Virus record (IMG/VR): IMGVR_UViG_3300028569_000079
Coordinates: 1-38,749 of that record
Strand: one strand, 5' to 3'
DNA from: a virus
Length of the DNA stretch: 38,749 bases
Shown here: piece by piece, positions 1 to 38,749 of the stretch
Layout: each line of letters opens with the position of its first letter
Numbering within the stretch: the stretch's first letter is position 1
The notes under the pieces: model-generated
Told to the model about the DNA's origin: nothing
Seen by the model: only the letters and a program-made list of their open reading frames with translations
Databases searched by the model: none
Position numbers and translations under genes: made by a program

Positions 1-274
1 TTCCAAGAGATTCGATTGGTGTTCTTCCCAAATCCAAATCCCCACCAACTGATATTAGGTTTCCAAGGGATTCGATTTCTGTATTATAAAAATTCAAATC
101 ACCCTCGATTGAATAAGGTGGATTACCTTTTCTTTCAAGAATTTTTTGGATAATGTTCCATGCTACTTCACGGTCTTCATCAAAAAATTCCAAAGAAGGA
201 AATTTAATAATTTTACCTTCTTCCTTGGCTTCAATCAACCTTTTGTACTGGTTCTCTGAGATAACAATCTTCAT
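1..274 (-). CDS. Leader-tagged leucine-rich-like repeat protein (3' end cut by window)
   Basis: The reading frame starts at the ATG whose complement is at 272-274 and runs off the left edge. It begins MKIVISENQYKRLIE and then continues with a PPYSIEGDLNF segment followed by about 20-residue repeats of the type ESLGNLISVGGDLDLGRTPI. It is a close paralogue of the next gene (278-769) and of 3612-4181. The repeats look like a leucine-rich or other solenoid fold. The leader holds I-S-E at residues 5-7, the shared tag discussed in the findings. Only 3 bases separate it from the gene on its right, so the two are co-transcribed. Function is unknown. Confidence 0.8.
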   Translation of the reverse strand, partial: MKIVISENQYKRLIEAKEEGKIIKFPSLEFFDEDREVAWNIIQKILERKGNPPYSIEGDLNFYNTEIESLGNLISVGGDLDLGRTPIESLG

Positions 275-277
275 GTT

Positions 278-769
278 TTATTTAAAAATTCTACCTTCGA
301 CATTTACCATTTCTCGGATTTGTTCTCTAGTATAAATTGATAAGGGTGTACCATGCAAATACAAATCCCCACCAACGGATGTTAGGTTTCCAAGAGATTG
401 AATTGGTGTTTTTTCCAAATCCAAATCCCCACCAACAGATTGAAGGTTTCCCAAGGATTTAATTCGTGAATATCTCAAATCCAACTTTCCCCCAACTGAT
501 ACAAGGTTTCCCAAGGATTTAATTCGTGAATATCCCAAATCCAAATCCCCACCGACGGATTGAAGGTTTCCCAAGGATTTGACTGGTTTTCCTCCCAAAC
601 CCAAATCCCCACCCAAAGAATAAGGTGGATTTCCTTTCTTTTCCAAGAATTCCTGTAATAGAAACCAATCATCATTGAAAAACTTCAATGAAGGAATTTG
701 AAGAACCTTTTGTTCTTCTTCGGATTCAATCAACCTTTTATACTGGCTCTCTGAGATGACAATCTTCAT
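278..769 (-). CDS. Leader-tagged leucine-rich-like repeat protein
   Basis: 163 residues. The N-terminus MKIVISESQYKRLIESEEE carries the shared leader (I-S-E at 5-7). Residues 24-50 hold a short helical segment and the conserved GNPPYSLGGDL. From about residue 50 there are five to six 20-residue units, SLGNLxSVGGDLDLxxxxIx, closing with LHGTPLSIYTREQIREMVNVEGRIF. The regular L/V/G/L spacing suggests a solenoid with one strand per turn. The repeats are also near-identical in DNA, a sign of recent expansion. The start is fixed by a promoter-like TATTTATA 5 bases upstream. Role unknown; the leader suggests a virion interior protein. Confidence 0.85.
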   Translation of the reverse strand: MKIVISESQYKRLIESEEEQKVLQIPSLKFFNDDWFLLQEFLEKKGNPPYSLGGDLGLGGKPVKSLGNLQSVGGDLDLGYSRIKSLGNLVSVGGKLDLRYSRIKSLGNLQSVGGDLDLEKTPIQSLGNLTSVGGDLYLHGTPLSIYTREQIREMVNVEGRIFK

Positions 770-774
770 AACTT

Positions 775-782
775 ATAAATAC
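775..782 (-). promoter_or_regulatory. ATTTAT-type promoter element for the 278-769 gene
   Basis: On the minus strand the sequence is TATTTATA-AGTT-ATG. The ATTTAT core recurs a few bases before the start codon of many genes in this window. Confidence 0.5.
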
Positions 783-830
783 CATATAAAAATATTAATT
801 ATATAGACCCGACCCCTTTTTTACATGGAC

Positions 831-855
831 AAAAAAAACCTCCTTTTTGGGGAGG
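831..855 (-). terminator. Rho-independent terminator
   Basis: On the minus strand CCTCC, a 7-base loop, GGAGG and then eight T. It lies 25 bases after the stop of the 880-1797 gene and separates it from the repeat-protein operon. Confidence 0.8.
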
Positions 856-879
856 GTCCTACGTGAAAATTATTTTGTA

Positions 880-1797
880 TTATGCCAAGTTCTGAGATGA
901 TTGTTTTGACACCGCACTAAAGTCAGCTTCAGGTCGTTTACAATAAGGTCCAGCAATTTGAGCAACAGTATCTGTGAATTTTTTATTATACTTATAATCT
1001 TTAGTATATTCACCCTCTTTTACTATAAAGTCCGCTAATCTTTCAGGATTTGCCAAACATATTATTTCATAAACACCATGTACCTTAGCTAATTTTTGTA
1101 CAAGTTCACTATAGGGATCTATATCTAAAGCTCTTAATCCTAAACCAAATCTGACACCACTTCGTTCACCTTGTTTCGAATTGTCAAAAAATCTAAAATC
1201 AGTAACTCTTTCGGTACCAAACAATACTTGTTCATTAGGGTCGTTATATAAATTAACGGTTTTACCATCCAACACCTCAAGTTTTTTATCAATATCACTT
1301 TTAGGTGGTGCTGGAGGTTTTGGTGTTGATGTCGGTGTCTTAATGATTGGATTGTTCGATTGTGTTGTTGGTTCAATCTTTTTTCCATACTTTGCGGTAT
1401 AAATTATCAACATCAATAAGGTTACACCCACAACACCCACAATAATAGCCAATCCACCGGCTTGTTCGGCGATTTGAGAACCAGCAAATTGATCAACCTT
1501 GGATTGATTTTTTTCCAAATACGCTTCAGGGTTCTTCATCATAGTCATACCCTGACTAACCATTTCACTTTCCTTTTTTTTATATTTTGGAAATTCTCTT
1601 ACAACATTCGCAACAAATTTTTTGAAATCAGGATCTGCTAATGATTCTAATCTTTTTACGATTGGTTTGTTTTTAATTCTATTATAAAGGTTTACAGCAA
1701 TTGAACCTTTTTTCTGTTCTTCAATCACATTCTCCATAATGTATTTAGAAAGTATTTCTTTTCTTTCTTCCTCTGAGATAATAAGTCTTTGTCCCAT
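880..1797 (-). CDS. Leader-tagged single-pass membrane protein of unknown function
   Basis: 305 residues. It starts MGQRLIISEEERKEIL, the shared leader with I-S-E at 7-9. Residues 31-110 are charged and helical. One clear membrane segment covers about 114-135 (GLAIIVGVVGVTLLMLIIY). A Pro/Thr linker (about 141-167) then joins a C-terminal domain of about 130 residues with two cysteines (EIICLANP, GPYCKRP). I do not recognise a family. A leader plus a membrane segment would fit an ejected virion protein that inserts in the host envelope; this is inference. It has its own promoter-like element and a terminator. Confidence 0.8.
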   Translation of the reverse strand: MGQRLIISEEERKEILSKYIMENVIEEQKKGSIAVNLYNRIKNKPIVKRLESLADPDFKKFVANVVREFPKYKKKESEMVSQGMTMMKNPEAYLEKNQSKVDQFAGSQIAEQAGGLAIIVGVVGVTLLMLIIYTAKYGKKIEPTTQSNNPIIKTPTSTPKPPAPPKSDIDKKLEVLDGKTVNLYNDPNEQVLFGTERVTDFRFFDNSKQGERSGVRFGLGLRALDIDPYSELVQKLAKVHGVYEIICLANPERLADFIVKEGEYTKDYKYNKKFTDTVAQIAGPYCKRPEADFSAVSKQSSQNLA

Positions 1798-1813
1798 AAC
1801 AAATTAGTTTCTA

Positions 1814-1822
1814 ATAAATATA
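1814..1822 (-). promoter_or_regulatory. TATATTTAT promoter element for the 880-1797 gene
   Basis: Minus-strand TATATTTAT, 16 bases before the ATG at 1797. Upstream lies AAAAAAGGGGTTTGG, similar to the bases upstream of the 278-769 gene. Confidence 0.5.
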
Positions 1823-1860
1823 CAACCAAACCCCTTTTTTAAGATGGACAAAATAATAAG

Positions 1861-1935
1861 ATAATATATAACCCGAAGGGGTTCGGGAGGTCAGAAACGA
1901 CCGAAGGTCGGTCGGGACCGTCGGCGAAAGGGGAA
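1861..1935 (-). other. GC-rich structured stretch downstream of the 1946-2584 gene
   Basis: Stands out from the AT-rich surroundings. It holds two compact hairpins: CCCGAA-GGGG-TTCGGG at 1872-1887 and CGACC-GAA-GGTCG at 1898-1910 (a UUC/UUCG-type loop on the minus strand). The first is followed on the minus strand by TTATATATTAT, so the pair may end the transcript of the methyltransferase-like gene; a small structured RNA is the alternative. Confidence 0.45.
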
Positions 1936-1945
1936 ATACAAGACC

Positions 1946-2584
1946 TCAGTGTGTTTGATAATAATAATAGTGATCCAAAAAATCCGAAAGGGAATCCTGA
2001 TCCAAAGAAGGTAGTTTAGGAATGATCTTTTTAAGATCCGTATAATAATTCCAACCACCATTTTTTTTGATTATTCTCTCCAAGGGCCAAAACCACACAA
2101 CATCACATTCAATATCTTCCATAATTCTTTTTACATCCTCGATTATCCAATTCTCATTCTCGAGTTCATAATGGTCAAGTAAAACGACATCATATTTGCC
2201 AACATGATTGTGAATGTCATCGTGGATAATATTCATCTGATCACACAGATGTGGATTATATTTCCTGTGGTAATCGATGATGTTTAAATTATTATCAATA
2301 AGGGTAATTTCCACACCTTTTGATAATAACCAAGACTCCCGAAGCAGAAGACCCATCCCTGAACATAAGACCTTCCCTCGGGATAAAGTATGTTGTGAGT
2401 AAAACTCAAAGACCTCGCGATAGTCAACCAGATTTAAACCCATCCACGGTCTGCCGTCGACATGAAGTTTTATCTGATTCATAACCCGATGGATTTTCAT
2501 ATCACCAACGGAATCATAAACCAAATTGGGCATCGAGAAACCATAATCGGTTTCCAATATTTTTAGAAATCTATTGTCTTCCAT
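1946..2584 (-). CDS. Class I SAM-dependent methyltransferase-like protein
   Basis: 212 residues. Residues about 89-150 resemble a Rossmann methyltransferase core: GKVLCSGMGLLLRE (glycine-rich motif I), VEITLIDNN (acidic end of strand 2), INIIHDDIHNHVGKYDVVLLDHYE (motifs II-III into IV). The rest is unusual, with a W-rich segment and a C-terminal HYYYYQTH. Substrate unknown; small phage methyltransferases of this type may act on small molecules, sugars or DNA. The start ATG at 2584 has TATTTATA 5 bases before it. The fold is moderately sure, the substrate is not. Confidence 0.7.
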   Translation of the reverse strand: MEDNRFLKILETDYGFSMPNLVYDSVGDMKIHRVMNQIKLHVDGRPWMGLNLVDYREVFEFYSQHTLSRGKVLCSGMGLLLRESWLLSKGVEITLIDNNLNIIDYHRKYNPHLCDQMNIIHDDIHNHVGKYDVVLLDHYELENENWIIEDVKRIMEDIECDVVWFWPLERIIKKNGGWNYYTDLKKIIPKLPSLDQDSLSDFLDHYYYYQTH

Positions 2585-2589
2585 TATTT

Positions 2590-2655
2590 ATAAATATCAT
2601 AGAAAAAAAGGGGTAGGGGGATTACGGAACGGTTTCCGGCGTATGAGATATTTAT
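2590..2655. promoter_or_regulatory. Divergent ATTTAT promoter pair
   Basis: ATTTAT on the minus strand (2590-2595) lies 5 bases before the ATG at 2584. ATTTAT on the plus strand (2650-2655) lies 5 bases before the ATG at 2661. The two face opposite ways and serve the two divergent genes. Confidence 0.5.
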
Positions 2656-2660
2656 CAAAT

Positions 2661-2825
2661 ATGAATCATTTAAAAGAAAGTGGACTAACATATTGGCAAC
2701 ATTTCCGTCTTGCGTGGTACTACATATTCAAGGTAACCAAAGTTTTAGTTAAGTTAGTGATCCATTCATTTTTTCCTTCTTTATTTACTGACACAGGTTA
2801 TTTTTCATTAGGAAAAGAAAAATAG
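2661..2825 (+). CDS. DUF6356-like small membrane-associated protein
   Basis: 54 residues beginning MNHLKESGLTYWQHFRLAW. The pattern H-L-K-E-S-G-x-T-Y-x-x-H, then a hydrophobic helix and F-F-P-S-L-F-T-x-T-G, matches my memory of DUF6356, a small family of unknown function. A longer frame opens at 2574, but the ATTTAT element 5 bases before 2661 and the family N-terminus support this start. It is an isolated plus-strand gene among minus-strand genes. Probably associates with the inner membrane. Confidence 0.7.
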   Translation: MNHLKESGLTYWQHFRLAWYYIFKVTKVLVKLVIHSFFPSLFTDTGYFSLGKEK

Positions 2826-2837
2826 CGGTATGAGTTA

Positions 2838-3242
2838 TCAGAACTTATAAACAGCCTCTACGGGATATTCACATTGTTCATTCCACCAATTAACCAATAG
2901 GGGTTCCCATAAATCAGGGGGGAATCTCTTATCAAAAAAATAATAATCATCATCCTGTAGCATCAAACACGGACATTCGAAATCTTCCAACTCCATAAGT
3001 TTAATATAATCACACGAATAATAGTTGTAAAAACCTTCACCCTCGGGGGTACTAATAAATGTTTCACCTTTATAATAACCAAACCCACCTCGTTTAGGGG
3101 AACTACCTAATTCATTATTACGACGAATATCATGACCAACATTCTGCCAACCATCAACAGGATATAACCTCTGATCAAATAATTTGTAAATAAGATTACG
3201 AACCTTCTCTAACTGACTCTCTGATATAATAACCTTTTTCAT
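2838..3242 (-). CDS. Leader-tagged protein of unknown function
   Basis: 134 residues starting MKKVIISESQLEKVRNLI (shared leader, I-S-E at 6-8). The body is rich in aromatic and acidic residues (FGYYKGETF, DDDYYFF, WWNEQCEYP) with three cysteines; I do not recognise it. A TTG start five codons upstream is possible, but the leader places the start at the ATG ending at 3242. An ATTTAT element sits 27 bases upstream (3270-3275). Convergent with the DUF6356 gene. Confidence 0.75.
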   Translation of the reverse strand: MKKVIISESQLEKVRNLIYKLFDQRLYPVDGWQNVGHDIRRNNELGSSPKRGGFGYYKGETFISTPEGEGFYNYYSCDYIKLMELEDFECPCLMLQDDDYYFFDKRFPPDLWEPLLVNWWNEQCEYPVEAVYKF

Positions 3243-3309
3243 AGTGGGGGTGTCCAATTTTTCTTTTCTATAAATATGGTTCGTATAACAAAGATAATAA
3301 TAAAAATGA

Positions 3310-3615
3310 CTACTTACTTATTTCCTTATTATAATACTCACGGATTCTATCACCATATTCTTTTTCGACATATTTTCCCATAAAAGGTAATACTTGGTCC
3401 ATGAGTTTAAGGTAAGTATCGTAATCCAAATCCATTTCCTCAGTTAATAAATCACTTACACTTCTGAAGACAACCCCTGTGAAAAAATCATCATAATTAT
3501 TGTAAGCCCTAGGATTCAACCACTTGTATGACGAACTAACGTATTTTCCGAATGTCTCCAACCTACGACGAACAAATAAATTAGAGAGCTGACTCTCGGT
3601 GATAATATATTTCAT
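3310..3615 (-). CDS. Leader-tagged small protein of unknown function
   Basis: 101 residues starting MKYIITESQLSNLFVRRRLE (I-T-E at 5-7). The C-terminal half is helical and charged, ending KYVEKEYGDRIREYYNKEISK. Its layout (leader, short N-terminal helix, FNWINP/YKWLNP-type motif, helical tail) resembles the 11183-11578 protein, so the two may be distant paralogues. The start overlaps the stop of the upstream gene (ATGA), showing translational coupling to the repeat protein at 3612-4181. Confidence 0.75.
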   Translation of the reverse strand: MKYIITESQLSNLFVRRRLETFGKYVSSSYKWLNPRAYNNYDDFFTGVVFRSVSDLLTEEMDLDYDTYLKLMDQVLPFMGKYVEKEYGDRIREYYNKEISK

Positions 3616-4181
3616 AACCTATCGATAGCTCCAACGACATATACCATATCACGCATTTGACGAAGTCCATACATCTTCGATAATGGTGTTCCCTTCAAAA
3701 ACAAATCACCCCCCACAAACTTAAGGTTTCCAAATGAATCAACGGGGGTGTAGTTACAACTCATATTCCCCCGAACAAATTCAAGGGATCCCAAGGATCT
3801 AACCGATGAGTATGATATATATAAACCCCAATCGACAGATTTCAGATTTCCCAAAGAGGGAAGGGTGGAGAATGACGCATTTAGATACCCACCGACGGAT
3901 TCAAGATCACCCAAACTTTCTATTCTGCAGTCACGTAAATTCAAAAATCCACCCACAGACCGAAGACTCCCCAAAGACTCTATAGATAGGGATTCCAACA
4001 TAATATTTCCACCAATAGAATACGGGGGGTTGCCCTTCTGTTTTAAAAACTCCTGAAGGTTACCCCAAGCGGTCATATGATCATCACCAAAAAACTTCAA
4101 CGAGGGAATATGAAGAACCTTTTGATCAGATTCAGACTCCATCAACCTTTTGTACTGAACCTCAGAGATAATCATTTTCAT
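3612..4181 (-). CDS. Leader-tagged leucine-rich-like repeat protein
   Basis: 189 residues beginning MKMIISEVQYKRLMESESDQKV, a third paralogue of the genes at 1-274 and 278-769. After the conserved GNPPYSIGGN come about six 20-residue units (SLGxLxSVxGxLxLxxxxIE), more diverged than in the left-hand copies, then LFLKGTPLSKMYGLRQMRDMV. An upstream in-frame ATG would add eight residues, but the TATATTTAT element 6 bases before 4181 and the leader favour this start. Co-transcribed with 3310-3615. Confidence 0.85.
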   Translation of the reverse strand: MKMIISEVQYKRLMESESDQKVLHIPSLKFFGDDHMTAWGNLQEFLKQKGNPPYSIGGNIMLESLSIESLGSLRSVGGFLNLRDCRIESLGDLESVGGYLNASFSTLPSLGNLKSVDWGLYISYSSVRSLGSLEFVRGNMSCNYTPVDSFGNLKFVGGDLFLKGTPLSKMYGLRQMRDMVYVVGAIDRL

Positions 4182-4187
4182 ATGAAC

Positions 4188-4196
4188 ATAAATATA
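4188..4196 (-). promoter_or_regulatory. TATATTTAT promoter element
   Basis: Minus-strand TATATTTAT with 6 bases to the ATG at 4181. It lies just after the 4214-4244 terminator in the minus-strand direction, so a new transcription start is needed here. Confidence 0.55.
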
Positions 4197-4213
4197 CCAC
4201 GGAAACAAAACAA

Positions 4214-4244
4214 ATCTTGAGGTCTCAATTTACGACCTCAAGAT
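4214..4244 (-). terminator. Terminator hairpin with the stop codon in its loop
   Basis: Perfect 11-bp stem, ATCTTGAGGTC (4214-4224) with GACCTCAAGAT (4234-4244). On the minus strand it is followed by TTTGTTTTGTTT. The last five codons and the stop of the 4225-4548 gene form one arm and the loop. Confidence 0.75.
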
Positions 4245-4548
4245 GGGGGGAATCATTAAGTTCATAATACTTGGTGGTAATCCATACCGCAAGATCCATA
4301 AGATCAATACCAAGATACTTCTCAAAACCGATAAACCAAAAACCACATTCAGCACGGGTATAATTGATATCACTATAAATGGGAAACTCAAAAGTGGAAT
4401 CACCCTTATGATAAAAACAAGGTTTACCAACCTCAATAACAATTGAACCAACCTGTTTGGGAAGGGGATAACCCCCAATCATACATCCACTCAGATCCTT
4501 CACCCCCAACACGGTGATGTACCTATCAAATACCTCAGTATGGTTCAT
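4225..4548 (-). CDS. Protein of unknown function
   Basis: 107 residues, no family recognised. Mixed strand pattern (GSIVIEVGKPCFYHKGDSTFEF) and a C-terminal segment rich in aromatics, no leader and no membrane segment. It starts 3 bases after the stop of the 4552-4773 gene, so the two form one operon, and it ends inside its own terminator hairpin. Confidence 0.7.
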   Translation of the reverse strand: MNHTEVFDRYITVLGVKDLSGCMIGGYPLPKQVGSIVIEVGKPCFYHKGDSTFEFPIYSDINYTRAECGFWFIGFEKYLGIDLMDLAVWITTKYYELNDSPHLEVVN

Positions 4549-4551
4549 AAC

Positions 4552-4773
4552 CTAAAAAGGTGACCCCATCTTCTCAGTGACGTAATCCCAAATCAAATTG
4601 AAGTATGTCTGATAAAGATCTCCATCTTCATCATCAGACAAATCAAACAACTCATCCTGATCCATACACTCATCCATAATGTACTGGTGGATATCCTCAA
4701 TGGTAACCATATCCTCAGAAAGGTTGGAATACAACTGATCAATAAATTCCTTTTGTGATTCTTTCAATTTCAT
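4552..4773 (-). CDS. Acidic small protein, possible variant leader
   Basis: 73 residues, very acidic (DECMDQDELFDLSDDEDGDLY). It starts MKLKESQKEFIDQLY, which resembles a shortened form of the MKLIITESQ leader, with L-K-E at 3-5. Function unknown; acidic small phage proteins can be DNA mimics, but nothing here tests that. First gene of a two-gene operon with a good host-type promoter. Confidence 0.7.
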   Translation of the reverse strand: MKLKESQKEFIDQLYSNLSEDMVTIEDIHQYIMDECMDQDELFDLSDDEDGDLYQTYFNLIWDYVTEKMGSPF

Positions 4774-4790
4774 AATAAAAACATTTTATA

Positions 4791-4821
4791 CAAATATACA
4801 AACACTCCACATATAATCCAA
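4791..4821 (-). promoter_or_regulatory. Host-type promoter (TTG-N20-TATATTTG)
   Basis: Minus-strand TTG (complement at 4819-4821), 20 bases, TATATTTG (4791-4798). This matches the Bacteroidota housekeeping promoter TTTG / TAnnTTTG. The ATG at 4773 is 17 bases further on. Confidence 0.65.
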
Positions 4822-4862
4822 ATAGAAATTGGTTGGAGTTCATTCAAATACAACCATAACAT

Positions 4863-4868
4863 ATTTAT
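4863..4868 (+). promoter_or_regulatory. ATTTAT promoter element
   Basis: CATATTTATAAAACATG: ATTTAT with 5 bases to the ATG at 4874. It diverges from the promoter at 4791-4821. Confidence 0.5.
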
Positions 4869-4873
4869 AAAAC

Positions 4874-5214
4874 ATGAAAGTTATTATAACAGAATCACAA
4901 ATGAACAACACCATTGAAAACTCATTAGGAGTGTAAACAAAGATGTGGTGTCGGTAAATTTCGATGTAAAGAAACAAGCTGTCGCAGATCCCAAGGTAAA
5001 GGGAATATCATACTACGACAAAACAATCATCAAAATAGTTCTCGACCCCCACAATATACTTGGGGGAAATCTCCACACAGTAAAATCTACAAGTTATATA
5101 CAACCTATAAAAGAAATCCAAAAAACACTCAGTAGATTCATGAACATTGACACAACTAAGTTCATGTCCCCATATGATGTTGAATACTATGTCTTGGGAA
5201 CCACAAGAGTGTAA
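4874..5214 (+). pseudogene. Leader-tagged protein split by a -1 frame change
   Basis: The frame from ATG 4874 gives MKVIITESQMNNTIENSLGV and then stops at 4934-4936. The adjacent frame reads on directly as NKDVVSVNFDVKKQAVADPK and continues to 5214 (LGTTRV). Joining them by one base near 4930-4935 gives a normal-looking protein of about 113 residues with the shared leader (I-T-E at 5-7). The intact promoter and terminator suggest a working gene with a sequencing or assembly error, a recent mutation, or a programmed shift. No slippery heptamer is evident. Function unknown. Confidence 0.65.
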
Positions 5215-5254
5215 CCCCCATTTTTCCAAAAAATTTCCCAGAATTTTTTAAACG

Positions 5255-5292
5255 AAAAACCCCCTTCACTAAGAGAGGGGGTCTTGTTTTTA
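5255..5292. terminator. Bidirectional terminator
   Basis: AAAAACCCCCT ... AGGGGGTCTTGTTTTT. The C5/G5 hairpin has A-runs on the left and T-runs on the right, so it can end both the plus-strand gene at 4874-5214 and the minus-strand gene at 5302-6048. Confidence 0.8.
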
Positions 5293-5301
5293 GAATAACC
5301 T

Positions 5302-6048
5302 TTATATTTGTTTACTATCGGGATTTCTGTAATAGACATCTACATATCCCATACCTACAGCCTTTCTAAACCTATCGGACATCTCATCCTCAAACTCACT
5401 CCAAAATCTCGTTGAAAGATCTTGAGGTCTTTTTATTGTTTCCCACTCTTTGTCAAAATCACTCTTCCATATAAGTTCATCTATTTGGAGATTCAATTGG
5501 ATACCATTATAAAAAGTTCCATCTTCTCTTACCATCTTCATAAGTCTTGAAGAGGACAAAGGACTATACTTCATAATAACCTTAACCTCCCCCTCGTCAG
5601 AGTAAGGTAAAGAGTAAGAGTATTTGTAAGTTGAGTCATCAGGGATAACCTTTTTCAAGACCCTTTGGAAAGCATCATCTTTTGGTGTAGTTTCCTCATT
5701 CAAGGATGAATTACATTCTTGCAAATAAGAACCAACATAGATATTATCTAAGTTCAAATATCTACCGATAATATCTGTAACTTTTTTCTTTGTCTCTTGA
5801 ATCAATCGAAGTTTTTTATTCAAGTATAGCGAATCATTATCTGACAAGTACCATACCTCAGAAAATTTGATCATTATACTACTTACCCTGTCATCATCCT
5901 CATCTTCGATAAATATGAAACCACACACACCCTCATAGGATTTCGAATACAATAGTTTTTCAATAAGTTCAACCTGTTTTTCGTAATTGGATTTTGTATC
6001 ACCCAACTCTTCACTTAGAATTCTTTTGATGGTTTCACGCAAGTTCAT
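5302..6048 (-). CDS. Leader-tagged protein of unknown function (MNLRETIKR type)
   Basis: 248 residues. It starts MNLRETIKRILSEEL, a second type of leader: an amphipathic helix ending in L-S-E (11-13). The leader and promoter are almost identical in DNA to those of the 6090-6524 gene, while the bodies differ. The body is soluble and mixed (EGVCGFIFIEDEDDD, GEVKVIMKYSPLSSSRLMKMV), with a C-terminal W/F-rich helix. No family recognised. Downstream there is a bidirectional terminator. Confidence 0.8.
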   Translation of the reverse strand: MNLRETIKRILSEELGDTKSNYEKQVELIEKLLYSKSYEGVCGFIFIEDEDDDRVSSIMIKFSEVWYLSDNDSLYLNKKLRLIQETKKKVTDIIGRYLNLDNIYVGSYLQECNSSLNEETTPKDDAFQRVLKKVIPDDSTYKYSYSLPYSDEGEVKVIMKYSPLSSSRLMKMVREDGTFYNGIQLNLQIDELIWKSDFDKEWETIKRPQDLSTRFWSEFEDEMSDRFRKAVGMGYVDVYYRNPDSKQI

Positions 6049-6052
6049 AGTA

Positions 6053-6061
6053 ATAAATATA
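6053..6061 (-). promoter_or_regulatory. TATATTTAT-N4-ATG promoter element
   Basis: Minus-strand TATATTTAT, 4 bases (TACT), ATG at 6048, preceded by GGGGTCCT. The same string is found before the 6524 start. Confidence 0.6.
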
Positions 6062-6089
6062 AGGACCCCAAACTTTAGTGAATAGGTTT

Positions 6090-6524
6090 TTACTTACCAA
6101 TTTTATTTACCCAATCAAAACTAAGATAAACATCGGGTAAAACTTTTATTATTCTATTATTGATACCTTCTTCAATATCTTCCCATACATATTCGGGAAT
6201 GTCGTAGTAATCATCAATTGGAACAAAGTTTCCATCGGTATCCGTGTAATAGGATTTTATCCAACCATTGGCAAGTATTTCATGAATAGCAAGAACAATC
6301 TCAATATAATAAATCTGTTCATCTTTATCCTCAACGATATTCAAACCATCAAGACTATAAGTTATAATATACTCAACATTCCTTGGATCATACAAATTTA
6401 GGTAAATCTCCTGATATATTGAATTATCGAGAATCATCTTTCGGATAATGGTTTCCAAGACACGATGTTTTTTTTCATCCATATCTTCCTTCAGTACTCT
6501 TTTGATGGTCTCACGCAAGTTCAT
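6090..6524 (-). CDS. Leader-tagged protein of unknown function (MNLRETIKR type)
   Basis: 144 residues. It starts MNLRETIKRVLKEDMDEKKH with L-K-E at 11-13. The rest is acidic and shows alternating strands and helices (YIITYSLDGLNIVEDKDEQ, SYYTDTDGNFVPIDDYYD). No family recognised. About 45 bases covering its promoter and first ten codons match the 5302-6048 gene almost exactly, which suggests that the leader moves as a DNA cassette. Confidence 0.8.
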   Translation of the reverse strand: MNLRETIKRVLKEDMDEKKHRVLETIIRKMILDNSIYQEIYLNLYDPRNVEYIITYSLDGLNIVEDKDEQIYYIEIVLAIHEILANGWIKSYYTDTDGNFVPIDDYYDIPEYVWEDIEEGINNRIIKVLPDVYLSFDWVNKIGK

Positions 6525-6528
6525 AGTA

Positions 6529-6537
6529 ATAAATATA
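6529..6537 (-). promoter_or_regulatory. TATATTTAT-N4-ATG promoter element
   Basis: Minus-strand TATATTTAT, 4 bases, ATG at 6524. Same sequence and spacing as at 6053-6061. Confidence 0.6.
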
Positions 6538-6603
6538 AGGACCCCCTTTTTGGAAAAATTTTTCCCGGAATTTTATCGTTACACTTACCCCCCCTTTCTG
6601 ACC

Positions 6604-6628
6604 AAAAAACCCCCCCATATAGGGGGGG
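6604..6628 (-). terminator. Strong C7/G7 terminator
   Basis: On the minus strand CCCCCCC-TATAT-GGGGGGG followed by six T. It ends the transcript of the 6740-7021 gene and isolates it from the tagged genes to the left. Confidence 0.85.
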
Positions 6629-6712
6629 ATACGGGAGGGGTATAAGGGGGGGGGGGACCTATGTTAGGGGGATAAGGGGGGACAGGTAACTGACTATGTG
6701 TCAGGTCCCCCC
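6622..6712 (+). other. G-tract cluster and long C/G stem
   Basis: The plus strand carries five G-runs in 60 bases: G7 (6622-6628), G4, G11 (6646-6656), G5 (6667-6671) and G6 (6676-6681). GGGGGGAC (6676-6683) can also pair with GTCCCCCC (6705-6712). The runs could form a G-quadruplex on the plus strand. Length of the G11 run may be uncertain in sequencing. Confidence 0.55.
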
Positions 6713-6739
6713 CGTTTCCTTCGTATGTGGTATGGGGGT

Positions 6740-7021
6740 TTACTGAGCTGACAGTACCACCGATCCGTGGGTCACCATTCCGTTTCCGAGGTCAAGGGGT
6801 GTGGGGTTCAGGGTCTTCTCAAGGAGGATCATCAGGTCACGGGTCTCGAGGACTTGGTTGGTTAGGTCTTCCACCTCTTCGTTAGGGTCTCCGTCGGCGA
6901 TCTCGTTTTGAAGGAGGTACTGAATGTTGTCGAGGTCGTCACCCACGATGTGGATCAGGTCGATGAGTTGCTCAGAGGTGAGGGTGACGTTGTAGGTCGG
7001 GGGGGTTGTTTGTTTTTCCAT
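6740..7021 (-). CDS. Small helical protein, predicted leaderless mRNA
   Basis: 93 residues, MEKQTTPPTYNVTLTSEQ onwards, with a helical acidic middle and a C-terminus GNGMVTHGSVVLSAQ. No family recognised. A longer frame reaches 7132, but it would run through a TATATTTG promoter only 4 bases before the ATG at 7021, so this start is preferred and the transcript would start at or near the AUG. Its codons are noticeably richer in G+C than those of the tagged genes. Confidence 0.75.
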   Translation of the reverse strand: MEKQTTPPTYNVTLTSEQLIDLIHIVGDDLDNIQYLLQNEIADGDPNEEVEDLTNQVLETRDLMILLEKTLNPTPLDLGNGMVTHGSVVLSAQ

Positions 7022-7025
7022 AGGA

Positions 7026-7057
7026 CAAATATACGCCCATGATTTGTTGTGGACAAA
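7026..7057 (-). promoter_or_regulatory. Host-type promoter TTTG-N20-TATATTTG-N4-ATG
   Basis: Minus strand: TTTG (complement 7054-7057), 20 bases, TATATTTG (7026-7033), TCCT, ATG. A textbook Bacteroidota promoter almost touching the start codon. Confidence 0.7.
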
Positions 7058-7070
7058 TGTAGGGGGAAAA

Positions 7071-7148
7071 TTATTTTCTATTGTTCGATTTTTTCTTCCC
7101 CCCAAATGCGATGAAAAATAATATGATGACAATTAGGACCCCGAGCAT
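7071..7148 (-). CDS. Micro-membrane protein (25 aa)
   Basis: MLGVLIVIILFFIAFGG followed by the basic tail KKKSNNRK. One membrane helix with a positively charged C-terminus. It starts one base after the stop of the 7150-7242 ORF, and this tight pairing is the main evidence that both are translated. Too short for family assignment; small phage membrane peptides are often lysis, exclusion or membrane-protein regulators. Confidence 0.5.
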   Translation of the reverse strand: MLGVLIVIILFFIAFGGKKKSNNRK

Positions 7149-7149
7149 A

Positions 7150-7242
7150 TTATAGGTCGTCGATATTGTTTGTAATCCATACCATAAACAGCCCTACGAT
7201 TAGGACGATAAGGAGAATTGGTAGTATGAACTTCATATCCAT
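7150..7242 (-). CDS. Micro-membrane protein (30 aa)
   Basis: MDMKFILPILLIVLIVGLF, then MVWITNNIDDL: one hydrophobic helix and a short acidic tail. Two starts are possible (7242 or 7236). A TTGACA-N17-TATAGT promoter ends right at the start (TATAGTTATG). It shares an operon with the 25-residue membrane peptide at 7071-7148. A longer frame in another register over the same DNA (to 7345) looks like a shadow. Confidence 0.55.
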   Translation of the reverse strand: MDMKFILPILLIVLIVGLFMVWITNNIDDL

Positions 7243-7243
7243 A

Positions 7244-7272
7244 ACTATAATACAACATTGGGGGATTGTCAA
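7244..7272 (-). promoter_or_regulatory. Sigma70-like promoter TTGACA-N17-TATAGT
   Basis: Minus-strand TTGACA (7267-7272), 17 bases, TATAGT (7244-7249) then TATG. The same arrangement with a 16-base spacer precedes the 7873-8259 gene. It differs from the TAnnTTTG promoters elsewhere in the window. Confidence 0.5.
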
Positions 7273-7442
7273 ATGGTGATATATTATTTTTTATATATAT
7301 AAAAAAACCCCCCACAAAGATACGATGAAAATAGTTCATACACAAGTTGTGGGATAAAAACTTTTGCCGTAACTTAGCGTCGATGCTTTTTTTATAAAAA
7401 AAAAGGACTATGTATAATTCACATATTCCTTTCCCCCTTATG

Positions 7443-7472
7443 TTGGGGGTGTTGATTTATGTTGTATATTTG
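7443..7472 (+). promoter_or_regulatory. Host-type promoter TTG-N19-TATATTTG
   Basis: TTG (7443-7445), 19 bases, TATATTTG (7465-7472), then 6 bases to ATG 7479. It decides the start of the downstream gene. Confidence 0.55.
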
Positions 7473-7478
7473 TATGTT

Positions 7479-7940
7479 ATGAAATACGGGTATAATTACG
7501 GGTATAATCCTTCTTCTAATCTAAAGATGATCTTCGGTCATCTAGCAGACCGTCGTTTTATAAAAAGGATAAACCCCCTTCTAAAAAGTCGTCCCTTTCG
7601 CCTCTATCTTGAATTGGGGGATCAGTGCACTATGGATGTTGAAGGATATATTCAGTTCTATAACCAAAAACATACCCCTTCGGTTAAATTCTATGTCACC
7701 AAATGCTTGTGGAAGACATACCGATATTGGGATAACACCCATACCGATACCTACATAACAAAAGGTAGCAAAGATAAAAACTCCGTCAGGGCCACCATGG
7801 GGAAACTCCTTGAGTCAAAGGTCAGAGATATAGTAAAAAACTATGACACAAAGAGTTGGGCCATCACTAACTTCAGCTGGGTCTTCGGTGAAGCTCCTCC
7901 ACAACCTCATGAGCAATACGAGAAAGAGTTATCCTCGTGA
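7479..7940 (+). CDS. Basic protein of unknown function
   Basis: 153 residues, MKYGYNYGYNPSSNLKMIFG onwards, rich in Lys/Arg and Tyr. No family recognised. An in-frame ATG at 7410 would add 23 residues with a hydrophobic run (MLGVLIYVVYLYV); the promoter right before 7479 favours the shorter form, but the longer membrane-anchored form cannot be excluded. It converges on and overlaps the 7873-8259 gene by 68 bases, an unusually long antiparallel coding overlap. Confidence 0.65.
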   Translation: MKYGYNYGYNPSSNLKMIFGHLADRRFIKRINPLLKSRPFRLYLELGDQCTMDVEGYIQFYNQKHTPSVKFYVTKCLWKTYRYWDNTHTDTYITKGSKDKNSVRATMGKLLESKVRDIVKNYDTKSWAITNFSWVFGEAPPQPHEQYEKELSS

Positions 7941-8259
7941 CATCGAAGTCCGCCTTGGTCAAAAGGAAAAACTTATCTAACAACTCGTGGATCCCCCGAA
8001 GGTCACAGTCCACCATCACCCACCTGTTGGTAAAGATCGGTTTTTTGTTGTACCCCTTCTTCGCAGTCTCAAACCATACAACCGCCTCAGGACCCGAATG
8101 ACCCTTGGGAACAAAGGTGATAACCACTCCCTTCTGACTCTCAGATATCATGGGGGTATAGTATTTTCCTATCACCACCCTGATATTATCATCCGTTAGG
8201 GATAAACCCCCGTTTTGGTCCGTTGAATTATTGATGTTTTCCTGATCCATATCTTTCAT
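7873..8259 (-). CDS. Protein of unknown function
   Basis: 128 residues, MKDMDQENINNSTDQNGGLS onwards. The core (VITFVPKGHSGPEAVVWFETAKKGYNKKP, then WVMVDCDLRGIHELLDKFFLL) looks like a small alpha/beta domain, and the tail is basic. No family recognised. The start is set by the TTGACA / TATAGT promoter whose -10 abuts the ATG; a frame to 8295 would run through that promoter. Its last 68 bases overlap the 3' end of the plus-strand gene. Confidence 0.65.
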   Translation of the reverse strand: MKDMDQENINNSTDQNGGLSLTDDNIRVVIGKYYTPMISESQKGVVITFVPKGHSGPEAVVWFETAKKGYNKKPIFTNRWVMVDCDLRGIHELLDKFFLLTKADFDVTRITLSRIAHEVVEELHRRPS

Positions 8260-8260
8260 A

Positions 8261-8288
8261 ACTATAGTGTAGGGGGAGAATATGTCAA
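8261..8288 (-). promoter_or_regulatory. Sigma70-like promoter TTGACA-N16-TATAGT
   Basis: Minus-strand TTGACA (8283-8288), 16 bases, TATAGT (8261-8266), T, ATG at 8259. Same TATAGTTATG junction as at 7242-7249. Confidence 0.5.
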
Positions 8289-8299
8289 CTGACATTATG

Positions 8300-8898
8300 A
8301 CAAAAACAATTTTTTTTCGGTAAATTTGACGTGAGTTGAAGTAGGGGGTAAGTCACCGATAGGTTTTCCCTATAACACCTTCCCCCACTTTATACCACTA
8401 TCCCCCACCGAATATGGTTGTTACGATATTGTAAAGACCACTTTTATCCCCCTGACGATAGCGTAATGACCAGTTTTTTCTATATACAAAAACCCCAGAG
8501 AAAAAAGGTTATTATCATCAGAGGTCGCGGGAGACCTTCAGGTCCTATAGTTTTATTCTATTTACCCCCTTCAAGGAGGGACGATAAGTATAATTTAGAT
8601 GGGTCGTTCGATAGGTTTCTTCTATAATCCCTGTTATTATAGACCATGTTAAATTAGTGGGAAAATGTGGGTATTATATAACCCCCTTCCTAACTAAACC
8701 GATAGGTTTATGCTATGGGGTTATTACCTTACCCTATCATATGTCAATCCTTTAGTGAACCTGTAAGAATACAAACCGAAGGTTTATTATAATGGTTTAT
8801 TATTTTATGACGAGTAAAACCACTATACCCACATTATATATGGTCTCTCCTTTAGTGGGGGTTTATAGGTGGGGGAAATAAATACGATCAGGAATGAA
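8300..8898. other. Long gene-poor stretch with short dispersed repeats
   Basis: No convincing gene on either strand. A plus-strand frame from ATG 8466 (53 codons, Arg/Pro-rich) and a 29-codon frame near 8794 are open but lack a promoter or start context. Short motifs recur: CGATAGGTTT near 8356, 8603 and 8699, CCTTTAGTG near 8750 and 8848, and many C4-C6 runs. Could hold regulatory sites, an origin or a small RNA. Confidence 0.4.
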
Positions 8899-8938
8899 GG
8901 GAACCAACATCCCTAAAGGGATGTTCAGCTTGGTTCCC
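8899..8938. other. Long nested hairpin
   Basis: GGGAACCAA (8899-8907) pairs with TTGGTTCCC (8930-8938). Inside, CATCCC (8908-8913) pairs with GGGATG (8918-8923) round a TAAA loop. In all 15 bp with one 6-base bulge. There is no T-run, so it is not a standard terminator. It lies 25 bases past the stop of the 8964-9539 gene. Confidence 0.6.
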
Positions 8939-8963
8939 GTAGTGAGTGATTGGATTTATTTAC

Positions 8964-9539
8964 CTATAACTGATCTATAGGTTCAGTATCAGGTGAATAT
9001 ATTTCTTTATTATATATTATTTCTCCTGATCTATTGTAAATGGATATATGTAATGTGGTTGATGATATTCCTTTATTATAACAAACACTATCGAAACCTA
9101 TATGTATATTTTCTTTGAATGAATTTATTATACAATCTTTTATATTATCTGAATAATGTTTTACTAATGAATTATATAAACCATCACCATATTCTGATTT
9201 ACCTATTCTGTTTGCACATACTACAATATTATCATTGAATATGGTATATGGATCTTTTACATTATCACCCGTGAATGTTTTTATTATATCGTTTTCGAAA
9301 AATACATATTGTCTGTTATTGTAATATTGATCTTCATTATTTATATCTTTGAATTCACTCCCATTTTGGAAATGTTGTTTTACTCTCTCACAATTTGTTT
9401 CAGAAAATAATGCTTGTGTTGATCCGAATATATTTGGTGGGATGAATAGTAAGTTATCTGATATTACTTTTGGTCCACAGCAGATTGCACCAATCCCATA
9501 CAGATCTTTCGTTTTTATCATCACCGTTATTGTGGACAT
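8964..9539 (-). CDS. Protein of unknown function, AT-rich codon use
   Basis: 191 residues, MSTITVMIKTKDLYGIGAIC onwards. Mixed alpha/beta look, Asn/Ile/Tyr-rich, with four cysteines in the first half and one in FDSVCYNKG; no signal peptide or membrane helix. No family recognised. Codon use (ATA, TAT, AAT heavy) is more AT-rich than that of the flanking 7-8 kb genes and like that of the lipoprotein gene to its right, so the pair may have come in together. Ends near a large hairpin. Confidence 0.65.
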   Translation of the reverse strand: MSTITVMIKTKDLYGIGAICCGPKVISDNLLFIPPNIFGSTQALFSETNCERVKQHFQNGSEFKDINNEDQYYNNRQYVFFENDIIKTFTGDNVKDPYTIFNDNIVVCANRIGKSEYGDGLYNSLVKHYSDNIKDCIINSFKENIHIGFDSVCYNKGISSTTLHISIYNRSGEIIYNKEIYSPDTEPIDQL

Positions 9540-9555
9540 AAAAACAATTATAATT

Positions 9556-9563
9556 TATATTTA
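9556..9563 (+). promoter_or_regulatory. TATATTTA promoter element
   Basis: TATATTTA, 6 bases, ATG at 9570. Drives the lipoprotein gene, divergent from 8964-9539. Confidence 0.5.
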
Positions 9564-9569
9564 GAATAT

Positions 9570-9920
9570 ATGAAATACTTTGTTTTACCCTTATTGTTAT
9601 TCTTATTCTCCTGTGATGATCCTATTGTATGTGATACATCCTTGAGATACAATACAGTATATTCTCCTGATACTCTATTATACTATGAGGTTGTTGATAT
9701 TGATAGGGATTCCATTATCTATAGTGATAGTAATGTTATTGGTAATATCCCCGTAATTGATGATTCTTATCTTAGTATAATTGGGAGAAATAACAATATT
9801 GTTTTGAATATTGAATATACCCCCGTGAATTCTAATTTACACGTTTTTAGTTTGTCTGCTTATTCAGATAATTGTCATATCTATACTACTCGCACTTTGG
9901 ATACTTTGATTATTCAGTAG
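9570..9920 (+). CDS. Lipoprotein
   Basis: 116 residues. MKYFVLPLLLFLFSC is a short signal peptide with a lipobox (L-F-S-C; lipidated Cys15), followed by DDPIVCDTSLRYNTVY. The Asp-Asp right after the cysteine resembles the acidic export signal of surface lipoproteins in Bacteroidota. The mature part (about 100 residues) looks all-beta and has two more cysteines. Phage lipoproteins of this kind often block superinfection by masking a receptor (T5 Llp is the known example); that role here is inference. Own promoter element. Confidence 0.8.
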   Translation: MKYFVLPLLLFLFSCDDPIVCDTSLRYNTVYSPDTLLYYEVVDIDRDSIIYSDSNVIGNIPVIDDSYLSIIGRNNNIVLNIEYTPVNSNLHVFSLSAYSDNCHIYTTRTLDTLIIQ

Positions 9921-9987
9921 TATCTTTCATATGCCGGTTGTTGATTTTCCCCTACCCCCTTTTTTTATTTAACATCTATTTATTGTC

Positions 9988-10598
9988 ATGGATATTCATA
10001 CAATCAATAAAGGGTTAGACAAGTTTATGAGACGCGTCTATGGTGTGGATGTATATCTTACGGAATCTTCATACAAATATGGTAGTAAAAAATATGTAAT
10101 CAATATCCTTTTTTTCCATCCAAATTCCTAAAAGGCAGTACTGAGTATTCTGAGAAGTATCATAACTTCTTTGATAGAAGTCAATATGAAATCGACAATG
10201 ATGTCTTCAGAGCTTTGAAGTATTTGGGTATTGATTCAGAGGATATACAACGTGATAGTATTAAATTCAGGATCTCTTCTGATCTTCCTGAATATCTTAA
10301 AACATACAGTGAGGAATTGGTGTCCAATATCAATAATTTTATTGAGACTGAAACTATGGATGGTATTTCACTTTCCGACAAAATGTCTAACGTTAGAATT
10401 ACCAAAATCATACCTACCGTTCCTTATAAGGATCAACATTATAATCCACATATACTTTTGAAATTGGATTATGACAACACATACAATGGGTTACTGAATT
10501 CTGGTTTCCTGAATGATTCCTTTGTTCGGTATCCTATGATTAATTACTTAAAAACAAATATGGATTTGGATCCCCAAATTGATTTTTGGTTTGAGTAA
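9988..10598 (+). pseudogene. Possible leader-tagged protein broken at a T7 run
   Basis: The frame from ATG 9988 gives MDIHTINKGLDKFMRRVYGV ... YLTESSYKYGSKKYVINILFF and stops at 10129-10131. The next frame continues as PSKFLKGSTEYSEKYHNFFD and runs without a stop to 10598 (IDFWFE). The switch falls at a run of seven T (10109-10115): one more T restores a single frame of about 203 residues. The YLTES at 23-27 matches the [L/I]-x-E tag end. A homopolymer sequencing error is most likely, then mutation or slippage on the T-run. Function unknown. Confidence 0.65.
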
Positions 10599-10613
10599 TT
10601 TTAGAGTTATGTC

Positions 10614-11150
10614 TCATATGTTAACTTCAGCAACAACAAATCGTTCACCAAATAACACAGGTGTTAATTCATGAAATATACTTCCATCAAAAAAAATTGC
10701 CATTCCTTTTTCTTTGGGTACAACTTTTTTATTAACAATTAATTCACCACCCTCAAAGTCATCATTTAAGATCAATATCACAATCCATCTTATATCGGAT
10801 GAAGGAATGAAATCCCTGTGTCTAGTATGTTTACCACCTAAAGGATAATGAGTAAAATAATGTGGGAATTCTAAAATAAAATCCGTAAGAATACACCCAA
10901 AACATTTCGAGAAAATATCTGATAGAAAAGGTAAATCATTTTTTTGTATACCGACAATATCAACAACTCTATTCGGAGCATTTATTCTTGTAATGGATTT
11001 TGAAGTAGTGTCCCACACATTTTTATCAACATCAATAAAAGAATTAAAACTATACCAAAAGTTTATAACACTTTGAATTTCGTCATCAGAAATCACATTT
11101 CGGATTATTTTGAAATCACCAAAGTCTTCTATATTTGTACAAATATCCAT
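10614..11150 (-). CDS. 2-oxoglutarate/Fe(II)-dependent oxygenase (prolyl-hydroxylase-like)
   Basis: 178 residues. The double-stranded beta-helix motifs are in order: HRD at 111-113 (Fe ligands His and Asp) within KHTRHRDFIP, the strand WIVILILNDDFEGGELIV (122-139), distal His160 in FHELTPV and Arg170 in GERFVV, which would bind 2-oxoglutarate. The layout matches the 2OG-FeII_Oxy / P4H family that is common in T4-like phages. Substrate unknown: candidates are a protein side chain or a nucleobase. It stands alone between a convergent plus-strand gene and a tagged gene. Confidence 0.85.
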   Translation of the reverse strand: MDICTNIEDFGDFKIIRNVISDDEIQSVINFWYSFNSFIDVDKNVWDTTSKSITRINAPNRVVDIVGIQKNDLPFLSDIFSKCFGCILTDFILEFPHYFTHYPLGGKHTRHRDFIPSSDIRWIVILILNDDFEGGELIVNKKVVPKEKGMAIFFDGSIFHELTPVLFGERFVVAEVNI

Positions 11151-11182
11151 ATTATATTTTATACTCCCTCGATAAACTAATA

Positions 11183-11578
11183 CTAATCGTTTGCTGAAAT
11201 TGCTTTGACGAGTCTCGATGGAAACATATGTCCATATTTGTTATTCAAATACTGAATCAATAAACTTTCGAAATCCTCATCAGACAAAGAAAATAACTTT
11301 TGGTACTTTTGTAATTCCTTATAAGTTGTGTACCCACTCGGTCTATCTAATTTTTTGGGATCTGTAGAGAACACCCAAAAATTACCCCAATAGTTTTTCT
11401 GAAAAAAGATATGTTTGTTACCAAACTTAGGATTAATCCAATTAAAAACCTCACTATCTTTATTTTCCTGAACCACCAAATCATCGAAGACTCGGTCAAA
11501 GAAACCACTGATCACATTAAAAATTCCCTTGTCGAGGATCAAATTCTCGAGTTGTGATTCGGTGATAATTAGTTTCAT
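11183..11578 (-). CDS. Leader-tagged protein of unknown function
   Basis: 131 residues, MKLIITESQLENLILDKGIF onwards (I-T-E at 5-7). It contains FNWINPKFGNKHIFFQKNYWGNFWVF, then a Lys-rich helix and LSDEDFESLLIQYLNNKYG. Similar layout to 3310-3615. The ATG is preceded by ATATATTTAT with 4 bases between (11583-11590), the most common promoter spacing here. Predicted soluble virion cargo by its leader only. Confidence 0.75.
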   Translation of the reverse strand: MKLIITESQLENLILDKGIFNVISGFFDRVFDDLVVQENKDSEVFNWINPKFGNKHIFFQKNYWGNFWVFSTDPKKLDRPSGYTTYKELQKYQKLFSLSDEDFESLLIQYLNNKYGHMFPSRLVKAISAND

Positions 11579-11582
11579 ATAG

Positions 11583-11591
11583 ATAAATATA
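11583..11591 (-). promoter_or_regulatory. ATATTTAT-N4-ATG promoter element
   Basis: Minus-strand ATATATTTAT, CTAT, ATG at 11578. Confidence 0.55.
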
Positions 11592-11641
11592 TGAAATTCG
11601 GAAACCCCCGCTTTTATGAAATTAGATTATAAGGATTTTTG

Positions 11642-12031
11642 TTAGTTTTTAGTACAGATATAAAACCAAATCATATCGTCGTACTCCACGAGGACCGAAA
11701 GAAATCCAGGATATTGTGGGTCGCTTGTCATTTCTACATTACAAGTACTTCCCACTACGTCCCTACATTTCCATGATTGTTTATTATCCTCGAAAAAAGT
11801 CTGATATAGAATATGGTAAGTTTGAGGATCTTTACTATTGATAATCAATTTGGTTTTATAACATTCTACCAATATTGAACATTCTTGTTTTTGGTGAATC
11901 CAATCGATAGGTTCACCCTGTGTTTTTCTAACACCGAAACTAAGATTATGAGCTCTAAGATAATATGGTTGATCCTGTGAAAAGACACTTACTGAAATCA
12001 GTAATAATAGTAATAATAATATTTTTTTCAT
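11642..12031 (-). CDS. Secreted protein of unknown function
   Basis: 129 residues. MKKILLLLLLLISVSVFSQ is a typical Bacteroidota Sec signal peptide, probably cut after FS or SQ. The mature part has six cysteines (ECSILVEC, KCRDVVGSTCN, FYICTKN), likely disulphides, and an aromatic-rich beta pattern. No family recognised. ATGA overlap with the membrane gene upstream (12028-12246) shows coupled translation, so the two may work together at the envelope. Confidence 0.75.
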   Translation of the reverse strand: MKKILLLLLLLISVSVFSQDQPYYLRAHNLSFGVRKTQGEPIDWIHQKQECSILVECYKTKLIINSKDPQTYHILYQTFFEDNKQSWKCRDVVGSTCNVEMTSDPQYPGFLSVLVEYDDMIWFYICTKN

Positions 12032-12246
12032 TTTTTTGTAATTGATTGGATTAAACTATAGATGAGATAACCGAAGATTATATTTGTACCACATAACAAC
12101 GCAACTCCCATTCCAAATGAAACGGGTTTTTGAACATTCATCATTCCAAATGAATATCTATCCACACAAATTGATAAACCAAATAGGATAAAAAACAAAA
12201 TGGAACAAAGAATAAAATCTAATACTGAGGGTTTATTTTTTTTCAT
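12028..12246 (-). CDS. Two-helix membrane protein
   Basis: 72 residues, MKKNKPSVLDFILCSILFF onwards. Two membrane segments, about 10-28 and 43-65, joined by a short polar loop (DRYSFGMMNVQKPV), ending in QSITKK. No family recognised. First gene of an operon with the secreted protein 11642-12031. The start has TATATTTT and exactly 4 bases before the ATG. Confidence 0.75.
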   Translation of the reverse strand: MKKNKPSVLDFILCSILFFILFGLSICVDRYSFGMMNVQKPVSFGMGVALLCGTNIIFGYLIYSLIQSITKK

Positions 12247-12250
12247 ATTG

Positions 12251-12258
12251 AAAATATA
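12251..12258 (-). promoter_or_regulatory. TATATTTT-N4-ATG promoter element
   Basis: Minus-strand TATATTTT, CAAT, ATG at 12246, with a TTTTTG about 18 bases further upstream. Confidence 0.5.
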
Positions 12259-12290
12259 AACAACAAATCATAAAAACAAAAACTCATTTC

Positions 12291-12443
12291 TCAATCTTTT
12301 TTATACCTAAAGGTACATACAGGTTTACCATTAATCGTGGGCATCCCATGTTCATCATATCCTATTGTCTTTACCGTAACCTTTTTGTTTTTAAATCTAC
12401 CCATTAGGATTGTATCCCCCACTTTTACATCAATCTTTATCAT
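12291..12443 (-). CDS. Small conserved-type phage protein (VGDTILMGRFKNKKV)
   Basis: 50 residues: MIKIDVKVGDTILMGRFKNK, KVTVKTIGYDEHGMPTINGK, PVCTFRYKKD. The pattern VGDTIL-x-GRFKNKKV-x-VK-x-I ... ING-K-P is one I recall from small proteins of marine and T4-like phages, probably a compact beta-barrel. Function unknown. Its ATG overlaps the stop of the metallophosphatase gene (ATGA), so the two are coupled. Confidence 0.7.
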   Translation of the reverse strand: MIKIDVKVGDTILMGRFKNKKVTVKTIGYDEHGMPTINGKPVCTFRYKKD

Positions 12444-13126
12444 TTCACCAATTCGAAAGTATTATCATTATGTAGAACTATGTACGAAGTGTTCTCAACC
12501 CAATCACCTGTATTGTAATATTCTACATCTTTTATAACCCTGAAAATTGGTGTATGGATATGACCGCAAATAACTCTATTACAATTTCTGAGCTTTGCCT
12601 GATAAACCAACTGATCCTCGAAGTTGGTGATAAACTTTACCGCGTCTTTTACTTTTTCTTTTAGGAATTTACTCAATGATTTTTTCATACCCATCTTCTT
12701 CAAAGTTCTATCAATTGATATTGCCATATCGTAACCAACTGACCCTAAAATTCCTAACCACTTTAGTTTTACAACTCCATCATATAAGTCTCCGTGAGAT
12801 ATGAATGTTGAGTCTAACACATATTCATCACAAATATGAATATTCCCAAAGTCAACAGGACTAAATTCCCTGAGAAACTCATCGTGGTTACCAGTAACGT
12901 AAATAACTTTGACACCCTTTTTTGAAAGTTTCAAAATTTTTCTTATTACGTTTGTATATTCTTGAGTCCAATAAAATCTTTTTTTGAGTAACCACCCGTC
13001 GATAAAATCACCCACAATAAAAAGGTAATCCATTTTATACGTTCCAAGAACCCCCAACAATTCTTGCGCCTTTACACCCCGTGCTCCCAAATGAACATCA
13101 GATATGAATAATGCTTTCACTTTCAT
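12440..13126 (-). CDS. Metallophosphoesterase, LpxH-like (UDP-2,3-diacylglucosamine hydrolase family)
   Basis: 228 residues. The calcineurin-type metal site is complete: D10-V-H12, G-D40 in GDFIDGW, G-N80-H81-D-E, H111 in SHGDLYDG, and G-H189-I-H191. Order, size and the HGDLYDG motif fit the COG2908/LpxH branch common in Bacteroidota, where it cuts UDP-diacylglucosamine in lipid A synthesis. Another phosphodiester substrate is possible in a phage setting. Operon with a 50-residue protein. It may alter the host outer membrane; that is inference. Confidence 0.85.
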   Translation of the reverse strand: MKVKALFISDVHLGARGVKAQELLGVLGTYKMDYLFIVGDFIDGWLLKKRFYWTQEYTNVIRKILKLSKKGVKVIYVTGNHDEFLREFSPVDFGNIHICDEYVLDSTFISHGDLYDGVVKLKWLGILGSVGYDMAISIDRTLKKMGMKKSLSKFLKEKVKDAVKFITNFEDQLVYQAKLRNCNRVICGHIHTPIFRVIKDVEYYNTGDWVENTSYIVLHNDNTFELVK

Positions 13127-13148
13127 AACTTGAATTGTGGTCTTAATT

Positions 13149-13439
13149 TCATCTGCGTGGATATAGGAATCTGAATAATTTATATCTGATGTTTTCGAAT
13201 TTGGTCATCGCAATCCATTTACCAATAACACTACCCCCAATATAAAAAGGAAGTACCAACCAATCATTTTGAAATAGTCGTTCCAAAGAAAAATAAACCC
13301 CTGCTAAGGAAACCAAATTTATCAAGACTGAATTTACCAGCAGTTTCTTCAGTTGATTCTCGAAGGTAAATTTGATTTCCATAACCTTTAGAACATTGAA
13401 TAGGAGTTGAAAGATGAAAATGATTATATAATACCACAT
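13149..13439 (-). CDS. Small membrane protein (DUF5698-like?)
   Basis: 96 residues with membrane segments near 3-20, 36-53 and 59-77, and a basic C-terminus (RYKLFRFLYPRR). The sequence F-N-x-L-K-V-M-E-I-K-F-T between helices 1 and 2 and G-x-V-I-G-K in helix 3 recall the N-terminal membrane domain of DUF5698 proteins, but I am not sure. It ends 22 bases before the start of the metallophosphatase gene and may belong to the same operon. Confidence 0.65.
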   Translation of the reverse strand: MWYYIIIFIFQLLFNVLKVMEIKFTFENQLKKLLVNSVLINLVSLAGVYFSLERLFQNDWLVLPFYIGGSVIGKWIAMTKFENIRYKLFRFLYPRR

Positions 13440-13560
13440 GATGTCAAGATAAGTTTTTTTGTTATTTTATAAATAAAAAAAATTAGTTAGACAATTATTG
13501 TGTAGATTTACCATTATTACAATTCGTTTACGTAAATAAAAGTTATTATATTATTGTACT

Positions 13561-13719
13561 ATGGTTAAGTTGACTAAGATGGGATGGCTCATAATTGGGG
13601 TCACGTTCGGTGTTATGGATATTTGGCTAGACAATCTACTTGTTAGTTTTATTTTTGGTTGGTGCTTTGGTAAACTTATTTTCACCAGTGAAGATGAAAA
13701 AAAATCAGACAAAAACTAA
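13561..13719 (+). CDS. Small two-helix membrane protein
   Basis: 52 residues: MVKLTKMGWLIIGVTFGVMD, IWLDNLLVSFIFGWCFGKLI, FTSEDEKKSDKN. Two hydrophobic segments and a charged tail. It is divergent from 13149-13439 and overlaps the end of the minus-strand gene 13705-13854 by 15 bases. No family recognised. The ATG follows an AT-rich region with no clear promoter. Confidence 0.6.
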   Translation: MVKLTKMGWLIIGVTFGVMDIWLDNLLVSFIFGWCFGKLIFTSEDEKKSDKN

Positions 13720-13854
13720 AGGAAGTTCATCCCAAGAGGTGGTGTATTTCTGAGTTACATACTCTTGTTTCATCTCCCACTTTTTATCAGCATTTTGTGG
13801 AACAGGTATTACATCCAACAGAACGATAAAGATAAGTAGAAGTATTAGAGTCAT
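13705..13854 (-). CDS. Small membrane-anchored protein, predicted leaderless mRNA
   Basis: 49 residues: MTLILLLIFIVLLDVIPVPQ, then NADKKWEMKQEYVTQKYTTS and WDELPLVFV. One N-terminal membrane helix or uncleaved signal, then a polar tail. A longer frame to 13923 would run through a terminator and a promoter, so this start is chosen; TATATTTG ends 4 bases before the ATG. No family recognised. Confidence 0.7.
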   Translation of the reverse strand: MTLILLLIFIVLLDVIPVPQNADKKWEMKQEYVTQKYTTSWDELPLVFV

Positions 13855-13858
13855 AGAA

Positions 13859-13866
13859 CAAATATA
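13859..13866 (-). promoter_or_regulatory. TATATTTG-N4-ATG promoter
   Basis: Minus-strand TATATTTG, TTCT, ATG at 13854. It directly follows the terminator at 13883-13912; a T-run replaces a clear TTTG at -33. Confidence 0.6.
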
Positions 13867-13882
13867 CGACTTTTTTACAAAT

Positions 13883-13912
13883 AAAAAAAGGGGAGTAGCG
13901 AATTCCCCTTTA
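13883..13912 (-). terminator. Rho-independent terminator after the SPOR gene
   Basis: On the minus strand AAGGGGAATTCGCTACTCCCCTTTTTTT: a GGGG(A)/CCCC stem with a T-run. It ends the operon that holds the carbamoyltransferase and SPOR genes. Confidence 0.8.
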
Positions 13913-13960
13913 TAAGTTTCCATAACAGAAACGGTCCTAAGACGCCCGATTTCTCGGGGG

Positions 13961-14323
13961 CTAATTCAAACTATATACCCACATCTTGTCAATTTCAGAT
14001 GAGTATTTGTCTTTGAATTGATATACATCATCCTTATAAATAGATGAAAATATATAAATTCTATAATATCCCTCATCCGATTTCAAAATTTTTGTTTGAT
14101 ATCCCAAGTCAGACATCGTTTCTTGAAATTGTTCCGCGTTGTATCTGTCTAAGAACGAACCTATAATAAGAAAATACGATGAGTTTGCGGTTTCGACATC
14201 TTCAGAAATAACATTTGAAAGGTCATTGTCTATGTTATCTGATTCATTCGATGACTTGAAAAGTCCGATCATCAGAAGAATTAGAACAGATAATGATACC
14301 AAGATAAGATATATTTTAGACAT
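13961..14323 (-). CDS. Membrane-anchored SPOR-domain protein
   Basis: 120 residues. One N-terminal membrane helix (about 4-22), an acidic linker (25-47), then residues 49-119 with the SPOR pattern: YFLIIGSFLDRYNAEQF, LGYQTKILKSDEGYYRIYI, a second helix and a final MWVYSL strand. SPOR domains bind denuded glycan strands of peptidoglycan, usually at the division septum. In a phage it could place a lysis, division-blocking or wall-binding activity. TAATG overlap with the stop of the carbamoyltransferase gene makes it the last gene of that operon. Confidence 0.8.
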   Translation of the reverse strand: MSKIYLILVSLSVLILLMIGLFKSSNESDNIDNDLSNVISEDVETANSSYFLIIGSFLDRYNAEQFQETMSDLGYQTKILKSDEGYYRIYIFSSIYKDDVYQFKDKYSSEIDKMWVYSLN

Positions 14324-16110
14324 TATTTAATCCACATTGAATCGTTAATAACTAATATGTCAGTTTTGGATCTGTTGAAAAGATTTAGAGCATCCTCAGG
14401 TGTTTCAACTATAGGTTCATCGGACAGGTTTAGTGATGTATTCAATAAGACGGGTACTCCACTAAATTTTTCGAACTCTCTTAGGATCTCATAGAATTTG
14501 GGATTATCCTCTTTTTTTACCGTCTGTACCCTTGCAGTTCCATCGACATGGGTCACCGAAGGAAGTTTATCTGTTATGACATTACATATTTTTAACATGT
14601 AGGGAGACTCACCGTCAATGTCAAAATACTTACTTACATCCTCATAACAAACTGCTGGCGCAAATGGTCTGTACCATTCTCTATTTTTGATTTGAAAGTT
14701 TAGATAATCTTTAATTTCAGGTAATTTTGGGTTAGCTAAAAAACTTCTATTACCCAAAGCTCGTGGACCAAATTCAGATCCACCTTGAAACCACGCAACA
14801 ACTTTACCTTCATTAAGTGATTTTGCAACATATTCCAAGTTTATGGGAGAACCTCCAACTGGAGTCTCATATTCTTTCCCAGTGTAGACCACTTCAGGTA
14901 CAGTTTTGAATTTTCTCGGAATATCTAATATATGGTGAGTGACAAACAAAGCAGCTCCAATAGACAAACCCTCGTCTCCCGAGCCAGGATAGGGTGAAAC
15001 ATTTTTGAAAGGAGTGTTTTTATGAATTTTACCGTTTGTAGTACAATTTAAGAAAGATCCACCAGCTAAACATATTGTGTCGTTATTAAACCCTTGGGTA
15101 TCATCGTGTAGTTTATTTAGAGCTCTGAAAACGGTTTGTTCGAAGATATATTGAATAGTGGCCGCCGCATCCATAGCCTCGCGACTGTAGGAGGTGTCTT
15201 TATTGAAAAACTCCACCTTGAATTTATCCTCATAAACTAATGGAGATTCGGGATTGTAGTTCCAAATCATTTTTCCTGTAGTTTTCATAAACAATTGATA
15301 GATCCATCTCCAATCATCAATCTTTTCAGTCCTTTCCCAAAATGTTTTGGTGTATTTATCCAAACTCTTGATGATATCAGGATTAACTTTACCAAAAGCA
15401 GCTAAACCCATAGTACTACCTGCTTTGTATATACCATCTCCTATCCCAAGTAATTCAGTAAATAAATTATAGGCATGACCTATTTGTAAACCAGGATAAT
15501 ACAAAGTTTCTAATTTGTTTCCAAAACCGTAACACGCCAAAGAACAAAAGTTAGGGTTAACATCGGTTGCGTCCATAGTCAAGACCGCAGCCTTTTCAAA
15601 GTTGGTGGTATAAAACGAGGACGCAGCATGAGCGTGGTGGTGAGATATAAACCATCCTTCTATAGTTTTACCAAACAAATCCATTTTTATTGGTACAGAA
15701 TCAAAAGGTCTTATTGTCAAAGGATCCACTAAAGAAATTATATCTTGTTGAATATCATATCCCTTTCCTTCAATAAAGTTTGGTGATTCTCCCACCCAAG
15801 AAATTTGCCCATCTTGATGATGACAATTAGAAAAAATCCAACTATTTTTTTTATCGACGTAAAGTTTGAATTTTTCACCATCAGTGGCCCACTCTTCAAT
15901 ATTTCTGAACCAATAGGATAATGCAACGTAATCTACGTCATCAATGGTAATACCAGCTTCATCCAATACATATTTAATGGTATATTCACGAATAAATCTT
16001 GCTTTTTTTTGTCTGCAAAGTCTTTCGCGACTAATTGCTGATACAATTTTTCCATCTATTATAACACAGACAGAAGCATCGTGATTTAAACTCAATCCTA
16101 AGACAACCAT
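14323..16110 (-). CDS. Carbamoyltransferase, NodU/CmcH family
   Basis: 595 residues, the full family length. The N-terminal ASKHA-like domain opens MVVLGLSLNHDASVCVIIDG and has the metal-binding HHHAHAASS (157-165) and VLTMDATD (177-183). The C-terminal YrdC-like part has FGPRALGNRS (447-456), YRPFAPAV and VLLNTSLN (554-561). Known members move a carbamoyl group from carbamoyl phosphate to a sugar or antibiotic hydroxyl, and relatives occur in T4-like cyanophages. A glutamine synthetase (20951-22009), RfbC and a methyltransferase nearby fit glycan or small-molecule decoration. It follows 16114-16299 with a 3-base gap. Confidence 0.92.
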   Translation of the reverse strand: MVVLGLSLNHDASVCVIIDGKIVSAISRERLCRQKKARFIREYTIKYVLDEAGITIDDVDYVALSYWFRNIEEWATDGEKFKLYVDKKNSWIFSNCHHQDGQISWVGESPNFIEGKGYDIQQDIISLVDPLTIRPFDSVPIKMDLFGKTIEGWFISHHHAHAASSFYTTNFEKAAVLTMDATDVNPNFCSLACYGFGNKLETLYYPGLQIGHAYNLFTELLGIGDGIYKAGSTMGLAAFGKVNPDIIKSLDKYTKTFWERTEKIDDWRWIYQLFMKTTGKMIWNYNPESPLVYEDKFKVEFFNKDTSYSREAMDAAATIQYIFEQTVFRALNKLHDDTQGFNNDTICLAGGSFLNCTTNGKIHKNTPFKNVSPYPGSGDEGLSIGAALFVTHHILDIPRKFKTVPEVVYTGKEYETPVGGSPINLEYVAKSLNEGKVVAWFQGGSEFGPRALGNRSFLANPKLPEIKDYLNFQIKNREWYRPFAPAVCYEDVSKYFDIDGESPYMLKICNVITDKLPSVTHVDGTARVQTVKKEDNPKFYEILREFEKFSGVPVLLNTSLNLSDEPIVETPEDALNLFNRSKTDILVINDSMWIK

Positions 16111-16113
16111 TCT

Positions 16114-16299
16114 TTATGACAGCAAAATATTTACCTGATTCATAATATTTTGTTGTCTCATCTGTAACTCCCTGATTTGTTTGTTCTGAGAATCATTGAG
16201 TTCGAAATCTTCACCCTTGATGGAATTGACTTTGTTTGATAATAAATCGTAATCATACATCAACTGTTGATACCTTTTTCCTTTTTCTTCGTTATTCAT
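16114..16299 (-). CDS. Short coiled-coil protein
   Basis: 61 residues, nearly all helical and charged (MNNEEKGKRYQQLMYDYDLL, then QNKQIRELQMRQQNIMNQVN). Heptad-like spacing of L/I/V/M suggests a coiled coil. It is 3 bases upstream of the carbamoyltransferase and may be its first operon partner. No family recognised. Confidence 0.65.
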   Translation of the reverse strand: MNNEEKGKRYQQLMYDYDLLSNKVNSIKGEDFELNDSQNKQIRELQMRQQNIMNQVNILLS

Positions 16300-16385
16300 T
16301 GTTTTTTTTTTAAAAATAGTTTATAAAAATGTATTATCAAGACATATATAACACATGGTTTACTTATAATATTTGATGAAAAATT

Positions 16386-16425
16386 CATAGCTAAAAACTA
16401 TCAGGTCATAGCTAAAAACTATCAT
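16386..16425. repeat. Tandem 19-bp direct repeat, operator-like
   Basis: TCATAGCTAAAAACTATCA occurs exactly at 16386-16404 and 16407-16425, a 21-bp period (two helical turns). Each copy holds the inverted repeat ATAG...CTAT. It lies between the acidic lipoprotein gene's terminator and the start of the carbamoyltransferase operon, a good place for a dimeric regulator to bind. Confidence 0.65.
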
Positions 16426-16431
16426 AAACAA

Positions 16432-16460
16432 AAAAGTCAGACTTATGTCCGACTTTTCTT
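16432..16460. terminator. Bidirectional-type terminator
   Basis: AAAAGTCAGAC-TTAT-GTCCGACTTTTCTTTT: about 9 bp with one mismatch, T-run on both strands. It ends the lipoprotein transcript (minus). Confidence 0.7.
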
Positions 16461-16479
16461 TTGATTGGATGGCTAAGAA

Positions 16480-16647
16480 TTACTCCTGAGTTGCCACTTC
16501 ACCTTCAACTTCGACCTCTTCGACAACTTCTTCTTCGACAACTACAGTCGTATCAACTACAGTTTCCTGTACTGTTGGTTCAACTGTTTCTGTTTGACAA
16601 GAAGCCAAGACAGTCAAGGCTACTACAGACATAATGATGTTTTTCAT
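16480..16647 (-). CDS. Small acidic lipoprotein
   Basis: 55 residues. MKNIIMSVVALTVLASC is a signal peptide with lipobox L-A-S-C (Cys17). The mature part is only 39 residues, almost all Glu, Val and Thr (VVVEEEVVEEVEVEGE). Such a low-complexity acidic tail on a lipid anchor could coat the periplasm or the cell surface. Upstream in-frame ATGs exist, but the signal peptide places the start here. No family recognised. A TATATTTAT element is 31 bases upstream. Confidence 0.75.
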   Translation of the reverse strand: MKNIIMSVVALTVLASCQTETVEPTVQETVVDTTVVVEEEVVEEVEVEGEVATQE

Positions 16648-16678
16648 AAATGAAAAATTATTAAATTTATTTGTATTC

Positions 16679-16687
16679 ATAAATATA
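16679..16687 (-). promoter_or_regulatory. TATATTTAT promoter element
   Basis: Minus-strand CTATATTTATG, 31 bases before the lipoprotein ATG; TTTTTTGTTC lies just upstream. Confidence 0.45.
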
Positions 16688-16720
16688 GAACAAAAAAGGT
16701 GGAAGTAAAATTTAATTTTA

Positions 16721-17005
16721 TTAAATTGTTTCTTCCGAAGTTTGGTCAGGAGTTTCATCAGAGTTGATTGAAATTGTAAGAACTGAACCTTGTTCCAACG
16801 CATCCTCACAGGGTGCGATGTGGACTTGTTCATCTTTACGATATACAATAACTTTTTCTACATGTTCATGTCCTGTAATTTTTGTATTCTCTGTTAGGTC
16901 AATTACGATACCTTGACCCTCGTCTAAAATAATACCCAAAGCCTTAGCAAAAATAAGGGATGGGACCATCCAACTCGAGTCTGTTTGTGTTTCTTGATTT
17001 GTCAT
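16721..17005 (-). CDS. Protein of unknown function
   Basis: 94 residues, MTNQETQTDSSWMVPSLIFA onwards, with strands GIVIDL, KVIVYRK, VHIAPCED and VLTISIN and an acidic, Thr/Glu-rich tail. No family recognised. A start five codons upstream (MKLLK) is possible. It lies upstream of the acidic lipoprotein gene and could share its transcript. Confidence 0.65.
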   Translation of the reverse strand: MTNQETQTDSSWMVPSLIFAKALGIILDEGQGIVIDLTENTKITGHEHVEKVIVYRKDEQVHIAPCEDALEQGSVLTISINSDETPDQTSEETI

Positions 17006-17063
17006 TTTTAAAAGTTTCAATAATAATAATAGAAATAAAAACTAAATTCAAGCATTATACTAT

Positions 17064-17069
17064 ATTTAT
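17064..17069 (+). promoter_or_regulatory. TATATTTAT-N4-ATG promoter element
   Basis: CTATATTTAT, GTTT, ATG at 17074. It sets the start of the basic peptide gene. Confidence 0.6.
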
Positions 17070-17073
17070 GTTT

Positions 17074-17187
17074 ATGAAAAAGATGATTACTAATATCCTA
17101 AATAAGATCCTAATATCATTGAAATTCAGGAAACCAACAAAAAACAAAGTAAAAAGATTAGTTTACAATAAAAACTCGAAAAGATGA
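17074..17187 (+). CDS. Small highly basic peptide (37 aa)
   Basis: MKKMITNILNKILISLKFRK followed by PTKNKVKRLVYNKNSKR: an amphipathic, strongly cationic helix. A longer frame starts at 16960 in a divergent gene, but the TATATTTAT-N4-ATG element fixes the start at 17074. The stop overlaps the next start (ATGA). It could bind membrane or nucleic acid; function unknown. Confidence 0.65.
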   Translation: MKKMITNILNKILISLKFRKPTKNKVKRLVYNKNSKR

Positions 17188-17501
17188 ATTTAGAAGAAAA
17201 TTTAAATAGATTAAAAATGCTGATGGATCTGAAAGAACAGATATCCAACGACGAAATAATCAATCAGATAGATAATAACGATTTTTCTAAGTTGAAGGAA
17301 TACCTCTCTATAAATTCAGAATTGAGAGACAATTTAAATCGATTATTTCTCACATCCACAATCGATGATTTGTATAATAAACTAATAAAGTCGAATAAAA
17401 CAATAATTTTGAAAGGGATGCAGATTGCAAATCAAAATAAAGATAAATTTACTTTTGATTTCCTAAACAAAATTCTCAAGAATTCAGAAAACTTATCTTA
17501 G
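17184..17501 (+). CDS. Helical protein of unknown function
   Basis: 105 residues, MNLEENLNRLKMLMDLKEQI onwards, all-helical with heptad-like leucines and many Asn/Lys. Translationally coupled to the basic peptide before it, and convergent with the RfbC gene with a 4-base overlap. No family recognised; the first residues (MNLEENLNRL) are reminiscent of the helical MNLRETIKR leader but lack a clear [L/I]-x-E near residue 12. Confidence 0.7.
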   Translation: MNLEENLNRLKMLMDLKEQISNDEIINQIDNNDFSKLKEYLSINSELRDNLNRLFLTSTIDDLYNKLIKSNKTIILKGMQIANQNKDKFTFDFLNKILKNSENLS

Positions 17502-18049
17502 AAGTTTACAAACTTTTCTATCTCACTCCACTCGGGAAGAACCCTATCTTTTTCAGATAAAATAAATTCTGATGGGTTCACAACCCAATCGATGTTAAAT
17601 TCAGAGTCGTTATACCTAATACCACCATCTTGATTAGGAAGGTATATCTCATCACATTTGTAGTTGAATACGGAAACTTCGGATAAGGTGATAAAACCAT
17701 GAGCAAATCCCTTGGGAACAAAAATCATCATCATGTTATCCTCTGATAATTCCATACTAAAAGATTGTTTGTAAGTCTGTGAGTTTTTTCGTAAGTCAAC
17801 GACAACATCCAAAACTTTACCAGCAATACACCGAACCAATTTTGCCTGAGGAGCAATCTTTTGAAAGTGTAATCCACGAATAACACCGTAAGAACTAACG
17901 GATTGATTATCCTGTACAAAATTGGTATAAATTCCTTTTTCTCTAAAAAACTGTTGATTGTAACTTTCGAAAAAGTATCCTCGATCATCAGGATAGACCG
18001 TTGGTGTTATAATGTATAAATCCTGTAAAGGACCTTTTTCAATTTTCAT
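17498..18049 (-). CDS. rfbC: dTDP-4-dehydrorhamnose 3,5-epimerase
   Basis: 183 residues, the usual family length. Cupin fold with the family signatures FVQDNQSVSSYGVIRGLHFQ (catalytic His61), VLDVVVDLRKNSQTY, FVPKGFAHGF (His117) and FNYKCDEIY (catalytic Tyr130). It would turn dTDP-4-keto-6-deoxyglucose into the L-rhamnose-series ketosugar. The other Rml genes are absent here, so it probably feeds from the host pool. With the carbamoyltransferase it points to deoxysugar or glycan change. ATTTATAAT precedes the ATG. Confidence 0.92.
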   Translation of the reverse strand: MKIEKGPLQDLYIITPTVYPDDRGYFFESYNQQFFREKGIYTNFVQDNQSVSSYGVIRGLHFQKIAPQAKLVRCIAGKVLDVVVDLRKNSQTYKQSFSMELSEDNMMMIFVPKGFAHGFITLSEVSVFNYKCDEIYLPNQDGGIRYNDSEFNIDWVVNPSEFILSEKDRVLPEWSEIEKFVNF

Positions 18050-18090
18050 ATTATAAATAATAATAATAAATAAAAAAAAGTACCCTTTAT

Positions 18091-18255
18091 TTATTGAATC
18101 AATTTATATTTTTTTTCTACAATTTCTATAACTTCACAAAGAGATAATTTATGATTTACCTTCTTTATCTCACTAATTTCATTTCTAAATTGATTGATTA
18201 CACCATTACTGTGCGCCAAGTAGTAAACTTCCTCAACAAATTGTTCGTTGGTCAT
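18091..18255 (-). CDS. Small helical protein of unknown function
   Basis: 54 residues, MTNEQFVEEVYYLAHSNGVI onwards, ending EIVEKKYKLIQ. Helical and charged, coding-like composition. It starts one base after the stop of 18257-18391 and ends 41 bases before the RfbC gene; a three-gene operon is likely. No family recognised. Confidence 0.65.
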   Translation of the reverse strand: MTNEQFVEEVYYLAHSNGVINQFRNEISEIKKVNHKLSLCEVIEIVEKKYKLIQ

Positions 18256-18256
18256 T

Positions 18257-18391
18257 TTATTTAGAATGAGTTTGTTTGTTATTCAATTTGATGGCTTCCT
18301 CGATCATAGAGGACATATTATTATTATATTTACAGGGACATGTTGGTTTCCCGTGCGCTCTCAAAACTAATTTTGCCTCCTCTAAATTCAT
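18257..18391 (-). CDS. Small protein of unknown function
   Basis: 44 residues: MNLEEAKLVLRAHGKPTCPC, then KYNNNMSSMIEEAIKLNNKQ and THSK. It has a C-P-C motif. A TATATTTG promoter lies 35 bases upstream. First gene of the small operon that leads into RfbC. No family recognised. Confidence 0.6.
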   Translation of the reverse strand: MNLEEAKLVLRAHGKPTCPCKYNNNMSSMIEEAIKLNNKQTHSK

Positions 18392-18426
18392 ATTCAATGT
18401 GTTGTTGTGTTTATCTTTTGTGTGTG

Positions 18427-18434
18427 CAAATATA
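18427..18434 (-). promoter_or_regulatory. TATATTTG promoter element
   Basis: Minus-strand TATATTTG with a leader of about 30 bases to ATG 18391. TTG near 20 bases upstream is not certain. Confidence 0.5.
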
Positions 18435-18497
18435 GTGAAATTATTGATAAAAAAAATACCCTAACCTAAGTTATGGTAAATTTTTACAAACATATTA

Positions 18498-18776
18498 TTA
18501 CATATCATGTTCCATATTATGTTCGAACTCATCATACATATACGCTTTGAAAACTGATACAACATTTTGTTCAGCCTGTGCAATCCCCGATGACATCCAA
18601 TCTTGTAATTCTTCACCATCTTCCATGGTCTCCCACATTTTATATGCCGCAGTAGCGATGGCAAACAATTGTTGTTTAGCCATATAATTACCATCAGATC
18701 CTTCGTTAGTTTCTACATTCATAGACTCAACAATCTTCTGAAGTTGTGTTTTATTCAAAATATATTCTTTACCCAT
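18498..18776 (-). CDS. Protein of unknown function, possible diverged leader
   Basis: 92 residues, MGKEYILNKTQLQKIVESMN onwards. The N-terminus resembles the leader family (YILNKTQLQKI compared with IITESQLENL) and has I-V-E at 15-17. The rest is helical with DGEELQDWMSSGIAQAEQNVVSVFKAY. An ATG two codons upstream overlaps the TATATTTAT element, so the second ATG, at N4 spacing, is chosen. Function unknown. Confidence 0.65.
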   Translation of the reverse strand: MGKEYILNKTQLQKIVESMNVETNEGSDGNYMAKQQLFAIATAAYKMWETMEDGEELQDWMSSGIAQAEQNVVSVFKAYMYDEFEHNMEHDM

Positions 18777-18780
18777 AATC

Positions 18781-18789
18781 ATAAATATA
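18781..18789 (-). promoter_or_regulatory. TATATTTAT-N4-ATG promoter element
   Basis: Minus-strand TATATTTAT, GATT, ATG at 18776. Confidence 0.55.
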
Positions 18790-18797
18790 ATGAAAAT

Positions 18798-18825
18798 AAA
18801 AAAGGTCAGAATAATCTGACCTTTT
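18798..18825. terminator. Bidirectional terminator
   Basis: AAAAGGTCAGA-ATAA-TCTGACCTTTT, perfect stem, T-runs both ways. A second small hairpin CTGAC-AGGA-GTCAG (18832-18845) precedes it on the minus strand. Ends the 18912-19703 operon. Confidence 0.8.
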
Positions 18826-18911
18826 GGGACTGACAGGAGTCAGATTCCACCACCTCAGTTTATAGAGAGAGGACTCTTTGGAAAATCTTGAAGGTATTTG
18901 TAATCAATTAT

Positions 18912-19127
18912 TTATTTCAGACTACTACCGTTTACCCTCCTACTATTGAATATTTCACGAGCTTTATCCATTTTATCAACTTTTTGATCCAAGAAAACTG
19001 TAACAATGAATATTCTTTCCCAATGAGTACATTGTTCTTTTATGACTTGGTTATAGACATCCACATCAACATCCAACTCTTGAGCAATCGATAAGTCCAT
19101 CAGAGCGAAAAGACCGAGTTCTTCCAT
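18912..19127 (-). CDS. Small protein of unknown function
   Basis: 71 residues, MEELGLFALMDLSIAQELDV onwards, helical with a hydrophobic middle (ERIFIVTVFLDQKVDK). One base separates it from the stop of the 19129-19416 gene. Last of a three-gene operon. No family recognised. Confidence 0.65.
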   Translation of the reverse strand: MEELGLFALMDLSIAQELDVDVDVYNQVIKEQCTHWERIFIVTVFLDQKVDKMDKAREIFNSRRVNGSSLK

Positions 19128-19128
19128 T

Positions 19129-19416
19129 TTACTTACCTTTCAATTGTTTCAGTTTGATTCTTAATAAATCCAAAGTATCATTTTGTTGTTTAGTACGATT
19201 TTTCTTGGATTGATATTCTGAAATAAGATTTTCTATCATCATCGTTTCAGAATTTACTGGTGGATTATCGACTTTGACATTTTTTACCTCGGGATCTTTT
19301 GCCACTTTTGCAGGTGGCGGCGATCCTTGTTTACGTTTCTTGTATTCCTCATTTACAAGATGGACCGCCGCCGCTCCTACCAATAGACCACCTACAAATC
19401 TCCAAAAACCACTCAT
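19129..19416 (-). CDS. Membrane-anchored small protein
   Basis: 95 residues. N-terminal hydrophobic glycine-rich segment (FWRFVGGLLVGAAAVHLV, about 4-21), then a basic and Pro-rich linker (KKRKQGSPPPAKVAK) and a C-terminal coiled-coil-like helix. Middle gene of the operon, coupled by ATGA overlap to 19413-19688. No family recognised. Confidence 0.7.
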   Translation of the reverse strand: MSGFWRFVGGLLVGAAAVHLVNEEYKKRKQGSPPPAKVAKDPEVKNVKVDNPPVNSETMMIENLISEYQSKKNRTKQQNDTLDLLRIKLKQLKGK

Positions 19417-19688
19417 GATCTTGTAACCATTGCTTCGATCTTAGACTTGATCATTTCAGTCGTGCCCAAATCATTGATGTTAGTAAGGATGATAGAATCA
19501 ACCAAGATCCTATATGGGATGTGTACCAAGTAATCCGACCCATTGAAGAAGTCAAAGTCTCCTTTATGTGCAAGACATCCATCGATCAACCTCAAGAATA
19601 TAGAGAATTGCTCGTAATTGACAAATGTTTCATTTACCAATTCTCCAACGGTGTCGTGGAGTATACGTATGTTGTGTGCGATTTTCAT
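19413..19688 (-). CDS. Protein of unknown function, predicted leaderless mRNA
   Basis: 91 residues, MKIAHNIRILHDTVGELVNE onwards. Mixed helices with two internal hydrophobic stretches. A start five codons upstream would lie inside the promoter; TATATTTG and 4 bases precede the ATG at 19688. First gene of the 18912-19688 operon. No family recognised. Confidence 0.7.
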   Translation of the reverse strand: MKIAHNIRILHDTVGELVNETFVNYEQFSIFLRLIDGCLAHKGDFDFFNGSDYLVHIPYRILVDSIILTNINDLGTTEMIKSKIEAMVTRS

Positions 19689-19692
19689 AAGA

Positions 19693-19724
19693 CAAATATA
19701 CAAAAGAATTTTTACTCCACCAAA
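19693..19724 (-). promoter_or_regulatory. Host-type promoter TTTG-N20-TATATTTG-N4-ATG
   Basis: Minus strand: TTTG (complement 19721-19724), 20 bases, TATATTTG (19693-19700), TCTT, ATG 19688. A full consensus match, sitting in the tail of the upstream gene. Confidence 0.7.
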
Positions 19725-19870
19725 TCTTCTTTGTCAGGAACGTGAGAAATTTTTAATTTGGTGAACTTACCCATTCCAGAAAAATTACCAAAATTGAGCC
19801 AAGCTTGTGACTCTTTGATGTAGATAACACTTTTCTTTCCTTTTTGATCAATAAATTTTATCTTATACAT
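19712..19870 (-). CDS. Small beta-rich protein of unknown function
   Basis: 52 residues, MYKIKFIDQKGKKSVIYIKE onwards. Alternating strands, Lys-rich, with WLNFGNFSGMGKFTKLKI. An upstream start at 19915 would run through the TATATTTG promoter and into the divergent gene, so this ATG is chosen. No family recognised. Confidence 0.65.
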   Translation of the reverse strand: MYKIKFIDQKGKKSVIYIKESQAWLNFGNFSGMGKFTKLKISHVPDKEDLVE

Positions 19871-19889
19871 AGTATTTATATTATTATCA

Positions 19890-19919
19890 CAAATATATGA
19901 AAAATATTCCACCAACCAA
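19890..19919 (-). promoter_or_regulatory. Host-type promoter TTG-N19-TATATTTG
   Basis: Minus-strand TATATTTG (19890-19897) with TTG 19 bases upstream (complement 19917-19919); the ATG at 19870 is 19 bases on. It overlaps the start of the divergent gene at 19897. Confidence 0.55.
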
Positions 19920-20382
19920 AAATGAGAAGATGCTTATTAAGGTATTGGTACGAAGATATTCGAAAGAGGAACTTGAAAAAGATTTTGAAGATATAGAAAA
20001 TTTGATGGATTCGGCATTGGTTAATACCGCATCGAGAATGATCGGGATAGATGTACCTTTAAGGATCGATGGTCAGTATTTGAAATACAGTATTGATAAT
20101 TATGAAGAAATTAAAAATAATAATTACCCCGATCAATTCGAAAGAATGTCAACTCTATCAGCACAAATAGTTGTAGAAAAAAACATCAGTAAATCAACAA
20201 ACTATGAATTAATATTACCATATCTCAAATCGAGGTTTGAAGATACAAAAGATGAAATAGAAAACAATTTATGGGATTACGATCCTCAGGAAGCTTGGTC
20301 AGATTGGGGAGATACTGAAATGATCAACATGGATTACGAATTCGAAGATGATGGACCTTATCCTGGTAACATCATAGAGTAA
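19897..20382 (+). CDS. Paralogue A of a tandem pair, unknown function
   Basis: 161 residues, MKNIPPTKNEKMLIKVLVRR onwards. Shares with the next gene NIPPTKxEQM, KVLVKRxSKE, GIDVxxxIDxQYLxYxIDNYxxIxNNxFPDxFERM, and a C-terminal NxWDYDPE ... NIIE. The second half is very acidic. No family recognised. A recent or constrained tandem duplication. Confidence 0.75.
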   Translation: MKNIPPTKNEKMLIKVLVRRYSKEELEKDFEDIENLMDSALVNTASRMIGIDVPLRIDGQYLKYSIDNYEEIKNNNYPDQFERMSTLSAQIVVEKNISKSTNYELILPYLKSRFEDTKDEIENNLWDYDPQEAWSDWGDTEMINMDYEFEDDGPYPGNIIE

Positions 20383-20410
20383 TTCGTTTATATAATACTA
20401 CCACTAATCT

Positions 20411-20902
20411 ATGACAAACATTCCGCCAACCAAAAAAGAACAGATGATTATGAAAGTCTTGGTAAAAAGATTTTCAAAAGAAAAATTATTTCAAGAATTG
20501 GTGGATATCCAATCTCAAGGGTTGACTTCCGATATGGTTCGGAGCTCATCCAAGTTAGTTGGTATTGATGTTCATAGCCAAATTGATAGCCAATATCTCA
20601 ATTACGCAATCGACAACTACGATAAAATTCAAAATAATGAATTCCCTGATCGGTTTGAACGAATGATGACTTTGGAATCCAGTATGAAAACAATAGAATA
20701 CCGTAAAGTGTACTCCAATTACAGTTTAACTATTCCAGTATTGAAATCTTTTTCAGATGAGTTGAAACAAGATATTGATGATAATATCTGGGATTACGAC
20801 CCTGAATTTATTGATGAGGATTCCGGTGATACAGACGTTGAAAATATTGAAATTTCTTTTGATAAAATTGTTAAACCTTGGGGTGATAATATCATAGAGT
20901 GA
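20411..20902 (+). CDS. Paralogue B of a tandem pair, unknown function
   Basis: 163 residues, MTNIPPTKKEQMIMKVLVKR onwards, clearly homologous over its whole length to 19897-20382 from which it is separated by 28 bases. Same helical N-terminus and acidic tail (NIWDYDPEFIDEDSGDTDVE). Converges with the glutamine synthetase gene. No family recognised. Confidence 0.75.
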   Translation: MTNIPPTKKEQMIMKVLVKRFSKEKLFQELVDIQSQGLTSDMVRSSSKLVGIDVHSQIDSQYLNYAIDNYDKIQNNEFPDRFERMMTLESSMKTIEYRKVYSNYSLTIPVLKSFSDELKQDIDDNIWDYDPEFIDEDSGDTDVENIEISFDKIVKPWGDNIIE

Positions 20903-20950
20903 TTAGTGTACGTTTACACAGTGATTCAATTTAAAAAGTAAGAGTCCTTA

Positions 20951-22009
20951 TCAATTCTCCTGAAACAAAAGGTCCACCATCTCGTCAATATCGGTGGTGA
21001 AATCCAAAGCTTCTGATATCACACGAACAATCCTATATGGATCACCATTTGATGCAGGTCTACGATCCTCAACATAACCCTTCCATTCAATAGAAGTTGG
21101 AAGTGGTACACGAATGGATGAACCACGATCAGAGATCCCCCAGCTAAACGTATCAATACTTTGGGTCTCGTGTTTACCAGTTAGACGAAGGTTGTTGTCA
21201 GAACCGTAGTTCTCAATATGAAGTTCATGTCTTTCCTCCAAACGATGAAATAACACTTGGAAGTAATCTTCACCACCAACTTCTCTCATCATACCGTTTG
21301 AAAAGTTACAGTGAAGTCCCGATCCATTCCAATCACCCATCACAGGTTTCGGGTGGAACTCAATTACCAATCCATATTCCTCACTCATCTGTTGAAGGAT
21401 GTAACGAGACATCCATAGATCGTCACCAGCCTTTAGTTTTCCTTTACTGAACACTTGGTATTCCCATTGACCCAAAAGGACCTCAGCGTTTGTCCCAGTG
21501 ATGTCAATACCCGCTTTGATACACATCTCCATGTGGTTGTCAACAAACTCACGACCATTCACCTGTCCGTTACCAACACCACAGTAATACTTACCCTGTG
21601 GTTCAGGATATCCGTTACTTGGGAACCCAAGTGGACGACCTTCTTTCATAATGGTATACTCCTGTTCAAAACCAAACCAAATATCTTCTTCTTCTAACCC
21701 AACTTGAGATCGTGTGTTTGATACGTGTGGAGTTCCATCAGGAATGAGAACCTCACACATAACAAAATAAGAGTTGAGATATCCTTTGTTGAGGAAGTTT
21801 TCATAAATCCTCACAGGCTTCAATAAACAATCCGAGAAGTGACCTTCAGCCTGTTTAGTTGATGATCCATCGAAAGACCAAATAGAACAATCATCCAAAC
21901 CGATTCGGTGATTCTCATCAATGTCAATTACCTTTACCTTACTACGAAGGTTGGGCTCAGGAGTATATCCATCAAGCCATACATATTCAAGTTTTACTTT
22001 GTTTTTCAT
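20951..22009 (-). CDS. glnA: Glutamine synthetase (GSII-like)
   Basis: 352 residues, the short length of the GSII (eukaryote-like) type. Beta-grasp start with YVWLDGYTPEPNLRSK and WSFDGSSTKQAEG (44-56), YYCGVGNG then REFVDNHMEMCIKAGI, AEVLLGQWEYQ (metal and substrate site), HPKPVMGDWNGSGLHCNFS, and RGSSIRVP near the ATP/glutamate site. It would make glutamine from glutamate, ammonia and ATP. No adenylylation region is expected in GSII. A phage copy is unusual; it could raise glutamine for carbamoyl phosphate and nucleotide synthesis. Confidence 0.92.
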   Translation of the reverse strand: MKNKVKLEYVWLDGYTPEPNLRSKVKVIDIDENHRIGLDDCSIWSFDGSSTKQAEGHFSDCLLKPVRIYENFLNKGYLNSYFVMCEVLIPDGTPHVSNTRSQVGLEEEDIWFGFEQEYTIMKEGRPLGFPSNGYPEPQGKYYCGVGNGQVNGREFVDNHMEMCIKAGIDITGTNAEVLLGQWEYQVFSKGKLKAGDDLWMSRYILQQMSEEYGLVIEFHPKPVMGDWNGSGLHCNFSNGMMREVGGEDYFQVLFHRLEERHELHIENYGSDNNLRLTGKHETQSIDTFSWGISDRGSSIRVPLPTSIEWKGYVEDRRPASNGDPYRIVRVISEALDFTTDIDEMVDLLFQEN

Positions 22010-22050
22010 ATTTTTTTGTTAGACCCCCTATTTTAGGTGGGTGTCGTCTG

Positions 22051-22058
22051 TAAATATA
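22051..22058 (-). promoter_or_regulatory. TATATTTA promoter and hairpin leader of glnA
   Basis: Minus-strand TATATTTA about 41 bases before the ATG at 22009. The leader holds ACCCACCTA-AAA-TAGGGGGT, a hairpin just upstream of the start that could act in control or end the 22099-22794 transcript. Confidence 0.45.
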
Positions 22059-22098
22059 TATAATTTATTGTAAAGTGTCTATAAAAATGGGGATCGTA

Positions 22099-22794
22099 TT
22101 AGTTTTTTTTACAAATTACTTTTATGTTTTGACCAGCTGTGTTTTCAGATAGTAACTTCCAACCATTTTCAGGTTGTTGAACCCACCACCATATGTGACT
22201 ACCTTTACCAACACAAGGATAAGAGATGGTTACTCGTTCTGTGGAAAAAGACTCACCATTGATCATGTGGTTCCAATCTACCCAAGTTCCGTCAAGGAAG
22301 TTATCATCAACAATTACTATAGTATCATTTGTTAATTTGTCCTTAATCGCATCGAATTCCCTCCATCCATGCAGTGCTGATGGAAATGGATTCATCAAAT
22401 CCAAATCCCAAGAATCCAAATGAACCAAATCAACTTTGTCATTGAATTTTTTTAAAAAACTGACAGAATCATCAACAACAAATTCAACACAAGTTATCCC
22501 CTCATTTTGGAAGATCTCTTTAGCCCTTGATATTATGTTTTCATCAATATCTACCATCCACATCTTTCCACCTGTCTGTTGTGAGATTTGTGCGAAGAAT
22601 AAACCCATAATACCATCATTCCAATTATGACTTGCGCCAGTTTCGATGATGTTAATGGGACCTTCTACAGAAAAATGATCTTTTAGAGTTTTTACAATAC
22701 TATCAACTTGTTCCGATCGTTCCGACCTTCCGTTTTTCTGTTTGAGATTGTATTTGTAGATTTCAGCCTGTTCCTGTATAATTTGTAAATTCAT
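22099..22794 (-). CDS. Class I SAM-dependent methyltransferase
   Basis: 231 residues. Rossmann motifs: INIIETGASHNWNDG (motif I, about 47-61), MWMVDIDENIISRAKEIF (acidic strand-2 end), CVEFVVDDSVSFLKKF (motif II), VDLVHLDSWDLD (motif IV), then IVIVDDNFLDGTW. The pattern resembles the Methyltransf_24/TylF-like group that acts on sugars or small molecules, in line with the RfbC and carbamoyltransferase nearby. Substrate unknown. No promoter element seen close to the start. Confidence 0.8.
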   Translation of the reverse strand: MNLQIIQEQAEIYKYNLKQKNGRSERSEQVDSIVKTLKDHFSVEGPINIIETGASHNWNDGIMGLFFAQISQQTGGKMWMVDIDENIISRAKEIFQNEGITCVEFVVDDSVSFLKKFNDKVDLVHLDSWDLDLMNPFPSALHGWREFDAIKDKLTNDTIVIVDDNFLDGTWVDWNHMINGESFSTERVTISYPCVGKGSHIWWWVQQPENGWKLLSENTAGQNIKVICKKN

Positions 22795-22866
22795 TGGAAA
22801 ATAATTTCTCTAATTCTAACTCTCAAATCAATACTTTGTATGGTGATATTGGTTTTGTTGCAGGAT

Positions 22867-23052
22867 CTAATTGGTTAGAAGATATGATAGTGTGGCACCA
22901 ACTGCCATCATAAGGGTATACATACCGAAAAGGTAGGAGTTGAACATACCGTCTGTTTTGGTATATCCCACCTTACGTAGGACTGGTGGTACCGCGTAGG
23001 CTATGAAGATAAGACTCCACACAAGAATCATTTGAATATCGAAGTTGCTCAT
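22867..23052 (-). CDS. Two-helix membrane protein
   Basis: 61 residues, MSNFDIQMILVWSLIFIAYA onwards. Two membrane segments, about 7-25 and 38-58, joined by VLRKVGYTKTDGMFN. A longer frame to 23106 would run through the promoter. No family recognised; small phage membrane proteins of this shape include holins, but there is no linked lysin. Confidence 0.7.
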   Translation of the reverse strand: MSNFDIQMILVWSLIFIAYAVPPVLRKVGYTKTDGMFNSYLFGMYTLMMAVGATLSYLLTN

Positions 23053-23075
23053 AATAAAAGGTTTTTTTGTTTGAA

Positions 23076-23107
23076 TAAAGGTACCATAAAAAAAACAATA
23101 AGTCAAA
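23076..23107 (-). promoter_or_regulatory. Host-type promoter TTTG-N20-TACCTTTA
   Basis: Minus strand TTTG (complement 23104-23107), 20 bases, TACCTTTA (23076-23083), leader of 23 bases to ATG 23052. Confidence 0.55.
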
Positions 23108-23129
23108 CCGAACTTACCGATAATCGTTA

Positions 23130-23312
23130 TTAATGATCTTCACTCAAGATCAAAGTTGATTTTGATAAGTCACAATATATCGATATGTCATGTTTTTTTC
23201 CATTGGGTGTAAAGGTATATACAAATTTTCCCCGCTCACCATGAACTTTTTCAATATTATCTTTCCACTGATCAAGTTTATCTTTTTGTTGTTTTGTCAT
23301 TTCGAATATCAT
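23130..23312 (-). CDS. Small protein of unknown function
   Basis: 60 residues, MIFEMTKQQKDKLDQWKDNI onwards, then strands KFVYTFTPNGKKHDISIYCD. The first ATG is chosen because TATATTTT ends exactly 4 bases before it. No family recognised. Confidence 0.65.
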   Translation of the reverse strand: MIFEMTKQQKDKLDQWKDNIEKVHGERGKFVYTFTPNGKKHDISIYCDLSKSTLILSEDH

Positions 23313-23347
23313 AACTAAAATATATATAACAATTTATATGTGTAAAA

Positions 23348-25417
23348 CTAATAATGGAAGATAGTCACAATAAATAAATACTGTTGAAATTGATTTCCAA
23401 AATTCGTTCTTAGAAAACCATAGTATACTCCGTCAGGTACGTTTGCCCCGTCCCAATCATTTTCATATTGAAGAGTTTCATATACCGTTTTACCCCATCT
23501 ATTTTTGATAATAAGAGGTCGATGATCACTGAACAATAAGTTTCTAATCACAAACAGATCGTTCATACCATCTCCATTGGGTGTAAATACATTTGGTATA
23601 ATAACCGTAGGTGGTTCAGGTTGAACACAGATCACATAATTGCTCTCACTAACATAACCACTATCTTCAGTGGTAACTTTGATTAAGTATGATCCAACAT
23701 CTAAGGTGTCAGAATATATACAATAGGTGGTGTCCATAATTGGTGATGGGTTCCATAAGACCCATTGATTTCGATAATTCAGATAAACATTATATTCAGG
23801 GTTTTTCCATCCGTCATATTGATTCCATATTAGACATACCGAATCACATGACCCGTTACTTCTCAATAAAATGGAATGAATCGAATCCGAGGGACCGAAT
23901 ACAAATCCATTATATCTGAAATCTATTTTGTACGAATATGATTCTCCGTCAACATTTGTTGCCGTGAGGTCATCATAACTCAGTTGTTTCCAATTTGTTA
24001 TTACTTGACGAAACGCATATTGGGTACCATCGAATCTGAATATACCAAATCCTTCAAATTGAGTGGTATCACAGGTGCTTGTATCTATCGACCATTCGAG
24101 TTTGGTATGGGTGTCATTTACAACCGTTACATTTTCAAATTTCCAAATCGGATCCAAACAATCATCCACAATCAACACCAATGTATCAAATTCGTTCATC
24201 GGGAAACCACATTTATTGATCAGTGTATTACCATCGTTACCAGTCTTGGAATATAAAAAGTATCTTCCGTTGACAAGGAGAGGTTTTTGTAAGTGGACTG
24301 TAATCTTTTGTGTTTCATTATTGACATCACAGATCGCTGAAAGTCTTTTGATTGGAATGGGCTGACCCAATGGATTTGTCAAACGGAAATCACTACCATC
24401 GCTCGATATGGAAGCACAATCCAACTTGACAAGAAAGTTAAGTTCCACCAAAGAATCCCCACAACTATAATCAACTGCGGGTAACATCGTCAAGGAATCA
24501 ATATATTGACCAGGATAATTGTAATTCAGTATGACCCCCTGTGTTGCCAAAGCCGAGCAGTTGGCGGATATCGAGATCATCATATCTCTTGATGATGAAC
24601 CAACAGCATACCAAACAAAGAATGTGGAATCATATCGATATTCGGTAATTTTCACACTCATCACATCAATTTCTTGTTGTGTGGGATGAAAGGTAATGGT
24701 TCCTGTCTGTGGGTTTATCCCGAAGGATGATGAAGTAACAGGTTGTGTTGCAGAAAAACCTGGATCAAAGGGAATGTTCGTTTGATTCGGGTAGAGACCT
24801 TCTCTACAACTAATCATTTGATAGTGAATACTATCACCATCGAATTCGATACTATTTTGAGCCCAACTGAATGTCCTGTTAATACAGAAAGCTCGAACAG
24901 GTTCTGAAACAAATATTGGTGATGAATTGTTACCGTTGGTATTGTTAAGATCCGCATCGAAGAAAAAACCGTCGTTACCAAAAGTACCGTTAGATGTAAA
25001 AATGTTGGTGATATTTCCTGGCCGACAACAATCTTCCCACCAAAATTTGAAGGTAGGACAAACACCCGGTAGAACCACAAACCCCTTGTATGTGTAGATC
25101 TCAAATGTTCGGGTTCCTGGTGTCCCGAGTGTTACGCAATCAAATAGGGTGGGTGCCAGTAATCCCGAACCTGGTTGGAGGGTCATCGGTATATTTTGAT
25201 TTGTGAAACATGTAGAACTAACCGTAACGTCGGTTGTCAATGGCATCCCAATACCACTAACATCTCGGTATAATCTAAGGATTACTTTATAGTGGTTATT
25301 GATTCCCGTGGAATCTCCGATGTACTTATACTGAATATCACCACCAGCGTAGTGAGATCCCATTCCAACAAGGGATGATAATATAAGTAAGAGGGTAAAT
25401 AAATTTTTCATAGACAT
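23348..25417 (-). CDS. Secreted multi-domain protein with T9SS type B sorting domain
   Basis: 689 residues. N-terminal signal peptide (MSMKNLFTLLLILSSLVGMG) followed by SHYAGGDIQYKYIGDS, an opening I have seen in large gliding-motility-associated proteins of Bacteroidota. Long beta-rich, Ig/FN3-like middle (23 or more cysteines) including PEYNVYLNYRNQWVLW. Residues 605-689 hold IPNVFTPNGDGMNDLF, LIIKNRWGKTVYE, WDGANVPDGVYYGFL, the hallmarks of the type B sorting domain recognised by the type IX secretion system. So the product should leave the host cell through T9SS. Most unusual for a phage; adhesin, decoy or surface-blocking roles are possible. Confidence 0.88.
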   Translation of the reverse strand: MSMKNLFTLLLILSSLVGMGSHYAGGDIQYKYIGDSTGINNHYKVILRLYRDVSGIGMPLTTDVTVSSTCFTNQNIPMTLQPGSGLLAPTLFDCVTLGTPGTRTFEIYTYKGFVVLPGVCPTFKFWWEDCCRPGNITNIFTSNGTFGNDGFFFDADLNNTNGNNSSPIFVSEPVRAFCINRTFSWAQNSIEFDGDSIHYQMISCREGLYPNQTNIPFDPGFSATQPVTSSSFGINPQTGTITFHPTQQEIDVMSVKITEYRYDSTFFVWYAVGSSSRDMMISISANCSALATQGVILNYNYPGQYIDSLTMLPAVDYSCGDSLVELNFLVKLDCASISSDGSDFRLTNPLGQPIPIKRLSAICDVNNETQKITVHLQKPLLVNGRYFLYSKTGNDGNTLINKCGFPMNEFDTLVLIVDDCLDPIWKFENVTVVNDTHTKLEWSIDTSTCDTTQFEGFGIFRFDGTQYAFRQVITNWKQLSYDDLTATNVDGESYSYKIDFRYNGFVFGPSDSIHSILLRSNGSCDSVCLIWNQYDGWKNPEYNVYLNYRNQWVLWNPSPIMDTTYCIYSDTLDVGSYLIKVTTEDSGYVSESNYVICVQPEPPTVIIPNVFTPNGDGMNDLFVIRNLLFSDHRPLIIKNRWGKTVYETLQYENDWDGANVPDGVYYGFLRTNFGNQFQQYLFIVTIFHY

Positions 25418-25462
25418 TTTTATTCTTTTGTTATAAAAGAAATATACATCAAAATGTTAAAT

Positions 25463-25496
25463 AAAAAACCCCCACCGAGATAATCGATGAGGGTTT
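25463..25496 (-). terminator. Terminator of the structured RNA unit
   Basis: Minus strand AAACCCTC ... GGGGGTTT followed by a T-run (8-bp stem counting one G-U). It closes the transcription unit that starts near 26349. Confidence 0.8.
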
Positions 25497-26349
25497 GGCT
25501 AATGCTCTGAGACTACGAGCTTAGGTGATCGGTCTTCGGTGAGATTATTTATTCCTCACTCGGTCCACCTTAGTTGCCTAAAGTAACCAATCAGTGTCGG
25601 TAATTTGAGTCTACCACTCTTTTCGTTGACACCAACTCGACTGTTACTTCTATCTCTTGAACCTTCGGAGCTCACCAAGGGACTGCGGTCCCACGAGTAG
25701 TTTCACAATCAATACCGACGGACTTGCGGTCCAATCAGCACCTTCATTGGTCCGTTGACCTGAAGGATTAGACACCTTTCAGTGTCAACGCCCGAAGACT
25801 TTTGCTAGTTATAATTGTACACTTGTGAAAATGTAATTAGCTATATAGAAAGATAGAAGATGTGCTTCGGGAAAAGTCTCGATCCTTTTGGGAACGAAAT
25901 GCTTCACACCTCCCTGTGAACCCGCCAGCTCACGGTCAGTTAGGACTACGGTGGGTTTGAACCCTTGGTAACCCCTCAGACTGGTACCCAGCTTTACAAC
26001 ATCCGGCGGGATGTCTCAAACCGTCACCTGTACCTTTTCCTGTTGGTGTCTCCACCTCAACTCCGATTATCTACAAAATCGGTGTAACCTCATCCCCTCA
26101 GCACTTGCCGTCAGGGTCTTGGTTGTAGGTACTTTGTTTAGTTGTCAGGAAAAACCTGCGAGACTACCCGAGTCGCTAAACTCTCTCATCCCCTTTAGTC
26201 CCATTGCTGGGGTTATCTTATTGGTCGCTAAACCGACCATTGTTAAACCATTTTACAATTTGGGGGGTAAAGTGGCAAAATAAAAGAACGTTTCAGAAAC
26301 ATCTTCAATAAACTACGGGTAGTAAAACTAAAGTCCCTGTTTCTGATTT
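25463..26349 (-). ncRNA. Candidate giant structured noncoding RNA (about 890 nt, GOLLD/ROOL-like in style)
   Basis: This unit has a host-type promoter, a terminator and no plausible gene; the only open frame (plus 26011-26283) is on the wrong strand. The minus strand is full of compact helices: TCAGAAACA/TGTTTCTGA and ACTACCCG/CGGGTAGT near the 5' end, GGTCG/CGACC, CCGATT/AATCGG, CATCC-CGCC-GGATG, CTGG-GTA-CCAG, CCTTCA-GGTC-AACG-GACC-AA-TGAAGG, GACAC/GTGTC, GGGAC-CGCA-GTCCC, and CTTTAG-GCAA-CTAAGG with a GNRA loop. A T-loop-like GGGTTCAAACCC is present. CTTTAGT/ACTAAAG could form a pseudoknot. GC is higher than around it. Class not proven by eye. Confidence 0.75.
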
Positions 26350-26355
26350 GTTGTA

Positions 26356-26385
26356 CAAAGATACAACGAATATTAGATCCGTCAA
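26356..26385 (-). promoter_or_regulatory. Promoter of the structured RNA (TTG-N19-TATCTTTG)
   Basis: Minus-strand TTG (complement 26383-26385), 19 bases, TATCTTTG (26356-26363): a full TTG / TAnnTTTG match. Start of transcription expected near 26349. Confidence 0.7.
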
Positions 26386-26430
26386 TACCCTGACACAAAA
26401 ATATTTAATTATTTTGGTGAAATAATAAAT

Positions 26431-26443
26431 ATCACCTCCTTTA
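26431..26443 (-). other. Perfect Shine-Dalgarno-like sequence in a 3' untranslated position
   Basis: Minus strand reads TAAAGGAGGTGAT, 8 bases after the stop of 26452-27372 and not followed by a start codon. It is the exact complement of the usual bacterial 16S rRNA 3' end. GGTGA in it pairs with TCACC downstream (hairpin 26416-26436). Confidence 0.5.
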
Positions 26444-26451
26444 GTAAAAGA

Positions 26452-27372
26452 TTATGTGAGTGGAGAATATTTTACAAATCTGTCTCCTGACTTATAAAGT
26501 GCAAACACTTGACAATCGGGTGCTTGATATTGAAATATTTTGGGATTCACTTTCATCTGTGATGATACTTGGACGGGGTGTGCAACACCTTTGTCGTCTA
26601 TGGCTAATATGTCAATACCGAAATAATCTACAAATCCAAAATCATCAGAGAAAGGATATACATCGAATCCCAAAGACCTTAGTGTGTTCCATCCAGCATC
26701 TTCGACTTCATAACCTTTGTTTCTTGTAAAATTGAAAGCATCCATTACGGTCTTCTGACTTTGTTCATCTTGCATCAATTCTGTAATAAGTGTGTCCAAT
26801 TTCGACAGGGTTGTAGGGTCATTGAGTAGATCCATAACTTCCTCGATAATTTGGGAGTTATCAAACTTATCCATTTTGAAGAACTTATATTTGGTTTGCT
26901 TGTTGATTTGTTGTGCTAGTTTGGAAAGGATAAAAGACTGATTGGAACTATGAGTGTTGATCCTATTGAATAGTGAGTAACTCTGATTATCATCCAACCT
27001 CATGGTCATATTTTTGCCAGATAGTTTTACCATATCTTTTTGTATCTCTGTTTGGATTACTTTACAAGCATTTGTTTTTTGTAAAAGTTCCAACATCTTT
27101 CTCATGTCAGCCATTCTGTCTTCATAGAAACGGTTACCTGGTTTCAACTCCACTCTGTCTCCCATCGAAAGATAATCTCCATTTCTAAGTTGACCGAAAA
27201 TGGAAAAGGATTTCTTCTTTAGTTGTTCTGAACCTTTACCCCCTGTTCCTGTGGAGAGTATATTCTGTAAGTTTTTACAGAAAACTTTGCCCTCACCAAG
27301 TCCATCACATGGGTCAACCCTTTTCTCGACCTCAGAGATCAAGGCTTCTTTTAATAGTTCGAGAAGTTTCAT
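26452..27372 (-). CDS. Leader-tagged protein with a nuclease-like C-terminal domain
   Basis: 306 residues. It starts MKLLELLKEALISEVEKRVD, a helical leader with I-S-E at 12-14. The middle (30-200) is helical and Lys-rich. Residues about 220-275 read GYEVEDAGWNTLRSLGFDVYP ... GIDILAIDDKGVAHPVQVSSQMK: an E/aligned helix, a strand with D254 and a Q-V-x-S-x-x-x-K strand, which resembles a restriction-endonuclease-like (PD-(D/E)XK) core with Q in place of E/D. This is a weak call. TATTTAT-N4-ATG element upstream. If packaged, it would enter the host with the DNA. Confidence 0.7.
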   Translation of the reverse strand: MKLLELLKEALISEVEKRVDPCDGLGEGKVFCKNLQNILSTGTGGKGSEQLKKKSFSIFGQLRNGDYLSMGDRVELKPGNRFYEDRMADMRKMLELLQKTNACKVIQTEIQKDMVKLSGKNMTMRLDDNQSYSLFNRINTHSSNQSFILSKLAQQINKQTKYKFFKMDKFDNSQIIEEVMDLLNDPTTLSKLDTLITELMQDEQSQKTVMDAFNFTRNKGYEVEDAGWNTLRSLGFDVYPFSDDFGFVDYFGIDILAIDDKGVAHPVQVSSQMKVNPKIFQYQAPDCQVFALYKSGDRFVKYSPLT

Positions 27373-27376
27373 CTCA

Positions 27377-27384
27377 ATAAATAC
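27377..27384 (-). promoter_or_regulatory. TATTTAT-N4-ATG promoter element
   Basis: Minus-strand GTATTTAT, TGAG, ATG at 27372. Confidence 0.5.
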
Positions 27385-27396
27385 TTCGTATTACCC

Positions 27397-27531
27397 TTAA
27401 TCTTCGTCTTCCAAACTATCACAGAAAGTTTTGGGTCGATAATTTTTATTTTTTGTGGTCTCTGATGTTTCACCATCGAGTTCGTCCCAGTAAATAAATC
27501 GGTAAGAGTCGTCTGAGATATATTTTATAAT
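27397..27531 (-). CDS. Possible small gene lacking a standard start codon
   Basis: 44 codons that read like protein (IIKYISDDSYRFIYWDELDG, ETSETTKNKNYRPKTFCDSL, EDED) and end at TAA 27397-27399. There is no ATG, GTG or TTG in the frame; the best entry is ATT at 27529-27531, overlapping the Nudix stop (27525-27527), where coupled re-initiation could work. Could also be a chance frame or remnant. Confidence 0.3.
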   Translation of the reverse strand: MIKYISDDSYRFIYWDELDGETSETTKNKNYRPKTFCDSLEDED

Positions 27532-27929
27532 TGTTTCGAAATTAGATTACGGAAGTTTTCTTCCATCGACAAAGGTAATTCATTTTTTGTGAAGTATCTA
27601 CATTCTGTATGTTCGTCACCATCGATAGCATTTTCCAAGTCAGGGAGGATTTCCTCGTCAAATTCCGTGGTGAATATATAAAACATACCCTTTGGTTTGG
27701 TACCATCTCGATTGTATCTTCTCATAATACCGATGAAAGACAGGTCAGAATCGATTTCTATATTGGTTTCCTCGTAGAACTCCCTGAGGGCACCGTCCAC
27801 TACCTTTTCACCAAGTTCTATCTTGCCTGCGGGAATACTCCACTCACCAGGTAAACTTCCTTCGGTGTTTCTTTTACATAAAAGGCATTTTCCGTTGGAT
27901 GTGATTAAAATACCGGCCACTTTCTTCAT
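27525..27929 (-). CDS. Nudix hydrolase
   Basis: 134 residues, usual small Nudix size. The Nudix box is complete at 35-57: GKIELGEKVVDGALREFYEETNI (G-x5-E-x7-R-E-x2-E-E), with N in place of the last G. MutT-like opening (VAGILITSNGKCLLCKR) and WSIPAGK. It would cut a nucleoside diphosphate linked to X: an oxidised dNTP, a nucleotide sugar or an RNA cap. Divergent from the DUF192 gene. Confidence 0.92.
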   Translation of the reverse strand: MKKVAGILITSNGKCLLCKRNTEGSLPGEWSIPAGKIELGEKVVDGALREFYEETNIEIDSDLSFIGIMRRYNRDGTKPKGMFYIFTTEFDEEILPDLENAIDGDEHTECRYFTKNELPLSMEENFRNLISKQL

Positions 27930-27950
27930 ATATTATATTTATCTTATAGA

Positions 27951-28298
27951 ATGAATTTATCCATTAATAATAATAACTTTCTTTGTAAGGTTGTATCGAG
28001 TCCTGAAAAAATTAGATCGGGAATGATGTTCAAGACCTTTGATGGTTTTGATGGTATGTTATTTATAATGCCTGAAGATACAATCCAAACCTTTTGGATG
28101 AAAAATTGTGTGGTTCCTTTGGATATCATCTTTATCAGTGATGGTATAATTCAGGATATTTCCCCTTTGTGTCCTCCTTGTGTTGAAGACAATTGTCCTC
28201 AGTATATGGGAAAAGGTGGAATGGTGCTTGAGGTCCTTGGTGGTACTTGTCGGAAAAAGTCTATCAAGATTGGTGACAAGATTGATTTCCAATTTTAA
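27951..28298 (+). CDS. DUF192 family protein
   Basis: 115 residues. The family marks are in order: RSGMMFK (22-28), GMLFIM (35-40), FWMKN (48-52), VPLDIIFI (55-62), and VLEVLGGT (92-99). Unlike most members it has a Cys cluster CPPCVEDNCPQY (74-85). DUF192 is a small beta-barrel of unknown role that often carries a signal peptide in bacteria; this one has none. TATATTTAT lies 8 bases before the ATG. CCCC/GGGG hairpin follows the stop. Confidence 0.85.
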   Translation: MNLSINNNNFLCKVVSSPEKIRSGMMFKTFDGFDGMLFIMPEDTIQTFWMKNCVVPLDIIFISDGIIQDISPLCPPCVEDNCPQYMGKGGMVLEVLGGTCRKKSIKIGDKIDFQF

Positions 28299-28361
28299 AA
28301 CCCCTAACTTTGGGGTATGAAAATGTTCCCCGTCTTCCTTTACCGAGAAAAAGATCTTGAT

Positions 28362-28895
28362 ATGAAACATATTCCGTATTGGAAAGTTTTCATTTACTTG
28401 GTTTCGATAATCTCTGTGTTTTGTCTGTTCTCTTTCTCCTATGGTAGAATTATGAACCTGAAGAACTTGAGCGACTACGAAAAAGAAATCCTTATTGTTG
28501 ATATCAACGGTGGTGGTGATTTCAGTCAGGACGGACTTGTGATTATGTTAAGAGATTTGAATGTACGGTTTCCACATATTGTCGTTGCTCAGGCTCGTGT
28601 CGAGACTGGGATTTATAAATCCAAAGTTTTCCGTGAAAACAACAACCTGTTTGGTATGAAACAGGCAACTGTCAGGGTCAATACCGCACAGGGTACACAA
28701 CACAACCACGCTTACTACGACACGTGGAGGGAAAGTGTTTACGACTATGCGTTCTATCAAACTCGTTACCTATCGGGTGCTAAAAGTGAAGAAGAATACC
28801 TATACGTTCTTGGTCAGAGTTACGCAGAGGATCCCAACTATATTGAGAAATTGAAAAGTGAAATCAAAAGAAACAATCTACGAGGATTGTTTTGA
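28362..28895 (+). CDS. Glucosaminidase-family peptidoglycan hydrolase (endolysin candidate)
   Basis: 177 residues from this start. N-terminal hydrophobic segment (about 8-27, VFIYLVSIISVFCLFSFSYG), a signal or membrane anchor. Residues 60-177 match the GH73 (FlgJ-like) domain: IVVAQARVETGIYKS with likely catalytic Glu81, NNLFGMK (94-100), YDTWRESVYDYAFYQT, and the final SYAEDPNYIEKLKSEI. It would cut the glycan backbone. An ATG at 28317 is also in frame, but it abuts a hairpin; the signal-anchor start is preferred. Overlaps 28878-30290 by 18 bases at its end. Confidence 0.88.
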   Translation: MKHIPYWKVFIYLVSIISVFCLFSFSYGRIMNLKNLSDYEKEILIVDINGGGDFSQDGLVIMLRDLNVRFPHIVVAQARVETGIYKSKVFRENNNLFGMKQATVRVNTAQGTQHNHAYYDTWRESVYDYAFYQTRYLSGAKSEEEYLYVLGQSYAEDPNYIEKLKSEIKRNNLRGLF

Positions 28896-30290
28896 TTCCT
28901 GAATCTTTTGTTTTAGTTTACTGACAAACTCCCTCTGAAACATCTTTACCAGTTTTATATAGGGAGCATCCTCGGACTCGGGATTATATTTATAGGGATC
29001 ATCATTAGGACGAGGAGCTCTTCCTAAGTAATTCAATCCTGATATATTGGTTATACATTTATGTCCCCCTGAGTTAGCTTGAATGATATCATAAGCACTT
29101 ACGGTAACCTTATCTAAGATCTTAAATTGTTCTTCTGTGAGATCTTTATAAGAAACATTCATAATACCCTCTAACACATCCATAGCTTTTTCTCCGTCTT
29201 GTTTGTCCTTGAGTTTATCACCATAGATTGCTTTGAAATCCTTGAATGTAAATCCCACTGATTCGGGATTGACTTTTGACTCTGAAATATATTTGATTGT
29301 TGATAAAGGAACTTTTCTATCTTTCAATTGGTCCTCCCATTTACTCAACACCTCTTGGGCAATATCACCTAAGTTTACTCCTTTGAGTTCTCTCTCCTTC
29401 TTGAATGGGTTACAAGATGCCTGTAGTAATCCCAATGGCCACGCTATGACCATAAAGTCAGCTTCGGGATTGTTTTTGAATGCTGTATATCTATCGTAGG
29501 AACCTGGTTTCATCATACTCCCACCGCCATATTGTACTATGATACCATCATCATATTTTACATTTGGTGAGGTCTTCATTTTACCAACATAATCTTCTTG
29601 ATTCTTTTTTAACATTTCAGGCTCAGGTAATCTCCTATCTTTCATCTGTAGTTTAATTTGATCCAAAATAGAATACAAGGATGGTTCTGAATTCATAACC
29701 AAGTTTTCCAAGAATTGAGGTTTGTTTTTGAACGCTAATAACAATTTGTTTAGAACCAACCCAAGTGCAAATTTGTTTTCCCGAGCCGATTTATCTTTGT
29801 CTAAGGTGAACACATAATTCATTACCTGTTCAGGAGTAATACCATATTGAGCAAAGTCAGCTGAGTCAATCGTTGAAATCAATCTGAGATCGACCTCGGG
29901 AAAAATATCCTTTGGTGAAACTATCTGTGAGATGGTTTCTACATTAGATCTTGAAGATCTGAAGGATTTGGCTGAGGTCTCATCAGCACCGGCCTGTCTA
30001 TCATGGTGATCAGTATGAATAACAAACATCGGTTTACCATGCGCAAAATCTACTAAGACTGGCATGGTGTCACCTTCAGCATCCATTTTCTTCACGGAAA
30101 ATTCTTTGTCTCCGTATTGGATAATTTCAGAGTCAACCACCTTAATACCGTTTGACTCGAGATATTTCTTCATCGCGATGGCTGTGGTCACACCATCCAA
30201 ATCTTGGTGAAAGTAAATCTTGGCTTTAGGATATCTCTGTGCTAACGCACCTATATCTCGTAATCCCGATTCTTTAATTAATTTTTTCAC
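28878..30290 (-). CDS. Leader-tagged DHH-family phosphohydrolase
   Basis: 470 residues. Starts MKKLIKESGLRDIGAL (leader, I-K-E at 5-7). The DHH core follows at once: YFHQDLDGVTTAIAM with H28, D30, D32; D81 in LVDFAHGK; and TDHHDRQ with DHH at 94-96. The C-terminus has the DHHA1-type GGH at 408-410. DHH/DHHA1 enzymes need Mn and cut short oligoribonucleotides, cyclic dinucleotides, pAp or single-stranded DNA. The spacing (a long 200-residue middle) fits none that I know well. If packaged, it could act on host RNA or signal nucleotides at once on entry. Confidence 0.88.
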   Translation of the reverse strand: MKKLIKESGLRDIGALAQRYPKAKIYFHQDLDGVTTAIAMKKYLESNGIKVVDSEIIQYGDKEFSVKKMDAEGDTMPVLVDFAHGKPMFVIHTDHHDRQAGADETSAKSFRSSRSNVETISQIVSPKDIFPEVDLRLISTIDSADFAQYGITPEQVMNYVFTLDKDKSARENKFALGLVLNKLLLAFKNKPQFLENLVMNSEPSLYSILDQIKLQMKDRRLPEPEMLKKNQEDYVGKMKTSPNVKYDDGIIVQYGGGSMMKPGSYDRYTAFKNNPEADFMVIAWPLGLLQASCNPFKKERELKGVNLGDIAQEVLSKWEDQLKDRKVPLSTIKYISESKVNPESVGFTFKDFKAIYGDKLKDKQDGEKAMDVLEGIMNVSYKDLTEEQFKILDKVTVSAYDIIQANSGGHKCITNISGLNYLGRAPRPNDDPYKYNPESEDAPYIKLVKMFQREFVSKLKQKIQESKQSS

Positions 30291-30291
30291 T

Positions 30292-30678
30292 TTACGCTCC
30301 TACAAACAAAGCGAGTCTACCACCCCATGGTTGGATTGAAAATTGTTGATCCACCATACCTTTAGGATATACCAACAAAGACCCTTTACCATCAAAATTT
30401 ATTGTGTCGGTCGATTTGAAAAACTTACCTTTAAGTTGGTTAGAATTTCCTGCAACACTTACTACACCTTCTGTGTTACCGATTACAAATATCTGGTTTT
30501 CATCTTCTATTTTTTTCAATAAGTCACTATAGGATTTCATCATCTGTGTTTTTTCTGCAGTCTTCAAAGTCCCTTGAACTTTGTTTTGTTGTTCTGTTAG
30601 ATATAAACGTTGGGTCGCTTTGATATGCATTTCCAAAATTGCGTCTTTTTCTTTCTGATTGATTGTAAAGTTTTTCAT
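30292..30678 (-). CDS. Protein with extended leader, unknown function
   Basis: 128 residues. It starts MKNFTINQKEKDAILEMHIK and has two [L/I]-x-E sites, ILE at 14-16 and LTE at 27-29 (YLTEQQNK). After that a Lys-rich helix and a beta-rich C-terminal half (QIFVIGNTEGVVSVAG, GSLLVYPKGM). Stop/start gap to the DHH gene is one base, so co-transcribed. No family recognised. Confidence 0.75.
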   Translation of the reverse strand: MKNFTINQKEKDAILEMHIKATQRLYLTEQQNKVQGTLKTAEKTQMMKSYSDLLKKIEDENQIFVIGNTEGVVSVAGNSNQLKGKFFKSTDTINFDGKGSLLVYPKGMVDQQFSIQPWGGRLALFVGA

Positions 30679-30679
30679 A

Positions 30680-31048
30680 TTAGTTAAGTGTCAATAAATA
30701 TTTTAGTCGGTTTACCTCTGCCAACATCTCATCACGAATATTTAAGATGTCACTGTCAATCTGTTCTTGATAAACACTGTCAAGAGATATAAGAAATTCT
30801 ATCATACTATTGATATATTCATCTACATTGACTGCTTTATAATCATACTGAGGTAAATTAAATTCACCACCGAAATCAGGTCTTCCGTGTTTTGCCATAC
30901 AAACTTCCACAAAGTTGTCAATTAATTCTGTAAGGTTTTGGTATATTTTACCAAATGCTTTATGTTCAGCGTATGACATAGTTTGCCAATGAAAAATTCG
31001 CATTTGATTTTCCATCGTCAAAAGATTTATAATTATTTCGTTTGTCAT
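30680..31048 (-). CDS. DUF5856-like, ferritin/Dps-like helical protein
   Basis: 122 residues. NQMRIFHWQTMSYAEHKAFGKIY then LTELIDNFVEVCMAKHGRPDF recalls DUF5856 of phages, and the H-W ... E-H ... D-x-F pattern with a second helix pair is Dps/ferritin-like. Helices are near 3-20, 28-55, 75-90 and 95-118. Four-helix bundle is plausible, with metal or oxidative-protection role unknown. One base separates it from the gene downstream; nine bases separate it from the upstream stop. Confidence 0.75.
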   Translation of the reverse strand: MTNEIIINLLTMENQMRIFHWQTMSYAEHKAFGKIYQNLTELIDNFVEVCMAKHGRPDFGGEFNLPQYDYKAVNVDEYINSMIEFLISLDSVYQEQIDSDILNIRDEMLAEVNRLKYLLTLN

Positions 31049-31057
31049 GATATTATT

Positions 31058-32167
31058 TTATCCGAGTGGTCCGAACAACAAGTCACTTAGAATGTCTTGA
31101 CTGAACGATTTTGTTTTAGTTTGTGTTTCAGGTTCTGATTGTGGAGGTTGTTGTGGTTCTTCCGAGTCTGAGAAGTCATCCTTCCAATTTCTTTGCCCTT
31201 GAGTGGTTTGTGAGTAATCATTCATTTTTTGGTCAAAGTTTTCTTGTCCCATCTGATTGATAGTCTCATCGACTCCCACAAAATTAGCAACACCGATATA
31301 ATCGAGAAATCCGGCCCAAAACTTAGTTTTTATAATCAAACTACGGAGTGCTCTATTTCCGAACAAACGAGGTACCCCACCTAATTTCCAATTCGAAAGA
31401 CCTTTCAATCCTAAACGACTTGATCCACCAAAAGATCTAAATAATTTTCCATCACTTTGAACAACTTTTTTTACTTGTTTTGCTAAAGTAATTGTTTCTT
31501 CTTTAGTCATTGGTTTGGATGCCGCTCTTCTAATCATTGCAGAACCTTTTTGAGTTCCAGCACCTACCTTACCAAACAAATCTATAATTTGTTTTAAAGT
31601 GTTCTTAAATGGTGCTGAAATTTTACCACCAGGAATTTTATCTATCATTTCCTTAACCTTGGGTGACCATCTTCTGACAGAACCAAAAAGTTTACGACTG
31701 ATAGAACTTGAATTGGCTATTTTATTGAGATCGGCAAGTGCTTTCGCACTATTACCAGCCTCGGCTGTTTTGATGGCAGCGTTTACGCCCTTGACAAGAC
31801 TAGAACCTTTCCCACCCATAATAATTGGTTTCGCTACCAAGTCACCTACATAAGGGACGGCAGCTATCAACGACAACATGCCAAAGAAGGTATCACCTTG
31901 TCGGATATAGTCCACTCCGTTTACGATATCAACGATACCTGTGGGATCAAAGATTCCAACAACATCACCGACAGTATTCCACCATCCTGACTCAGTAACC
32001 AAATTCTTTGATTCGGGATAAATACTTGTGAAGATGTCCTGAAAATGTTTTTTATTTTCCTCAGACAATTGATTGTATTTTTCCTCAAAAAGATTCTTTC
32101 TTTCCTTGTGTTCTATTATTTGTTTTTGAACACGACTGAATTGCGATTCTGTTATTATTAGTTTCAT
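31058..32167 (-). CDS. Leader-tagged pretoxin-like protein
   Basis: 369 residues. Starts MKLIITESQFSRVQKQIIEH (I-T-E at 5-7), and has a second L-V-T-E at 57-60. Residues 62-116 hold WNTVGDVVGIFDPTGIVDIV and MLSLIAAVPYVGDLVAKPI, much like the hydrophobic glycine-rich pre-toxin linker found in polymorphic toxins. The rest is strongly basic and helical, and the C-terminus has a Pro/Gln/Glu-rich linker and LLFGPLG. No toxin domain is recognised. Likely membrane-active virion protein that is ejected; this is inference. Confidence 0.8.
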   Translation of the reverse strand: MKLIITESQFSRVQKQIIEHKERKNLFEEKYNQLSEENKKHFQDIFTSIYPESKNLVTESGWWNTVGDVVGIFDPTGIVDIVNGVDYIRQGDTFFGMLSLIAAVPYVGDLVAKPIIMGGKGSSLVKGVNAAIKTAEAGNSAKALADLNKIANSSSISRKLFGSVRRWSPKVKEMIDKIPGGKISAPFKNTLKQIIDLFGKVGAGTQKGSAMIRRAASKPMTKEETITLAKQVKKVVQSDGKLFRSFGGSSRLGLKGLSNWKLGGVPRLFGNRALRSLIIKTKFWAGFLDYIGVANFVGVDETINQMGQENFDQKMNDYSQTTQGQRNWKDDFSDSEEPQQPPQSEPETQTKTKSFSQDILSDLLFGPLG

Positions 32168-32184
32168 CGAGGTGAATTATCTTA

Positions 32185-32193
32185 ATAAATATC
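32185..32193 (-). promoter_or_regulatory. ATATTTAT promoter element
   Basis: Minus-strand GGATATTTAT, 17 bases before the ATG at 32167. Starts the long operon 31058-30680-30292-28878. Confidence 0.45.
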
Positions 32194-32260
32194 CGGTCAT
32201 CAGTTAAGTTACCAAATAAAGTTTTATCCATAATTTCACATCATAAACAAATAACATTTA

Positions 32261-33112
32261 TTACAGGTCAATAACCTGTTGACGTTTTTCTTCAACAAAG
32301 GTGTTCACTCGTTTCCGTGCTACCTCCGCGTAGTTCGGAGAGAGTTCGATACCAATCCACTGGCGATCCAAGATCTCAGCAGCAACAAGTGATGTTCCCG
32401 ATCCAGCGAAAGGGTCAAGAATAATATCATTTTTGTACGACAGGATTTTGATTGCTTTGGTCGGGATATCCATCGAGAAAGTTGCTTTGGTCATGCTTTT
32501 GGTATCGGCAAAGTATTTCCAATTTCCGAAGACCAAATCGATAAATTCTCGTTTGTGTTCTTCTGAATAAATCATCTTATGTTTCATAACACCATTCTTA
32601 TCTTCTTTCTCACCAAGTTCACCGACCCATTGTGGTTCACCTTTCACCTTTTTGATGTGGTGTTTCTTATATGCTAGTATCACACACTCTTTGGGGTTAT
32701 AGATATAGGGTGCCGATGGGGACATCCACGATCCCCAAGCGGTGGTGCGACTACGATGTGGTGATTCTTCTTCCAAGTCAACGATACCAAAAAAGTTATA
32801 TCCGATCTCCTTCATAATTTGCCATACCTCACCCACCATAAAAATTCTACCCCCTTTTTGTTGGCGGTTTATTTCATAGGGGATATTCAAGGCAATACGT
32901 CCGTCGTCTTTCAGGACACGGAATGCCTGTTCCATCCATGATCGTGTAAATTTTACGTAATCCTCCCATATTACATCGTCGTGGTATACATCGTAATCGA
33001 TACCCACACCGTAGGGAGGAGATGTCACAATTAGATCGATGGATCCTTCGTCAAGGGTTTTCATAACCTCAATACAATCTCCGTTGATGATAGTTTTAAT
33101 TTTCTTTTCCAT
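32261..33112 (-). CDS. DNA (N4-cytosine or N6-adenine) methyltransferase
   Basis: 283 residues. Motif IV TSPPYG (30-35) comes before motif I DPFAGSGTSLVAAE (233-246), the order of the beta class. IELSPNYAEVARKR (motif II) closes the SAM site, and RTTAWGSWMSPSAPYIYNP lies in the target-recognition region. SPPY favours N4-cytosine but does not decide. The start is ATG 33112 in a TAATG overlap with the small membrane gene, not the longer frame. It could hide phage DNA from host restriction; no partner endonuclease is present. Confidence 0.92.
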   Translation of the reverse strand: MEKKIKTIINGDCIEVMKTLDEGSIDLIVTSPPYGVGIDYDVYHDDVIWEDYVKFTRSWMEQAFRVLKDDGRIALNIPYEINRQQKGGRIFMVGEVWQIMKEIGYNFFGIVDLEEESPHRSRTTAWGSWMSPSAPYIYNPKECVILAYKKHHIKKVKGEPQWVGELGEKEDKNGVMKHKMIYSEEHKREFIDLVFGNWKYFADTKSMTKATFSMDIPTKAIKILSYKNDIILDPFAGSGTSLVAAEILDRQWIGIELSPNYAEVARKRVNTFVEEKRQQVIDL

Positions 33113-33270
33113 TATTTTAGTAGTTCGTTTATCAATAATAAGAATATTATCGGCCATAGTGAAACGATAATGATTCGTTCCGTCATTCCAAGTGGTGGTA
33201 TATTCTGAGTTATAGCATATAATTCAACAGACATGGTGAAGTACATTCCGAGAATTATATAAAATAACAT
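33112..33270 (-). CDS. Small two-helix membrane protein
   Basis: 52 residues: MLFYIILGMYFTMSVELYAI, then TQNIPPLGMTERIIIVSLWP and IIFLLLINELLK. Two membrane helices with a short loop. Both ends are in TAATG overlaps (with DUF3310 upstream and the methyltransferase downstream), which supports real, coupled translation. Confidence 0.7.
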   Translation of the reverse strand: MLFYIILGMYFTMSVELYAITQNIPPLGMTERIIIVSLWPIIFLLLINELLK

Positions 33271-33506
33271 TATTTGTTTTTTATTAGGTCAATTTTTCTT
33301 TGGAGATACCAAAGGGCTTTTTCCAAATCTTGGATTTCTTTATCAGCACCCTTCTTACCAGCCCTTACAATATATTTGAATGTATTACCGAGGTGGAAAT
33401 CCATTTCGAGATTCTCAATTATCTTGATTACTTCATAAGGGTTATCACCACCACCATAATGTTGAGGATGGTTTACATGTTCATAATTTTGTTCGTTTTC
33501 AGACAT
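33270..33506 (-). CDS. DUF3310 family protein
   Basis: 78 residues. VNHPQHYGGGDNPYEVIKII, FHLGNTFKYIVRAGKKG and DLEKALWYLQRKI are the DUF3310 marks. The family is common in tailed phages and is sometimes labelled nucleotide kinase-like, but its role is not settled. The start is the MSENEQN ATG, since upstream codons read into the previous gene. Operon member. Confidence 0.88.
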   Translation of the reverse strand: MSENEQNYEHVNHPQHYGGGDNPYEVIKIIENLEMDFHLGNTFKYIVRAGKKGADKEIQDLEKALWYLQRKIDLIKNK

Positions 33507-33696
33507 TTTCTTTAATCTTATAATAGTTTTTAGCAAAAGAACTTTCTTCGATAAGACCCTCTGCAACCATCTGATTTACAACATCGATTGTTTCATCCAT
33601 AGATAGTCTAAGTATCCTTGTCGCAATATGGTTTACATGACAAGGAATCTTCATTTCCTTATCAAATAGTTTTTGAACTTTTTTTTCTAAAACCAC
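33499..33696 (-). CDS. Small winged-helix-like protein
   Basis: 65 residues from a GTG start. CHVNHIATRILRLSMDETIDVVNQMVAEGLIEESSF reads as a helix-turn-helix with wing: helix, turn, recognition helix, then GLIEE as in many winged helices. It may bind DNA and regulate this operon. Overlaps DUF3310 by 8 bases. Modest certainty. Confidence 0.6.
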   Translation of the reverse strand: MVLEKKVQKLFDKEMKIPCHVNHIATRILRLSMDETIDVVNQMVAEGLIEESSFAKNYYKIKENV

Positions 33697-33918
33697 CTAT
33701 GACCTACTTTTTTTGGTTTTACGAACAGGAGCACCGTCCTGCTTTGATGGATCCTGAGTCTGTTCCATAACCATGGTGGGATTTGTCTTCCTGTTGGACT
33801 TCCATTCTGACTTGGGAATAAATCCCCACAGAGGGTTTTTTCCTTCGGTAAGGAAGTAAGCTTCTTTGTCTTCTACTCTACGGATCTTTCCGCTCTCGAT
33901 GTGTTTTAGTGTCTTCAT
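33697..33918 (-). CDS. Small basic phage protein
   Basis: 73 residues, MKTLKHIESGKIRRVEDKEA onwards, with FIPKSEWKSNR and a basic tail (GAPVRKTKKSRS). The opening (MKxxKHIESGxIxRV ... KSEWK) is one I recall from small conserved phage proteins of unknown role. Abuts the winged-helix gene directly. Confidence 0.7.
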   Translation of the reverse strand: MKTLKHIESGKIRRVEDKEAYFLTEGKNPLWGFIPKSEWKSNRKTNPTMVMEQTQDPSKQDGAPVRKTKKSRS

Positions 33919-33948
33919 TGTTATTGGTTTTTATTATTATAAGTTAAA

Positions 33949-34164
33949 TTATCGGTAAAGGGTTACAAACATACCAAAGTTGGAATCAAATACCTCTAAA
34001 AGGTTTTCATAATCCCCGCTCGTCATTTGTTTGGTAATTTCATCACCATCCAACTCTAATTGTTTTGCTAAATTCTTAGCGGTACCCAATAGGTAGTATG
34101 CGTTACCTTGAGGACCTGAAAGGTCAATGGTGATAGAGGTGTATGGTGGTTTTGTAGTAATCAT
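33949..34164 (-). CDS. Small conserved-type phage protein
   Basis: 71 residues: ITIDLSGPQGNAYYLLGTAK, NLAKQLELDGDEITKQMTSG, DYENLLEVFDSNFGMFVTLY. The pattern DLSGPxGNA ... TSGDYxNLxxVFD ... LYR is common among tailed phages; the role is unknown. Overlaps the upstream gene by 4 bases (ATGA). Confidence 0.75.
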   Translation of the reverse strand: MITTKPPYTSITIDLSGPQGNAYYLLGTAKNLAKQLELDGDEITKQMTSGDYENLLEVFDSNFGMFVTLYR

Positions 34165-34346
34165 AGCGTGGTTTTAGATTTTAGGTCCTGTTCTGTTTTT
34201 CCTTGAAGGAACATCTCATAGATCCGATAGGAGTATGAATCTGTGAAAATGATAGCATCGGAATTGAATAATTGAGATAGAGACCCTCCGTTTTTATATA
34301 TGGAGAAAATTGTTTGTTTGTTGATATATCGTTTTGTGAAACCCAT
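34161..34346 (-). CDS. Small protein of unknown function
   Basis: 61 residues, MGFTKRYINKQTIFSIYKNG onwards. An upstream ATG at 34391 would place the start before the TATATTTG element at 34371-34378, so the second ATG is preferred. First gene of the operon reaching down to the methyltransferase. No family recognised. Confidence 0.6.
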   Translation of the reverse strand: MGFTKRYINKQTIFSIYKNGGSLSQLFNSDAIIFTDSYSYRIYEMFLQGKTEQDLKSKTTL

Positions 34347-34370
34347 GTCCCTTAGTATTTTATTACCAAA

Positions 34371-34378
34371 CAAATATA
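34371..34378 (-). promoter_or_regulatory. TATATTTG promoter element
   Basis: Minus-strand TTATATATTTG, 24 bases before ATG 34346; no clear TTG 20 bases upstream. Confidence 0.45.
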
Positions 34379-34427
34379 TAACATAATTCATCGAGATGGT
34401 AGTTCTGATAAATAAAAATTTTACACC

Positions 34428-35159
34428 TTACGATAAAGTTTGGGTGAAGTACAGATGTATCTTCCTTTTGAAAAGTGGCACCAACGTTGGGCTAAGGGGA
34501 AAATTCTGCGTTGAGAATACCTCGAATACTGTAATCGAGAGGTCTTTATTGGTAGAATTTTCGTTTATGACCTCAGTGAACTTTTTATCATTACCATGGT
34601 ATATTAGTTTAAATTTGACTTGGCTATCGTTCTTTTTCTTGCTCATCAGTATGTAATTACATTCCCACACTAAGATCTTATTTGCAAAGGTATCACGATA
34701 AACAACATACGACATTTTGGTGTCCAAATTATTTTTGTTTTTTCTAATCTTGATGGTGGTGGCATCGAATGTCATGTCCCACATACTCTTACAGATGGAA
34801 AAATATTGAAGTAGTTTATCGTGAGCATAGTCCAATATTTTGGATAACTCTATATTTTCTTCTTCCGAGAATTTCTTTTTTGATTTTCTTGGTTTTAGTT
34901 CATACAACATTACCTCATCATCAACTTCCTGAAATTTCTTATCAATAATATAAAAGTGATTAGATTTTCTGAAACTACCGATACTTGCCATATGAAGTGA
35001 CAATTCGGTAAAGTATGGATATATCTCCCCCCTTGACAAAGCCTCTTCTACCTTGACCAAGAATGACCCAAGAACATATTGTTTATGTTCGAAATCGATA
35101 GGTCTTTGTAGAAACCAATCGTTCGGCAAGATAAAATTTATGTCGGGAGTTTTTTCCAT
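34428..35159 (-). CDS. Protein of unknown function, phage-typical
   Basis: 243 residues, MEKTPDINFILPNDWFLQRP onwards. The opening (LPxDWFLQRPIDFEHKQYVLGSFLxKVEEAL ... YPYFTELSLHMA) resembles a hypothetical protein I recall from T4-like marine phages. Middle: Lys-rich ELKPRKSKKKFSEEENIELSKIL. No catalytic motif seen, no leader. The second ATG is used, just after CATTTG. Confidence 0.75.
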   Translation of the reverse strand: MEKTPDINFILPNDWFLQRPIDFEHKQYVLGSFLVKVEEALSRGEIYPYFTELSLHMASIGSFRKSNHFYIIDKKFQEVDDEVMLYELKPRKSKKKFSEEENIELSKILDYAHDKLLQYFSICKSMWDMTFDATTIKIRKNKNNLDTKMSYVVYRDTFANKILVWECNYILMSKKKNDSQVKFKLIYHGNDKKFTEVINENSTNKDLSITVFEVFSTQNFPLSPTLVPLFKRKIHLYFTQTLS

Positions 35160-35202
35160 ATACAAATGATATTGTTAAATATGGATTTATGAATAGTCCT
35201 TT

Positions 35203-36123
35203 TTAACTATGTCGGATTATAGTGTAATAATCATTGTAAAGTTTAATTTGATTGGAATCACCATCATACATACTAAGGAGATGTTCAGGACCATCTGAAT
35301 CTATTAATTGTGTGATTAAATCATCAAGATCAATCAATCCGATTCTACTTAATAGGGCTCCATCGAACTCACCATAGTGTTGTCCAAAAAATGACTCTGG
35401 ATCATCTTTATAATCCATAAACATACCATCGATGTATTCTTGAATTGTTTCATCAGAAAATTCACCTTGTGGATCTGAAGCAATCTCCTCAATTAATTCG
35501 TGGATTTCAGAAATTTTTTCTTCTACTTGTGTTCTCTGATCACTGTCCATTTTATCTAAATTGGATGGAAGTTTTTCAAGTTTAAAATTTAGATACTTTA
35601 AAAAATCTTGTTGTTTTTCAGATAATTGTCTCTGACTTGATTCCAACCAATCGTCAGGGCTATCATATACCGTATCACTAAAATATTCTCGAACATACTG
35701 ATTGAACTTTCTCATATCTATGGCACCTAAGATAAAATCATTAGAAAAAAAGGTATCGATACTATCTCCTTCAATCATATCTCTGAGGTTATCTTTTGCT
35801 GTTTCATACGTTTGTTCCTCAGTACCAACTATCCATTTTTTATCTTCATCGTCGACAACGTAAAACAATCCCATATCATAGAAACTTCCGTCATAAATGA
35901 TATCGTAAACATCATAACTCGAATCAATATTATCGGAGGACACAAGATAATTAAATAAAGCCGTTGCTTGTGATCCCTCATCACCTGAATATAACTTATC
36001 GGGATTCCAATCATCTCGCTCACGTCTACGGTTGGCATCGGTAAGACCTGATTCAGAATTCCTTTCTAAAAGAAAATTTCCAATGCTTTCGTGAATTACC
36101 TGAGATAATAGATTTTTATTCAT
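35203..36123 (-). CDS. Leader-tagged acidic protein of unknown function
   Basis: 306 residues. Starts MNKNLLSQVIHESIGNFLLE, a helical leader with I-H-E at 10-12 and L-L-E at 18-20. The rest is acidic (Asp/Glu/Ser) and mostly helical, with SYDVYDIIYDGSFYDMGLFYVVDDEDKKW, a long helix (LSEKQQDFLKYLNFKLEKLP) and IGLIDLDDLITQLIDSDGPEHLLS. Five upstream codons overlap the TATTTAT element, so the third ATG (N4 spacing) is the start. No family recognised. Confidence 0.75.
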   Translation of the reverse strand: MNKNLLSQVIHESIGNFLLERNSESGLTDANRRRERDDWNPDKLYSGDEGSQATALFNYLVSSDNIDSSYDVYDIIYDGSFYDMGLFYVVDDEDKKWIVGTEEQTYETAKDNLRDMIEGDSIDTFFSNDFILGAIDMRKFNQYVREYFSDTVYDSPDDWLESSQRQLSEKQQDFLKYLNFKLEKLPSNLDKMDSDQRTQVEEKISEIHELIEEIASDPQGEFSDETIQEYIDGMFMDYKDDPESFFGQHYGEFDGALLSRIGLIDLDDLITQLIDSDGPEHLLSMYDGDSNQIKLYNDYYTIIRHS

Positions 36124-36127
36124 AAAC

Positions 36128-36135
36128 ATAAATAC
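36128..36135 (-). promoter_or_regulatory. TATTTAT-N4-ATG promoter element
   Basis: Minus-strand GGTATTTAT, GTTT, ATG at 36123. Confidence 0.55.
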
Positions 36136-36166
36136 CATTAGTATTGATAATATTTCAAATTATCAT

Positions 36167-36172
36167 ATTTAT
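36167..36172 (+). promoter_or_regulatory. ATATTTAT promoter element
   Basis: Plus-strand CATATTTATATG, 31 bases before ATG 36204; divergent from 36128-36135. Confidence 0.4.
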
Positions 36173-36203
36173 ATGTAAAGATAAACACAAAAAAAATTCT
36201 ACG

Positions 36204-36332
36204 ATGGGTTGTGGTTGCAAAAACAAAACACCTGAGATGATAACAGCTCAGAAACAAAAACAAGTTGAGACTATTCAGTCAACAATAAAAAAAACCGTTG
36301 AGAAATATTATAACAAACCTTCCACTAATTAG
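36204..36332 (+). CDS. Small Cys-motif protein (MGCGCKNK)
   Basis: 42 residues, MGCGCKNKTPEMITAQKQKQ onwards. The N-terminal G-C-G-C-K is typical of a small, common phage peptide group of unknown role; the rest is a charged helix. A CxC pair at the very end of a protein may bind metal, or after Met removal be lipidated or acylated. Stop lies within a palindrome (36320-36337). Confidence 0.7.
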   Translation: MGCGCKNKTPEMITAQKQKQVETIQSTIKKTVEKYYNKPSTN

Positions 36333-36337
36333 TGGAA
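36320..36337 (+). terminator. Palindrome overlapping the stop codon
   Basis: TTCCACTAATTAGTGGAA, a perfect 18-bp palindrome containing the stop TAG (36330-36332), followed 12 bases later by a T7 run. A larger AAACC/GGTTT pairing can enclose it. Probable terminator; a dimeric protein site is an alternative. Confidence 0.5.
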
Positions 36338-36380
36338 TGTAAAATCGGTTTTTTTCAATAGAATTTAAAAACTTTTCTAT

Positions 36381-36386
36381 ATTTAT
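36381..36386 (+). promoter_or_regulatory. TATATTTAT-N4-ATG promoter element
   Basis: Plus-strand CTATATTTAT, AGTC, ATG at 36391. Confidence 0.6.
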
Positions 36387-36390
36387 AGTC

Positions 36391-37422
36391 ATGAAACAAA
36401 ATGCTATAAAAGTATTAGAAAGATTCTACTCAGATCCCGACAACGTTATAAGATTCTTCGGGGGGGTAAAAGAGATATTGGAATATGTAAACAAAATGTC
36501 ACCCGAAGTGTTTAATGAAATTGACGCATCCTTAGAGATATGGTACGATAATGAAGTACAGGATTACATACTCTACAACCAACTCAAAAATTCTGACGAC
36601 AAATTAGAATTTATAAGAAGAATAATTTCCCAACATAACTTAAATGATTTGAAAATAGATGGTGACAAAATCATCTATTACGCTGATACCACGGATATCG
36701 TAGATCTTTTTGAAAAAGGGAGAAGGGGTACTGACTCACAATACGTTGCTAAACTTGTTTTATCGGGTGAGTATCATGAATGGGTTAATTATTATGATGA
36801 CTCACTTGAGGATATTATCGAGTTGTTAAGTAAGGAAAATCTTTTATTACTAAAAAAAGTAATGATAGAGAATCTGAATGGGGTTTTATCTCAGGAAGAA
36901 ATAGAAGATAATGACATTGACTTACTTATGGAAATCCTTGAAATTCAAGGAAACCCCGGTTTTTTAGAAGTGGATATGGAAAACGTTTCTGATATGTTGG
37001 ATGATAAAGAAACACTCAAATTTATATTCGATAATTATCTTACTGATGTAAGAAATAACTTGAAAAGTTCATATCATAATGCTTATAATCAGGCAGTTGA
37101 AGATATGATTAGTGAAACCGTGATTTCATCAATAAAGGAAATGTTGGGTGATTTCGAAATAAAAGATGTTTCGATAAAAAACAGTCACAAAACAATTTAT
37201 GGTCAAAACTTTCTTGTTGATGTGACACCTAATATTGTGGGCATATTTATGAACTACTTATCAGGTTACGATGACCGTTGGCGAGGTATTGACTACTATG
37301 GTAGTTTTGTAAATATTATGAACCAATGGTTAGACGATGGTAATAGGATCGACCTTGACATACCTGATTACGCTGACAGTGATGATGTCGAAAAGTATTT
37401 CAATGAGGATTTAGATATATGA
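36391..37422 (+). CDS. Large acidic protein of unknown function
   Basis: 343 residues, MKQNAIKVLERFYSDPDNVI onwards. Acidic, helical, with repeated D-D-x-E-x-L motifs; W and Y clusters near the C-terminus (YDDRWRGIDYYGSFVNIMNQW). Overall composition and length resemble the 35203-36123 protein on the opposite side, but the leader is not of the tagged type (no [L/I]-x-E before residue 25, though VLERF has L-E at 9-10). No family recognised. Confidence 0.75.
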   Translation: MKQNAIKVLERFYSDPDNVIRFFGGVKEILEYVNKMSPEVFNEIDASLEIWYDNEVQDYILYNQLKNSDDKLEFIRRIISQHNLNDLKIDGDKIIYYADTTDIVDLFEKGRRGTDSQYVAKLVLSGEYHEWVNYYDDSLEDIIELLSKENLLLLKKVMIENLNGVLSQEEIEDNDIDLLMEILEIQGNPGFLEVDMENVSDMLDDKETLKFIFDNYLTDVRNNLKSSYHNAYNQAVEDMISETVISSIKEMLGDFEIKDVSIKNSHKTIYGQNFLVDVTPNIVGIFMNYLSGYDDRWRGIDYYGSFVNIMNQWLDDGNRIDLDIPDYADSDDVEKYFNEDLDI

Positions 37423-37455
37423 AAAAAAGGGAATTAGATTAGTCCCTTTTCTTTT
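37422..37455. terminator. Bidirectional terminator between convergent genes
   Basis: AAAAAAAGGGA ... TCCCTTTTCTTTT. It overlaps the stops of both the 36391-37422 and 37434-38749 genes. Confidence 0.8.
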
Positions 37456-38749
37456 GCTATTATTTCGAGTTTTTCCACTCGTGATTCATAACCCTGTATC
37501 ATATACTCTTGATGTTGGATGGCATCTACAATAATTGCAACAAGGTTGTCATATTTTACCCGAAGAATCCCGTCCGAACCTTCCGTCACAAGATCAGGAA
37601 AAACCTCACGAACCTCTTGTGCTATAACACCAATCTCTTGAACCGTCAATTTATATGGAGTAAGTTTTACAGTGTCGGTAAAGACATATTCTACACCTCT
37701 AATACTCATAAGTTTAATAAGAGATTCCTCGAGGAACAAAACATTTTCTTTCAATCTTCCGTCAGAAGGTCCTGCCGCACCACTTGGTCCTTTATCACCT
37801 TGAGGTCCCTGAGGAGCCGTTGGTCCTGTTGGTCCAACAGGTCCTTGTGGTCCTGTTACCCCTTTATTACCCGGACCACCAGCGGGACCTTGACCACCAC
37901 GAACTCCTTTGTCACCTTTAGCTCCTTGATTACCTCCTGATCCCTGTGGTCCTCGGGGCCCCTTATTACCTTGGAGACCTTGTGGTCCGGCAGCACCAGG
38001 ATTTGCTTCACTTGTAGGACCTGCTGGACCTTGAATACCAGGGGCTGCAGCATTTCCTTGAGCACCGCTGTTACCTGTAGCACCTTTTTCCCCTTTTGGT
38101 CCCTTTAAACCCTGAGTAGAATTACCTTGATTTCCTTGTGGTGAGGTTCCCGCTGGGCCCGTAGGACCCGGTGCACCTGTATTGGTACCACCAATATTTC
38201 CCTTAAGACCTTTGGGAGCCGCTGTACCTTGATCACCTGCAGTGGCAAATCCAGCTGGACCTTGGGGACCTTGAGTTCCCTTTGGTCCTTTATTACCCTT
38301 AACACCTATATTTCCTTTAGGTGATCCACCAGCAGCTCCTTGTGCTCCTGGAGTTGAAGCCCCTACAGGTCCTTGGTTTCCCTGTGGTGACGATCCCTGT
38401 GCTCCTTGTGGTGCTGTGTTTCCTACATTACCCTTAATACCTTTGACCCCTGGCGCACCTACGTTTCCCAAAGGTCCTTTGTCTCCACCGGCTCCCGTTG
38501 CTCCTTTTACTCCTTTGTTACCCTTGGCTCCCAAAGCACCTATGCTACCTTTGATACCTTTTGCTGATGTCGGTCCTGTAGGACCCGGTGCTCCCGTGGG
38601 TCCTGTGAAAGCATCACCCTGAGCTCCCTGAGCTCCAGTATCACCAACAGGTCCCTGATCACCAGCTCCACCAGGGTTTGCGGGACCAGTCGGTCCCTGA
38701 GCGCCAGTGGCACCTTGTGTACCCTGAGGTCCTTGGGCACCTTGCGGCG
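37434..38749 (-). CDS. Collagen-like tail fibre with S74 chaperone domain (5' end cut by window)
   Basis: At least 438 residues; the frame is open at the right edge (a TTG at 38534 is inside the repeat, not a true start). About 327 residues of G-x-y triplets (GPTGPTAPQGPQGDKGP type) form a collagen-like triple helix. The final 110 residues, from PSDGRLKEN (37767) on, are the S74 intramolecular chaperone: SIRGVEYVFTDT, IGVIAQEVREVFPDLV, VKYDNLVAIIVDAIQHQEY. S74 domains trim themselves before the Ser of SDGRLKEN after trimer folding. A short coiled coil ends the protein. Likely long receptor-binding fibre or head fibre. Confidence 0.9.
   Translation of the reverse strand, partial: PQGAQGPQGTQGATGAQGPTGPANPGGAGDQGPVGDTGAQGAQGDAFTGPTGAPGPTGPTSAKGIKGSIGALGAKGNKGVKGATGAGGDKGPLGNVGAPGVKGIKGNVGNTAPQGAQGSSPQGNQGPVGASTPGAQGAAGGSPKGNIGVKGNKGPKGTQGPQGPAGFATAGDQGTAAPKGLKGNIGGTNTGAPGPTGPAGTSPQGNQGNSTQGLKGPKGEKGATGNSGAQGNAAAPGIQGPAGPTSEANPGAAGPQGLQGNKGPRGPQGSGGNQGAKGDKGVRGGQGPAGGPGNKGVTGPQGPVGPTGPTAPQGPQGDKGPSGAAGPSDGRLKENVLFLEESLIKLMSIRGVEYVFTDTVKLTPYKLTVQEIGVIAQEVREVFPDLVTEGSDGILRVKYDNLVAIIVDAIQHQEYMIQGYESRVEKLEIIAKEKGLI

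What the first reader, a model, noticed from the sequence alone, without database searches (positions are those of the whole stretch)
25463..26349. Giant structured noncoding RNA with its own promoter and terminator
An 890-base minus-strand unit without a gene, with a full host-type promoter (TTG-N19-TATCTTTG), a terminator, higher GC, and more than ten clean helices, GNRA and other tetraloops, a T-loop-like motif and possible pseudoknots. Known giant phage-linked RNAs of this size are GOLLD and ROOL, and GOLLD expression was tied to phage production. This could be a member or a new class; it sits between the T9SS-type gene and tagged genes.
Basis: partly seen in the sequence, partly recalled or inferred. 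Interest (0 to 1): 0.87.

Follow-up and report, generated by a model that had tools for sequence, protein, structure and literature searches.

The report
GOLLD RNA in probable Bacteroidota phage
The 890-base gene-free stretch is a GOLLD RNA, a known giant phage RNA whose best-studied member builds hollow RNA cages, carried here by a phage that very probably infects Bacteroidota bacteria and preceded by a promoter of the host's own type.

Summary
Minus-strand 25504-25914 matches Rfam GOLLD (RF02032) end to end: 289 bits, cut-off 150, E 8e-82. The part upstream, not modelled by Rfam, is a conserved 5' domain. Across 12 distinct homologues it shows 84 consensus pairs, 31 with compensatory changes and 99% of cells paired. 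A Bacteroidota-type promoter (TTG-N19-TATCTTTG) and a terminator bracket the RNA. The same promoter type lies upstream in 15 of 15 further GOLLD loci found through a neighbouring protein gene (about 0.2 expected by chance).

Beyond the brief: GOLLD recurs in a large phage group and in the 634- and 642-kb phages LR745206 and LR756502; by size these belong to genomes published as Bacteroidetes-infecting. It often sits behind a tRNA-Met, downstream of a DHH-phosphoesterase-like gene. In one pair of phages with 97-98% identical flanks, the tRNA-Met + GOLLD cassette is replaced by an HNH-endonuclease cassette, so GOLLD is exchangeable.

It is a new member of a known kind. Assembly into a 14-mer cage is inferred from the published env-38 structure, not shown here; the biological function remains open.

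The parts
26356..26385 (-). Promoter of the Bacteroidota sigma-A type: TTG-N19-TATCTTTG
   Evidence: conserved upstream of GOLLD in relatives and in 15/15 independent loci; consensus from PMC9723704 and PMC2483708
26243..26349 (-). Variable 5' leader of the RNA, including a hairpin TTTCTGA/TCAGAAA; start site inferred about 6 nt after the promoter
   Evidence: Alignment; fold; start site not measured
25915..26242 (-). GOLLD 5' domain, 17 consensus helices, including a GNRA-capped hairpin like L11a of env-38
   Evidence: 84 pairs, 31 with double-sided compensatory changes, 99.0% of cells paired
25504..25914 (-). GOLLD 3' domain (Rfam RF02032, model 1-416)
   Evidence: cmscan 289.2 bits, E 7.9e-82; 1.9e-85
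25808..25856 (-). Variable linker of the 3' domain, approximate bounds; corresponds to the linker that is disordered inside the env-38 cage; no tRNA in it
   Evidence: cmscan alignment; no tRNA found; env-38 from PMC12286853
25650..25706 (-). P21 three-way element with loops L21a (25680-25692) and L21b (25663-25668), proposed counterparts of the symmetric kissing loops B8 and B9
   Evidence: mapping to env-38 numbering is approximate
25466..25496 (-). Intrinsic terminator
   Evidence: 13 pairs, T-rich tail; a terminator hairpin follows the RNA in relatives
27525..27929 (-). NUDIX hydrolase gene, upstream neighbour
   Evidence: PF00293 E 6e-21; orthologues upstream of GOLLD in 16/16 loci, several of them near-identical
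28878..30290 (-). DHH-phosphoesterase-like gene, upstream neighbour in most related GOLLD loci
   Evidence: Motifs HQDLDG, HTDHHD, GGH invariant; PF01368 in 31/31 members, window protein below the curated cut-off; fold matches to RecJ
23348..25417 (-). Downstream gene, 689 aa, with CHU_C type IX secretion signal
   Evidence: PF13585 E 5.6e-17; relatives in six further viral loci

Best explanation
This is a full-length GOLLD RNA gene, about 890 nt, in a fragment of a large phage that very probably infects Bacteroidota. SHOWN HERE: membership of the 3' domain in RF02032; a covarying 5' domain; a conserved promoter of the Bacteroidota sigma-A type; a terminator; and exchangeability of the cassette in closely related phages. 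INFERRED: host RNA polymerase transcribes it independently of its neighbours; the RNA folds into a 5' cap domain and a 3' ring domain and self-assembles into a hollow homo-oligomeric cage, as env-38 GOLLD does (a 14-mer); the cage is an accessory infection factor rather than an essential part. My best guess for the job, at about 30%, is that it captures or shields a translation component such as tRNA during infection, because GOLLD genes lie directly behind a phage tRNA-Met in many of these loci, lie inside a tRNA island in one 634-kb phage, or carry a tRNA in the linker. The confidence below is for identity, architecture and independent transcription, not for this guess.
For: RF02032 over the full model, 289 bits against a cut-off of 150. 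End-to-end alignment of promoter, both domains and terminator in nine loci. 5'-domain covariation: 31 of 84 pairs with double-sided changes, 99.0% of cells paired against 34-46% in slid controls, 0/500 shuffles. Promoter in 15/15 independent loci, about 0.17 expected in total. Bacteroidota host: promoter type, CHU_C gene, GOLLD in LR745206 and LR756502, whose lengths match genomes predicted to replicate in Bacteroidetes (PMC7162821). Swap of the tRNA-Met + GOLLD cassette for an HNH cassette between 97-98% identical flanks. tRNA-Met upstream in many loci and a tRNA in the L020 linker.
Against: No transcript or particle was observed. No GOLLD was found in 247 Bacteroidota genomes, though only 5 candidates per genome were scored and lytic phages would not be expected there. 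This copy has no tRNA next to it or inside it, which weakens the tRNA guess. L21a of the window keeps only the central GC of the palindrome of its near relatives.
Confidence: 0.9

Rival explanations
1. It is a GOLLD RNA, but its function lies in transcript-level regulation or protein binding, and cage formation by env-38 does not carry over to this lineage.
For: Only env-38 was solved as a cage (PMC12286853). The 5' domain is the less conserved part, and the window loop L21a has lost the outer pairs of the palindrome seen in near relatives.
Against: Both domains are conserved at constant length with strong covariation, and central self-complementary dinucleotides are kept in L21a.
Confidence: 0.2
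2. GOLLD works together with the neighbouring DHH-phosphoesterase-like or NUDIX enzyme as an RNA-protein system.
For: Synteny: NUDIX in 16/16 loci, DHH in most; 18 of 30 loci fetched with DHH as bait carry GOLLD just downstream on the same strand; both occur in LR745206 and LR756502.
Against: Both genes remain unchanged where GOLLD is swapped out. L065, L066 and L019 have GOLLD without DHH nearby, and no DHH was found in the contigs G008 and G011. In the two huge phages GOLLD lies about 0.3 Mb from DHH. Shared ancestry explains the synteny.
Confidence: 0.08
3. A mundane element: group I/II intron, long leader or untranslated region of the downstream gene.
For: A sub-threshold L10_leader match (32.7 bits, cut-off 44) overlaps the 3' end and reads the terminator stem.
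Against: No intron family matched at E<=10; its own terminator precedes the downstream gene; full-length GOLLD match far above cut-off.
Confidence: 0.01

Closest known systems
GOLLD RNA (RF02032), env-38 cryo-EM structure (PMC12286853)
   Same: Full 3'-domain model match; two-domain layout of about 440 + 411 nt against 420 + 413; GNRA-capped hairpin in the 5' domain; variable linker at the same place; tRNA-Met upstream in many relatives, as reported for env-38.
   Different: Phage of a probable Bacteroidota host, with a host-type promoter shared across the group; no tRNA next to or inside this copy; exchangeable with an HNH cassette in related phages. Multimer formation not tested.
GOLLD of L022, L024 and L025 (tRNA-rich loci, no Bacteroidota-type promoter found in L024/L025)
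   Same: Same Rfam family (230-241 bits).
   Different: Flanked by tRNA islands; no TTG-N-TAnnTTTG promoter upstream in L024/L025; the 5' half does not align to the window; loop L21b absent. Their hosts were not determined.
ROOL RNA
   Same: Works alike at the level of size, phage origin, tRNA-island neighbourhood and cage formation (PMC12286853).
   Different: No ROOL match in the window at any threshold tried; distinct sequence and secondary structure.

Membership tests
GOLLD (RF02032) | Score over the curated gathering cut-off across the conserved 3' domain | tested here: met
   289.2 bits against 150, model 1-416
GOLLD (RF02032) | A second, less conserved structured 5' domain of about 400 nt | tested here: met
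   Covarying 5' domain; homology of each stem to env-38 not testable without its sequence
GOLLD (RF02032) | Encoded by phages or prophages | tested here: met
   Window is an IMG/VR virus record with an S74-type tail fibre gene
GOLLD (RF02032) | Frequently near tRNA genes | tested here: not met
   No tRNA in this window. Not a strict criterion ('often' in PMC12286853); met in many close relatives
GOLLD (RF02032) | Symmetric kissing loops L21a and L21b joining half-shells | tested here: inconclusive
   Self-complementary centres kept, but the mapping is approximate and window L21a is reduced
GOLLD (RF02032) | Assembly into a 14-mer cage | not testable with these tools
   Needs in-vitro transcription and cryo-EM or mass photometry
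GOLLD (RF02032) | Expression rises during phage lysis | not testable with these tools
   No RNA-seq; the host-type promoter would allow earlier expression
ROOL, OLE, HEARO | Match to the Rfam models of these families | tested here: not met
   None at gathering threshold for the window or at E<=10 for 25000-26800

The most novel reading that the evidence does not exclude
GOLLD cages are a widespread, host-promoter-driven accessory of large Bacteroidota phages, including 634-642-kb phages. They occupy a hot spot where they alternate with homing-endonuclease cassettes, and act as an interchangeable weapon or shield, for example protecting or sequestering phage tRNA-Met against host attack or competing phages.
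Probability: 0.2. Interest if true: 0.75.

Novelty: new member of a known kind. Interest (0 to 1): 0.5.

Why it matters
GOLLD has an atomic structure but no known function. This work places many GOLLD genes in large phages of probable Bacteroidota hosts, shows that they share a host-type promoter, which predicts expression without phage factors, and supplies a natural presence/absence pair of near-identical phages. Together with the covarying 5' domain this gives concrete handles for a functional test.

Tried and rejected
blastn of the RNA and of relatives against 50,697 named phages: no usable match. Pattern scan of genome contigs: by blastn none of the hits was a GOLLD. GOLLD in 247 Bacteroidota genomes: none, a weak negative. 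Relatives of the 306-aa upstream protein by back-translated pattern: none, although tblastn finds it in L008 and L016. Known RNA families in eight GOLLD-negative DHH loci: only tRNAs, so no ROOL substitute there. Single-sequence structure of the DHH protein: pLDDT 35, discarded; with 31 sequences pLDDT 69. A DHH-GOLLD functional pair was considered and set aside because the swap leaves DHH in place. A pairing of L20 with the last hairpin loop of the 5' domain, as a candidate for bridge B7, was tried by eye and not supported in L004 and L005. Two requests failed for technical reasons and were repeated in smaller form.

Full report
WHAT IS THERE. The window is a whole IMG/VR virus record of 38,749 bases, probably a fragment of a larger phage. 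Bases 25463-26349 on the minus strand hold no plausible gene, are G+C-richer than the flanks, begin with TTG-N19-TATCTTTG at 26385-26356 and end with a strong terminator at 25496-25466. The transcript folds 5.2 standard deviations below shuffles.

IDENTITY. cmscan gives one match over cut-off in the window: GOLLD, RF02032, 25504-25914 (-), 289.2 bits against 150, full model. ROOL, OLE and HEARO do not appear. Rfam models only the 3' half. The remaining roughly 440 nt fit the published description of a second, less conserved 5' domain; in env-38 the domains are residues 1-420 and 421-833 (PMC12286853).

THE 5' DOMAIN. Pattern scans of viral contigs found relatives whose GOLLD matches were confirmed by cmscan. 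Nine loci align from promoter to terminator. Thirteen 5' domains (12 distinct) give 84 consensus pairs. 31 pairs carry double-sided compensatory changes, 99.0% of cells are paired against 34-46% when partners are slid, and none of 500 shuffles reaches the covariation score. The structure was derived from the same alignment, which inflates the paired fraction; the compensatory counts are the stronger evidence. One hairpin, GGUG-GAGA-CACC here, sits in a conserved frame and keeps a GNRA loop with a varying stem in distant GOLLDs: GGUG-GGAA-CACC in L117, GUUC-GGAA-GAAC in L133, GGAG-GGAA-CUCC in L115, GGUC-GGAA-GACC in LR745206 (read). This fits the conserved L11a loop of env-38.

CAGE CONTACTS. 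In env-38 the half-shells are joined in part by symmetric kissing loops L21a and L21b. Mapped by approximate numbering, window L21a is CCGCAG (near relatives CGGCCA; AGCU or UCGA centres elsewhere) and L21b has CG where relatives have GC. Self-complementarity is kept where the loop exists. The CG/GC difference in L21b is what self-pairing predicts, but it is one event, and the L004 group and L024/L025 lack that loop. This is suggestive only.

PROMOTER AND HOST. TAnnTTTG with an upstream TTTG/TTG box is the Bacteroidota housekeeping promoter (PMC9723704, PMC2483708). One site proves little: 11 occur in the window, 4.2 expected. But strict sites precede GOLLD in the window, L009, L008, L005, L006, L004, L015 and L016, with weaker forms in four more, and in 15 of 15 loci fetched by a protein bait, against 0.17 expected in total. 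Those 15 include some near-identical contigs, and each region scanned was 350 bases. None was seen in L020 and L023-L025. A CHU_C type IX secretion domain in the downstream gene agrees with a Bacteroidota host. GOLLD also occurs once each in the 634,780-bp LR745206 and the 642,428-bp LR756502. Al-Shayeb et al. predict Bacteroidetes hosts for their genomes above 634 kb (PMC7162821); identification with these two records is by length. That paper does not mention GOLLD in its main text. A T4-type capsid gene in the GOLLD-bearing 297-kb relative G007 and in G021, which carries a relative of the CHU_C gene, suggests a large T4-like phage.

NEIGHBOURS. A NUDIX gene lies upstream in all 16 loci compared and a DHH-phosphoesterase-like gene in most. 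The DHH assignment rests on motifs, PF01368 matches in 31/31 members although the window protein is below the cut-off, and modest fold matches to RecJ, TM-score about 0.34. With this protein as bait, 18 of 30 loci with at least 4 kb downstream carry GOLLD, about half if near-identical contigs are merged. The Rfam model confirms the absences on those contigs.

A NATURAL SWAP. L133 and L145 are 97-98% identical on both sides of the site. L133 10402-11527 holds tRNA-Met, promoter, GOLLD and terminator. L145 10402-11256 holds an HNH endonuclease gene (PF13391, E 1.7e-8) and its contig has no GOLLD. DHH, NUDIX and the 97-aa downstream gene are retained. GOLLD is thus an exchangeable cassette and its neighbours do not depend on it. 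The contigs are fragments, so a copy elsewhere in the L145 phage is not excluded.

MECHANISM. Shown: family, conservation of structure, conservation of promoter, exchangeability. Inferred: host-polymerase transcription and cage assembly. Speculative: cargo or role. The tRNA-Met neighbour in many loci, the tRNA in the L020 linker and the tRNA-like genes around the LR745206 copy (read) point to translation. This copy has no tRNA, which weakens a covalent-cargo reading.

VERDICT. A new member of a known kind, in a phage group for which I found no prior report of GOLLD in the papers available to me. That search covers open-licence papers only, so it is not proof of novelty.

Noticed in passing
window 28878-30290 (-); L074-L153: A DHH-phosphoesterase-like protein of about 470 aa with more than 500 relatives in IMG/VR, no PHROGs match, and in the named-phage collection only four records, all uncultured phages above 630 kb.
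   Followed up: partly
L133 10402-11527 and L145 10402-11256: The tRNA-Met + GOLLD cassette and an HNH-endonuclease cassette replace each other between otherwise 97-98% identical phages.
   Followed up: yes
L133 10301-10410, same in L145; similar in L012, L011, L019: A second possible small RNA of about 85 nt just upstream of the tRNA-Met/GOLLD cassette: TATCTTTG box, CACTCG/CGAGTG stem and GTTGTGGGATTTTTT terminator. Not seen in the window.
   Followed up: no
LR745206.1 420875-421280 (L156) and LR756502.1 434685-435091 (L157): One GOLLD RNA each in 634- and 642-kb phage genomes; in LR745206 it sits among tRNA-like sequences.
   Followed up: partly
window 23348-25417 (-): A 689-aa phage gene product with a CHU_C type IX secretion signal, with relatives 68-82% identical in six further viral loci, some lacking GOLLD.
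   Followed up: partly
window 10614-22794: Accessory metabolic genes: Nol-like carbamoyltransferase, dTDP-4-dehydrorhamnose 3,5-epimerase, glutamine-synthetase-like, spermidine-synthase-like, 2OG-Fe(II) oxygenase and calcineurin-like phosphoesterase.
   Followed up: no
L020 6954-7394 (-): A GOLLD RNA with a tRNA-Gln inside its linker region.
   Followed up: no
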